DNA from: Stomorhina lunata
Lineage: Eukaryota > Arthropoda > Insecta > Diptera > Rhiniidae
Length of the DNA: 64,000 bases
Direction of reading: 5' to 3'
Assembly (NCBI GenBank): GCA_933228675.1
Contig: OW121743.1
Span: forward strand, 90,455,998 to 90,519,997
The notes under the pieces were generated by a model. The model worked only from the letters and a program-made list of their open reading frames with translations, searched no databases and was not told the origin of the DNA. How positions within the stretch are numbered: position 1 is the stretch's first letter; each line of letters starts with the position of its first letter. Below, one piece after another: positions 1-64,000 of this stretch. The position numbers and the translations under genes were made by a program.

Positions 1-1216
1 AATTAATTATAATCCTATTATAATACATTATAATGGGTTATAATATATTTTAATCACATGAAATTCTGTTACAAAACATTTATAATATATCATAAACTCA
101 TTATAATGCGCTACCTAACAATATAATTGGATTATAAAGCATTATTATAGATTGCAATTGTATTATAATACGTTATAATATCTTATAATTGCATTATACT
201 GCCTTATAACACATTATAATTACATTATAATGCATTTTAATTGCATTATAATGCATTATAATACGTTATAATACATTATAATCCCATTTTATTACATTAT
301 ACTTGCATTATAATGAGTTATAATACACTATAATCAGAATGAATTGTGTTACAAGACATTATAATTGCATTATAATGCGTTATAATTCATTGTAATCACA
401 TAATAATGTGTTATAATGCATTTAAATGCGTTATAAAGCATCATTATCATGTTATAATGCATTATGTCACATAAAAAGCACATTATAATGTGTTATAAGA
501 TATTATAATACTTTATAATGTATTATAAACTCATTATAATGCACTATATTAAAATTGCATTATAATGCGTTATGTTACATTATAATTGTATTATATTACG
601 TTGTAATATATTATAAAAGCATTATATAAGGCACATCATATATTATAATCGCATTTTAATATTTTATAATACATTATAAGCACTTTATTATAAAATATTA
701 TAATCGCTTTATAATACAGTATAATTACATGAAATTAGGTTATAAAACATTATTATTGTATTATAATGCATTATAATTCTTTATAATCACACTGTAATGT
801 ATTATAATGCGTTATAACACATTATAATTATATTATTATGCATTATGATAGGTTATAATGTATTATAATCGCATTATAATGCATAATTATACATTACAAT
901 TGCCGTATAACGCATTATAATGCGTTATAATAGATTTTAATTGCATTATAATGCATTATTTAATTTTATAATTGCATTATGATACGTTATAATACATTAT
1001 AATGCAATTATAATGCATAATTATACATTATAATTGCATTATAATGCTTTCTAATTCATTATAATCACACTATAATGTATTATAATGCGTTATAATACAT
1101 TATAATTGTATATAATTGCATTATTATGCATTATGATACGTTATAATGTATCATAATCGCATTATAATGTGTTATAATACATTATAATTGCATTATAATG
1201 CAAAATCTTTTTTTAG

Positions 1217-1256
<40 letters not shown>

Positions 1257-2290
1257 TTTAATATAATCGCATTATAATGCATAATTATATAATATAATCG
1301 TAGTATAATGCATTATCTAATATTATAATTGCATTATTATGCATTGTGATACACTATAATACAATTTAATGCATTATAATAACATTATAATGCATAATTA
1401 TACATTATAATCGCAGTATAATGCATTATAATGCGTTATAATACATTATAATTGATTGTATTGCATTGCATATTGCATTATCTAATATTATAGTTGCATT
1501 ATTATGCATTATGATACATTATAATACATTTTATTGTATTATAGTCTCACTCACGCATTATAATGCGTTATGATATATTATAATTGCATTATAATGCATT
1601 ACCTTATATGATAATTACGTTATAATGCATTATGATATGTTATAATGTATTATAATCACGTTATAATGCATAATTATGCATCGTAATTACAGTATAACGC
1701 ATTATAATTCGTTATAATAAGTTATAATTGCTTTATCTAATATTATAATTGCATTATGATACATTATAATACAATAAAATTTATTATAATCGCATTACAA
1801 TGAGATTATAATACATTATAATGCATTAAAATCACATTACAATGCATAATTATTCATCATAATCGCAGTATAACACATTACAATGCATAATTATTCATTA
1901 TAATCTCAGTATAACGCATTATAATACATGATAATTGCATTATAATGCACTACCTAACATTATAATTGCATTATTATGCATTATGATACATTATAATACA
2001 TTATAATGTATTGAAATCGCATTATAATGTATAATTACACATTGCAATCGCATTGTAATTCTTTACAAAATATTATAATTGCATTATAATGCATTACAAT
2101 GCGTTATAATTCTATTATAATGAGCTACAATACATTATAATCATGTTTAAACCACATTATAATGTGTTATGATATTATAATGAGTAATAATAAATGATAA
2201 TTAAATTATAAGACATCGCATTTAATGCGATATAATAAATTATAGTCGAAATTTTATGCATTATAATCGCATTATTATGTATTACCAATT
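1..2290. repeat. AT-rich palindromic satellite (TTATAA / GCATTATAATGC)
   Basis: About 2.3 kb is built almost entirely from degenerate 10-12 bp words such as ATTATAATGC, ATTATAATTGC and ACATTATAAT. Two adjoining words make the perfect 12-bp palindrome GCATTATAATGC. A pure (AT)n run sits near 1221-1250. A short outlying patch of the same words is at about 3241-3330. There is no open reading frame of note. The array touches the left edge of the window, so its full length is unknown. Confidence 0.9.
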
Positions 2291-3901
2291 TATTACAGCC
2301 GATTTCTAAATATAGTCATTTTACTAAGACATTTTGTTTGCGAATATTTAAGTAAGACGGACTTTATTTAAACAAAAAAGTTATTAATTATATATTATTA
2401 ACTATAAAAAAAAACAACAACAAAATAAACAATTTTTGTATGTGTATGTGTCTTATTAAGTTTTAAAACTTTTTATTAAGTTTGTAATATCTTTAAACAT
2501 TCCTTTTTTTTATATATGTATAACAACAACAACAAAAAAATCAACAACATAAATATTTAAATAGTATTTTTTTTTTTTTTTCTTTGTTTATAACTATTTT
2601 AACATTATTTTTAAACATAATTTAAATATTTTTATCACAAATTTAAAACATCACTTTTATTTTTTATTATAACAGAATTAAAATCAAAAAAATGTTTGCA
2701 TTCAAAATTTTTTTTCTTCTTAAGTGGTTTCTTTTTATTGACTTTCCCTAATTTAATCTCTACATTTTTTTTTATTTTAAAATCTAATTAATTTGTTAAA
2801 AAAAAAAGCTTAGCTTTTTTACTATAAAAAAATAAAACAAAAAAAAACCTGCAATATTATGAAAATGTCATCACAAAAACAAGAAATACTTTATAATATC
2901 AACTAAATAAGTAAAGAAAAGAGTAAAAAAAAAACATTTTTTTAAAAGCGAATCTGTGCTTCCTTTCGTTTTTTTTAGAATTATATGAAAATAAATGAAT
3001 AGAATTAAATTTTAAAAATTTAGTAAAGTATATATATTATTATAATAAAAAAAAGAAAAATAAATATGAAGAAATTTGTTAATAAAAAATGATCATTTGT
3101 GTTTTTATTTAAGAGTAAAATATAGCTAATTTTGCTAGACATGATCCCACTGTGGTTTGGCTTGTAAATTTACGATAATATTATATATTCATAGCGTTAA
3201 AAAAAAACTTTGTGAAAAGTAATAATAAATCATAAATGATTTAATAGGCGTATTATAATGAGGTATGATACATCATCATCGTTTTATAATGTGTTAATTA
3301 TAATACACATATAATAATACACATAAGGCGATCATCACTTTAGTTCATTGTGACTAATACAAATTCCGGGCAGGGGGGTTACCAAGGCATATATATTGAA
3401 GGTAATTTCACTTGCTTTCATTAAATTTTAATAAGGGTTTTTGAAGTTTGGTTTTCTACGTCATATCAAATATAACGTTACCACATGATAAAAAGTATTT
3501 TCTTTTTTTTTTTTTTTTGGAAATTTTTTTATAAAATGTGTAATGTGTGCAATATAAATAATACACGAACAAAAGCTACTAAAAGAAAAACTGCGTATTT
3601 TCTCCCAAAGAATCGTATTCTCGAAATTGGTCGATTTAACCAATAAAGTACTAAAGTACAACTGAAATACGCAAACAAAAATAAAAATGCATCAGATACA
3701 AACTTAATCAAAGTATAAAAACGAAGGAGAAATCCTTTTCGCTGCGAGGGACGGGTATTCGCATTTATAGCAAAACATAAATTATTTTATTGTCTCCAGT
3801 TAATTGGCTTTATAATTAAAGAGCCAATTACAGATTATTTAAATGAATTATACAATTTAGTTTATAATAAAATGATAAATTAGCGATATTTAATTTAATC
3901 A
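2291..3901. other. AT-rich intergenic DNA, no gene seen
   Basis: This stretch consists of homopolymer T and A runs and low-complexity sequence, including a T18 run near 3502-3520. Short open frames at 3461-3711 show no coding character or recognisable motif. A hairpin with TAATTGGCT and AGCCAATTA arms lies near 3800-3832. Confidence 0.6.
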
Positions 3902-4600
3902 CTTTTACTTGACAAAGTTTGGATTTTTCTTTAGAAAAAAGCATTCCATAATTAATGTTAATGCTATATGTTCTTCTGAATCCAATTCTGCACGTTCTCG
4001 CATAGCCAAAAGTACGGGTGTTGTATGTGTTTGGAAACCGGTAATAGTCTTGGGTTTTCCAGCATGTCCAACAATATTAATGACTATACCAACGGCACTT
4101 GCAATAGCGCAAAAGATTGCCAAACGAACGGTAAGACATCTAAGCACCAATAGACACAGATATCCACCATGGTTGTAGCCATTGAACTGTAAGTGTCTTC
4201 CAAAACCTCTAAAGTGAGCATTATAGCTTCTGTGGCCTTCGACGACAGAAATACAGCAGACCAAATCCAAAGAATAGGAAACGGGCAAAAGTGTCCTTCA
4301 AGTCTGTTTTAGCTAGGAACACAATAGTTGGCAGCAAAAATTCTGTAATTTCTGCATTGCAAGAACATACACCAATGAGACTCAATGATTATGCAGTTAT
4401 ACCCATAACTTCTAAGCTGGGAGTTGACTTGTCATTGTGAGAGAATACTGTTTTCAAGGTATCAATAATAATGGCATGATTCGAGCCGGCATATGGAGCA
4501 GTATACTTAACTGCTAAGCCGAACGTATTCTTTCTGGCACTTTAAACCAGAACTGATTTGCGCCCATTTGATCTATGCGATAATTTGATATATTCTTCAG
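3902..4600 (-). pseudogene. Internally deleted retrocopy of proteasome subunit Rpn1 (PSMD2)
   Basis: Rpn1 is a scaffold subunit of the 26S proteasome base that binds ubiquitin receptors. Read on the minus strand, the end of this region gives [18 protein letters not shown] followed by an ERAEL segment and a K-N-P-N-F ending. This is the conserved C terminus of Rpn1, and its stop codon is at 3905-3907. Upstream (about 4200-4530) are decayed Rpn1 toroid-repeat pieces such as YAGSN, a GVCSCNAEITEFLLPTI segment and LKDTFARFL. They are spread over different frames with an in-frame stop after GITA. The toroid piece around VDIC joins almost directly to the C-terminal piece, so a large internal part of the gene is missing. 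No introns are visible, so a retrocopy is the likeliest origin (inference). It cannot encode a working subunit. Confidence 0.85.
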
Positions 4601-5169
4601 CTTCAAACCTCATATATTGGCACAAATCCCACTAATTAATATTTATTTTACCAGAAAAGAACTTTCATCAGCAGCAGAACTGTTACAATAACTTTTCTAT
4701 AAAAATATAAAATATTATTTATATTTTTTCTATTTTAATAATTTTTTATCTTTATATTTATAAAATTATATTTGTATTTTCAAAATTTCAAAATTAATTT
4801 ATATAACTTCAAATGTCCCTGCGACTACAATATCAGCTATGTGCTTTTTTTTTCTAAATACCTAGAACATCAACGTAGCTCATCAAAATTTTATTTAATG
4901 TGTATAGTAATTATATACTATCCCGCTTAGTTCTCCATTAACCAGTAAAATATAGTTTAACTATTAGATATGAAGATACACATGCGATAAAATGTATTTA
5001 CATCTTTACATATAACTCATATTGTCGGCGCAGCGACAGAAAAAAAGGGAAAACTTAACATAATATGGTAGCTTTATTTCTATTGAAGTGTCAGAACCCT
5101 TAAAATTGTCAGAAAGTGAAATTAAATTTAGTAACCTTAAGTGAAATTACCTTCATTATAATCTACCTT

Positions 5170-5278
5170 GGGGGTTACTGCGTATCTCGATTCGAAAGCA
5201 AAACTGTTCGAATTTGTATGCTTAAAGTATTGTGTTTCGAAAATAATTTCTTTCGAATCGAGTTACACGGTAACCCCA
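5170..5278. repeat. Short inverted repeat (MITE-like hairpin)
   Basis: The left arm 5170-5196 and right arm 5252-5278 are reverse complements. They share GGGGTTAC at the outside and CTCGATTCGAAA at the inside, with seven poorly matched bases between. The loop of about 55 bp carries two more TTCGAA palindromes. There is no open frame. It could be a tiny non-autonomous transposon, but no clear target duplication was found. Confidence 0.5.
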
Positions 5279-5608
5279 TTGGTCCCCCGCCCAGTTGTCA
5301 AAATATATATTACTTTATTTCCTATAATCAACAAAGTGATGATTAATGATAGGTTTTCTTTGATATGTTCAACCTGAACTAAGGGTCCATCTTTAAGGAC
5401 CATGTAAACAGTCTGCGAATTATTGCTTAGGAACCGCTGAAATATACGTACAATTTATAAACTTATATGAGTTAGGCATATCATCAACGCACTGTGGCTC
5501 AAAATCATGTTTCATTGACCAAAACCTACATTTTTTCTTGACATAGATTCTTAAAATTTGTATGCCATCAGAAAGGAAACAGATCCAAACTAAGGTAGCC
5601 GAATAATG

Positions 5609-5610
<2 letters not shown>

Positions 5611-5643
<33 letters not shown>

Positions 5644-5664
5644 TTCATTTATTTATTTATTTAT
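5611..5664. repeat. (ATTT)n microsatellite
   Basis: About thirteen tandem ATTT units with one C-containing variant. Confidence 0.95.
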
Positions 5665-6483
5665 AAAGAAAATTGTAATACTTCATATTAATAACTGATA
5701 TTAATAACGATTTCTTAAAAACTAAAATTAATAATTGGCTGCGATTTTAATGTTGGGTTGACTTTTGTTTTAAACAAATTGTGTTTGCGCACACTGTAAA
5801 ATTCGTAGTTAAGGTGATATATAAAAATTTGAAACCACCATAAAAGACAAAAAGCAAAAAAAAACGAAGCCATCCAAGGATAGGCGAAGGTGTTTTCTTT
5901 TAGCCTATATATACTTTTGCAACCGCCCGGACCCGCCCGTATAAAACCTTTTTTGATTTTAAGTAAATTTGCTTTAGAAACCATTCACTGCCATAAATAC
6001 AAATTGCAGATTGTAAAACATAACACTGTGGGATGGTAAAAATAAAAAAGAATGGAAATAAGTCCGCAAGTTCTAAGCCATTTCACAGTGAACGATCCCC
6101 ATAGTAAAACTGGAAAAAAGTCGAAGGAGTTATGGTAGCTTAATTAAATTTTTTGCACATATCTCTCTTGGCCTACTTTTTCAAAAACGAATTAACATTT
6201 TTAGAAATCCTTTTATTTTTCCGGTGTGGAGACAGTTAAATACCCAAAATTCCCTCATTTCAGTAATAATTACACATACGAAATGATAAAGCTTGATAGT
6301 TTTTTTTTTTTATAAAATATAACCAATCTCTAATTATTAAGGGTTGCCATATACCTTTTTAGAATATAACAATATTTTAAACATTTTAGTATTTTTATTG
6401 CTTAAAGTATTGAAAATACTCATAACCATTGTTATTCAAATAACATTGCCGTGTAATGCATTGCCTTCTATTATCATACTTAC

Positions 6484-6779
6484 TTACTTACTTAAATGGC
6501 CTGTAATTACAACCTGTTTAGGTCAAAGGCCGAGCATATTTTAGAATTCCAAGCACCTCTATCTTGTGCACATATTCTCCAATTTCGTATACCAAGTTTC
6601 AAAAGATTTTCTTCTACTTGGTCTTTCCATCGAAGTTTTGGACGCCCTCTTCTACGCGTTCCCTCTGGATCATTATCGAAAACTTTTCTTGCCGCAGTAT
6701 TTTCATCCATTCGCACAACATGTCCTAGCCAACGCAGACGCTGTTGCTTAATGTTGCTTCTATTATCATACATTTTCAA
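6484..6779 (-). mobile_element. Non-LTR retrotransposon, C-terminal end of the RT protein
   Basis: The minus-strand frame gives RLRWLGHVVRMDENTAARK and then a basic GRPKLRWKDQVEENL stretch. This is the typical post-reverse-transcriptase tail of insect LINE-type ORF2 proteins. Only the last 90 or so codons remain; the RT domain is absent. A nearly identical copy is at 43290-43530 on the plus strand, and a decayed one at 55150-55580. It ends in (CTTA)n just outside the stop. It lies directly beside element A, which starts at 6786. Confidence 0.85.
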
Positions 6780-6785
6780 ATATTA

Positions 6786-8742
6786 ACAAGTAAGAAAAGC
6801 TATAGTCGGTCAAGCCCGATGATACCCTTCACTGCTAAGGTCAAATATGGACCAACAATTTAACAAGTTTTCCTTGTGTCTTAGAGTCATACTTACATAA
6901 ATATACTATGAGTTATTTTTTCAAAATTTCGAGATTTATGTCATTTCCGGCTAAGGGCCTGATATGGGAGCTAGGGTCAATTGTGGACCAATTGTTACCA
7001 ACTACTACTGACTACTGGTTTATATATACAAAATATTTATCTGTGCAAAGTTTTAGTAATCGAATGCATTTATCTTCAGAATTATAAACGTTTTTGTGCT
7101 TTTATGTGAACATAAACGTCTTTTGAGAAAGTGTCTTGTATGGGAGGTATGGTCAAATATGGGCCAAAATTAGATACACTTATTAAGGTAATCATAAGCA
7201 ATATTTGTGCTGAATATTATTAAAATACAAGTAAATTTGTGTCTGTAAAGGACCAAAAACTCTATTCCGGGGAGGCATCCCTATGTGAGGTACCCGAAAT
7301 AGTAATCCGATTTTGCTCAAAAAGTATAAGCTTTGTCCTTGGACCAAATTATGAGCCTGTGGCAAATTTCATCAAATTATCTTTAAAGTTACGACCTGTA
7401 CAATAATAACAAGCTTACATGGATAACCGACCAGCCAGCCAGCCGGACGCACATCATTAAAACAACTCAGGGAGTGATTCTTAGTCGATTGGTATACTAA
7501 AAGGTGGGTCTCAGACCAATATTTCTATGCGTTACAAACATCAGCACAAAGCCAATATACCATTTCCACCTATGCACAGTGGGAAAATACGGTCAAAACT
7601 CAATACCTTGGTAATTTCTTGACTTTCGTTCTTGAAATTTTCAGTATATATAATTAATATAACTTTAGTTAAACTGAAATAGTCTTTTTAAGAAAATATA
7701 AAGGCTGCGGTCACTTAAAACAGACAACTAAAATTAGTTACTTAAATAGGATAATATATGAAAAGAATACCTATCCTACGATAGGTATCTTATCAAAATC
7801 GGACATGTCCTTTCAGAGATATTGAGCTCATACTATTAGCTTATAACCAGATTTTGTATACTTCTTACAAACCTACGGAAAAACTCTAAACATCGAATAT
7901 TTTTATGATAAAGATTACGAGTCCTTGAATAATATAAAATTTGCGGATTTTACAATTTTTATTGCGTCCACAATTATGTGACCACTACGCATATACTTAA
8001 ATAAATTATATAAAGGTCATTCAAAATTAAAAATTGTGTTGTTTTTTTTATTTTTATTTATCAATTTTGCATAGAATTAGAAAGGAAACTAAAGAAAATG
8101 GCATAAAAATATTACATCACTCCTATATTTCACTTTAAGTAGTGATTTTTTCGCGATAAATTGCATAAAATTGTGAAAAAGGGGTGTTACTAAAAACGTT
8201 ATAATTCTTAAAATTGGATGCAAATGGATATGAAATTCATAGAACTTATTAATGATTCAACTCAGCTATTAGAGAGTGTTGTACTTCAACCTCTAAAAAT
8301 CTCTTTAAAAAATTCGCGGTCTATCAAACTTTGTATTTAAAATTTAAAAAAAAAAAATGTTTATGGTTGTTTTAACTGCTCGAATTCTAGATGACCAATA
8401 GGTCAAAAAATATCAAAATTGATGCGGTTGATTGCTAAAAGGTATCTAGTTTTTAATCTAAAGAAGAAAAATTTAAAATTTTACATGTATTCCAAAATTA
8501 AGCGAATTTTATATATAGGTTCAAATAGACAAATAATCTTATTAAGAATATATAAATAAATATTCAAACTTTGAGGAATTATTACAGCCTTAGTAGACAT
8601 TGCAGTACCGTAAACATTTGGGATTACATGTTTTGAAATGTCAGCTCTAATCTGACATTAAAATTTATTAACAAAAAATTAAAAAAATCTATGGGGGTTT
8701 TGGCCGTAATTTCCTACTGTGCTATGGTGGTAAAGGGTATAA
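6786..8742 (+). mobile_element. Dispersed element A, copy 1 (split by a nested insertion)
   Basis: It starts at ACAAGTAAGAAAAGC followed by TATAGTCGGTCAAGCCCGA, and ends at GGTGGTAAAGGGTATAA. Inner motifs shared with the other copies include GGGAGCTATGGTCAAAT-type modules, a CAGCCAGCCAGCCGGACG run and a GTGATTCT..GGTATACTAAAAG block. It has no open reading frame. Its 3' end is interrupted by a separate transposon at 7575-8721. Other copies are at 11122-11792, 15824-16616, 43528-44258 and 55785-56798. It is non-coding and non-autonomous; I do not assign a family name. Confidence 0.85.
7575..8721. mobile_element. Transib-like non-autonomous DNA transposon nested in element A
   Basis: The left end is CACAGTGGGAAAATACGG. 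The right end, read on the other strand, is CACAGTAGGAAATTACGG, and both continue with CAAAAC. The element is flanked on both sides by CTATG (7570-7574 and 8722-8726), a 5-bp target duplication. Removing it and one CTATG restores the usual 3' end of element A, so both boundaries are certain. A 5-bp duplication and termini starting CACAGTG/CACAATG are known features of the Transib superfamily. The 1147 bp have no transposase frame, so it must move in trans. The superfamily is an inference from termini only. Confidence 0.8.
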
Positions 8743-10114
8743 AAAATATCAAGTGATAATTTTGTTAAAAATATGAAATATGGATGATTTTTAAAATCAT
8801 TATATTTCGAAAGTTGGCATAGAAAACACCAAAACTTTTTTTCACATATTTTAGTATATATAACAGAAATTAAGATTATTGATTCATAAAAGTTTTTTTT
8901 TTTTTTTTATCTGCCTATATTTTGCGGGTCCATCGAAGCTGACCATTTTTTTTGAGAAGTACTTTTTTTGGCGAAAAACTTCACAATTTTTTTTACAGTG
9001 TTGTTATAAATAATTGAATTTTAGGATTTTTGTATTCTTTTTCCTACATATCTCAATAAAACAAAAATATTTGCATGTATTTCTGTTACAAAATGAGTTT
9101 GTGATATTTATTTTTCTAAAGCCATTTTTGTTACTTAAAAATTATGAAAATATTAAAATAAATCGACTTTAAAACTGTGTAGCTCTTAATAGGTACCACG
9201 CACATGAAAAACCAAACAACCTCTGGAGTGTGGGAGTCTCAGCTTTCATTCCATATATATTCGATTGTTTGTCACTGGGCAACCGATCTTAATAAAACCT
9301 TAACTACATAAAAGCTTAAGATTTTATCTATTGATAACTAAAAAATCTTTATTAGCTAAAAAGTTACAGAGTTTTGGCTAATTTAAAAAGATTCTGAACC
9401 ACTGTGCGTCGGTTATAATGCCCTTCAATAACAATAGACGAGATCGCTTTTATAAATTTAAGCTGATATAGTGTTCACATATAATAGAAATATCTGTCTA
9501 AGACCTAAATCTATTATTTCAAACATTTGTATTATATTAAGGATCATATATCATTTCCACTGTCTGAAATGGCTTAAATCGCATATAAATTTTCAAATGC
9601 TAATAAAATTCAATATAAGTAATAAAATAGGTATTTACAATATTTGAGTTAATTTTTATCTGTTTTCAGTGGTATATAGTGAAGTTTGATCAACAGTGAT
9701 ATTTTGCTGCTTCTAATTTTTTAATTCAAATGTATGTATGTTCCAATTGGAAAGTCTTGAAAGTTAAGTAAATATATGTATGTATATATTTAAAAATGAA
9801 TGAGATAAAACTCAAGTAAAACCCTTTCAATAAAACTCAAATATATATTTAGTCCTTTAATTCCTTGTGGAACATAGGCCCTCAAATAATAATATTTGAG
9901 TTAGACCTATAAATTTTATTTATTTTTGATTCAGTTTCCATGTATCTTCAAAGTTTCACGATATAGAGCCCACAAAAATGTTCTACATGGCAGTGGGACC
10001 TTACATTTTATTTTAATTTGAAGTAGTGATTAGTTTAACAAATATATTCATAAATTCAATAAAATTTTGTTAATAGAAATATATAAAAATTGAGAATAAG
10101 ATTCACGCTTAGTC
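8743..10114. other. Intergenic DNA, no gene seen
   Basis: AT-rich sequence with short homopolymer runs. No coding frame, tRNA or clear repeat was recognised. A reverse-strand AATAAA at 9915-9920 could serve the SDR gene that ends at 10115. Confidence 0.5.
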
Positions 10115-12402
10115 TTAAAACCTTTCGCCAACTGGCTTAATTGTAAGTTCATGTATCTGAAATATACAAAAAAGAATAGGTTAAAGAATTTTTGACCTTA
10201 ACAGGCTTATGTTTAAAAAACTTCTTCAGCTAAAAAATAAATTTTAATGGACTTATAAATTTTTGGTCTATTATATTAACGTAAACTGTTAAGTTCAGTT
10301 AGAAATTTTTATGACAAAAAACAATTTATAGGTCCGATAAAATCCTTTATTTATGAACAAGTTGTAAAAAACTCTTGTAAATTGGATAATAAATTTTTAC
10401 CTGCACATGAGGAGGAGTTTGTAGACAATAAACTACTGCATCGGCTATGTCTGAAGCTTCCAGCATGACGAAATCTTTCATACGCTCCAAGGATTTTTCC
10501 GAAAAAATTTCAGTACGCACAACCCCAGGACTAATGCTCTAAAATAAAGTTATATTATATAAAGTTTTTACTTTTATATCTCGAGATTGAGAAATACAAG
10601 TGACATCTGTCAGAACCTGATGTTCATGTTAACCTACTCGGGAACTTTTTTAACTAACTAAAGTGGAAGTTAATGAGTCATCCATAGTATAGTGCAGATT
10701 TTTGAAAGTCATTCAAAATCAGTTTTTGTTCCCTAATTGATACTCGAATGTCGTCAAGTAACTTATCGTAAGATTGAGTTTACTATAAATATTATAGGGA
10801 CATTCTGATCCCGAGTTTTTTTGAATAGAACGTTTGAATCTTATAATCAAGCAGTTGCTTTGCAGGATTAAGAGAAACAAATGACTATATAAGGGACTAT
10901 TTAGGCGCTAAAACCGTCAGTTGTTAGATATAGCCCAATCTCGAACCATAACATGTGTGTTCCTTTACTTTAACGAAGCCACCCAAACTGGCTTAAAAGT
11001 GTTCCCGTACAGAATTTTCAATACAAATTGTTGTTTTTGGGGTAATTTCTGACAACTTCGGACTTTTTTGGGTAGTTTCGTTAGAGTACGGAAACAAAAC
11101 AAACATGTAACCATTATAAAAACAATTAAGAAAGAGCTATAGTCGGTCAAGCCCGACCATACGATACCCTTTACCACTTAGGTCAAAAGTGTTCTTTTTC
11201 TAGTATAAAGACAAATATTTGCAAAATTTTAACATCATACAAACATATTCTTAAAACTTATACATTTAAGCTGTTTCCATCATTTAGACTTATATGAGGG
11301 TCAAATGTGGACCGATTGATTCGAAATTGATTACAGTTGTTACAAAAATTACGTATGCGCTTTAGTTAATTTTGTACCATTGAGAAAAGAGTTTGTATGG
11401 GAGCTATGGTCAAATGTGGACCGATTTCAACGAAATTCGGTACAATGACTTACGTTTACATAAGCAGTATCTGATTTAAATTTTATGAAAAAATATTGAT
11501 TTTTGTGGCCAATATATCAATTCCGGGAAGTGGGACCTATGGGAGGTACCATAAATAAATAGCCATGGTCTCATTATCAAAAAAATGATTTGTGCCAAAT
11601 TTGATTACAAGGTTAACATGGGGGGTCCAGCCAGCCAGACGGACGGACGGACATCGGTAAATCGACTCAGAAAGTGATTCTAAGCCTATTGGTATACTAA
11701 AAGATGGGTCTAAGACAAATATTTCTATGTGTTACATACATCAGCACAAACTTATATATACCCTTTCCACCTATGGTGGTGAAGGGTATAAAAATCAATA
11801 TCAAAATTTTATTAAAAACTCACCGTCACTTTAATTTTTGTATTATGCATTAAAAATTCATTACGATAAACTTCGGTCATAGCAGTAACCGCATGTTTTG
11901 AAGGCGCATACATATTGGTGGAACTGCCCTCAAAATGATAAACCCTATGACCAGCAATACTGTTAATAATGATAACATGACCCTGACTATTTGCATCTTT
12001 GGACATCGTTTTAAAAGCCTCTCTCGTACAATAGGCCACACCCAAGACATTTGTCTCCAAAATCGCACGCAAATCTTCTGAATTATTTTCCCTTACCAAC
12101 TCCGAGTCACGCACTATGCCGGCATTATTTATTAAAACAGATATGGAGCCAAATTCTTGGACAATTTTTTCAAATGTCTGAATTACTTCCTGCTCATTAC
12201 GAACATCACATTTTAGGGCATGTAAACGTTTTGGTTTTTCTTCATCATTCGGCCAAAGTTCACGTAATTTTTCTACCAGTTCTTTTCGTCTAGCCAGACC
12301 CACAACAATCATACCATTGTCCACTAGAGCTTTACAGCAAGCTGCTCCAATTCCCGCACTAGCTCCCGTTACAACGGCTACTTTTTTGTGCCACTTTTCC
12401 AT
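10115..12402 (-). CDS. Short-chain dehydrogenase/reductase, farnesol-dehydrogenase-like
   Basis: Complete 252-residue classical SDR in three phase-0 exons: 12402-11824, 10538-10401 and 10156-10115. All splice sites are GT..AG, for example GTGAGT after codon 193. The Rossmann nucleotide-binding motif TGASAGIG is at residues 12-19 and NNAG at 92-95. The catalytic set is Asn118, Ser148, Tyr165 (YAPSK) and Lys169. Arg38-Arg39 after the second beta strand suggests NADP over NAD. The second exon opens with SISPGVVRTE, the usual PG motif. Length and motifs fit the insect cytosolic farnesol/antennal dehydrogenase group, which oxidises or reduces small alcohols and carbonyls. The substrate cannot be read from the sequence. 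Intron 1 (1285 bp) holds an element A copy; intron 2 is 244 bp. No frame damage was seen. Confidence 0.95.
11122..11792 (+). mobile_element. Element A, copy 2, in SDR intron 1
   Basis: Runs from ACAATTAAGAAAGAGCTATA to GGTGGTGAAGGGTATAA. An inner ATACCCTTTACCAC near the start pairs with the terminal GTGGTGAAGGGTAT as an inverted repeat. It has the same internal modules as the other copies. It lies antisense to the SDR gene and stays inside the intron. Confidence 0.85.
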
Positions 12403-13377
12403 ATTAAAAGGGAAAAAATATTTAAAAAATTGCTTGGTTTATTTTGCAAAGTGATCACAAAATTAACTAAATAAATGAATTTGATTAAAAGAATTTGACT
12501 AAGATAAATGATCTACAAGGAGGAAAATAAATTTAGGTGCTAGCAAAAAGCCGGACGATCATTTTGCTTTTTCACTTGAGTGTCAATCAAGAAAAATATT
12601 GCAATTATTTAAATGTCAAACTTTTCACACGTACAAGTACATTTGTAAATATATACAAAGTGAGAAAAACATCTTCTCTGAGATGCTGTGTTCTTTTTTA
12701 TTTGACTCAGTTCTCTCACAAGAACTAAACAAATATGTACCTATACATATGGGCAAATCCTGCGTGACAGACGATACATTTGTACGGACTTTGTTGAACT
12801 CAAATGTATCCCATTGTCGTTCTACACTAGATAGCTTTGCACAGATTTCAGGGAATATTAGCCCATCGATTGTGCTACCGAATGGCGTTTGTTAATTTAC
12901 ATACTTCTTTTGGAGGAAAAAGATAAAGTGCTGTGACGGATGCTACAAAAAATGGAAGTGACTTTTTTTTCAACACGTGTTTCTGTAAATTTTATCAAAT
13001 CGGTCATAGTAATAAAAAAAATTTTAAATACATTGGAGATAGAGGAAAATCAGAGGATTACAAAACAGCTTTCATAAAATATTTTTAAGTTTCCAGTTTC
13101 ATCAAAAATCCATAAATGTACTGTTGCGGACGCTACGTGACGGACGATACAGATTTTAGTTGAATGTTTTTTATTACGAAAAATTCATAATTCATATTTT
13201 TTTTAAGGATTCGTTAATCAGTGAAAGTAATGGTTTTATTTGTTCCCGAATTTCATCTCCTTCTTTTTCATGTTCGCGGTAAATACGATTTTTCTGCAAA
13301 ATTTAATATTTCACAAAACGGCAAAATACATATATTTTATTTAAAGTTTTTCACTTTTTACGTCTTACTTTATGTCC
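12403..13377. other. Intergenic DNA with recurring GACGGACGATACA-type words
   Basis: No credible gene; the plus-strand open frame 12599-12895 has no family resemblance. Related words recur at about 12764 (GACAGACGATACA), 12936 (GACGGATGCTACA) and 13120-13152 (GCGGACGCTACG, GACGGACGATACA), which suggests an old dispersed repeat. Confidence 0.4.
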
Positions 13378-13640
13378 AAAAATTCAAAAAATTTTCTATA
13401 GAAAAATATTTTTATCAAAAAATTTTCTATAGAAAATAATTCTATCAAACTATTTTCTATAGAAAAATACTTTTATAAAAAATTTTTCGATAGAAAAATA
13501 TTTTTATCAAAAAATTTTCTATAGAAAAGTACTTTTATCATAAAATTTTCTATAGAAGATAATTCTATCGAACAATTTTCTATAGAAAAATATTTTCATC
13601 AAACAATTTTTTATAGAAAAATATTTTTATTTAAAAATTT
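13378..13640. repeat. CTATAGAAAA minisatellite, small array
   Basis: About eight units of 30-33 bp carry the palindrome TTTTCTATAGAAAA with ATTTTTATCAAA-type spacers. It belongs to the same core family as the arrays at 29.9-31.1, 34.7-35.4, 44.3-48.1 and 63.2-64 kb. Confidence 0.85.
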
Positions 13641-14001
13641 TTTTATTCTTTAATTTATTTTTTCTTTCCCCAAGCAACATCATCCTACTTTATTGACATT
13701 AATTTTGATGATCAGAAGCTTAACTGGTTTTAACCCTCATTTTTACGAATGATCGTGATTTTTACAAAAATTATACTTGCCTTTTGAATACTGCTCAAAT
13801 GTTTTTAAAATTATATTAGTTTTTTAAAAAATGTGCTTAAAATATCTCGAAAGTTAGTTATACGATTTTAAAATTATTAAAATCTCATACAATAAAATTA
13901 TAATTACAGATAGAATCTATTTCAGCTGCGTTTTTAATTCCACTTAAAATTAATCGTTAACATATCAATTCAACAATATTTTTAATTATACTTAAAATTT
14001 G

Positions 14002-17000
14002 TCAACCATATACTCTTTTCAACAATGTAAAATACGAATAGGTGGCATTTAGCAAGGACTGCAATAACTCCAAATTCATCGGATATATCTCTCCTACCAA
14101 AATCTAAAAATAAACAATTTATAAGGAAAACATTTATATAAAAATCGAAAAAAATCACTTACAGCACAAGGTTTCTGGGCTCTTAAAATCATAAGTTGCA
14201 AAATTTTCTGTGTGCCCACATCAAAACTAAACCATTCACAGTCATAAGCAGCAGTGGCCACCAATTGGCTCTCACTGTACAACTCATTGGCAAAATAATA
14301 CAAGACAACACTTTGGGAGAATATCATAAACATGTAGACGGATATAATGATCATTTGGGCTAAGGTCTCGGCCTGTGAAAGAATTTGGAAAGATAATATA
14401 TTTGATCTTAATCTCATTTTACTTACAATAACCAACGAGAAGAGCATGGCACATAACATGGCTCCAAATGCTAGAAACTCTATCATAAAAGTTATCGTGG
14501 TTAAACTATTCATGGTATCTACGAAACTGAAAAGTTTAGGGATGAATAAAAATTTGCAATTTTAAAACCCTACTCTACGTTTGTGGAGCTTTAAAGGGTA
14601 TTTCTGTAAATTTTAGTATATTTGCTTCATCAAATTTTGGATCCATTATTTTAAATTTGATCATTGCTCCCGCTTAATCAGAAAATAGGTTTTCTTACCT
14701 GATCAACTTCAATTGATATTTAAGACACCATATAATTTCTTTTCTGGCTTTTTTATGGCTGATATCTTTTAAATTTCTAAGTTTTATTTGCAGAATCTTA
14801 CAAATGAGTATACCAAAGAGTATGAAAGCCACCACAAGATTCGTAAATGGTATAAACATACAGCAACCCATGGGTGCCAGAATGATTTGTAATATAAAGA
14901 ATATCTCATAATAGGGCGACTGATATTTATCAATACCGGGAACATATATGCCATAAGGTAAAGCTATTTATAACAAAAAATAACAGAAATAAAATTTATT
15001 TGAAAGGTATCAAAAAAAAAAACTAGAAAATTATACAAATATTAGAAAGTAATGAAGATAGTCTCAAAGTTGACTTCTTTATAATCATTTGATATACGAT
15101 TTGTCCTTTTTTAGGATGCGGAACTTAGAAACATAAAAATGACATCGAAATGCGAATATATAGCTAAATAAACAGACGATAACAATGAAACGATGAACTT
15201 GAGAAGCTCAATCTCTGTTCCTATAGGAAAATGTCAGCTGTGAAAGGCCAGCTGTCTACATCGCACTACGGTATTTCTGCTGCAAAAGAGCATTTTTTAC
15301 CACCACTTTTGAAAAATATAATTATGTGGTTTTATAGAGATTAGTCTAAATATTTAGAATCCATAATTAGTTAGTTTATATGTTATATTAAGTGCTTTAA
15401 AAAAGGTATTAAATTCTGCTTCGTGTTCTAAAACGAAAAGTGATGAATTTTTTCATCAAACTTAGTAGCTTATGTTCGAATAAAGTTTCACAGCTTTAAT
15501 TTTGATGTCGATTTAATTAATATACATAACCTTAGTTTTAGTCTACAGCAGAAAATAACTTAATCTCGTATATAGTTTAGGAGATACCAGGAAATCATAT
15601 AAGCTCTACAAAATTCAGTATTTTTTTTTCTTTCATTTCATTTCACTAAAATTTACCGATTGTGGAACAAAGTTCAAAATTTTCTGAAAAAAGTCAAGTA
15701 AATTGTTACGCATAATTTAAGCAAAAAGTGTTGCAGTCGTTTAGGCGTAACTTTATAATTAAATTTTATGTAAGTGTAAGTCCAAGGCAGGTACCCGTAG
15801 GAGTCGACGGATTTCAACCAAAACAAGTAAGAAAGTGCTATAGTCGGTCAAGCCCGATCATACGATACCCTTCACCACTAAGGTCAAAGGTGTGCTTTTT
15901 ACTAATTAAAGACAAATATTTGCTAAATTTTGCCATCATACAAACATATTCTCAAAACTTACACATTTAATCTGTTTGCGTCATTTGAACTTATATGAGA
16001 GCTAGGGTCAAATGTAGACCGATGATCTCGAAATTTGGCGAATTGATTACAGTTGTTACAAAAATTATGTATGCAAAAAATAAACTTAAAATTCACATTA
16101 TCTTCGGATTTTCGAGCATTTTAGTCCCATTTAGTGCGTTTTTAGAAAAGAGTTTGTATGGGAGCTATGGTCAAATGTGGACCGATTTCAACGAAATTTG
16201 GTACAGTGATTTAGGTTTACATAAGCCGAATATGATTTCCTGAAAAAATATTGATTTTTGTGGCCAATATATCAATTTCGGGAAGTGGGACCTATGGGAG
16301 TTACCATAAATAATGGGCCGATTTCGGCGAATTTCAATAGCCTGGGACCATATCAAACAAATGATCTGTGCCAAATTTCATCAAATTAGCTTTAGGATTG
16401 CGACCTGTAGTTTGATTACAAGGTTTATATGGGAGTCTAGCCAGCCAGCCATCCGGCCAGCCAGACGGACGGGCGGACATCGCTAAATCGACTTTGAAAG
16501 TGATTCTAAGCTTATTGGTATACTAAAAGATAGGTCTAAGACAAATATTTCTATGCGTAACATACATCAGCACAAACTTATAATACCCTTTCCACCTATG
16601 GTGGTGTAGGGTATAATTAGTAAAGCCCTTTTTTGCGTCAACTTATAGAAGTACGCTGAATTACATCAAATTCTGTTGAAATTGAAAAGAGTCAAGTAAT
16701 CTCAACCAAAACTAGTATAACTGTTTCTTCAAATTCAAATTCTAATGAGAATTGCGGCTTATACACTGAAAAATGGGGGCAGCCAAGGAGTCAACTGATT
16801 TCAACAAAAATTAGTAGACCTCTTTTTAGATCAATTTATAGACTCGTGACGAATTTCATCAAATTCTGTTAAGAATTGCGGATTGTGCATTGAAAAGAAA
16901 AATTAGTGGTGAAGAAGACCCCCATCCATGGTAGGTACTCCAAGGAGTCAACGAATTTCAACCAAAATTAGTAGACCTCTTTTTTAATTAATTAATAGAA

Positions 17001-18763
17001 GTGTGTTTAACTTCGCCAAATTCTGTTTGGAAATGCGACTTGTACATTGAAAAGAATAATAATAATAAGGAGTCGACGGATTTTTATTTTTTTTTTTTAA
17101 TTTTTCTTATCTTTATAAAACTGAACAAGTTTAAATATTTCATCGTTGTAGGATCACTCTTTCTATTTTTTGCACTTCGATGTATAATGAAATACCACTG
17201 TGCGTTGTATTGGCAAGAGTAAAGTTATGCCATCTATTGTAAGCTTGACGCATTATTTTAGCTTTTTGTTCTACAGCCAATTTTATTTATTTTTCATCGA
17301 TGGCGTGTTAATGCTACCTGTCTATGGAGGGTATATGGCAATTATTAATTTAAATAGTTACTTATAATTTCAAAAATTGATGTTGCTGTGACTGGGGCTT
17401 GCTTAGTCTACTTTTACACGAATCAAGTCTAGCACTTCAGGTTTTGCTCAATTTTCTTTTAAACTTGCATTCGCTTTTACACACAAATTTTATACTTGAA
17501 GTCAATTTTTTCAAGTTTCTGCATTTTTGACATTTCATTTTGATTGTAATTTTTTTTTCGGTAAAGTGTGCTTATTTTGTTATATTTAAAAATTGATGCA
17601 ACATAAAAAAAATTAAATAAAACTTTAAATTTTATATATGCAAAAGTAAAATTTCTTTTAAACTATTTTTAAAATGTATTTTTATTTCATGCTTATTCTC
17701 ATCACTACGCGGAGAAAAAAATAATGAAAGGAAATGTCAAAATATTACATTTTAGCCATGCATTTGTATGATAGCGAAAAAGGTTAAAAGCAAAACTGAA
17801 GAAAACGTTCAGGTTTGTTCCCCGTTCTATTCCCTTTACCTCTCTCTCCTAAAAACTCAAGACTTGCGACTTGCACTTGCCTTGAGACTTGATTCGTGTA
17901 AAAGTAGACTTACTAATTTCTTTTATCAGGTTATTAATTACAGAAATTTTGTTGACATGAATGGGACTCGAACACAGGCAGAATTTGATAGGTTGTGCTA
18001 CATATTTAGATGAGATTAAGAAACTTGATCCCGAATACAATAAATCTTTTTGAAACAAGTATTGTGCTTCAATAAAACATTCGTTTGTGGTCGAGTGGTC
18101 AATTGATCGGACAAGGCTTCCTCTAGGATGTTTAAAATATCTAAAATTTAATTTTTGGAATTACAAATTCATATTTGACCTTTGACCCTGTAGCTACAAT
18201 TAAAGCTTTTATATCTAAACTGAAATTTCAAAAATCTTAGTATTTCAATTACCTTTAGCTGAAGCAAATATGGGATATATTAGAAAACCCATAACCGAGC
18301 AGGCTCCCATAATCAAATTGATTTTCGATACCAACATAGAAGTTTTTACAGTTTCATCTAACATTTCATTAACAACCCTCTCTTCAAATTCCTTAAAGTG
18401 TAATATTAAAACTCATATATTATCTTTCCAATTTTCACTCAACCCAAACCATACCCTAAACTCAATATACATCAAACGTATACTTTCCATAAAACGTTCA
18501 AATCCATAACGATGATAACAGAGCATTACACCTCGTAGAGTTGAATTGAAGAATAATACCGCTATGTAAGCATTACGGATTATTGCATCAACGGGTTCAG
18601 TGCTAAAATAAATCTCCATAAATTGGGTTGTGTTCAGTACGGCATACGGTATCAAACTTGCGTATCTGCGCCAATTGTGATCCAAGAGAAATGACCAAAA
18701 TTTCATTATACGCAAACTAATGGTAAACATGGGCACATCTTCTATCGATTTCATTGCTTTCAT
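14002..18763 (-). CDS. Or30a-like: Odorant receptor, Or30a-like, copy A
   Basis: Complete seven-transmembrane insect odorant receptor of 374 residues, a ligand-binding subunit that forms a cation channel with Orco in olfactory neuron dendrites. Six exons on the minus strand: 18763-18455, 18391-18253, 14963-14699, 14526-14427, 14372-14163 and 14103-14002. All have GT..AG introns and consistent phases. The start MKAMKSIEDVPMF leads into LRIMKFWSFLLDHNWRRY and a hydrophobic YAVLNTTQF segment. The C terminus is the family signature LNATYSYFTLLKRVYG. From memory, the N-terminal and PMGCCM..PFTN regions match Drosophila Or30a far better than other receptors. Intron 2 is expanded to 3.3 kb by element A and other repeats; the other introns are 54-172 bp. 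Copy B follows upstream in the same orientation. No disabling change was seen. Confidence 0.93.
15690..17075. repeat. Diverged tandem repeat in Or intron 2, interrupted by element A
   Basis: Units share GTCGACGGATTTCAACCAAAA, TTAGTAGACCTCTTTTT and TCAAATTCTGTT blocks. They recur at about 15800, 16620, 16790 and 16950. The element A copy at 15824-16616 lies exactly between CCAAAA and TTAG of one unit. The other units supply the empty-site sequence. Confidence 0.7.
15824..16616 (+). mobile_element. Element A, copy 3, with sequence-proven ends
   Basis: Inserted into a tandem repeat unit, so both ends can be set by comparison with uninterrupted units. The unit reads ..TTTCAACCAAAATTAGTA.., and here it is split after CCAAAA and before TTAG. 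The element therefore runs from CAAGTAAGAAAGTGCTATAG to GGTGTAGGGTATAA and makes no target duplication. It is about 793 bp, non-coding, and lies antisense to Or copy A. Insertion between A and T without duplication is the Helitron pattern, but the termini are not the usual TC..CTRR. Confidence 0.85.
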
Positions 18764-19195
18764 TCTCCTATCCTCACAAATGTCCTTATGCAGTTAATAG
18801 ATGGAGGCTGGATATATTTGTTCGTCTATACCGTACTTAAAAATCCGAATGAATGACTAGCAATGTAAGCTCTCGATAAAGAGGTTTTTATAGTCGCAAC
18901 ATCATTTGCAAAATGTTTTGTTTGTGTGCAAGAATGTTCATTGCAAACCGCAAGGATGTAGCATAGGTAAGGTAATATATTGTGAATTTATATGTTGGTA
19001 TGCGTATGTGTCCCTTTTCTTGGAATATTGGATGCATTTAATGTTTTTATAAATAAATAAAAATGTTTATGCTCAATTAACACACATCATTTGCGGTTTT
19101 GTTTTACATTTTCTGCGCTGTAGCAAATAGTTTTAGAACTGGGTTAGTTTTAAAAGAAAGAATCTAGCGCTATGCCCTGAAATAGATCTAAGTAT
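18764..19195. other. Upstream region of Or copy A, no feature seen
   Basis: 432 bp of unique-looking DNA between the Or start codon and element B. It should hold the receptor promoter, but I could not place a TATA box or Inr with confidence. Confidence 0.4.
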
Positions 19196-20870
19196 ATACA
19201 GGGTTCAAAATGTTGACCAAATGTGGTATTGTTGGTAATATATTTGGACTAAATTCGGTTGCAGTGGTATAGTTACTATAGTTCAACATTTAAAAGTATC
19301 TAAGTGGTTTCCCAAGTATTTACCTTGGACAAAATGCTATTCCATAACCGAATATAGTTTTACATTAATAAGCTGTTTCGTTGTGCCATAAACATATTGA
19401 TAGCAACACGGCAGGTTCATATATTTTGTTAGGAGTTCCTAATGCATCTACCGTATATAAAGTCTGGACCTGACATTGATTGATAGCTATCTACTTTCGT
19501 AGATGCAATCTTAATATACTGAATGTACCTCCAAATCTTTTTGATTGTAGATATTAAAAGGGGATGTTAAATATAGATGAACTATAGTCAAATGTTGACC
19601 GATTGTCACAAAATTTATGTTTATTTTTATATATTTATTTATATGCTGGGTGGTATTCATATAAAGTTTATTTGTGCAAAATTTAGTGGCCATAGCTGTC
19701 ACAGTTTATAATTTAATAGCTTTTAACTGGCGTTTGTGGCATTTTAGTGGTTACCGGGAGCGGTTTTTTTATATGAAAGCTATGGTCAAAAATGAACCGA
19801 TTCCTATAAAATTTGACATATTGACTGAAAGTTGCATAAAACTTCTCTGTTCTTAATTTAGTAGTCATAGATTTTACAATTTTATTCAATTTATCAGCAT
19901 AAATGTGATTCCCGATTTTACCCATTTTCAGCACACATTTTCTATAACATATCGAAAATACTTTTGCTAAATTTTGTCTCTCTAGCTCTTGTAGTTAAGG
20001 AGCTATCGCTCTTTTCTCTGACGGAAAGACGGGCATAAACCGTCTTTTCTTTTTGTATTTTTGTGTTTCCGTAAGTTTTTTATATAGGAGCTATGGTCAA
20101 ATAGTAATCGATTGTAACAAAATTTTGCACACTGGCTGGCATTGACATTAGACTTCCTTTTGTAAATTTTTGTTGCTGTGTCCCTTTTCGTTAATGCGCT
20201 ATCGCACTTTTATCTGACGGACAGACGGACATAAACCCCCTATTCTTTTTATATTTTTGTGTTTCCGTAAGTTTTTTATATGGGAGCTATGGTAAAATGG
20301 TGGCCGATTGTGACATACTCGTTGGCATTGAAATAACACCTCCTCGTGCTAAATTTAGTGGTTATATCTTTTATAGTTTTAGATTTATTGGCACTTAAGT
20401 GTATTTTAGGTGAAATTTTGGCTGTTTCCGTAAGTTTTTTGTATGGGAGCTATGACTAAATGTGAACCGATTTTGATTAAATTTTATATGCTGCCTAGGG
20501 CTCATGCAAAACTTCTATATACCAAATTATAGTTTGTTATTTATTAGCATATTAGCGACTAGCGTAGGCGAGGTTATACGGGAGCTATGGTCAAATGTTA
20601 ACTGATTTTGCCCAATTTCAATACCAAAATTTTCTAAGAAATGAAGAATGTTTTTACTAAGTTTTAGTGAGCTATCTCTTTTCGTTTAGGCGTTATCGTG
20701 ATTTTAACAGACAGACAGACGGATGGACAGATAGACGGACATCGCTCAATCGTCTTAGAATTTCATAAGGATTTAGATTTTTGGGCCAATATTAAGGAAA
20801 TTACAAACGGAATGACAATCTCAATATACTCCCCATTCTTTTTGATGGTGGGTATAATTATAAGTGCCTA
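19196..20870 (+). mobile_element. Dispersed element B, copy 1
   Basis: Non-coding element made of repeated modules. TATATGGGAGCTATGGT followed by CAAAT..CCGATT occurs at about 19770, 20090, 20280, 20440 and 20580. GACGGACAGACGGACATA runs occur near 20020, 20215 and 20705. It ends near TTTTTGATGGTGGGTATAA (20840-20858). The GGAGCTATGGTCAAATG module is shared with element A, so the two families are related. A 5'-truncated second copy is at 31186-32455. It lies between the two Or genes and may have separated them. Confidence 0.75.
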
Positions 20871-21248
20871 TAATATTTCCCTGTACCCGACACTGCTTTT
20901 GGTTACTCAGTACCCACATACACCTTAGTTTACTTTGGAACATTTTTACTAAGGTACAGCTCAAAGATTTCAATTCCGATACAAACAGAAATAATACGGA
21001 GCAAATGGTTAAAAGCCTTTCACCTAAATTCTGGATATCCTTGCCATTTTGGATATCCCTAAATATAAAACCACAATTATTGAGTTATATAACTTTTTGA
21101 GCAAATGAAATATACGTTAATAATTAATAAAGTTGTTTGGTATATAAGTGAGTATTTATTATTTAAATTTTTAAGAAAAGTAATAAATTATTTTGAAAAC
21201 TTACTTACAACTACTTAGTAACATTTTGCATTCACAAAATTCAATAAC

Positions 21249-24200
21249 TTAACCATAAACTCTTTTCAATAATGTAAAATACGAATAGGTTGCATTGAGC
21301 AACTTCTGCAACATTTCCAAGTTCATGGGATAAACTTTACCCACTAAAATCTGAAAGACATTAAAAAATGTTTGAAATATTAAAATAACAAATAGCCGAT
21401 TCCAAACATACAGCACACGGCTTTTGAGCTCTTAAAATCAACAGCTTCAAAGTTTTCTGAGTGGCGACATCAAACTCAAACCAATTACTATCGTATGCGG
21501 CAATAGCCACCAATAAACTTTGGTCATACAATTCGTTGGCGAAATAATACATGACAACGCTTTGAGAAAAGATCATAAATATATAAATGCTGATTATAAG
21601 CATTTGGGCCATAGTTTCAACCTGGTTAAGAAAATAAATTAAAAAAAAAATCAACAAACTTTATTAACAAAAATCTTACAATTATCAACAGAAATAACAT
21701 TCCGCATAACATGGCTCCGAATGCCATGAATTCCACCAAAAATGTATGACTGGTCAAGTTGTTGAGAGTATCCACATACCTTAGATTTTAAAAGATAAAA
21801 CATTTTAGATTAATTTTTATTTATATTATGTTTTTTCCCTTACTTTAACAGTGTCAACTGATAATTAATACACCACACAATGACTTTGCCGGCTCTTTTG
21901 TCTCCTTCTGCAACGAGATTCCTCAATTTGTGTTGCAAAACTTTACACATTAGAATGGCAAAAAGTATAAATGCCACAATCATGTTCGTAAATGGTATAT
22001 ACATGCAACAGCCCATGGGTGAAATTATTATTTGACACATGAAAAATATCTCATAAAATGGACTTTCATACTTTTCAATACCCGGAACATACATGCCAAA
22101 GGGTAAAACTATATAATATATATTTGAAATTGATGCTAAAATAAAGGATTTCTTGATACATACCTCTTGAGGCGGCAAAAATGGGATAAGTAATGAAGCC
22201 AATGCATGAAATTGTACCCATAAATAAATTAATCTTCGATATTAATCTAGAAGCCTGGGTGGTTTCCTCAAGCATTTGCCTAATAAATTCATCTTCAGTT
22301 TCCTTTAGAATAAAAAAAGGAAAATTCTATAAATTATTCATAGTCTAGTCAAAATTTTGTCTTATTATTTTTTGTATATAGATTGGTCGAATGTTGGTCA
22401 TAGTTCTGTCAAAGTCTAGACTTAGATAACAACCTTCTGGATAAAAAAATGAATGTTCTTAATGGGATTGTTACCCACCCTTTTCTGGAACAACTTTTGT
22501 GGACATGGAATATATGTATATTAGAGTGGGTCAATTTTTTTTACCTCAAGTGCTCATAGCGATTATGATTCTATAGGTCATTCCAAGAAACTTTGCCAAA
22601 GAAACCATAGGTCTAAAACGAATTTTGACCTTCCGGAATTCGCGCCGAAGTTAAGTCTGACATTTTCAGCTTTTGAACGAAAAATATCCTACATTTTCAA
22701 TCTCAAATATAAAACTAATGGTAAGCTCTTTTGAAAAGGTTTTATACTCCTCCGATTGCGTGAAGTCTCTAGATATTTAATACATTAAAGATTTTTTCCT
22801 TGAGTTAATCGTGGAATTGATACTTTGAAAAATTGAAAAAGCGACGTTCAAAATTTCGGTAAATTTTAGAAAAAAAAAAAAATAAAGTTGCATATTTAAA
22901 TCTTCCTATCTAAGCCGTTTTAAGTAATAAATAAAAGTTTTTATACTTTTTGGATTCTACGAGGTACCGGCAATATAATGGAACTAAACACTTTTGGTTG
23001 GAATAGGTTAGACATAGGTTAGACATAGGTTTAAACTAAAAAAAGTAAATAGCCGAAATAAATAAATAAAAAATGGCATTTTGCTTTATTGAACCCTTAT
23101 TAGCAAAAAATCAGCTACAGATTTTAAAAATATTAATAGTAGAAAAAATACGAGAAAATAACCTTTTCGTTGATATATCATTTGTGTATATTATCTTTAA
23201 ATTTCATACAGCTATTGACATCCAATTGCTAAATTTTCAAAAATTAAAACCTGCTGTGTAATAATAATGATAACACTTTGCAGCAAATTGCTGCCGCTAG
23301 CCTCAACAACTCCAATGCGAAAAAGGGGACTACAATGTGGAATGTGGTTCCTTCAACACAACTAGATGAGGTTCTTTCACCATTCTTGGATGCAATTTCC
23401 TATCGATTTTTTCCATGGTTAACTTCAACTGAAATCTGTTTTTTAGCACAAAACACAAATATGGTACAAAGTTTCTGCATCAGTCTTCCCTTCTAATTAT
23501 GATATCCAAAGACTCAAATTGAATATCCATAAACACTATTTCCCCTATCATCCTTCCCACAACCTATTTTCCTAATTCCATTACAATGCATATGCATGTG
23601 TAGGCCAAGCATATTCGAGATCAATTCCAAGAGGCAAGCCATGAATACGCCAAATTCCGACCTACTTACAATATCCAATTGGGGTCGTTTAAATAGGGTC
23701 GATTTCAACGCTCGAAAGACTCAATGTTGTGTGTTAACACGCATTACGAACAATGTTGCATCATCTGTAATTATGGGGTGTATAAATATTGAGGAATTAG
23801 AAACTCTTGATGTTGTAGGCATGCAAATTCAGTGTGATATCCGTTAGACGTTTATCAAGCGTCGAAAGGAGCATTCAAGTGTCCCGGTTTTCTAAAGCGG
23901 TGTAAGACATATTTAACTCCAACTGATCTCCTTAATATCTATACCAATTATATACGACCGAAAATGGAATACAACTCTGATGTATGGGCCGGTGCTTTAA
24001 AGTCTATTTTGGAGCTTCTCGACCGTGTACAAGAGAGGGCAAAGGTGCTTATCGGTGACAGTAGGGTAGTCAACTCTATTGTCTCATTGGAGCATCGTCG
24101 TAATGTGGGTTGCGTTTCACTATTCTATCGCTACTATAATGGCATGTGCTCAAACGAAATTAAGGATATTGTTCCTGAAACCCATACATTTGTTCGTAGC

Positions 24201-25688
24201 ACATGCAACTCAACAAGGGCTCATCCCTTTGTGGTCGATTTTCCAGTGGATCGCAAGACGCACTATAGAGAAAACTCGTTTTAAGCCGCACAGCACAAAT
24301 GTGGAATAAACTTCCTGCTTCAGTCTTTCCCTCTAACTATGATATCCAGAGGTTCAAATCGAATATCTACAAACACTACAAACTCAATCCTCTTTCCCAC
24401 AACATATTTTCCTAGTTCCATCACAATGCATATGTAGGGGTCATCCCCTGAGTGTTGGTCCAATACAAAAAAAAGCTACAACAGTAGAGCCTTAACTCCC
24501 AACCTTGTGTGTCTAAGTCATCAATTGTAATCTATTCATAAAGATGAGCCTTCGGTAAAAGGTACATGGGGCCTTACTATTTAATTATTCCTAATTAACT
24601 ATTCCTCTAACTATGATATTCAAAGGTTCAAATCGAATATCTACAAACACTAAAAACTCTATCCTCCTTCCCACAACATATTTTCCTAGTTCCATCACAA
24701 TGCATATGTAGGGGTCATCCCCTGAGTGTTGGTCCAATACAAAAAAAAGTTACAACAGTAGAGCCTTAACTCCCAACCTAGTGTGTCTAAGCCATCAATT
24801 GTAATCTATTCATAAAGATGAACCTTCGGTAAAAGGTACATGGGGCCTTACTATTAATTATTCCTAATTAGGACTACCCCTTTTAAGGCAGTTTTTACTA
24901 TGCTTAATTGGCTCCCGGTTAAATTAATGGCTTAGCGAATAGCCCTTATTTCGGTTAAACACTATCGAAAAATAGTCATTTTCACCCATATACATATCAA
25001 CCGATTATTCGCTATAAAATTCATTGATGGTCTAATTTGAGTAGTAGGGAAGGCGTTTTCTTTCCGCTCTTAGAAAATATATTTTTTTAAGCTACTATAG
25101 CAAAAATTACCAAATGTCTAAGATATCACAGATTATTCTGTGAAAATATTATTTTCTGTAATGACAGTCAGGCTATGATAAAATTTGTATTTTACGTCTT
25201 TACGACATCTGCTCTTAAAATACCATAAACGTACTCGACAACATTGCCCAGTCCTAGCGAGTATTATCTTGTTGCCTCTTTTTAAACTATCTCATTGTAT
25301 CTGAGTCACCCACTTCTAACATATTAATAAAATTAGTATCATTCATATCAAATTATCTTGTCATAGTCCAATATTCCCTTACCATCAAATCAATATACAA
25401 TAGACGTATATTTTCCATAAATCTCTCATACTCAAAACGATTTAGGCAAAGAAGAACGGCTCTTAAAATCGTATTAAAAAATAGCACGGCTATATACGAA
25501 TTTCGAACGACAGCATCTATAGGTTCGGTGCTAAAAATTACATCCAAAAATTGTGTAGTATTAATCATGATGTAGGGTATCAAACAGAAATAACGGCGAT
25601 AGTTATGTTGCAGAAGAAATGACCAAAACTTCATTATGCGCAGACTTGTATTAAATAAAGGCACATCCTCAATAGTTTCCAAGAACAT
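21249..25688 (-). CDS. Or30a-like: Odorant receptor, Or30a-like, copy B
   Basis: Complete 373-residue odorant receptor, clearly a paralogue of copy A. Six exons: 25688-25383, 22302-22164, 22108-21844, 21779-21680, 21621-21412 and 21350-21249. Exons 2-6 are 139, 265, 100, 210 and 102 nt, exactly the sizes in copy A, and all splice phases agree. The start is MFLETIEDVPLF, the middle has PMGCCMYIPFTNM, and the end is LNATYSYFTLLKRVYG and TAA. Here intron 1 is the long one (3.08 kb, full of LINE remains) and intron 2 is 55 bp, the reverse of copy A. The exons are undamaged, so both copies are probably functional receptors. The ligand cannot be predicted from sequence. Confidence 0.93.
22500..23045. 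other. Possible dispersed repeat in Or copy B intron 1
   Basis: Begins at TATTAGAGTGGGTCAATTTT, a typical transposon-terminus sequence. It continues as non-coding sequence with oligo(A) near 22868-22884. I found no matching opposite end, so the family and right boundary are unknown. Confidence 0.35.
23283..24475 (+). mobile_element. Non-LTR retrotransposon remnant (end of RT to 3' tail)
   Basis: At 23640-23847 the plus strand reads DLLTISNWGRLNRVDFNARK and TQCCVLT. After a frameshift, 23964-24284 reads MEYNSDVWAGALKSILELLD and later LEHRRNVGCVSLFYRYYNGM. These are the RT thumb and C-terminal segments of a fly LINE ORF2. Frameshifts and stops make it dead. A second, shorter 3' piece (about 23430-23590) precedes it. 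It lies antisense within Or copy B intron 1. Confidence 0.8.
24330..24872 (+). repeat. Tandem duplication of a LINE 3' tail
   Basis: Two nearly identical segments of about 270 bp, 24330-24600 and 24604-24872. Each starts CTAACTATGATAT, passes through GTAGGGGTCATCCCCTGAG and ends GGGGCCTTACTATT. Few differences separate them, so the duplication is younger than the LINE insertion. Confidence 0.85.
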
Positions 25689-25956
25689 TTTAAAACTTTA
25701 ATCACAAGTATTCTTTTTTTGTGATTAGTAAGTACTAAGCAGAAGTATTGTTTTAACTAGACTTTATGACTTTAGTATATGGGTTTTTATAGCAAATTTT
25801 ATTTCATGGAACTTGTAGTATGAAAATGACTTGTTGTTTTTACTTATTAGAAGATGATTTTATAAAATTGTTTTGATTGAGGAATATAGTTTTATAATTT
25901 GCAGACATATTATGCACTAAAAAAGTTTGTTGCGAATAAAATTAAACATTTATCCT

Positions 25957-26165
25957 TTAGGTTAGGCTAGGTTAGGTTAGGTAAGGTTAGGTTAGGTTAG
26001 GTTAGGTTAGGTTAGGTTAGGTTAGGTAAGGTTAGGTTAGGTAAGGTTAGGTTAGGCTAGGTTAGGTTAGGTTAGGTTAGGTAAGGTTAGGTTAGGTTAG
26101 GTTAGGTTAGGTTAGGTTACGTTAGGTTAGGTAAGGTTAGGTTAGGCTAGGTAAGGTTAGGCTAG
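25957..26165 (+). repeat. (TTAGG)n pentamer array
   Basis: About 41 pentamers, mostly TTAGG with scattered CTAGG and TAAGG variants, all in one phase and orientation. TTAGG is the ancestral insect telomere repeat, which Diptera have lost. This tract is interstitial, just upstream (3') of the Or copy B start codon neighbourhood and 160 bp before an RT fragment. Confidence 0.95.
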
Positions 26166-26309
26166 ACAGAAGGCAGACCATAAGGTCCGCGTCACTTGGG
26201 TCCATGATGAGGTCCCTTTGAAATTCCTGCAAGGGAGAGAGAAAAGTAAAATTTCGAATCTATCGTATATAAGAGGCTCAGTTAGAGCCAGCCGGATGCA
26301 CCAAAAAAA

Positions 26310-27254
26310 GAGCCTATTTTACGAATGTTGATGTTCGCAATCCCATTTACATTTATCGACTTTATGAAGGCCTTCGACAGTGTTAATAGAAGCTATCTAT
26401 GGAGAATTTTAGAAAATCGTAACACGCCGACTAAAATTCTCAACTTAATCCGGGCAATGTACGTTGATTTTAAATGTCGAGTCCTACACAAGGGTAAACT
26501 ATCAGATCCGTTCGACGTTACTACTGGAGTAGGGCAAGGATGTATCTTATCACCTATACTTTTTATCCTCGCCATCGACAACATAATGAGTACGGCTCTA
26601 AATGGTAGACACGGTATCCAATGGACAACACCCTTTAAACAACTTGAGGACTTGGAATATGCCGATGACGTATGTCTTCTAAGCCAAAGTTCTGGCCACC
26701 TTCAAGAGAATACTATCTCGTATAGCTGGTCTGGAAATGAATATTTCCAAGACAAAGATTATGACCGGAAGCTATGGCGCAAACCCGTTGACACACATCA
26801 ATGTGGATAACGTGGTTATGGGACGTATAGATACCTTTAATTACCTGAGAAGCTTAGTAACTACAAAAGGTGATGCAGACTAGGATATGAAATCGCGTAT
26901 TAGTAAGGCAAAATCTGCATTCGGCATTCTTCGAGCTATTTGGAAATCTCGGCAAATATCAAATATTCACAAACAAATGCTTAAGGCAAATTCTTGATAT
27001 ATGGTGGCCGAATCGCATAAGAAACGAAGGTCTACTTAATGCGACAAACCAAATCCCTGCTTCCCTACAGAAGTATGTCAACGGAAATGGCTGTGGATAG
27101 GCCACAAACTTCGAAGGCCAAGTACCAACATTGGTCGACAAGCGCTTCGTCGGAATCCACAAGGAAGCGGCCGTAGTATTGGTGCACCTGCTAGAACGTG
27201 GAGAAGCTCAATTGATGCGGAGATGCAAGCTATTCGTGGAATAATGTATGCCTA
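26310..27254 (+). mobile_element. Non-LTR retrotransposon, reverse transcriptase remnant
   Basis: 26325-26810 encodes RT core motifs in order: FIDFMKAFDSVNR, GVGQGCILSPILF and LEYADDVCLLS, the last being the YADD catalytic box. Beyond it the frame breaks. The expected downstream pieces remain in shifted frames: a FNYL..T..GDAD thumb segment near 26835, AKSAFGILRAIW near 26910 and an IGH..RRPSTNIGRQALR tail near 27100-27170. It ends with a stop near 27252. Truncated at the 5' end and inactive. Confidence 0.9.
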
Positions 27255-27700
27255 ACATCTCGCAATAGAGTTCGATATAAAAGGATGGTTGAGGCCCTAT
27301 GCTCCACTGGGAGTCAAGGATAACAGAAGAAAAAGATGTTCGAGATGTCTGATAGATCGTTCTAAAATAGGAATCCCAGATGGAGGGTCCTAATATCAGC
27401 AAGGGCTGGGCAGTGACAGAGCAGATGTGTGATGGTTTCTTTCTCCTCAACGTTGTGACAACTTTTGCAGCAGTCGCTGCTTTGAAGATTAACTCTTCTA
27501 GCATGTAAACCTATTATACAGTGTTCTGTGAGTACTGAGATAAGGGTGCAAGATCTATGGTGCGGAAAGCTCGCCAAGATTGCAGGACGCTTACTGTCGT
27601 AAGTTGATCATGTAAGTCCAGAGATCGAACAGGTCGTTTTTGTGGACCAGTTGGTTTATGAGGACCTAAAAGCCCTAAAAGCTTTCTAAACAAATCTTAC
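27245..27700 (-). mobile_element. Non-LTR retrotransposon 3' end with zinc-knuckle-like motif
   Basis: The minus strand at 27362-27577 gives a TEHCIIGLHARRVNL segment followed by CCKSCHNVEEKETITHLLCH. The Cys-His pattern and wording are those of the C-terminal region of R1/LOA-type fly LINEs. The preceding RNase H/RT portion is absent, and the sequence shifts frame after LHLG. It runs head-on against the plus-strand RT remnant ending at 27254, so two different LINEs abut here. Confidence 0.7.
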
Positions 27701-28440
27701 AAATGCATCCAAGTGCCCAGAACTTGGTCTGTGAAAAGGTATTGTATTGATCGTTTTCGAAAAGGAATAGAAGAATAGAGGAACTGTCCCAGAATATGTC
27801 CGATTTTATGCGTAAGTGAACCGTCCTCAAAAAACGCAATACAAAATTGAAAGACTTTGGAAAAATGTTGATAAATTAATAAATACTAAATAATATCTCA
27901 TTTTAATATCGCATGAATTTGTATATTTCAATGAATTTGATCCTTCAACAAGGCACTCCCAAAATGTTAAATAAAACCTCACCATTTTCGTAATTAAATT
28001 GAAATATTTACATTTATTTTAGTTCCCTGCATTACCATGCAAAACCAATATTACCGACCTAGAAGATGAACTACCTTACCTTCTTAATTTTATGTTAGTT
28101 AGACTACTTGCCACCAGATGGCTGGTGGTAGCAAATAAATGTTAATCCTATGCAGTTCCCTATAGACGAAATCACAAACTAAGCAGACACCTTACTTGTG
28201 ACGTTTCAAAAAGTTGATTAACAGCAGTTTATGCCGCCATCTTAACCCTTTTATCTGAAAAACAAGTAATATACTACATGCCTTAAAAACAATGTGCTAG
28301 TGAAAACAGCTATATGGTACAACATTTACCATATGATAAAAAATAAAAACAAAACAATTGGGGGTTGAAAATTTTACAATAATTTTCTTTTTTAAATTAT
28401 AAATTAAAATATAAAAATAATCAAACAAAAAGTGTTTAAA
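27701..28440. other. Intergenic DNA, no gene recognised
   Basis: Moderately AT-rich, without clear repeats. It precedes the exon-like series that starts near 28450 and may contain its promoter, but no core-promoter element was placed. Confidence 0.4.
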
Positions 28441-28980
28441 ATATTAGAGAAATAAAATTTGAACAGGTAAGTGGTAAATTCAATGTATTTTTTATAAGCA
28501 AGAGGTGTATTTTTAAAACTAAAAATTCTCTTTTCAGCTTCTTTTTGTAAAAAAATTTTAGAGGCAACAAATTTAAATCCTTATTTTTATGAATGAAAAG
28601 TTCACAAAAATGTAAAAAGCTGCTTATTAAACGAAGAAAAAAGGCAATGTTTAAAGGTAAGTAATGTGTTTGAAGTTATATATTTGCATTTATAAGAATA
28701 TTTTAGTAACAAAAGTTTCTTCTATTGCAGCGAAAAGTTGTTGTAGCCGGCAGATGGAAGTAGATTTTTTTTCAAAGAGTAAGTGAAAATTTTAATCTGA
28801 TGAAAAATACAACTGAATAGAAGAAACTGAGTAATAAAAAGTGGATTTCAAAATTCTTAAAGGAATTTAGGAAAATTTTTCTTCCATCAATGGTAAGTAC
28901 TAAGCTATTATATAAATAAATAATGCACAATGGTTTTTCTTATATATTTTTTTATTTATCTTTAAATTAATCCTTTTGGC
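28440..28980 (+). other. Candidate spliced transcript: series of exon-like segments
   Basis: Consecutive consensus splice sites lie in one direction: donor CAG|GTAAGT at 28466; exon 28538-28656 (TTTTCAG| to AAAG|GTAAGT); exon 28731-28778 (TTGCAG| to AAGA|GTAAGT); and donor ATG|GTAAGT after 28891. The frame from ATG 28593 (MKSSQKCKKLLIKRRKK) stays open through the second exon and then stops soon after the next acceptor, so a peptide of about 40 residues is the most this start gives. No family is recognised. It could be a lncRNA or the 5' part of a decayed gene. Confidence 0.4.
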
Positions 28981-28984
28981 TAGC

Positions 28985-29745
28985 TAAAAAACTAAATTTA
29001 GGTATGAGCGCTGCTGAAGAACTCCATCATCGATTGGAGCAAAACTTTTTAGGATCAATCGTAAGTTTCCTCAACTAACTCTAGGAAAGAACAAAATCAT
29101 AATTTAGTATTTATATTAAATTTATTCATATAGATTCAATTTACCTTTTTTGATTAAAAACCTGAGTTTGGGCCTCGCACTGCTGTAGGACTTTGGCTTG
29201 GGCTGGGACAAATCTTCTTAGGATCAATCGTAAGTATCCTCAGCTAACTCTAGGGAAGAAAAAAAGTAATTAATTTAGTATTTACATTATATTTGTTCAT
29301 ATAGATTAAATTTACCTTTTTTGATGAAAACCTTGAATTTGGACATGGCACTGCTCTAGGACTTTGGCTTAGACTGGGGAAATATTCTCGGGATCATTAG
29401 TAAGTATCTTAAACTATATCTACGGAAGAAAAAAATCATTAATTTATTATTTGTATTCAATTTTTTCATATAGTTTCAATTTACTTTTTTTTGATGAAAA
29501 ACCTCAATTTGGACCTGGCACTGCTACAGGACTTTGGCTTGGTCTGGAGCAAATCTTCTCGGGATCAATCGTTAATATCCTCAACTAATTCTAGGAAAGA
29601 AAAAATCATTAATTTATTACTTATATTCAATTATTTTCATATAGGTTCATTTTAACTTTTCTGATTAATAACCTCAATCTGGACATGGCACTGCTAAGGA
29701 CTTTGGCTTAGATTGTAACCATTTTTCTAGAGATCAATGAGTGTA
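28985..29745 (+). repeat. Five tandem units of about 170 bp, each holding an exon-like segment
   Basis: The unit end GGGATCAATC|GTAAGT recurs at 29061, 29230, 29400, 29571 and about 29738, spacing 169-171 bp. Units 2-5 have an ATATAG acceptor (for example exon 29134-29229, 96 nt or 32 codons). All units have an inner stretch resembling GTATGLWLGLEQIFSGSI in translation. Unit 2 has an in-frame TAA, units 3 and 4 have one-base length changes, and the unit 4 donor is GTTAAT. This looks like a tandemly duplicated phase-0 exon that has largely decayed. Confidence 0.6.
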
Positions 29746-29884
29746 AATCTGAATAATAACTATAAAATGTAGTGTTTTCATTAATTTATTAAAAAAAATG
29801 TAATAAAAGAGCCCGTGAAAAATATATTCTCATTTATTTTTATCTAAACAGTAGTTTTTATACAGTAGTTTTAAAAATTAAAAA

Positions 29885-31090
29885 AAAATTAATTTTTCTA
29901 TAGAAAATTTTTCGGTTAAAAAATTATTCTATAGAAAATTTTTCGATTAAAAAGTTATTTTTAGGTTAAAAAATTATTCTTTAGAAAAATTTTCGGTTAA
30001 AAAATTTTTCTTTAGAAAATTTTTCGGCTAAAAAATTTTTTTGTAGAAAATTTTTCTATAAAAAATTTTTCGGTTAAAAATATTTCTATATATTTTGCAG
30101 TGAATAAAAGTTTTCTATAGAAAATTTTTCAGTTAAAAAATTTTTATGTAAAAAACTTTTTCTAAAGAAAATTTTCGGATAAAAAATTTTCTATGGTAAA
30201 TTTTCGTTTAAAAAATTTGTCCATAGAAAATTTTTCGGTTAAAAAAATTTTCCTACAGAAAATTTTTGGATTAAAAAAATTTTTCTATAGAAAATTTTTC
30301 GGTTAAAAAAAATTTTCTATAGAAAATTTTTCGGTTAAAAAAAAAATTTTCTATAGAAAATTTTTCGGTTAAAAAAAAATTTTCTATAGAAAATTTTTCG
30401 GTTAAAAAAAAATTTTCTATAGAAAATTTTTCGGTTAAAAAAAATTTTCTATAGAAAATTTTTCGGTTAAAAAAAATTTTCTATAGAAAATTTTTCGGTT
30501 AAAGAAAAATTTTCTATAGAAAATTTTTCGGTTAAAAAAAATTTTCTATAGAAAATTTTTCGGTTAAAAAAAAATTTTCTATAGAAAATTTTTCGGTTAA
30601 AAAAAAATTTTCTATAGAAAATTTTTCGGTTAAAAAAAATTTTCTATAGAAAATTTTTCGGTTAAAAAAAATTTTCTATAGAAAATTTTTCGGTTAAAAA
30701 AAATTTTCTATAGAAAATTTTTCGGTTAAAAAAAATTTTCTATAGAAAATTTTTCGGTTAAAAAAAATTTTCTATAGAAAATTTTTCGGTTAAAAAAAAA
30801 TTTTCTATAGAAAATTTTTCGGTTAAAAAAAATTTCTATAGAAAATTTTTCGGTTAAAAAAAAATTTTCTATAGAAAATTTTTCGGTTAAAAAAAAATTT
30901 TCTATAGAAAATTTTTCGGTTAAAAAAAAATTTTCTATAGAAAATTTTTCGGTTAAAAAAAAATTTTCTATAGAAAATTTTTCGGTTAAAAAATTTTTCT
31001 TTAGAAAAGTTTTCGGGTAAAAAATTTTTCTTTAGAAAAGTTTTCGGTTAAAAAATGTTTCTTTAAAAAAGTTTTCGGTTAAAAAAAGCA
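29885..31090. repeat. CTATAGAAAA minisatellite, AATTTTTCGGTTAAAAA subtype
   Basis: About 37 units of 31-33 bp: AATTTTCTATAGAAAA then TTTTTCGGTTAAAAA. The central part (30300-30980) is almost uniform apart from A-run length, while both edges are diverged. This is the usual sign of recent unequal-exchange homogenisation. Confidence 0.95.
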
Positions 31091-31185
31091 CAGTTTAATA
31101 TTTATTTCATTTTTTTTTTTTAATTTTCAGTGTCGCCAGCCGTCGGAAATTGGTAACAACAGTTTAGAAACCTTCATCGGCTAAT

Positions 31186-32455
31186 GCGAATAATTTAATA
31201 GGTTTTAACTGGCGTTTGTGGCATTTTAGTGGTTACCGGGAGCGTTTTTTATATGAAAGCTATGGTCAAAAATGGACCGATTCCTATCAAATTTGATATA
31301 CTGATCAATAGTTGCATAAAACTTCTCTGTTCTAAATTTAGTTGTCCTAGATATTACAACTGGTATAGCAGGTTAGTCATCCGCCTAGCATACCAGAGGC
31401 CCAAGTTCGATCCCTGGCCAGACTCACTTGAAAAAATAAATTTTCAAAAAAAAAGCAGCGGCTCACCTCATAACTCAGCTAGCCACTGGTTATTGAGTAT
31501 TAGCCTAATGTAAAACTTTTCTAAATAATGCATTTGCCGTTCGGAGCCGGCGTTAAAACGTAGGTCCCTTTCAATGAGTCTAAAAAAAATAGAATCGGAT
31601 GCAGCTCGTTGTCTGAGAGAAGTACCCCTTGTTCCAATTGGAATGTTGTCGGGGAATTATATATATATTATATATATATATATATTACAATTGTATTCAA
31701 TTTATCAGCATAAATTTGATTCTCGGGGCAGGGTTATATGGGAGCTCTAACTAAATGTGAACCGATTTCGTCCATTTTCAATACAAAACTTTCTTAAGAT
31801 ATCGAAAATACTTTTGTAAAATTTTGTCTCTAACTTTTTTTTTAAGGAGCTATCGTGCTTTCATTTGATGGACAGACGGACACAAACCCCCTATCTTTTT
31901 GGTATTTTTGTGTTTCCAAAAGTTTTTATATGGGAGAGTGGTCAAATGGTGACCGATTGTGACAAACTGGCTAGCATTCACATGAGACTTCTTTTACTAA
32001 ATTTAGTTTAGCTATTATAATTTATCATTTATTGCCTTTTAAGTGTATTTTTTACCTTGTCCATTTATAGTTGAATTAAAGGAATTTGTTCCAGCAAATC
32101 AGAATTCAATTCGTCACAAATATAACTATTATAAGCAAAATCTTGCATCAACAGTGGTAACTGTTGATGATGATGAAGATGCTGTTGTTGATGATGTTCT
32201 TGATGCTGTTGTCTCCAAAAGTGTTTTGTATGGGAGCTATGGTTGAATAAAAACCGATTTTGATGAAATATATGCTTTCTAGTGCTTATGTAAAACTTTT
32301 ATACACCTACCAAATTGTTATAATTTCTTATTTATTGGTAAATAAGCGATTAGCCTAGACGAGGTTGTGCGGAAGCTGTGGTCAAATGTAAGCCGATTTC
32401 TTCTAATTTTAATTCCAAAATTTTCCAAGAAATGAAATGCTCTCAACAGACAGAC
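31186..32455 (+). mobile_element. Dispersed element B, copy 2, 5'-truncated, with a SINE inside
   Basis: Matches element B copy 1 from its TTTAACTGGCGTTTGTGGCA block onward (19724 in copy 1, 31203 here). It is interrupted by a SINE at 31360-31681. An imperfect GAT/GTT trinucleotide patch lies at about 32160-32215. It ends near GACAGACACCTG at 32450. Confidence 0.8.
31360..31681 (+). mobile_element. tRNA-derived SINE with 9-bp target duplication
   Basis: The head (31361-31430) resembles a tRNA gene: GGTATAGCAGGTTAG fits a weak A box and AGTTCGATCCCTGG is a good B box for RNA polymerase III. The body is unrelated, and the tail is (TA)n. ATATTACAA flanks both ends (31351-31359 and 31682-31690). 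Element B copy 1 shows the uninterrupted site, so the boundaries are firm. A partial reverse-strand copy is at 54105-54325. Confidence 0.88.
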
Positions 32456-34470
32456 ACCTGAAAATAAAATTTGTTAATAATTATATTAAAATTATAATTT
32501 GCTAATACTTACATGTTTCTGTGTTTGTTGGAGTATTGTGCTCGTTGAATTGATGAAACAAAATTGAAGTAACAATTCTAACTTTGGCGCAAATTAGAAT
32601 TTTTCTCAATTTTGTTGCTTCTGATAAAATATTTTCTTATTAAAATGTAAACAAACATTACCCCGAATTTAAAAAGAGACAGCGGTATGTAAAAAGTAAC
32701 ATTTGCTATCTCTTTTCAAATAAAGGGTTAACGACAGATTGGTTGCCAGACTTATTTTTTTAAGTGTCCTATCTGTGCCTAATTTGTGGACGAAATGTTA
32801 TACCGTACGCAGTGTTGCCATATTTTTTTTACTGACAATTCCAAAAAAAAAATTGTTTTTCTAATTTAAATCTGCATCTTCAAAACTAAATTCAAAAAAA
32901 TATTAAAAATATATGTGGGCAAAAATCAAATTCATAGTTTTAAGTTTCGGAATTAAAAAAATTCAAACAATTTTTTGGTTTTATTAAGGGAGCTTAGTGA
33001 ACGTAAAATCCGTTCGCGTTAATGATTTAACGCTATGCGCGCAGAAGTTATGACGGTAAAAACAAAATTTTCTAAAAAAAAAACTAAAAGTTATTTTATT
33101 TTTATTAGTTTTATGTTGATTTAGACACAACTTGTACATTTTCAGGTGTTCTGTCGTTCCATGGTATTATGGTAATTTATATAAGCCTTAACACGAAAAA
33201 ATAATAATTCTGCTGCCTTGACTTATGGTCAAATTTAATATAAAAAAAACTTTTTATTTAAATATAAATTTTAATAGGTGCATATCTTTTTAAAATATAA
33301 AATTCTTATTTGGTCAGTCAAATCGTTAATCCTTATAATATTTTGGTGCGCTTCAGATCTAAGGTCAATCTTTATTAATTATGGAGCAAAATTCTTGATG
33401 TGTTTCATTGAATTGTTTTTAGATAAAACCTTTGCGTTTTCAGCTAACAAAGAGATTTTTGACAAACTTTTGATGCAAATCGGTTATAAATGACATCGCT
33501 TTCATGCCTTATGTGATTTTGTCTCAGTTTGCTATATAAAACCATTAAACTTTTTTGCAAGATTATCAAAAACTTCATAAAATTGCTTGAGGAGGCCAAA
33601 AAATATGCGAAAAAAATAAAAAGTGGCGAAAACGAGCTTCAAATTTTGGCAGCCATTAAGTAGTATTAGAAGTGACGAAATTAAAATTAAGAGGGAAGTG
33701 GATTCATCCCCTTAGTGTGCCGTCTATTTCGTAGAACAACGACTTGGGTCCAATGTTAAAACGAATGCAGAAGAAGACGAAATATCAAGAAAAACTTGAA
33801 TGCTTCAATCGATTTTTTAACGTTTTTTTTTTTAAATTTGCTTAGAAGCGCAAATTTGCACTACAAGATGTTGTGTTCAGTATACCTAAAGTTTTGCGAG
33901 TTCAACATCTATAATTAGATTTTCCGAAGTCCTAAGGGTACAAAAATTCTTCAAGTTGAAAGTCGATTTCAATGGAATAAAAATTGAATTTTGCCAATAT
34001 ATTTATATGCAAAATTAACAAATTAAATAAAAAAAATGGTTTCTTGAGTAAAAACCTGTTTTCCAAAAAAAATAAAATAAAACAGATAAATCTGCACACT
34101 TGGCAACGCTGGCCAGTAAGTGCATATCAAATTGGATAGAAAAACTTGTATTTTCAATATTTTTTTTGAAATAAAAAGTCTTAAGCAAGTTTTCGGGCAT
34201 AATAATTAGGCAAAAAAATTAAGCATTAACCAATATCAGAAATTGATTTTAAATTGTTTCTAAACTGAACTACATTCGGATTTACAATGAAATGTTGTAA
34301 AATTTTAAAATGTTAACAACACTTTAAATATGTAGTTTTGAGCTTTGCTAAAGGTGTTAATATTTGGTAGTTTTTTTTTTTTGTAAAAGATTAAATATTT
34401 TCTTATTAGCCAAAACAAAAACCTTTTGCGGAATCCTAAAAGTGATGCCACTTTGTTCCCATTTTATCCC
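32456..34470. other. Intergenic DNA with a possible decayed coding stretch
   Basis: Mostly AT-rich. Between 33392 and 33664 the plus strand gives NKEIFDKLLMQIGYK, a stop, and then in another frame IKLLEEAKKYAKKIKSGENE and a LQILAAIK ending before TAG. This reads like old coding sequence broken by a stop and a shift, but I do not recognise the family. The remainder shows no feature. Confidence 0.35.
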
Positions 34471-34745
34471 ATCAAATTGTCGTTTCTTAAATAAGCGTCC
34501 AATCGAGAAAATACTTGATTTTTGTGATCATTTTGATTTTTTGTATGAAAAACTTAAAATTGGCTGTAGTTTCTTAAACAAGCGAGAAAATACTTGATTT
34601 TTGTGATCATTTTAATTTTTTTTATGAAAAACTTAAAATTGGCCGTAGTTTTTTTAAATAAGCGTCCAATCCAGAAAATACTTGATTTTTGTGATCTTTT
34701 TGATTTTTTTGTATGAAAAACTTAAAATTGGCTGTAGTTTCTCAA
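34470..34745 (+). repeat. 87-bp satellite, outlying three-unit patch
   Basis: Three diverged units containing AATCGAGAAAATACTTGATTT and AAACTTAAAATTGGCTGTAG, the same unit as the large array at 36390-42145. The promoter exon at 35473-36202 lies between the two patches. Confidence 0.9.
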
Positions 34746-35365
34746 ATAATATGAAAATTTTTCTATACAAAATTTTTGGGTTTTTTATACAAAATTTCTG
34801 GGTATGAAAATTTTTCTATAAAAATCTTTTTGATATAAAAATTTATTTTTATACAAAATTCTTCGCTATAAAAATTTTTCTACAGAAAATTTTTCGATAT
34901 AAAAATTTTTCCAAAAAAAAATTTTCGATATCAATATTTTTCCATAGAACATTTTTTGATATAAAAATTTTTCTATAGAAAATTTTTCGATGTGAAAATT
35001 TTTGTATAATATTTTTTTCAATATGAAAATTTTTCTATAGAAAATTTTCGATATTTGTCTATAAACATTTTTTCAATATGAAAATTTTTCTATACAAAAT
35101 TTTTGGGTATGAAAATTTTTTTATACAAAATTTTTGGGCATGAAAATTTGTCTATAAAAATTTTTTTGATATAAAAATTTATTTTTATACAAAATTCTTC
35201 GATATAAAAATTTTTCTACAGAAAATTTTTCGATATAAAAATATGTCTATTGAAATTTTTTGATATAAAAATTTGTCTTTAGAAAATTTTTCGATATATA
35301 CAAAATTATGTATAGAAAATGCTTTGATATAGAAAATTGTTTGATTTTTCGATATACAAATTTTC
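34746..35365. repeat. CTATAGAAAA minisatellite, TTCGATATAAAAA subtype
   Basis: About twenty diverged units of roughly 30 bp with TTTTTCTATAGAAAA and TTTTTCGATATAAAAA. It ends 110 bp before the Inr/DPE promoter. Confidence 0.85.
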
Positions 35366-35472
35366 CGTTTTGGCTTAAATTAATTGACAATTATATTATA
35401 CTTTATTTTCTTGTGTATAGTTTTTTTTTAGGGTTTCTCTTCCGTCTCTTTGTCTTCCACTTCCTTTTCATT

Positions 35473-35506
35473 TCAGTTTAATAGTAAAATCCAAAACGAT
35501 CGGTTG
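35473..35506 (+). promoter_or_regulatory. TATA-less core promoter, Inr plus DPE
   Basis: TCAGTT at 35473-35478 matches the fly initiator, with A+1 at 35475. GGTTG at 35502-35506 sits exactly at +28 to +32 and fits the DPE consensus RGWYV. No TATA box is seen at -30. Exact spacing of both elements ahead of a UTR-like stretch and a start codon supports a real promoter. Confidence 0.65.
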
Positions 35507-36202
35507 GTTAAATTTGTGCGGTTTCGGTTACTCGGGTGTAATTAATAGAAAATGTATAAAAATTTGTTGAAAAAGTGTTAATTAAAGTGTTTCCAATAAA
35601 ATACAAGTGTTTATAATTGTTATAAAATTGTTAAGTGATTGAAATTAAAGGAATTCTTGACAAAATCTTATAAGATTTTTCGTTTGTAGTTTCTTTGTCG
35701 TATTTGTTGTTGTTGTTGATTTACTTGAATGTGTGTGTATTTAGTAAAGATAAAAAAGATATTTTTTTCTCAAAAGCTTTAAAATTCGCGCTTTTTTTTG
35801 TTTTCGCTTAAAACCTCTAGATGTCTCTAGTATAACAGATAATATTAAAGCTCATAAAGTTGTACTTAAAGTTTGTTTGGAATAATTGTAAGTGAAGTTT
35901 TAAACTAAAATTTTCGGGGTTGATGAAACCACTAAATTCTACCAAATTAATTTTATATAAATCGAATTAGGATAAATTCTAATTCAAGCAGTTTTATTAA
36001 GTTTATAACAGTTTCTACAGTTAGTCCAAAAAGAAATAAAAATCATTTAAAATCGTTCGAGCGTTCGTTAATAACAAAATCGAGTGTTTTAAGACAAAAA
36101 GTGTTTGAATAAAAAATTTAATTAAGTAAAGAAATGTTATTTTAAAATTAAAAAAAAGAAATAAATATTTCAATGGCCTGTTATTTAGTGATATCTTCTC
36201 AG
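35475..36202 (+). CDS. First exon of a ZNF804/GPATCH8-like zinc-finger gene (5' UTR plus 10 codons)
   Basis: A 728-nt 5' exon: a long AT-rich leader, then ATG at 36173 and MACYLVISSQ, then CAG|GTAATT with the donor at 36203. The coding part ends in phase 0. From memory, vertebrate ZNF804B begins MACYLVISS, and ZNF804A and GPATCH8 start similarly. In that family the first exon encodes a short conserved N terminus ahead of a C2H2 zinc finger. Without splicing the frame stops soon after, in the intron. No second exon (expected to continue with an HLSNG-like motif) was found to the right, so the intron probably runs past 64000, across the satellite and across Hk on the other strand. Leader ATGs may reduce translation. 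The family call rests on ten residues. Confidence 0.55.
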
Positions 36203-36389
36203 GTAATTCTTTCAAATACTTTTTCTATTTTTATATAAATATAAACCCCCTAATTCATAAAAAAAAAACAAAATTATAACAAAGTTATAAATCAAATTTT
36301 TCGCGCAAAATTCAAATAATTTGATAATTTTAAAATTTATTTATAAATAAGTGAGTATATCTATATATAAAAATTTAGATATTTTTTTT

Positions 36390-39300
36390 ATGAGCATTTT
36401 GATTTTATGTATGAAAAACTTAAAATTAGATGTAGTTTCTTAAATAAGCGTCCAATCGACAAAATACTTGATTTTGGTGATCATTTTTATTTTTTGTATG
36501 AAAAACTTAAAATTGGCTGTAGTTTTTTAAATAAGCGTCCAATCGAGAAAATACTTGATTTTAGTGATCATTTTGATTTTTTGTACCAAAACTTAAAATT
36601 GGCTGTAGTTTTTTAAATAAAGCGTTAAATAAGCGTCCAATCGAGAAAATACTTGATATTGGTGATCATTTTGATTTTTGTACCAAAAACTTAAAATTGG
36701 CTGTAGTTTCTTAACTAAGCGTCAAATTGAGAAAATACTTGATTTTTGTGATCCTTTTGATTTTTTGTACCAAAAACTTAAAATTGGCGTAGTTTCTTAA
36801 ATAAGCGTCCAATCGAGAAAATACTTGATTTTGGTGATCATTTTAATTTTTTGTATGAAAAACTTAAAATTGGCTGTAGTTTCTTAAATAAGCCTCTAAT
36901 CGAGAAAATACTTGATTTTGGTGATCATTTTGATTTTTTGTACCAAAAACTTAAAATTGGCTGTAGTTTCTTAAATAAGCGTCAAATCGAGAAAATACTT
37001 GATTTTTGTGATCATTTTAATTTTTTGTATGAAAAACATAAAATTGGCTGTAGTTTCTTAAATAAGCGTCAAATCGAGAAAATACTTGATTTTTGTGATC
37101 ATTTTGATTTTTTTTTTACCAAAAACTTAAAATTGGCTGTAGTTTCTTAAATAAGCGTCAAATCGAGAAAATACTTGATTTTGGTGATCATTTTGATTTT
37201 TTTTTACCAAAAACTTAAAATTGGCTGTAGTTTCTTAAATAAGCGTCCAATCGAGAAAATACTTGATTTTGGTGATCATTTTGATTTTTTGTACCAAAAA
37301 CTTAAAATTGGCTGTAGTTTCTTAATTAAGCGTCAAATCGAGAAAATACTTGATTTTTGTGATCATTTTAATTTTTTGTATGAAAAACTTAAAATTGGCT
37401 GTAGTTTCTTAAATAAACGTCCAATCGAGAAAATACTTGATTTTGGTGATCATTTTGATTTTTTTACCAAAAACTTAAAATTGGCTGTAGTTTCTTAAAT
37501 AAGCGTCAAATCGAGAAAATACTTGATTTTTGTGATCATTTTGATTTTTTTTTACCAAAAACTTAAAATTGGCTGTAGTTTCTTAAATAAACGTCCAATC
37601 GAGAAAATACTTGATTTTGGTGATCATTTTAATTTTTGTACCAAAAACTTAAAATTGGCTGTAGTTTCTTAAATAAGCGTCCAATCGAGAAAATACTTGA
37701 TTTTTGTGATCATTTTGATTTTTTGTACCAAAAACTTAAAATTGGCTGTAGTTTCTTAAATAATTTTTTGTGATCATTTTGATTTTTGTACCAAAAACTT
37801 AAAATTGGCTGTAGTTTCTTAAATAAGCGTCCAATCGAGAAAATACTTGATTTTTGTGATCATTTTGATTTTTTTTTTACCAAAAACTTAAAATTGGCTG
37901 TAGTTTTTTAAATAAGCGTCCAATCGAGAAAATACTTGATTTTTGTGATCATTCTGATTTTTTGTACCAAAAACTTAAAATTGGCTGTAGTTTCTTAACT
38001 AAGCGTCCAATCGAGAAAATACTTGATTTTTGTGATCGTTTTTATTTTTTTGTATGAAAAACTTTAAATTGGCTGTAGTTTCTTAACTAAGCGTCAAATC
38101 GAGAAAATACTTGATTTTGGTGATCATTTTGATTTTTTGTACCAAAAACTTAAAATTGGCTGTAGTTTCTTAAATAAGCTTCCAATCGAGAAAATACTTG
38201 ATTTTTGTGATCGTTTTTATTTTTTGTACCAAAAACTTAAAATTGGCTGTAGTTTCTTAACTAAGCGTCCAATCGAGAAAATACTTGATTTTTGTGATCG
38301 TTTTTATTTTTTTGTATGAAAAACTTTAAATTGGCTGTAGTTTCTTAACTAAGCGTCAAATCGAGAAAATACTTGATTTTGGTGATCATTTTGATTTTTT
38401 GTACCAAAAACTTAAAATTGGCTGTAGTTTCTTAAATAAGCTTCCAATCGAGAAAATACTTGATTTTTGTGATCATTTTGATTTTTTTTTACCAAAAACT
38501 TAAAATTGGCTGTAGTTTCTTAAATAAGCTTCCAATCGAGAAAATACTTGATTTTTGTGATCATTTTGATTTTTTTTTACCAAAAACTTAAAATTGGCTG
38601 TAGTTTCTTAAATAAGCGTCCAATCGAGAAAATACTTGATTTTTGTGATCATTCTGATTTTTTGTACCAAAAACTTAAAATTGGCTGTAGTTTCTTAAAT
38701 AAGCTTCCAATCGAGAAAATACTTGATTTTGGTGATCATTTTGATTTTTTTTTTACCAAAAACTTAAAATTGGCTGTAGTTTTTTAAATAAGCGTCCAAT
38801 CGAGAAAATACTTGATTTTTGTGATCATTCTGATTTTTTGTACCAAAAACTTAAAATTGGCTGTAGTTTCTTAACTAAGCGTCCAATCGAGAAAATACTT
38901 GATTTTTGTGATCGTTTTTATTTTTTTGTATGAAAAACTTTAAAGTGGCTGTAGTTTCTTAACTAAGCGTCAAATCGAGAAAATACTTGATTTTGGTGAT
39001 CATTTTGATTTTTTGTACCAAAAACTTAAAATTGGCTGTAGTTTCTTAAATAAGCTTCCAATCGAGAAAATACTTGATTTTTGTGATCATTTTGATTTTT
39101 TTTTACCAAAAACTTAAAATTGGCTGTAGTTTCTTAAATAAGCGTCCAATCGAGAAAATACTTGATTTTGGTGATCATTTTAATTTTTGTACCAAAAACT
39201 TAAAATTGGCTGTAGTTTCTTAAATAAGCGTCCAATCGAGAAAATACTTGATTTTTGTGATCATTTTGATATTTTTTATGCAAAACTTAAAATTGGCTGT

Positions 39301-42145
39301 AGTTTCTTAAATAAGCGTCCAATCGAGAAAATTCTTGATTTTTGTGATCATTTTGATTTTTTTAAGAAAAAACTTCAAATTGGCTGTAGTTTCTTAAATA
39401 AGCGCCCAATCGAGAAAATACTTGATTTTGGTGATCATTTGGTGATTTTTTTTACCAAAAACTTAAAATTGGCTGTAGTTTCGGGAAAATCGGGAAAATA
39501 CTTGATTTTGGTGATCATTTTGATTTTTTTGTATGAAAAACTTAAAATTGGCTGTAGTTTCTTAAATAAGCGTCCAATCGAGAAAATTCTTGATTTTTGT
39601 GATCATTTTGATTTTTTGTATGAAAAACTTAAAATTGGCTGTAGTTTCTTAAATAAGCGTCCAATCGAGAAAATACTTGATTTTTGTGATCATTTTGATA
39701 TTTTTTATGCAAAACTTAAAATTGGCTGTAGTTTCTTAAATAAGCGTCCAATCGAGAAAATACTTGATTTTTGTGATCATTTTGATTTTTTTTTACCAAA
39801 AACTTAAAATTGGCTGTAGTTTCTTAAATAAACGTCCAATCGAGAAAATACTTGATTTTGGTGATCATTTTAATTTTTGTACCAAAAACTTAAAATTGGC
39901 TGTAGTTTCTTAAATAAGCGTCCAATCGAGAAAATACTTGATTTTTGTGATCATTTTGATTTTTTGTACCAAAAACTTAAAATTGGCTGTAGTTTCTTAA
40001 ATAATTTTTTGTGATCATTTTGATTTTTGTACCAAAAACTTAAAATTGGCTGTAGTTTCTTAAATAAGCGTCCAATCGAGAAAATACTTGATTTTTGTGA
40101 TCATTTTGATTTTTTTTTTACCAAAAACTTAAAATTGGCTGTAGTTTTTTAAATAAGCGTCCAATCGAGAAAATACTTGATTTTTGTGATCATTCTGATT
40201 TTTTGTACCAAAAACTTAAAATTGGCTGTAGTTTCTTAACTAAGCGTCCAATCGAGAAAATACTTGATTTTGTGATCGTTTTTCTGATTTTTTGTACCAA
40301 AAACTTAAAATTGGCTGTAGTTTCTTAAATAAGCTTCCAATCGAGAAAATACTTGATTTTGGTGATCATTTTGATTTTTTTTTTACCAAAAACTTAAAAT
40401 TGGCTGTAGTTTTTTAAATAAGCGTCCAATCGAGAAAATACTTGATTTTTGTGATCATTCTGATTTTTTGTACCAAAAACTTAAAATTGGCTGTAGTTTC
40501 TTAACTAAGCGTCCAATCGAGAAAATACTTGATTTTTGTGATCGTTTTTATTTTTTTGTATGAAAAACTTTAAAGTGGCTGTAGTTTCTTAACTAAGCGT
40601 CAAATCGAGAAAATACTTGATTTTGGTGATCATTTTGATTTTTTGTACCAAAAACTTAAAATTGGCTGTAGTTTCTTAAATAAGCTTCCAATCGAGAAAA
40701 TACTTGATTTTTGTGATCATTTTGATTTTTTTTTACCAAAAACTTAAAATTGGCTGTAGTTTCTTAAATAAGCGTCCAATCGAGAAAATACTTGATTTTG
40801 GTGATCATTTTAATTTTTGTACCAAAAACTTAAAATTGGCTGTAGTTTCTTAAATAAGCGTCCAATCGAGAAAATACTTGATTTTTGTGATCATTTTGAT
40901 ATTTTTTATGCAAAACTTAAAATTGGCTGTAGTTTCTTAAATAAGCGTCCAATCGAGAAAATTCTTGATTTTTGTGATCATTTTGATTTTTTTAAGAAAA
41001 AACTTCAAATTGGCTGTAGTTTCTTAAATAAGCGCCCAATCGAGAAAATACTTGATTTTGGTGATCATTTGGTGATTTTTTTTACCAAAAACTTAAAATT
41101 GGCTGTAGTTTCGGGAAAATCGGGAAAATACTTGATTTTGGTGATCATTTTGATTTTTTTGTATGAAAAACTTAAAATTGGCTGTAGTTTCTTAAATAAG
41201 CGTCCAATCGAGAAAATTCTTGATTTTTGTGATCATTTTGATTTTTTGTATGAAAAACTTAAAATTGGCTGTAGTTTCTTAAATAAGCGTCCAATCGAGA
41301 AAATACTTGATTTTTGTGATCATTTTGATATTTTTTATGCAAAACTTAAAATTGGCTGTAGTTTCTTAAATAAGCGTCCAATCGAGAAAATACTTGATTT
41401 TGGTGATCATTTTGATTTTTTTGTATGAAAAACTTAAAATTGGCTGTAGTTTCTTAAATAAGCGTCCAATCGAGAAAATACTTGATTTTGGTGATCATTT
41501 TGATTTTTTGTACCAAAAACTTAAAATTGGCTGTAGTTTCTTAAATAAGCTTCCAATCGAGAAAATACTTGATTTTTGTGACCATTTTGATTTTTTTTTA
41601 CCAAAAACTTAAAATTGGCTGTAGTTTCTTAAATAAGCGTCCAATCGAGAAAATACTTGATTTTTGTGATCATTTTGATATTTTTTATGCAAAACTTAAA
41701 ATTGGCTGTAGTTTCTTAAATAAGCGTCCAATCGAGAAAATTCTTGATTTTTGTGATCATTTTGATTTTTTTAAGAAAAAACTTCAAATTGGCTGTAGTT
41801 TCTTAAATAAGCGCCCAATCGAGAAAATACTTGATTTTGGTGATCATTTGGTGATTTTTTTTACCAAAAACTTAAAATTGGCTGTAGTTTCGGGAAAATC
41901 GGGAAAATACTTGATTTTGGTGATCATTTTGATTTTTTTGTATGAAAAACTTAAAATTGGCTGTAGTTTCTTAAATAAGCGTCCAATCGAGAAAATTCTT
42001 GATTTTTGTGATCATTTTGATTTTTTGTATGAAAAACTTAAAATTGGCTGTAGTTTCTTAAATAAGCGTCCAATCGAGAAAATACTTGATTTTTGTCATC
42101 ATTTTGACTTTTTGTACCAAAAACTAAAAATTGGCGACAGTTTCT
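36390..42145 (+). repeat. 87-bp satellite array with higher-order blocks
   Basis: About 66 units of 87 bp, each with CTTGATTTTTGTGATCATTT, an AAAAACTTAAAATTGGCTGT segment and AATAAGCGTCCAATCGAGAA. Because 87 is 29 codons and one frame lacks stops, runs of up to 222 codons stay open with a repeated KLKIGCSFLNKRPIEKILDF peptide. Variable T-runs and single-base gaps break the frame many times, so it is not treated as a gene. Larger blocks are copied: 39131-39780 reappears at offset +1630 and partly at +2410; 37583 onward reappears at +2241. A marker unit with TTTCGGGAAAATCGGGAAAA occurs at 39480, 41110 and 41890. Confidence 0.95.
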
Positions 42146-43285
42146 TAAATATTTGTTTGCATGGCAACGCTATCGTCATCGTCATTTTTTCATTCTGGCA
42201 GTTCTTTTTAGTTCTAGATTCTATAATTTTAGTATGAAAATACTATTAATATTTAAACCTTAAACCGTTAGGACTTTAAATTTAAACTGAAGCAACTGAA
42301 GTAAAATTAAAAGGTTTATCAAAATATTGAATTATTTAAACTTACTTTTTTATTCCAAAAATATTCTTTATAAATAAAAACTCTTTAGAATAATTGTTTA
42401 AGTGAAATTTTTATTAATTTGTCTTGTTCTTTATATTGTTTTTGTTATATATAATTTTATCATTATTTATTCGAGTTTTTGGTTGATTTTATTTAAAATT
42501 TATTTTCATTGTTCATATTATTTTTTTTTTGTCAAATATTAGTATCGTTTACAAGTTTTTTCTTTGTATGCTGGCCTTTTAGTAAAAATCGAAAGCAACC
42601 TAAATTAGTTATTTTTTGTTTGTCATTTTTATTAAAGATTACAATATTTTAGTTGTTTTTTGTTTTCGAAAAATTTTAGTTATAAATTTTTTATTTAATT
42701 TTTGTTTAGGTATTTCTTTTAATATTGCTTTTATAAATATTTTTTTGTTTTGTTTATATTTTAGATACTATTTTGCGAAAAAAGTAAAGAAAATTTAGAA
42801 GATTTTCGTTTTTGTTAAATTTATTGCTTAGGCATATTTTTTGTATAAAAGAAGGTTTTTGAAATATTATTCTGGAAAATTTTTTTGTTGGATATTTTTT
42901 AATTTTGTTTGAATATTGTTTGAGTGATTTTATGCTTTAAAAATTTGGGTTTATGTAAATTTTATAACTTGAGCAAAATATTTATGTAGTTCTAAAATTT
43001 TTGTATTATTGAAAATATAGTAAATGTTTAAGTGAAATTTAGAAAAGTATTAAAAGTAATTTTAAAGTGATAATTTTTGTTTTTCACATTAACCAAAATC
43101 TGATAGAAGAATCTAAATAGGTCACGAGTTGAAAAATTTATATATCTAAACGCATCAAAGATAATATCAAGTCATGGAACTCGAACCAGTTTTAAATTAA
43201 GGCCTTAAAAGACTTTATTAAACGCCATCTTTATCGAAAACAAAACAATTGTTAAGTTTTTCCCTTAAAAACTTGTCATATAGTC
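42146..43285. other. AT-rich DNA after the 87-bp satellite, no gene seen
   Basis: T-rich low-complexity sequence. The open frame 42616-42798 is a by-product of T-rich composition. Nothing else was recognised. Confidence 0.5.
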
Positions 43286-43289
43286 GGCC

Positions 43290-43530
43290 AAGCTAGGACA
43301 TGTTGTGCGAATGGATGAAAATACTCCGGCAAGAAAAGTCTTCGATAATGACCCAGAGGGAACGCGTAGAAGAGGGCGTCCAAAACTTCGATGGAAAGAC
43401 CAAGTAGAAGAAAATCTTTTGAAACTTGGTATACGAAATTGTAGAATATGCGCACAAGATCGAGGTGCTTGGAATTCTAAAATATGCTCGGCCTTTGACC
43501 TAAACAGGTTGTAATTACAGGCCATTTAAG
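43290..43530 (+). mobile_element. Non-LTR retrotransposon C-terminal fragment, copy 2
   Basis: Encodes MDENTPARKVFDNDPEGTRR and the same basic tail as 6484-6779, with only a few base differences, in the opposite orientation. Here its 3' end, not its 5' end, touches element A. Confidence 0.85.
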
Positions 43531-44258
43531 TAAGTAACTAAGCTATATGATACTCTTCAATACTAAGGTCAAATATGGACCAACAATTAAACAAGTTTTC
43601 CTTAAGTCTTAGATACATACATATACTCTTATGTGGTATTTTTGTAAAAATTTCGAGATTTTAGTAGTTTTATATCATTTCCGACTAAGGACTTGATATG
43701 AGAGCTAGGGTCAATTGTAAATCAATTATTAACAAATTTCAGTTATCGGTTTATATTTTCGAAATATTTATCTGTACAAAATTTTAGTAGTAAAGTGCAT
43801 TTATTTTTTAAAGATATATCCGCGATTTAGCATTAACAAGACTTTTAAGAATATGTCTTATATTAGAGGCATTGTCATATATGGACTGATTCCTACAAAA
43901 TTAGGTATAGCAATATTTATGCTGAATATTATTAAAATACAATACAATTTCTCACTCTAAAGTGCCAAAAACTCTATTCTGGGAAGGCATCCCTATGGGA
44001 GGTACCCGAAATAGTAATCCGATTTGGTCCAAAAACTATAGCGATCATCTTTGGACTAAAATTAGTCTGTGCCAAATTTAATTATATTATCTATTAAATT
44101 ACTACCTGTAATTTGATAACGAGCTTATATGGATATCCGACCAGCCATTTAACAGGACGAACATCGTTAAATCAACCCAGGGAGTGATTCTGAGTCGACC
44201 ATTATACTAAATTGTAAGTCTCAGACCAATATTTCTATGCCTTACAAACATCAACAGA
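43528..44258 (+). mobile_element. Element A, copy 4, 3'-truncated
   Basis: Begins at AAGTAAGTAACTAAGC and follows the element A order up to the CTATGCCTTACAAACATCA block. The last 40 or so bases are then replaced by the minisatellite that starts near 44270. Most similar to copy 1 (shared CAAATATGGACCAACAAT and GGAGGTACCCGAAATAG). Confidence 0.8.
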
Positions 44259-44269
44259 AAAAATTTTGT

Positions 44270-47200
44270 AATGAAAACTTTTCTAAAGAAAAAATTTTAT
44301 AACAAAAATTTTTCTATTAAAAAAAAAAAATTATAGTGAACATTTTTCTTTAAAAAAAAATTTATAATGCAAATTTTTCTATAGAAAAAATTTTATAATA
44401 AAAATTTTTCTATAGAAAAAATTTTATAATAAAAATTTTTCTATAGAAAAAATTTTAAAATAAAAATTTTTCTATAGAAAAAATTTTAAAATAAAAATTT
44501 TTCTATAGAAAAAATTTTATAATGAAAATTTTTCTATAGAAAAAATTTTATAATAAAAATTTTTCTATAGAAAAAATTTTATAATAAAAATTTTTTTATA
44601 AAAAAATTTCATAATGAAAATTTTTCTATAGAAAAAATACTCATAACGAAATTTTTCGAAAAGAAAACATTTTATAATAAAACTTTTTCTATAGAACAAA
44701 TTTTATAATGAAAACCTTTCTATAGAAAAATACAAATGACGAAACGTTTTGTAAAGAAAAAAATTTATAATGCAAATTTTTCTATAGAAAAAATTTATAA
44801 CAAAAACTTTTCTATAGAAACAAATTATAATGAAATTTTTTCTATGGAAAAAATTTTATATTGAAAATTTTTCTATAGAAAATTTTTTATAATGAAAATT
44901 TCTCTATAGAAAAAAATTTATAATGAAAATTTTTCAGTTAAAAATATTTTATAATAAAAATTTTCTGTAGAAAAAATTTAACAAAGAAAATTTTTTTATA
45001 AAAAATGTTTCTATAGAAAAAATTTAATAATGAAAATAATGCATACTTTTTTCATAGAAATAATTTTAAATGAAAAATTTTCTATTGAAAAATTTTTATA
45101 ATGAAAAATTTTCTATAAAAAAATTTCATAATGAAAATTTTTCTATAGAAAAAATTTCATAAAGAAAATTTTTTATAGCAAAAATTTCATAATAGAAAAT
45201 TCATTATACAAATTTTTCTATAGAAAAACCTTATTATTAAATATTTTGAATAGAAAAATTTTCATTATAAAATTTTTTCCATGGAAAAATTTTCATTTTT
45301 AAAATTTTTCTATAGAAAAAATTTCATTATTAAAATTTTTCTATAGAAAAAATTTCATTATAAAAACTTTTCTATAGAAAAATTTTCATTATAAAAATTT
45401 TTCTATAGAAAAATTTTTGTAATGAAAATTTTTATTAAAAAATTTTTTCCATAGAAAAATTTTCCACTATGAACTTTTTTCTACAGAAAAATTTTCATTA
45501 TGAAATTTCTTCTATAGAAAAATTTTCATTATGAAATTTTTCTATAAAAAAAAATCATAATAAAAACTTTTTGTAGCAAAAATTTCATAATGAAAATTTT
45601 TCTGTAGAAAAAAGTTCATAATGGAAAATTTTTCTATAGAAAAAATTTTTTAATGAAAATTTTCAATATAAAAAGTTTTCTATAGAAAAATTTTTGTAAT
45701 TAAAATTTTTCTATAAAAAAATTTTTATAATTGAAATTTTTCTATAGAAAACTTTTTGTAATTGAAATTTTTCTATAGAAAAATTTTTGTAATTGAAATT
45801 TTTCTATAGAAAAATTTTTGTACTTGAAATTTTTCTATAGAAAAATTTTTGTAATTGAAATTTTTCTATAGAAAAATTTTTGTAACTGAAATTTTGCTAT
45901 AGAAAAATTTTTGTAATGAAAATTTTTTTATAGAAAAATTTTTGTAATGAAAATTTTTCTATAAAAAAATTTTAATAATGAAATTTTTTCTATAGAAAAA
46001 CTTTAAAAATGAAAATTTTTCCATGGAAAAAATTTTATAATGAAAGTTTTTCTATTCAAAATATTGTATAATAAAGTTTTTCTATAGAAAAATTTGTATA
46101 ATGAATTTTTTATTATGAAATTTTTGCTATAAAAAATTTTCATTATGAAATTTTTTCTATAGAAAAATTTTCATTATGAAATTTTTTTATAGAAAAATTT
46201 TCATTATAAAAATTTTTCAATAGAAAATTTTTCATTTAAAATTATTTCTATGGAAAAAATATGCATTATTTTCATTCTTAAATTTTTTCTATAGAAACAT
46301 TTTTTATAAAAAAATTTTCTTTGTTAAATTTTTTCTACAGAAAATTTTTATTATAAAATATTTTTAACTGAAAAATTTTCATTATAAATTTCATAATGAA
46401 AATTTTTCTATAAAAAATTTTTCATTATGAAATTTTTCTATAAAAAATTTGTCATTATGAAATTTTTTCGATAGAAAAATTTTCATTATGAATTTTTTTC
46501 TATAGAAAAATTTCATAATGAAAATTTTTCTATAAAAGAAATTTCATAATGAAAATTTTTCTGTAGAAAAAAGTTATAATAAAAATTTTCCTATAGAAAA
46601 ATTTTTTAATGAAAATTTTTCTATAGAAAAATTTTTTTAATGAAAATTTTCAATATAAAAAGTTTTCTATAGAAAATTTTTTGTAAATGAAATTTTTCTA
46701 TAGAAAAATTTTTGTAATTGAAATTTTTCTATAGAAAAATTTTTGTAATTGAAATTTTTCTATAGAAAAATGTTTGTAATGAAAATTTTTGTATAGAAAA
46801 AATTTGTAGTGAAAATTTTTTTAATAATGAAAATTTTTCCATGGAAAAAATTTTATAATGAAAATTTTTCTATGGAAAAAATTTTTCTATTCAAAAAATT
46901 GTATATTAAAGTTTTTCTAAGGAAAAATTTGTGTAATGACATTTTTTTTTTATAAAAAAAATTTTATTATTAAAAAAATTATGTAATGAAAATTTTCTGT
47001 AGAAAAAATTTTATAATAAAAAAATGTTTCTATAGATAAATTTTGTTATAAAAATTTTTCTATGGAACAAATTTTATAATTAAAATTTTTCCACAGAAAA
47101 AATTTCTTTATAAAAATTTTTTATCTTTAGAAAAAATTTTATAATGAATATTGTTCTATTGAAAAAATTATAATAAAATGTTTTCTATAGAAAAATTTTA

Positions 47201-48125
47201 AATTAAAATTTTTTCTATAGAAGAAATTTCATAAAGAAAATTGTTCTGTAGAAAAAAGTTCATAATGAAAATTTTTCTATAGAAACATTTTTTAATGAAA
47301 ATTTTTCTATCGAAAAGTTTTTTAATGAAAATTTTTCTGTAGAAAATTTTTTGATGAAAATTTTTCTATAGAAAAATTTTTTTAATAAAAATTTTCATTA
47401 TAAAAAGTTTTCTATAGAAAAATTTTCGTTATTGAAATTTTTCTATAGAAAAATTTTCGTAATTGAAATTTTTCTATAGAAAAATTTTCATTATTAAAAT
47501 TTTTCTATAGAAAAAATTTTATTATAAAAATGTTTATTACAAAAATTTTTCTATAGAAAAATTTCAATTACGAAAATTTTTCTATAGAAAAATTTCAATT
47601 ACAAAAATTTTTTTATAGAAAAATTTCAATTACAAAAATTTTTCAATAGAAAACTTTTTATAATGAAAATTTTCATTAAACAATTTTTTCTATAGAAAAA
47701 TTTTCATTAAAAAAAATTTCTACAGACAAATTTTCATTAAAAAACTTTTCTATAAAAAAATTTTCATTATGAACTTTTTTCTACAGAAAAATTTTCATTA
47801 TGAAATTTCTTCTATAGAAAAATTTTCATTATGAAATTTAAAAAAATTCATAATAAAAACTTTTTATAGCAAATATTTCATAATGAAAATTTTTCTATAA
47901 AAAAAAATTTATTATAAAAATTCTTTATAGAAAAAAATTATAATAAAATTTTTTCTATACAAAAAAATTTAATAATAAAAAACTTTTTTTTATAGAAAAA
48001 AAATTTATAATGAAAAGTTTTCTGTAAAAAAAATTTTTAATTTTTAAAGAAAAATTTTCCCATAGAAAAAATTTTATAATGAAAATTTTTCAACAGAAAA
48101 AATTTCATAATGAAAAAAATTAAAT
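44270..48125. repeat. CTATAGAAAA minisatellite, large ATAATGAAAA subtype array
   Basis: About 3.85 kb, on the order of 125 units of 29-33 bp alternating TTTTTCTATAGAAAAA with spacers ATTTTATAATGAAA, TTTTTGTAATTGAAA or ATTTTCATTATAAAA. Spacer subtypes form local blocks (TTGTAATTG near 45750-45900, TTCATTATG near 46130-46500). Some blocks use the reverse complement of the spacer. No open frame. Confidence 0.95.
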
Positions 48126-49434
48126 AAATTCTATAACTTCCAGAAAAATCGTAGAAAATAATTGAAACTTTGCCCATGGTTACTTTTGAATATGAAGATT
48201 TCAAAGCAGCCCTTAACCGAAAGTTTGCTTAAGTCGACTTAAGCACTTTTTTTCCTTTTTGCCACTGAAATATTTAAATATTGAACCTGTCTATACATTA
48301 AATTGAATAAAGCTGAATATACTCACTCCTGGGACTTCGAAGAATTTTGTTGCCGATTTTGTTTTCAATACTTTTAACTATTTTTTAAAAATGTTGAACA
48401 TTTGCATATAAACAAATGTTTCATTTGCTATACCGATTTGCAAATGATACAAGATTATTTTCAAGGAATTGTGAGCTGGGGTATTTTTAAATAAATTAAT
48501 TAAAAATTTTTCATTAAACCAAACACAAATACAAAATTTATAAAAAAAAAATACATTTAATATTAAGAACAACTTAAGGACGGAAGTATGAAAATCTGAT
48601 TTATAAAGGCTTTTTACGGTTTAAGCACACAAACATTTAAAAACGAAAGGTATGGGATCAGAAATTTAGATTTAGTGGTCTCAACATCGTATTCGATATC
48701 GGTCGAAAAGTTTGATATTTTTGAAAAAATTGCAGGTATTCTTTGATATAAGTCAGTTAAACGATTAGGTCTTTGATATTTTCTCAAAGCCGTTAAATTG
48801 CATAAGTTTTTAATTATGTTTGTGTGCTTCTGTTTAGTTGTGGTATTGAAATTACCAGAGTTGTATTTGTGTAGGGTTTAAGAAAATATGGAATGTTAGG
48901 TATAAGAATATGGAAATAAAATAAATAAGAATTTTTGTTTATAGTAATTAATTAATATTTATTGAGATGATTGAATATAATTCAATATTAACTATTTTTG
49001 TTATAATTAAATTTTTTTTTTGGTTTATTTATTTTAATTATTTTTAGCTAAATAAACTTTTCTTAAATATAACTGCAGCAGTTTTTTTTTAATTCAAGTT
49101 TTTTTTTGTAAACTAATATTTTTTAATAATTTTTAATTTATTATTTTATTAAATTTATTCATGATTTTTTGAAATTTTCTAACAAATTTACTGTATGTTT
49201 TTTCTTGTTAATGATTTCTATTTTTTGCTTTTTTTTTATTTAATTTGTTAATGATTGAGTAAAAATGTCGTTTTTTATAATTTTAATTATTTAATTATTT
49301 AAGTTAATTTTTGTATTATATTATTATTATTATTATTTTACATGAAATCACAGTCGGTATGTGAGAAATTTTAATTAATTTTTTTTTTTTGAAGATGGTG
49401 TTTTATTTTATTTAACCTTTTTTTTAAATTTATA
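48126..49434. other. AT-rich intergenic DNA
   Basis: Homopolymer-rich sequence. The minus-strand open frame 48378-48572 has no recognisable content. A (TTA)n patch lies near 49318-49340. Confidence 0.5.
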
Positions 49435-51590
49435 CGAGGGTGGGTCAATAAGACCGTAGAAAATATAATAGCCTCTTAGTTGGGAAATTTAAACTACTTC
49501 GGTTAATCTGCAACGGACAGTTGACCTCTGAACTGTTCGTATGTTTAATAAACTACATGAAGAAATGTTTCCGCAAAAATTATGACATAAAAAATTCAAA
49601 GCGAATCCAATCCATCCTCCTTTCCATAACCTATTTTCGAAAAAAAAAATTTGGGTAATTTTAGTCCCCATGTCTGTTAAAGGTTAAACAAATATTTTTA
49701 ATAAAACACTATAACCGTTCTTAAAATAGCTATTTTTATTAATTGATCGAAATTCGCCACTAAATTCATAACATTTCGTATTTTTGCCACTAAAAATGCA
49801 AATTTTGACCTTTGACCCTGATGAAAAAAGGGTTAAGCTCACCCAATATCAAATAAAGTTCTAATGGACATTCCTTAATGACTGGCCAATAAAATTCAGT
49901 ATTAGCTTCATCAAAAGTAAACTTAAATAAAATTTACTATGCATCTACTTAAATAATGTTCAAAATTTTTTTTCGCGAAATTATATAGTCGCAGGTACGG
50001 CGAGACTATATAAGATATTAAACTGAACTTTTCTGGATTTTATTACCACATCTATCTATTTTAACAGGCCGATCATAAATTTTGAAATTTTGAATATTTT
50101 TTTTAAAAAACTTTTCTAAAACTTAAAAAGTGAGTTTTGAGACGGTCCTTAAAAAAGTACAATTTTTAGTATAAAAAAAAACTATGTAAATTTAATTATA
50201 TTTTAATAAATTTCAACTATTTACTACTTATAAGTCTTCAGATGATTGAAGAAGAATGTCTAACTTTGTAATTTCTGTACTCTTAAGTTAAATTTTTGCT
50301 GCATATCCTTAGGCGTGTTAATTTTTCTGGGGCAAAATGCAAAAATTTAAAAACTACTGCATAGATTTGGTTTTAATGATTCTAATGAAAGCTATTTTAG
50401 TTGTCTTCTACATCCAATTACTGGTTTTGCCAAAGACATATCTTTATTGGTTGAAATTTACAAAAAAACCTAAAAATTCCCATTTTCCCCCATGCACATG
50501 GGTCCTAGAAATAAATGTCCTGTGCGCCACCTCAGGGCGAGACTATATAAGATATCAAACTGAACTTTTCTGGATTTTATTACTACATCTATCTATTTTA
50601 ACAGGCCGATCAACAATTTTGAAATTTTGAATATTTTTTTAAAAAAATTTTCTAAAACTTAAAAAGTGAGTTTTGAAACGGTCCTTAAGAAAGTACAATT
50701 TTTTAGTATAAAAAAAAAACTATGTAAATTTAATTAAATTTAATAAATTTCAACTATTTACTTCCAATAAGTCTTCTGATGATCAAGAATGTCTTACTTT
50801 GTAATTTCTGTACTCTAAAGTTAATTTTTTTGCTGCATATCCTTAGGCGTGTTGAAAAGAACACTAATTTTCTGGGGCAAATTGCAATAACTTAAGAACT
50901 ACTGCATGGATTTTTAGTTTTTATGATTTTAATGAAAGCTGACTTAGTTGTCTTCTACATCAAATCATTGGTTTTGCCAAAAACATATATTTATTGGCTG
51001 AAATTTACCAAAAACCTAAAAAAAATCCCATTTTTCCCCATCCAAGAAATAAATAAATAAACCTCATTACATGGACCTAGGAAGACAATTTTTTTTCTGA
51101 GCATATTAGGATGTAGAGCATCAATTTTTAACCCAGGCGTATTGAATTTCAATAAAAGTTGTTTTTCGCTAAATCCTAATGTTCGTACAAGTATGAAAGA
51201 TTGCTAACGTTCATGACATCTGAAATAACTAAAGAAAAAAATCACGAATGTGAGAGAAATTGTCGAAGCCATAAGCTTATCAGTGACTTTAATTTTGAAT
51301 CTCCACTTTTTTATGAGAAAGCTTTCTGCATGCCTTCGTATTTGCTCACAATCAACCACTAGCGAAACCGTTCGTAACTATGGATCCACCTCAAAACAAG
51401 GAAGATTAAACAGCAGTCAAATCAGTAAGTTTCTCGGATAAATTGATTTTCTTTTGAAAACGCTAGGTAGTCTGATATTAACTAGACAGGAGTCTACAAA
51501 TAGTTGCACTTTGACATCAAAAATTGAATTTGAATTTCCCAATAAAAGGCTGGAATTTAAAATTTCTTCAGTCTGACTGACCCACTCTCG
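49435..51590 (+). mobile_element. Mariner-family transposon remnant carrying a 537-bp tandem duplication
   Basis: Ends are CGAGGGTGGGTCAATAAG (49435) and CTGACCCACTCTCG (ending 51590), inverted repeats each bordered by TA, the mariner target. At 51250-51420 the plus strand gives REIVEAISLSVT and MRKLSA, fitting the N-terminal HTH and linker region of mariner transposase, followed by frame damage. The catalytic domain is missing. Without the duplicated block at 50001-51070 the element would be about 1.1 kb, close to the 1.3 kb norm. Inactive. Confidence 0.75.
50001..51070. repeat. Tandem pair of 537-bp repeats inside the mariner remnant
   Basis: CGAGACTATATAAGATAT starts both copies (50001 and 50538). 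They share TTTTCTGGATTTTATTAC, GTGAGTTTTGA, a CTGCATATCCTTAGGCGTGT block and a CATATCTTTATTGG-type end. Divergence is modest. The repeats are non-coding and do not resemble mariner. Confidence 0.85.
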
Positions 51591-52285
51591 TATTTTTTTT
51601 ATTTCATTTTTAACTACTAATTTTTCTATTTGTTTTTATTAAAAACTTAATATTTTCTTCTTTTTTTTTTTTGATTTAAATTAAACTAAGCTTTTCTTTA
51701 TTTTAAATTTTCTAAATCTTTTTTTTTTTTAATTTTAATTTTTTTTTTCTTGAAAACAAGGCAATTTTTAAGTTTAATTATTAAATAATTTCAAAATATT
51801 TTCTATATTTTTTTAGGGGATTTTTTTAAAGCATAGCACTTTGTTTTGATATTTTTTAAGTACATAATTAAATTTAAATAGTTTTAATTAATTCAGAGTT
51901 GTATTTTTTTGTTAAATTTAAATAACCATTTTTTAGTATAATTTTGTTAAATGAAAACTAAATTTAATTTTTTGTGGTTTTTGCTTTTTAGTATTTAGTG
52001 TAATTTGGCTTTAAAGTAATTTTTTTTTGTATCTATCTATTATTTTGTATTTAAAATGGAACTGGAACTAACTGACTACTACAATGCACAGTGGGTTGGC
52101 AAACATAAATAAAAGAAAACAAATATTATTACTTTACAATGCCTACGAAAATTTAAAGTAGACGGCTCACATTATTGTATACTAAAGCGAAAAAAGTCAT
52201 AGCCCATATTCTGCACACTTTAGATGCGAAAAAGCTGGCTTTAGGCTAAATAAATCATGCATAGTCTAAGGGTTATTGTTAAACA
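51591..52285. other. AT-rich DNA, no gene seen
   Basis: Long T and A runs. Nothing was recognised. Confidence 0.5.
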
Positions 52286-52289
52286 ATGG

Positions 52290-52615
52290 TTTGAATGGCG
52301 ATATCCCCTTTACCTACTGTTTATTGATTTTAAACGTGATTTGACGCATTAGAGCACAGAGTTTTTTTTTGGGAAGCTTTTAGTCCCTGAGAAGATTATA
52401 AGACTTAACAAAGAGCTCTACTATAATGCGTTCTGCTCTATTCTCCATGAAGGTTGTCAGTGTGAAGATAGAAGTCCACCAAGCATGTATGTTGTCCCCA
52501 TTGTTATTTAACAAAGATGTTGTATTGAGTTACTCGATATCTCCTGTGCTCTTCACGAAAGACTTGATGACATCGATTATGCTGACGTATCTTATCTTAT
52601 ATTCTTAAACGAGCA
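52290..52615 (+). mobile_element. Decayed LINE reverse transcriptase fragment, part 1
   Basis: In broken frames the plus strand gives LFIDFKRDLTH, a YYNAFCSILHEG segment, QACMLSPLLF (the QGCxLSP box) and IDYADVSYL (the YADD box, with V for the second D). It appears to be the RT core of the element whose later parts are at 53830-54100 and 55150-55580. Confidence 0.7.
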
Positions 52616-52622
52616 ATAATTG

Positions 52623-52659
<37 letters not shown>

Positions 52660-53825
52660 CGGCTATCTCGAAAACGGCTCTAACGGTTTTGATAAAATTT
52701 TGACAGTGGGTACCTTTTTTTATGTGTAGGTCGAAGAAGAAGGGACTTTTGGAACCTTTGCCTCTAAGAGAATAAAAAAGGGAAAAAATCAAAAACGTTA
52801 TATCTCCTAAAGTAATAGGCATAGAAACAAAATTAAAATTACGTTTTAAACGGCTATGAAAATAAGCTTACATGTTTTTGGTACTTTTTGAAACTATGTA
52901 CGATAGGGGTAAAAAAGGGTGAAAATAGTTTTGTTGGTACTTTTTTAACCCACTCTTATTTTTTAAACCAAAGAATATAGAAAGAAACTTTGTACTGCAG
53001 TCAATAGATGTAAAAGAAATATTGAACACGTATTTGGTACTTTTTTGATTTTGGGGCCAAAATGGGTAATAAAATAATAAAATGATAACTTAACATCTCA
53101 AAAAAGTAATATGAATAAGACTTATGTTAGCTGCGTTTTAATAAAATGTTCCGAATTCAATTGGTACCAAAGAAGTACCAAATATGCATATGGAACTTTT
53201 TGAAAGTAGGGGATAAAAAGGGGAAAATGTGAGTAATGTTATAACTTTTAAACAAATGAATGTTTAATAAGTTCTTTATAGAATAGTAAACTGTGAATTT
53301 GATCATATTATGCTCTTTAGCGAAGATGTTGCGGATAAGCCGGAGAAGGTTTTTAAGTTGGTAATACTAATTTCCGTTAGGTGGCGCCACTAAAAATTAC
53401 TAAAAATTAATTAAATCGTAAACTGTACATTTGATCATGCTATGATCTTTGGCAAAGTTGTAGCACATGAGCCGGCGAAGGCTTTTTAGTTGGTGTAAAT
53501 AATTTCCGACAGGTGGCGCCACTGAAACTTACTCAAAGTCAATTTAATCGTAAGCTGTACATTTAATCATGCTACAATCTTTAGCAAAGCTGTTGCATAT
53601 GAGCTGACGAAGGTTTCTTAGTTGGTTTGAAGAAATTTCTAAAAAATTTCAAAATTAACTGAATATTTATACAATGTATTTCCTCTAAATTTATTTTACT
53701 ATTTAATAATATAAAATATATAAAAATTTTAAAATTTTCCTCAAAATGCTTATCATAAAGCTCCGAGCAAGGCTCTGTCAACCAGGTACTATGTGTTTTT
53801 CACTTCAAATCCTTACCTCTCGTGC
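52616..53825. other. Insertion between LINE parts, with (TA)n and a 132-bp repeat
   Basis: Starts with a (TA)n run (52625-52655) and AACGGCTATCTCGAAAACGG. No coding content was found. It contains the 132-bp repeat listed separately. Confidence 0.5.
53286..53640. repeat. 132-bp tandem repeat, 2.7 copies
   Basis: TAAACTGT starts units at 53287, 53419 and 53551 (last TAAGCTGT). Shared blocks include TTTGATCATG, GAGCCGGCGAAGG and AGGTGGCGCCACT. The third unit is truncated. Confidence 0.9.
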
Positions 53826-53829
53826 TGCT

Positions 53830-54100
53830 CTTGCTGGTCTTCAGATTAACATCAAGGAAACTAAGTCAATGCGAATTAACTCACTAAATGGCACCTAATT
53901 TTATCTTTCCATACCTAGGGAGCACTATTTCAAAAAGCGGAGGCAGTAAAGAAGTTATCCAAAGTAGCTAATGCAAAACAAAGCAAGTTTTTGGAATTTA
54001 AATCAAATTCTGAAAATCGCAAAATATCTCGACCATCACCAAAATTAAAGTTTTTAATACAAAGATCAAAGACGAAATTTTTTCGGCAGTAAGACTTGGG
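53830..54100 (+). mobile_element. Decayed LINE fragment, part 2 (RT thumb)
   Basis: Broken frames give LQINIKETKSMRINSLN, then EHYFKKRR in the frame where a LGSTISKSGGSKE reading also survives, and STITKIKVFNTKIK. This order is typical of the segment after the RT core in fly LINEs. Confidence 0.7.
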
Positions 54101-54104
54101 TGAA

Positions 54105-54325
54105 CATATATATATATATATAAATCTCCGACAACATTCCAATTGGAACAAGGAGTACTTCTCTCAGACAATGAGTTGTATCCGATTCAGTTTTTAGACT
54201 CATTGCAAGGGACCTACGTTTTAACGCCGGCACTGAACGGCAAATGCATTAGTTGGAGAAGTTTTACATAGCCAAATACTCAATAACCAGTGGTTAGCTG
54301 AGCTATGAGGGGTTAACAGTATACT
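54105..54325 (-). mobile_element. SINE, partial copy 2 (tRNA-like head missing)
   Basis: Reverse complement of the body and (TA)n tail of the SINE at 31360-31681, for example CATTCCAATTGGAACAAGG and GTTTTAACGCCGGC. The tRNA-related promoter part is absent, so this copy is 5'-truncated. Confidence 0.85.
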
Positions 54326-54349
54326 TAAAGTTAAAGTTTAATACTAGAG

Positions 54350-54616
54350 TTAATTTCTAAATAACTCCAAAACGATAAGAGATACAGAAAAATTAAATTA
54401 GACTAAAATAAATGCAATTTTGTTATGCATCTTCAAGTGTTTTAATTTTGAAAATCGGATGAGTCGTTCTCGAGTTAGGACGAAATAGGTCTTCGTACCT
54501 GACTAATTTAAGGGGAAAAATTTGCCACGCCCATAAAAAACAATCCAGATCTGATGGAAAAAAACCGACAACGGATCTGAGTTTAGCGCAAAGGAGGATT
54601 TGGCTGCAGAGCAGTG
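54350..54616. mobile_element. Single arm of the foldback element
   Basis: Matches the right arm of the complete foldback element at 56820-57558, ending GCTGCAGAGCAGTG before TA. A 34-bp internal stretch is deleted after GCGCA. The opposite arm is missing. Confidence 0.85.
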
Positions 54617-54618
54617 TA

Positions 54619-55140
54619 ATCAATACCCATTTGCATTCGTTCAAACCATTTATTTTATCAGTCTTTCCATTTCAGTTGAAGCTTGCCAAATCATGGGTTC
54701 AACTACTTCTTTGGCGCTCATATATTTTGTTTTGTTAATGCTCCTCTTATTTACTATCCGACAGAAATTATCGAGGTCAGGCTCAAGGTTGCGACGATTG
54801 ACTTTTGTAGTGGCGAGGTGTAGGTGTCCACAAACTCTCTCTGACCTTTTCCAGCCCTGGCGTACAAAAAGTTTAAATCTAAGAACTAGGCAATCTGACT
54901 GAAGTAGATATGGTCTAGATAAGGCTTCTATTGTACAAATCTACCCTAAGGTAGCATTTAAGTTTCCCAACTCATTCAATAATAAATAGTACATATTTAA
55001 GAAACTTCTCTAAACATTTCATATATTGAGTCCTACTTAGAAGTATGGAATCAGCATTCACTGTAAACTAAAACGCCGCAGAATAAGAGAAACGATAACT
55101 TACCCAGCAAAACTTTGGCAATGGGATTTGCTTAGATGAA
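54619..55140. other. Unassigned sequence between foldback arm and LINE tail
   Basis: An open frame at 54600-54902 has no recognisable motif and starts inside the foldback arm, so it is not credited as a gene. No repeat was recognised. Confidence 0.4.
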
Positions 55141-55149
55141 CAACATTCC

Positions 55150-55580
55150 AGCCGAATTATCTATTGTTAAAGCTAGATCATGCTGTGCAAATGAATGAAA
55201 TTAGCAGAAAGGAGTTTGAAAATGATTCCAAAGAATCTTGTCTAAGTGAACGACCGAACAAAATGGTTTTCGCTCTGTCTAGAATTAGGGATAATCCTCC
55301 CGATGAGATAGCCCATCCAACCATCGAAACGCGTCGAGGAAAGGTTTCTCCACCAATATTTTTTGATTTTATCAAAAAACTATTTTTTACAATAATAAAT
55401 AATTGTAATAAAATGGGATCTTAGTGCAATACACTACAGTAAAACTTTTTAATAAAATATTTCATAGTTTGGCCGATGAAAATCGAATCATATGGAATTC
55501 TAAAATATGCTCACCTTTCACCTTAACAGGTTGTATAGGTCAATTGTAATTCAGATGTTAATTTAAGCTTAACTTCCTGG
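55150..55580 (+). mobile_element. Decayed LINE C-terminal fragment, part 3
   Basis: LDHAVQMNEISRKEFENDSK corresponds to the GHVVRMDENTAARKVFDNDP stretch at 6484-6779. WNSKICSPFTLNRL near 55495-55535 corresponds to the end of the same protein. The two parts are separated by unrelated sequence (about 55270-55490). Confidence 0.75.
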
Positions 55581-55784
55581 GTTCGAATTCTACCAGGAAT
55601 AGGTTAAGTTTTCTATATTAAAAATTATTCTTATTGAATAAGATTTTTTAAATTGCTTTTTAATTTTTACAAAATCTGTTTAGGTAGGTAAAAATTGCCA
55701 AAAATCTAATGAAATATATCGATCTAAGGACAGAAACAACAACAACTTAATTTGGGTAACTCAGGCAACATATGACTATTTAAA

Positions 55785-56798
55785 ACAAGAAAGGAAGTGC
55801 TATAGTCGGTCAAGTCGACAATGTTATACCCTTTACCTTTCATATCTGCTAAATTTTCTCATAATACAAATATTTTCTTAAGACTCATATATTTAAGTTA
55901 TTTCTGTCATTAGGCCCGAAATTTGTTATTTTGAATACAGCTTTAACAAAAATTATGAGTGCAACAAATAATGTTGTTACCTTGATTTACCTCATTTCAC
56001 ACATTTACTCATGGGCAAAAATTTCTATTTATAAAAATCTCGCACACAGTCATGAGTCTTTACACATTTTTCTTGCCACTCAAAAATATATTTCACATGA
56101 GTAGCACACGACTTGCACATGAGTTGCACATTAGCAGAAATATTGAGTTGATCATTAATATAATTTGTAAAAATTAGTATCAAAGGCATTCAGTTGAGAT
56201 TTGGATGTTAACAAAGTCAATTGGTGCTGCTTTGTTAAAGAATGTGTATGCTCATGTGTGTTCTTGTGTTCAATTCAGTTCAGTTCATTCGTGTGAATGA
56301 GGAAATTATTTTTAAATTTTATTCATTCTTCATGTGCGAGAATTTTATGAGTTAATCTTTACTCACAATTGTGTGTAACAAAACTAAAAACCATTACTCA
56401 TAACTCTTGAGAAAGTGCTGAATTGACAAATGAGCTGCACACTCGTGAGTATTTCCTTATCCTGCATTTAAGTGACGTTTGGCAGATGAGTTTGAATGGG
56501 AGCTATGGTCAAATGCTCAAAGATTTCAAGGAATTTTGGTGATTTATGTTTACATAAGCGGTATCAGTTTTAATTTCATGAAAATATACTGAAATTTGAG
56601 GCCAAAATCTCAGTTCCGGGAAAGCAGACTTATGGGAAGTACCAAAAATAATATACCGATTTTAACCATTTTTAAGAGCAAATGTTGCAATATGAAAATA
56701 AATGTCTGTGTCAAATTCCATTAAATTATCTTTAGAATTGCGACCCGTACTTTGATTGCAAAGTTTACACTTTCCACCTATGGTGGTGAAGGATATAA
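55785..56798 (+). mobile_element. Element A, copy 5, with an internal insertion
   Basis: Starts ACAAGAAAGGAAGTGC and TATAGTCGGTCAAG, ends GGTGGTGAAGGATATAA. Between about 55970 and 56470 it holds some 500 bp absent from other copies, rich in CATGAGT and TTCACACA words. The PuPy-rich GACGGACGG block of the other copies is missing from its 3' half. Confidence 0.8.
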
Positions 56799-56819
56799 TT
56801 AGAATATCGTATGCAATTA

Positions 56820-57558
56820 CACTGCTCTGCAGCCAAATCCTCCTTTTAATAAAACTGTGTAGACTACATGGATTTTGATGCGCTAAACTCAGATCCGTTG
56901 TCCGTTTTTTTCCATCAGATCTGGATTTTTTTTACGGGCGTGGCAAATTTTTCCCCTTAAATTAGTCAGGTACGGAGACCTATTTCGTCTTAAATCGAGA
57001 ACGACTCATCCGATTTTCAAAATTAAAACACTTGAAGATGCATAACAAAATTGCATTTATTTTAGTCAAATATAATTTTTCTGTATCTCTTATCGTTTTG
57101 GAGTTAGTTAGAATTAATGGAGAAAAAAATTTTTTTCGTGCGAAATTCGTAATTTTTTTCAGGTTAAAAATGTAATTAAAAAAAAGATAAAGTAAAATTT
57201 TAACATTTTAAAAATTTTTCTAAGAGTTACATATCTTAAGAATAATAATTTTTTCTCCATTAATTTCTAAATAACTCCAAAACGATAAGAGATACAGAAA
57301 AATTAAATTAGACTAAAATAAATGCAATTTTGTTATGCATCTTCAAGTGTTTTAATTTTGAAAATCGGATGAGTCGTTCTCGAGTTAGGACGAAATAGGT
57401 CTCCGTACCTGACTAATTTAAGGGGAAAAATTTGCAACGTCCATAAAAAAAATCCAGATCTGATGGAAAAAAACCGACAACGGATCTGAGTTTGGCGCAT
57501 CAAAATCCATGTAGTCCACATAGTTTTATTAAAAGGAGGATTTGGCTGCAGAGCAGTG
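56820..57558. mobile_element. Foldback/MITE with terminal inverted repeats of about 300 bp
   Basis: The left arm 56820-57130 and right arm 57245-57558 are near-perfect reverse complements, starting CACTGCTCTGCAGCCAAATC. The element is flanked by TA on both sides, the Tc1/mariner-type target. The spacer of about 115 bp is AT-rich and non-coding. The long hairpin could fold if transcribed. Confidence 0.88.
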
Positions 57559-57560
57559 TA

Positions 57561-58558
57561 ACCTTTAAATTGTAATATTAAAAATTTCGGAAATATTCAA
57601 ATGTTAAAAATATCGTTTTTAAAAGATAATTGAAAAGTTGAATTCTGTCTGGAGCTTTTTAAAAATCATAAGCTTCGTAATAAATAAGTATTTGTCTAAA
57701 GATAAATTTTATAATTTGATAGTAAAAATTTTAGTTCAAATGTAAATGACTAAATATTGATTGTATAGGTATAAAGTTTAAAAGGGATTATACGAATATA
57801 TATGTTTGTTGGGTAAATATATAGATAAGTATATATGAGAATATTGTCTTGAAAGCTGTATTTGATTTAGATGATTAAATAAAGAAATAAAGTTATGATT
57901 TGATTTGATTAAAATTGGAGCTTTTGATGGTAAAAAGGGAAAACAATTTTAAAATGGAGTATATTTTTTTCGATTTATTAGAGTTTTTTTTTAGTTTTGT
58001 TAATTTTTTGTTATAAGTTTTACAATTTTTTAGATTTGTTTTTTTTTTTTTAGCTTACTGAACTACAAAAAAGTATTTTTTATTATTTTTAATTATTTTT
58101 TTATTAATTACTTTTAAAGCTTAAGAAGAATTTTTTTTATATTTTATTAAATTTTTTTATTAATGCTTCGTTTTTTAGTTTTAATATTTTTTTTTTTATT
58201 TCTTGTTAATATAAATTTGACTAAAGTTCTTTTTTGAATTTGTTATAAGTTTTGAAATATTTGTTTTTTATTGAATAAAAAATAAACGAATCATAAGCAC
58301 TTTATTTTTCTTGTAAGTTTATCTTACCACTTTTTTCTTATTTTTTGGGATTTTGAATTTTTAAATATTTTTGTAAGATTTGATAATTTTTTTTGACAAA
58401 ATTTTTTCTTAAGGTTTTTCTCTTTTTTATATAGATTTTCAATATAGATACTACATTTCTTTAAAAGTTTTTTTGTTTTTAAGAGTAATTGAAAAAAAGG
58501 GAATTGGAAGAATAAGGGGAAGATTGGGGAGAATGAAAGAAGAAGAAGAAGAAGTGGT
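57561..58558 (-). other. AT-rich region after the extended Hk frame, probable 3' UTR
   Basis: Follows the TAA at 58559 on the minus strand. Very AT-rich, with several reverse-strand AATAAA words such as the one opposite TTTATT near 58303. No coding frame is credible; the run at 58324-58587 is low-complexity. Confidence 0.45.
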
Positions 58559-59986
58559 TTAAAAGGCCATACTCGTACGTCGACCACCTATACCGGGACT
58601 GGGGCGAAAAGCTCCCCCACCACCACCACTACCGCCACCACGCGGAAGTCCACCATGCGAAACACTGCGTCCCATGCGAGACTCACTACCACGACGTTCT
58701 CTTGCTTTACGCAACAGATCCGAGGTACTCGGTCGACGACTATTGCTGGTCGACGAGGAGGCGCTACGTTTACTACCCGACATAATGTCCGATGTAGACG
58801 AACGCCGAATATTTTGTGAAGAAGATGCAAAAGCATGCGGCGACAGAAAATATGGCGATGGAGAACTGGCCTGTGAACGCGACATATCGTAGCGATGTGG
58901 TGTTGGCTGCTGCAGAAGATGGTGATCACCACCACTACCATCACCGGTAAGATGTATTAGTTCTCGGCTCGAACGATTGTCGTCATTAGAACTGTTGCGT
59001 CGTGACGAGTATGGCGATTGTGGATAATCGATCAATAAATTCTCCGACTCTTCATTATCAACCGATTCGATTTTCAAATAGGGAGGCATGCGATTATAGG
59101 GTTGATGTATATGCGGATGCAAGTCATTGATATTCAATTCACTACCATTAGCATTAATGCCCGATGTCAATATATTAGCTCCTCCCTCCTCCATGCCCAC
59201 ACTGCTACCTCTACCCTGTCTTACCTCATTGGCCATTAGATTCGTGGACTGGGAATGTGATTTATTCTGATTGGAAGTGCCATTACGTAAACCACTATAC
59301 AGGGACTTAATATGAAAGTCGAATGACTTAAAATTCAAAAGAGAACGTTTCTTTTGAATCTTCAAAGGCGGGGCCTCGCCCACATCGCCATTATTATTAT
59401 TGGCCAGATTGCGTAAAGTTAAAGTGGTATTGAAATCATTTTCAAAATTATTATTTAAAGTATCGATTTGTATGGTATTGGGTATCGAGGTTGTGGTAAT
59501 ACTATCCAGCCGATGGGTGGCAGCCGTGGCCACAGAACCCACCGATGCCGTCATTGTATTGTCTAAACTGTATGTAGTATTTTGAGAAAAACGTTGTTGT
59601 TGCTGTTGCTGCTGTTGCATTTGCATTAATTGTTGCTGTTGCTGTTGTATTATTAATAATTGCTGTTGTTGTTGCTGCTGCTGTTGCTGTATATGTTGTT
59701 GTTGATGTTGTAAATCATGTTTACTTATTGTTGTTGTCATTGTGGTACTACTTAAACTAGTTTTACTACTAATTGCTTTTATAAATTTATTATCAATATC
59801 TAAGGACTCCTTTCGTCACTGAATAACGCAAAAGCCTTGTTTAGAGGCATCTTTAGCATCGCCATCCTCACCGCAAAATGCCGCGACTTCGTCATTTTTG
59901 GGTGATTCTTGCCCACAGGGACCAATGCCGCTGCCGCCAGCGACACCGCCGCTAAGGCTGGGTGGCCCCTGGGGGCAGGCTGATTG
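58559..59986 (-). CDS. Hk: Hyperkinetic C-terminal extension, reached by double stop-codon readthrough
   Basis: Directly after the Hk stop (TGA at 59987-59989, next base C) the same frame is open for 56 codons, starting QSACPQGPPSLSGG and ending QGFCVIQ. A second TGA at 59816-59818, again followed by C, is then followed by 25 codons and, still in frame, 393 more from an ATG at 59740 to TAA at 58559. The tail has two poly-Gln runs (first 50 codons of the ATG part), an acidic middle, and a Ser/Arg-rich end with RRNS, RRSS, RRPS, RRGS and RRTS and a Gly-rich run. No splice site is needed. The GC-rich, C-ending codons differ sharply from flanking AT-rich DNA, which argues for coding constraint. 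Alternatives are editing of TGA to TGG or separate initiation at 59740. Confidence 0.72.
59816..59818 (-). promoter_or_regulatory. Hk: Second leaky stop candidate, TGA-C
   Basis: CAG TGA CGA in the Hk frame. TGA followed by C is known as the leakiest stop context and is enriched at Drosophila readthrough genes. Confidence 0.65.
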
Positions 59987-59989
59987 TCA
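59987..59989 (-). promoter_or_regulatory. Hk: First leaky stop candidate, TGA-C
   Basis: CGG TGA CAA at the end of the canonical Hk frame, followed by an open GC-rich frame. Confidence 0.7.
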
Positions 59990-62900
59990 CCGAAGTGCCA
60001 GTGTTGATATCATCGGCGGTCGCACCGGTTTATTCTCTAATATTCGTTCCAATTCTAGCATTACACTGGTCGATAAACGTGGCAGTAGCTGGAAAAGAGA
60101 TATAAAAAGGAAGGTTTATATTAGTTAAAAATAAGTGTTCTTAAAATTTTTAATCACTTAAAGTTTTTTGTTAAAAGCTTGTTTATAAGCTTATAGTAAT
60201 TTGGTATTAAGTCTTCGTACTTGGCTATAAGTCGTTCATAAAACAAACGAAAAAAGCTTATTGATATAGTATAGAAAGCATATACAGTAAGCTATTAAAA
60301 CTTAAAGCATATAATGGAAGTTTAATTTTTTAAAGCTTTTGAGGTACATGTCATGAAAGTTTGATTCCAGTTTGTTCTTCATATTGGCGTTAAAGTTTTT
60401 AAACTTTTAGTACAAAAAATGTTGTTGATTACTTAAATATTTTGCAAAAACTTGTTCATAAGCTTAAAGTGCTTTTTCGTACTTAAAATAAAATCTTTCA
60501 GAACACGTATTTTTTGTAAAAAGCCCTAGTTTTTCGCTCAAATGATTTTTAACTTGTTCCTCTATTGTTTAATATTTTAGAGCTTTAGTAAAAAAAATTT
60601 GATAATCAACTCAAAGCTTAAAATTAAAGCTATTTAAAAGCTTCAAATTGGAAGTTACTTGAATAAAATTAAAGAAGCTAACATTTTTATATAAAGCTTT
60701 AATTTTCAATGAGTTTTCTAAAATTCACTAGTCACAGGGAATTTTTTGAAAATCCGTTATTTGGGGAATTTTTCCAAAATTTACAATTTACAGGAAATTT
60801 TTCAAAAATTTACAATTTATAGGAAATTTTTGGAAAATTGACTATTTATAGGAAATTTTTGGAAAATTGACTATTTATAGGAAATTTTTCGAAAATTGAC
60901 TATTTATAGGAAATTTTTCGAAAATTGACTATTTATAGGAAATTTTTCGAAAATTGACTATTTATAGGAAATTTTTCGAAAATTGACTATTTATAGGAAA
61001 TTTTTCGAAAATTGACTATTAATAGGAAATTTTTCGAAAATTGACTATTTATAGGAAATTTTTCGAAAATTGACTATAGGAAATTTTTCGAAAATTGACT
61101 ATTTATAGGAAATTTTTCGAAAATTGACTATTTATAGGAAATTTTTCGAAAATTGACTATTTATGGAAAATTTTTCGAAAATTGACTATTTATAGGAAAT
61201 TTTTCGAAAATTGACTATTTATAGGAAATTTTTCGAAAATTGACTACTTATAGGAAATTTTTCGAAAATTGACTATTTATAGGAAATTTTTCGAAAATTG
61301 ACTATTTATAGGAAATTTTTCGAAAATTGACTAGTTATAGGAAATTTTTCGAAAATTGACTATTTATAGGAAATTTTTCGAAAATTTACTATTTATAGGA
61401 AATTTTTCGAAAATTGATTATTTATAGGAAATTTTTCGAAAATTGACTATTTATAGGAAATTTTTCGAAAATTGACTATTTATAGGGCATTTTTCTAAAA
61501 TTTACTATTTAAAGGAAATTATTTTTTAAATTTACTTATGAAATTTTTCGAATAAATTTATTATTTTTTCAAAAACTGATTATTTACAGGAAATTTTTCA
61601 AAAATCTATAATTTAGGAAATTTTTCGAAGATTAATTATTTATAGGAAATTTTTCGAAAATTGACTATATATATGAAGTTTTTCTAAAATTTACTATTTA
61701 TAGGAAATTTTTCAAAATTTTATTACAATATTTATAGGAAATTTTTTCAAAACTTGGTTATTTACAGAAAGTTTTTCAAAAATTTACTTTTTATAGGAAA
61801 TTTTTCGAAGAGTGATTATTTATAGTAAATTTTTCGAAAATTGACTATTTATAGGGAATTTTTCGAAAATTGACTATTTATAGCAAATTTTTCGAAAATT
61901 TACTATTCATAGGAAAATTTTCGAAAATTTGCTTTTTATAGGAATTTTTTCGAATATTTACTATTTATAGGAAATTTTTCGAAAATTGACTATTTATAGG
62001 AAATTTTTGAAAATTCACTTTTTATAGGGCATTTTTCGAAAATTTACAATTTATCAGAAATTTTTCGAATATTTACTATTATAGGAAATTTTTTGTAACT
62101 TTACAATTTGTAGGAAATTTTTCGAAAATTCATTGTTTATACGAAATTTTTCAAAAGCTTAACATAAAAAGATTTTTAAAAAAGCTTTTTTTCCTTAGGT
62201 GAGTAAAAATTCGAAAGTAAGCTTATTAACTTAAAGCTTTTTGATATAAATAACATTTTCAAACATTTAATTCGAAGATCAAGCAAAGATCCATTAGAAG
62301 CTAGCTTCCAATATCTGAAAGATGGAGATGAATAAATATATTCTCACCTGTAATGATTGCAAACTCTGGTGCAATTGCTCAGCAGAAGTGGCACCTAAAA
62401 GTAAACATTGAACGGGTTCATGTTTCAATGACCAGGCTATTGACAATTGTGTAGGAGTGCAGCCGAGCTTTTCAGCTAAAGCAGCTAAATCCTTAAGACG
62501 ATCACAATGACGACGACCTTCTTCCATGCGTTCCTTATTCCAACTACCCTGAGGCGATAAGGCGGCCTTTAAGAAATAATCAAATCAAATTTATAAATTT
62601 AACACATTTTTTAGAATAATTTCAGAAATACTAACATTCCTATTAACTTCATCTTCAGTCCATGAATAGCTATGACTCTTTGTCTTAAACGATCCCTTTG
62701 GCAAAAAGATCTTCTCACCATTCTGAGCATCACTCAAGGCCATCGAAAGTGGGCCCCAGGCCATTAGACCCACACCAATTTTATTATACATTTCGGGCAA
62801 ATAGAGTTCACATTTTTCGCGACAGAACATATGATACTCGGATTGTTCGACGATCGGCGTAATACAATTAAACTGACGGCAGTTAGTATAGGCTTCCATG

Positions 62901-63171
62901 ATTTCGACCTGAGTCCAACGGGCAGTGCCCCAATACATGGCCCATCCTTGATGGATGATGTAGTTCATGGCTCTGACTATCTCTGTGGTGAAAATAGTTT
63001 AGTTTAAAAAATATCTAAAGAGCATCTATAAAAATGGACTTACCTTCCATGGGGCACATGGCATCTGCTTTATGAATAATTACAATATCGATATATTGTA
63101 ATTGCAGACGTTGCAAACTAGCCTTAACGGACTCAATGATGTGTTTCCGTGAGAGGCCACGTTCTTCGGAT
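59987..63171 (-). CDS. Hk: Hyperkinetic, Shaker potassium-channel beta subunit (3' part)
   Basis: Aldo-keto-reductase-fold cytoplasmic beta subunit that binds Shaker-type Kv channels and tunes their gating by NADP redox state. Five exons are visible on the minus strand: 63171-63044, 62982-62636, 62566-62348, 60088-59987, all GT..AG; upstream exons lie beyond the window. Exons from 63171 give SEERGLSRKHIIESVKASLQ, then a WAMYWGTARW strand, PIVEQSEYHMF, GVGLMAWGPL, LAEKLGCTPTQLSIAWSLKH and LLLGATSAEQL, in AKR order. The last exon encodes 33 residues ending MISTLALR before TGA. The residue aligned with catalytic Asn of mammalian Kv-beta is His (IIHKAD). Introns are 61, 69 and 2259 bp; the last holds a 29-bp minisatellite. 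The N-terminal Asp-Tyr-Lys part is not visible. Confidence 0.95.
60740..62160. repeat. 29-bp minisatellite in the last Hk intron
   Basis: About 48 units of TATAGGAAATTTTTCGAAAA plus TTGACTATT, nearly uniform between 60890 and 61480 and diverged at the edges. AATTTTTCGAAAATT is close to a palindrome and resembles the TTTTTCGGTTAAAAA part of the 30-kb array. Confidence 0.95.
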
Positions 63172-63239
63172 CTAGAAGGAAATTTAAGATTTTTACAAAA
63201 AATAACAATATTTTTCGATATCCTTATTTCATCTATGGA

Positions 63240-63910
63240 AAAGTTATCGATAACTTCGCTTTTCTATAGAAAAGTTATCGATAACTTCGCTTTTCTATAG
63301 AAAAGTTATCGATAACTTTGCTTTTCTATAGAAAAGTTATCGATAACTTTAATTTTCAATAGAAAAGTTATCGATAACTTTGCTTTTTTATAGAAAAGTT
63401 ATCGATAACTTTGCTTTTCTATAGAAAAGTTATCGATAACTTTAATTTTCAATAGAAAAGTTATCGATAACTTTGCTTTTCTATAGAAAAGTTATCGATA
63501 ACTTTGCTTTTCTATAGAAAAGTTATCGATAACTTTGCTTTTCTATAGAAAAGTTATCGATAACTTCGCTTTTTTATAGAAAAGTTATCGATAACTTCGC
63601 TTTTCTATAAAAAAAGTTATCGATAACTTTGCTTTTCTATAGAAAGGTTATCGATAACTTTATTTTTCAATAGAAAAGATATCGATAACTTTGCTTTTTT
63701 ATAGAAAAGTTATCGATAACTGTGCTTTTCTATGGAAAAGTTATCGATAACTTTGCTTTTCTATAGTAAAGTTATCGATAACTTTGCTTTCTATAGTAAA
63801 GTTATCGGTAACTTTGCTTTTCTATAGAAAAGTTATCAATAACATTACTTTTCTATAGAATAGTTATGGATAACTTTGCTTTTCTATAGAAAATTTATCG
63901 ATAACTTTTT
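63240..63910. repeat. 31-bp minisatellite with TATCGATA (DRE) palindromes in an Hk intron
   Basis: 22 units, each pairing the palindrome GTTATCGATAAC with TTTTCTATAGAAAA. Nineteen keep an intact TATCGATA; three near the right end have a one-base change. TATCGATA is the DREF site and contains CGATA, the BEAF-32 motif. The array lies just upstream of exon 63171-63044. Confidence 0.95.
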
Positions 63911-64000
63911 ATTCAAGACAATTTTTTCTTTAAAAAATTCATTTAGGACAAATTTGTCTATAGAAAAATTCATTTGTTACAAATTTTTCTATAGAAAAAT
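63911..64000. repeat. CTATAGAAAA minisatellite running off the window
   Basis: Units with AAATTTNTCTATAGAAAAAT and CATTTGTTACAA-type spacers continue to the last base without the TATCGATA part. Confidence 0.85.

Follow-up and report, generated by a model that had tools for sequence, protein, structure and literature searches.

This analysis concerns Hyperkinetic (Hk), a Kv beta subunit gene on the minus strand of the window, the whole 64,000-nt stretch of DNA analysed. Upstream coding exons were placed by eye from open frames and AG/GT edges at 63044-63171 (RSEERGLSRKH...PMEG), 62636-62982 (EIVRAMNYIIHQGWAMYWGTARW...) and 62348-62566 (AALSPQGSW...QSLQ), all on the minus strand, as is everything that follows. 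The last coding segment of the annotated type, LLPRLS...STLALR, has 33 codons (59990-60088); its exon starts at 60088 and is preceded by a CAG acceptor. It meets stop 1, a TGA followed by C (CGG TGA CAA, 59987-59989), after which the frame runs through a 56-codon segment between the stops (QSACPQG...GFCVIQ, 59819-59986), stop 2, again TGA then C (CAG TGA CGA, 59816-59818), and a tail of 418 codons (58562-59815) that ends at a TAA (58559-58561). The tail comprises 25 codons ahead of its first ATG (59740) and 393 from there to the TAA. Reading the sequence agrees with the preliminary description that a single frame passes both stops, and that the stretch between them is GC-rich (58% GC, against 28% in the window and 43% in the tail) and rich in C-ending codons, C being the commonest third base there (38% versus 15% in the tail). 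The leaky UGA-C context is thus present in the window sequence at both stops.

A run of 56 open codons is unsurprising alone, as first-order Markov sequences (4000 simulated for each of three compositions) contain one in 23% of cases with the composition of the stretch itself, 6% with that of the tail and 1.3% with that of the window. The simulations never produced a run of 418 codons under any of these compositions, and no frame in the window is longer from stop to stop. Conservation, not frame length, is the strong evidence for readthrough.

Among the relatives, 43 proteins end exactly at STL..R, of which 42 are annotated models (ncbi/uniref/nr), including one from a mayfly (P0146), and 1 comes from lgn. 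Past this point 35 proteins continue. Of these, 24 are contig proteins with W then Q (20 from lgn, 2 from jgi and 2 from ena, which are not independent of one another), and the same 24 all have W at site 2 as well, followed by Q (19), H (2), P (2) or R (1). The other 11, which are Anopheles models joined differently and chironomid proteins that read STLQMRGL, were excluded from the W count. None of the annotated models has W at the position of stop 1. Given the W in the 24 contig proteins versus termination in the 42 annotated models, a TGA is implied from protein at both sites, and we infer that the W was written by gene callers using a code in which TGA is Trp. Additionally, C is the one first base that codons for Q, H, P and R can all have, so that TGA-C looks to be kept while the residue varies; in 24/24 relatives the residue following stop 2 can be encoded by a codon that begins with C. 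Annotated models that end exactly at site 2 are P0092 (D. subpalustris), P0094 (An. culicifacies) and P0098 (D. simulans), and both stop positions are left out of the models in which Hk is joined to the tail (P0087 from Glossina, P0173 from Clunio and P0161 from Culicoides).

Because regular expressions including W and FC.[IL]Q were used to pick the rows of the pass-through alignment, a less biased measure is the match at site 2, found in all 24 relatives selected on site 1 alone. The conservation figures of a mixed alignment (A2) were dropped because the segment between the stops was misaligned with tail-only proteins. No relative was found to be encoded by DNA in the viral or genome contig collections searched. 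In protein-level alignments across dipterans all three coding segments are kept in frame, and the double readthrough in one frame that had been proposed from the window is well supported by this comparison of proteins. We consider it very probable that Hk is a case of conserved double stop-codon readthrough across Diptera.

Several other processes could produce similar proteins. Alternative splicing could take out the stops, for example through a 57-nt stretch around stop 1 (60025-59969) that is in frame and has GT..CAG ends. The equivalent intron is used by models in D. simulans, D. subpalustris, Glossina and Clunio, and the Val (GTN) donor codon and the QG acceptor are both kept in the window and in 10 of the 24 pass-through relatives. 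However, 14 of the 24 do not show both, Ile stands at the donor residue in 7 of the 23 relatives where it is readable, and the residues that splicing would excise are themselves conserved. The Glossina model lacks about 6 codons at site 2 compared with its relatives, too few to make up an intron, and overall we regard splicing as quite improbable. A-to-I RNA editing, which would convert TGA to TGG, fits the W seen at both positions in contig proteins, but P0051 and P0086 appear to run into intron sequence ahead of the last exon, so their contigs look genomic and their W would not be due to RNA editing. ADAR disfavours a G before the edited A, which also counts against editing, and we hold this explanation to be very improbable. 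That both stops are UGA would suit insertion of selenocysteine, but no Rfam family, SECIS included, was found in the window at the gathering threshold and we know of no Kv beta selenoprotein, making this the least credible of the readings considered.

The tail might instead be an independent ORF, starting at the internal ATG (59740) and made either on a separate transcript or as a downstream cistron. This is how NCBI annotates it, as separate genes starting at that ATG, and proteins starting at the same Met are found in Calliphora, Rhagoletis, Zeugodacus, Eurosta, Teleopsis and D. innubila; the ATG also has an A at -3. Initiation there cannot, however, explain why the 56-codon segment between the stops and codons from stop 2 to the ATG are conserved in frame, and the MTTTIS start is missing from several relatives (e.g. 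P0051, P0057 and P0147). We find an independent ORF improbable. Our preferred reading remains double readthrough, and taken as a whole, with a middle form ending in a CaaX box and a long-tail form, it is probably the best explanation of the locus.

Three features go beyond what the preliminary description had noticed: a hairpin past stop 1, the CaaX box and phospho-site motifs in the tail. The hairpin, predicted by folding the window sequence, starts 9 nt past stop 1 (59910-59977). The 80 nt past the stop fold at -43.9 kcal/mol with a z of -2.6 (window only), the lowest value among the 80-nt stretches taken at 5-nt intervals, and 8-13 of 1000 synonymous permutations match its stability; z is just -1.0 when 60 nt are folded, with 31 of 200 shuffles equalling the hairpin. 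Readthrough of stop 1 may be helped by the UGA-C context together with this strong predicted hairpin. Folding of the window predicts no hairpin past stop 2 (z about +1), so readthrough of stop 2 may be weak.

Whether Hk readthrough was already on record had been left open, and can be answered in part. Readthrough of the first stop is a published Drosophila candidate: according to PMC13170385, Hk was previously predicted to be a readthrough gene (its ref. 10, Jungreis 2016). In S2 cells, putting the Hk stem-loop after the dfr UAG stop yielded readthrough 4-5 times that seen with dfr288. The D. melanogaster case shares with ours the gene symbol, a stem-loop close past the stop and predicted readthrough. 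It differs in that we found no second Hk stop, no CaaX box and no 418-residue tail in the accessible text of that paper.

The segment between the stops ends in CVIQ (59819-59830), which has the C-terminal C-x-aliphatic-X pattern and is a predicted CaaX box that is C-terminal only if translation stops at stop 2. In the 24 relatives picked by site 1 alone the C, the [I/L] and the Q are always kept, while a1 is E, N or L, compared to V in the window. The 25 rows of the pass-through alignment have F, C and Q in 25/25, with I (24) or L (1) at a2 and E (21), N (2), V (1) or L (1) at a1. CVIQ is a preferred substrate of a plant farnesyltransferase (Arabidopsis PFT), with a kcat/Km of 8.9 versus 5.3 for CVIM, and this enzyme has low selectivity at a1 and ranks Gln top at X (PMC3017772). 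RAP2A (CNIQ) and PDE6A (CCIQ) are both listed as farnesylated. CEIQ, the commonest form in the relatives, was not found as a tested substrate in the literature searched, and the CVIQ data are for the plant enzyme. It is also the case that the conserved Q could be kept as nucleotide context of stop 2 instead of as part of a CaaX box. Judging from sequence, we lean towards the box working as a prenylation site.

The tail is without a Pfam domain at the curated cut-off. Its protein relatives number 86, every named one dipteran, and a profile search gives 202 (120 listed). Conserved parts are two blocks, SLLNFKSFDFHIKSLYSGLR (59285-59344) and PPYLKIESVDNEESENLLIDYPQSPYSS (59003-59086), followed by RRSSTSD (58787-58807), RRPSTSDLLRKARERRGSESR (58676-58738) and the C-terminus RRTSMAF (58562-58582). 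Of the 123 proteins with RRPS[TA]S all have RRSSTSD and 101 have a C-terminal RRxS[MI]. RRPSTS and RRSSTSD are missing from five Anopheles models (P0091, P0093, P0095, P0127 and P0142), and P0135 has 314 residues past STLQMR without RRPSTS. Shuffles match the number of [RK]Rx[ST] motifs in 9 of the 23 tails tested and do not match it in the tail of the window. The tail carries conserved basophilic phospho-site motifs (RRxS), and the C-terminal -[MI]A[FY] presumably resembles a class II PDZ ligand. The earlier suggestion that the tail is disordered agrees with AlphaFold, which predicts it to be mostly so (for the readthrough region a mean pLDDT of 50, with 352 of 509 residues below 50). Five PDB matches with E up to 1, the best (0.00019) to FAM155A over the Q-rich stretch, were treated as low-complexity and uninformative. 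Tails of this kind account for orphan entries that databases list as mediator subunit 26, ataxin-2 homolog or MARK-A.

These features would fit together as follows. Termination at stop 1 would give the ordinary Hk ending in STLALR. If stop 1 is read and stop 2 is obeyed, Hk would gain 57 residues ending in CVIQ, and with prenylation as predicted this form would be farnesylated and tethered to membranes. If stop 2 is read as well, the CaaX box would be buried and the disordered tail of 418 residues added, in which RRxS motifs are conserved and may be phosphorylated, and which in most cases ends in RRxS-[MI]-A-[FY]. The residue placed at each UGA would be Trp or another near-cognate, and both translation past the stops and its regulation by tissue are presumed steps. 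More tentatively, most Diptera sampled may have a three-state C-terminal switch between soluble, farnesylated membrane-bound and phosphorylatable-tail Hk, with readthrough setting the ratios. If true, this switch would tune where the beta subunit, which senses redox state and is related to sleep, is located and the access of kinases such as PKA.

Two leaky stops in one frame also occur in Drosophila and Anopheles genes with double or triple readthrough, for which 22 double cases, with vvl and Ets65A triple (PMC4528330), and 35 double candidates in A. gambiae (PMC5100048) are given. Hk was not found named among the double and triple genes in the accessible text of these two papers, though their supplementary lists may include it. 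The Syx17 extension (PMC3840789, Table 2) resembles Hk in that readthrough exposes a predicted farnesyltransferase signal, but it is listed as one extension, whereas the signal in Hk precedes a second leaky stop able to bury it again. Similarly, readthrough reveals a targeting signal in the PTS1 cases (LDHB, MDH1 and CG1969, as cited in PMC5100048), although there it is a peroxisome signal and not a lipid anchor, and we did not find a second switch in the text available. Neither a conserved second Hk readthrough nor a CaaX box directly ahead of stop 2 was found in print in our searches, though gene lists in supplements may include Hk.

For most readthrough extensions no function is known, according to PMC5100048. 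The sequence of Hk suggests a specific, testable one, as its predicted prenylation box lies at the C-terminus only when stop 1 is read and stop 2 is obeyed. Such a dependence on readthrough followed by termination would account for the retention of both as stops, with neither lost to a sense codon. Hyperkinetic is reported to form a lipid-peroxidation memory of sleep pressure, for which it uses the oxidation state of its nicotinamide cofactor (PMC12043502). One messenger of a sleep-linked channel helper gene could yield three protein endings.

Three earlier coding exons of Hyperkinetic (Hk), the Kv beta subunit gene, were placed by eye between 63171 and 62348 on the minus strand, and the last exon starts at 60088 on the same strand, reading LLPRLSTSVMLELERILENKPVRPPMISTLALR and then TGA C at 59989-59987 (stop 1). 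Beyond this stop the same frame is open for 56 codons up to CAG TGA C at 59818-59816 (stop 2), and for a further 418 codons, which we call the tail, to the TAA at 58561-58559. Re-reading the frame from the window sequence bears out the coordinates and counts given in the preliminary description. In length the 56-codon run is unremarkable, as 23% of simulated sequences with its own composition contain one, while the 418-codon run was reached in 0 of 4000 simulated sequences for each of three compositions.

The Hk introns contain long 29-bp and 31-bp tandem arrays (60714-62156, 63232-63908), and similar 31-bp TCTATAGAAAA arrays lie at 13384-13641, 29891-31087, 34781-35338 and 44256-48116. A 5.8-kb tandem array with 87/175-bp units and long open frames throughout occupies 36385-42151. 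About 42 TTAGG-like repeat copies (25957-26165) lie beside a reverse-transcriptase frame (RVT_1, 26286-26807); many insects have telomeres built of TTAGG, a repeat that, to our knowledge, has been lost in flies. The stretches 14097-14561, 21843-22241, 11815-12438 and 3908-4297 hold pieces of two odorant-receptor frames, of a short-chain dehydrogenase and of an RPN1 C-terminus.

Comparison with relatives makes it very probable that double readthrough of Hk is conserved. Past STL..R, the end of Hk directly before stop 1, 35 of the 189 proteins compared continue, 24 of them with W and then Q and 11 otherwise. All 24 W-Q proteins are contig-derived (20 lgn, 2 jgi, 2 ena), and each reads FC.[IL]Q and then W at site 2. 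By contrast in source, 42 of the 43 proteins ending exactly at STL..R are from ncbi, uniref or nr; a mayfly protein (P0146, Cloeon) that terminates at STLALR is a named non-dipteran among these. The collections behind these contig proteins were, we infer, translated in part with TGA read as Trp, so that W marks TGA; in support of this, three annotated models (P0092, P0094, P0098) terminate exactly at site 2 and models joining Hk to the tail (P0087 from Glossina, P0173 from Clunio, P0161 from Culicoides) leave out both stop positions. The residue after the site-2 W varies (Q 19, H 2, P 2, R 1), and since these residues share only C as the first base of their codons, a UGA-C context kept at stop 2 across relatives would fit.

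Other routes past the stops have to be considered. Translation of the tail could begin at the internal ATG (59740), but this leaves the conserved codons upstream of it unexplained. On paper, an in-frame intron of 57 nt could be spliced out around stop 1 in the window, and both its Val donor codon and its QG acceptor are retained in 10 of the 24 pass-through relatives. However, the pair is not kept in the other 14 and the donor residue is Ile in 7 of the 23 with a readable donor, so this splice cannot be the general route, although it is possible in some flies. RNA editing could also put W at the stops, but P0051 and P0086 appear to hold intron sequence before the last exon; their contigs therefore look genomic, and editing would not explain their W. 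An Rfam scan of the window, SECIS among the families covered, gave no match at the gathering threshold.

For readthrough itself, the 80 nt after stop 1 have a predicted folding energy of -43.9 kcal/mol (z -2.6; 1 of 200 shuffles equally good), with the stem beginning beyond 9 nt. The signal depends on length, with z -2.3 at 100 nt, -2.0 at 150 nt and only -1.0 at 60 nt (31 of 200 shuffles equally good). Among 80-nt stretches taken every 5 nt between the start of the exon and the end of the tail, the one with this hairpin is the most stable, and synonymous controls equalled it in 13, 8 and 10 of 1000. It accounts for the GC-rich stretch between the stops to which the preliminary description had drawn attention. 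After stop 2 no structure is predicted (z +1.0 at 80 nt, +0.1 at 60 nt). Readthrough at stop 1 of Hk has been proposed before: PMC13170385 places Hk among genes earlier predicted for readthrough and reports that the Hk stem-loop, when set behind the UAG stop of dfr, raised readthrough in S2 cells to 4-5 times that of dfr288.

The residues directly before stop 2 are F-C-V-I-Q in the window, ending in a CaaX box. An alignment of 25 rows has the same F, C and Q throughout, and a2 is I in 24 rows and L in one, leaving a1 as the sole varying CaaX position (E 21, N 2, V 1, L 1). Such variation matches farnesyltransferase tolerance, because Arabidopsis PFT has low a1 selectivity and prefers Gln at X; CVIQ was the best of four boxes tested kinetically (kcat/Km 8.9 vs 5.3 for CVIM; PMC3017772). 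RAP2A (CNIQ) and PDE6A (CCIQ) are tabulated with a 15-carbon group in PMC7674641. By composition, the chance of C-x-[ILVM]-[QMSAC] is about 0.0008 for a motif chosen after being seen. The Q could be retained for stop-codon context, but this gives no easy account of the kept C and a2. The intermediate product ending at stop 2 is somewhat more likely than not to carry a prenylation signal. Hk's gene number is absent from the main text of Dunn 2013 (PMC3840789), where Syx17 is a comparable case of one Drosophila readthrough extension with a predicted prenylation signal. Searching the literature, supplementary gene lists aside, found no description of double readthrough in Hk or of the CaaX box; published gene lists may nevertheless contain the former.

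No Pfam domain reaches the curated cut-off in the tail, which is mostly disordered by prediction. RRxS is the PKA-type consensus, and the window's tail holds 5 [RK]Rx[ST] motifs vs 0.8 expected, exceeding all 300 shuffles; shuffles matched the observed number in 9 of the 23 tails examined. All 123 proteins that carry RRPS[TA]S also have RRSSTSD, and 101 of them have a C-terminal RRxS[MI] followed by at most two residues (66 of these MAF). Anopheles is an exception, with all five models lacking RRPSTS and RRSSTSD; four (P0091, P0093, P0095, P0127) keep the between-stops segment and P0142 skips it. The chironomid Hk-like proteins P0133, P0135 and P0141 read STLQMRGL[IV]SH; after STLQMR, P0133 ends at 13 residues and P0141 at 7, while P0135 runs 314 more without RRPSTS. 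In Clunio there is also an Hk with the tail (P0173), and the STLQMR proteins are perhaps a duplicate that lost readthrough.

Genome annotations often make the tail a separate, unrelated gene that begins at the internal ATG. Five entries (P0001, P0005, P0006, P0007, P0025) have tails matching the readthrough frame and are database orphans with misleading names, such names including mediator subunit 26, MARK-A (a kinase) and ataxin-2 homolog. The 418-residue tail query matched 86 proteins among 7975 scored candidates, those with most words in common with it, and a profile search gave 202, of which the best 120 were listed. Among the matches listed, most of them nameless, the named sources are Diptera only and span Calliphora, Musca, Glossina, tephritids, Drosophila, Hermetia, sand flies, gall midges, Culicoides and Clunio. 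Judged by sequence comparison, the tail is real and old.
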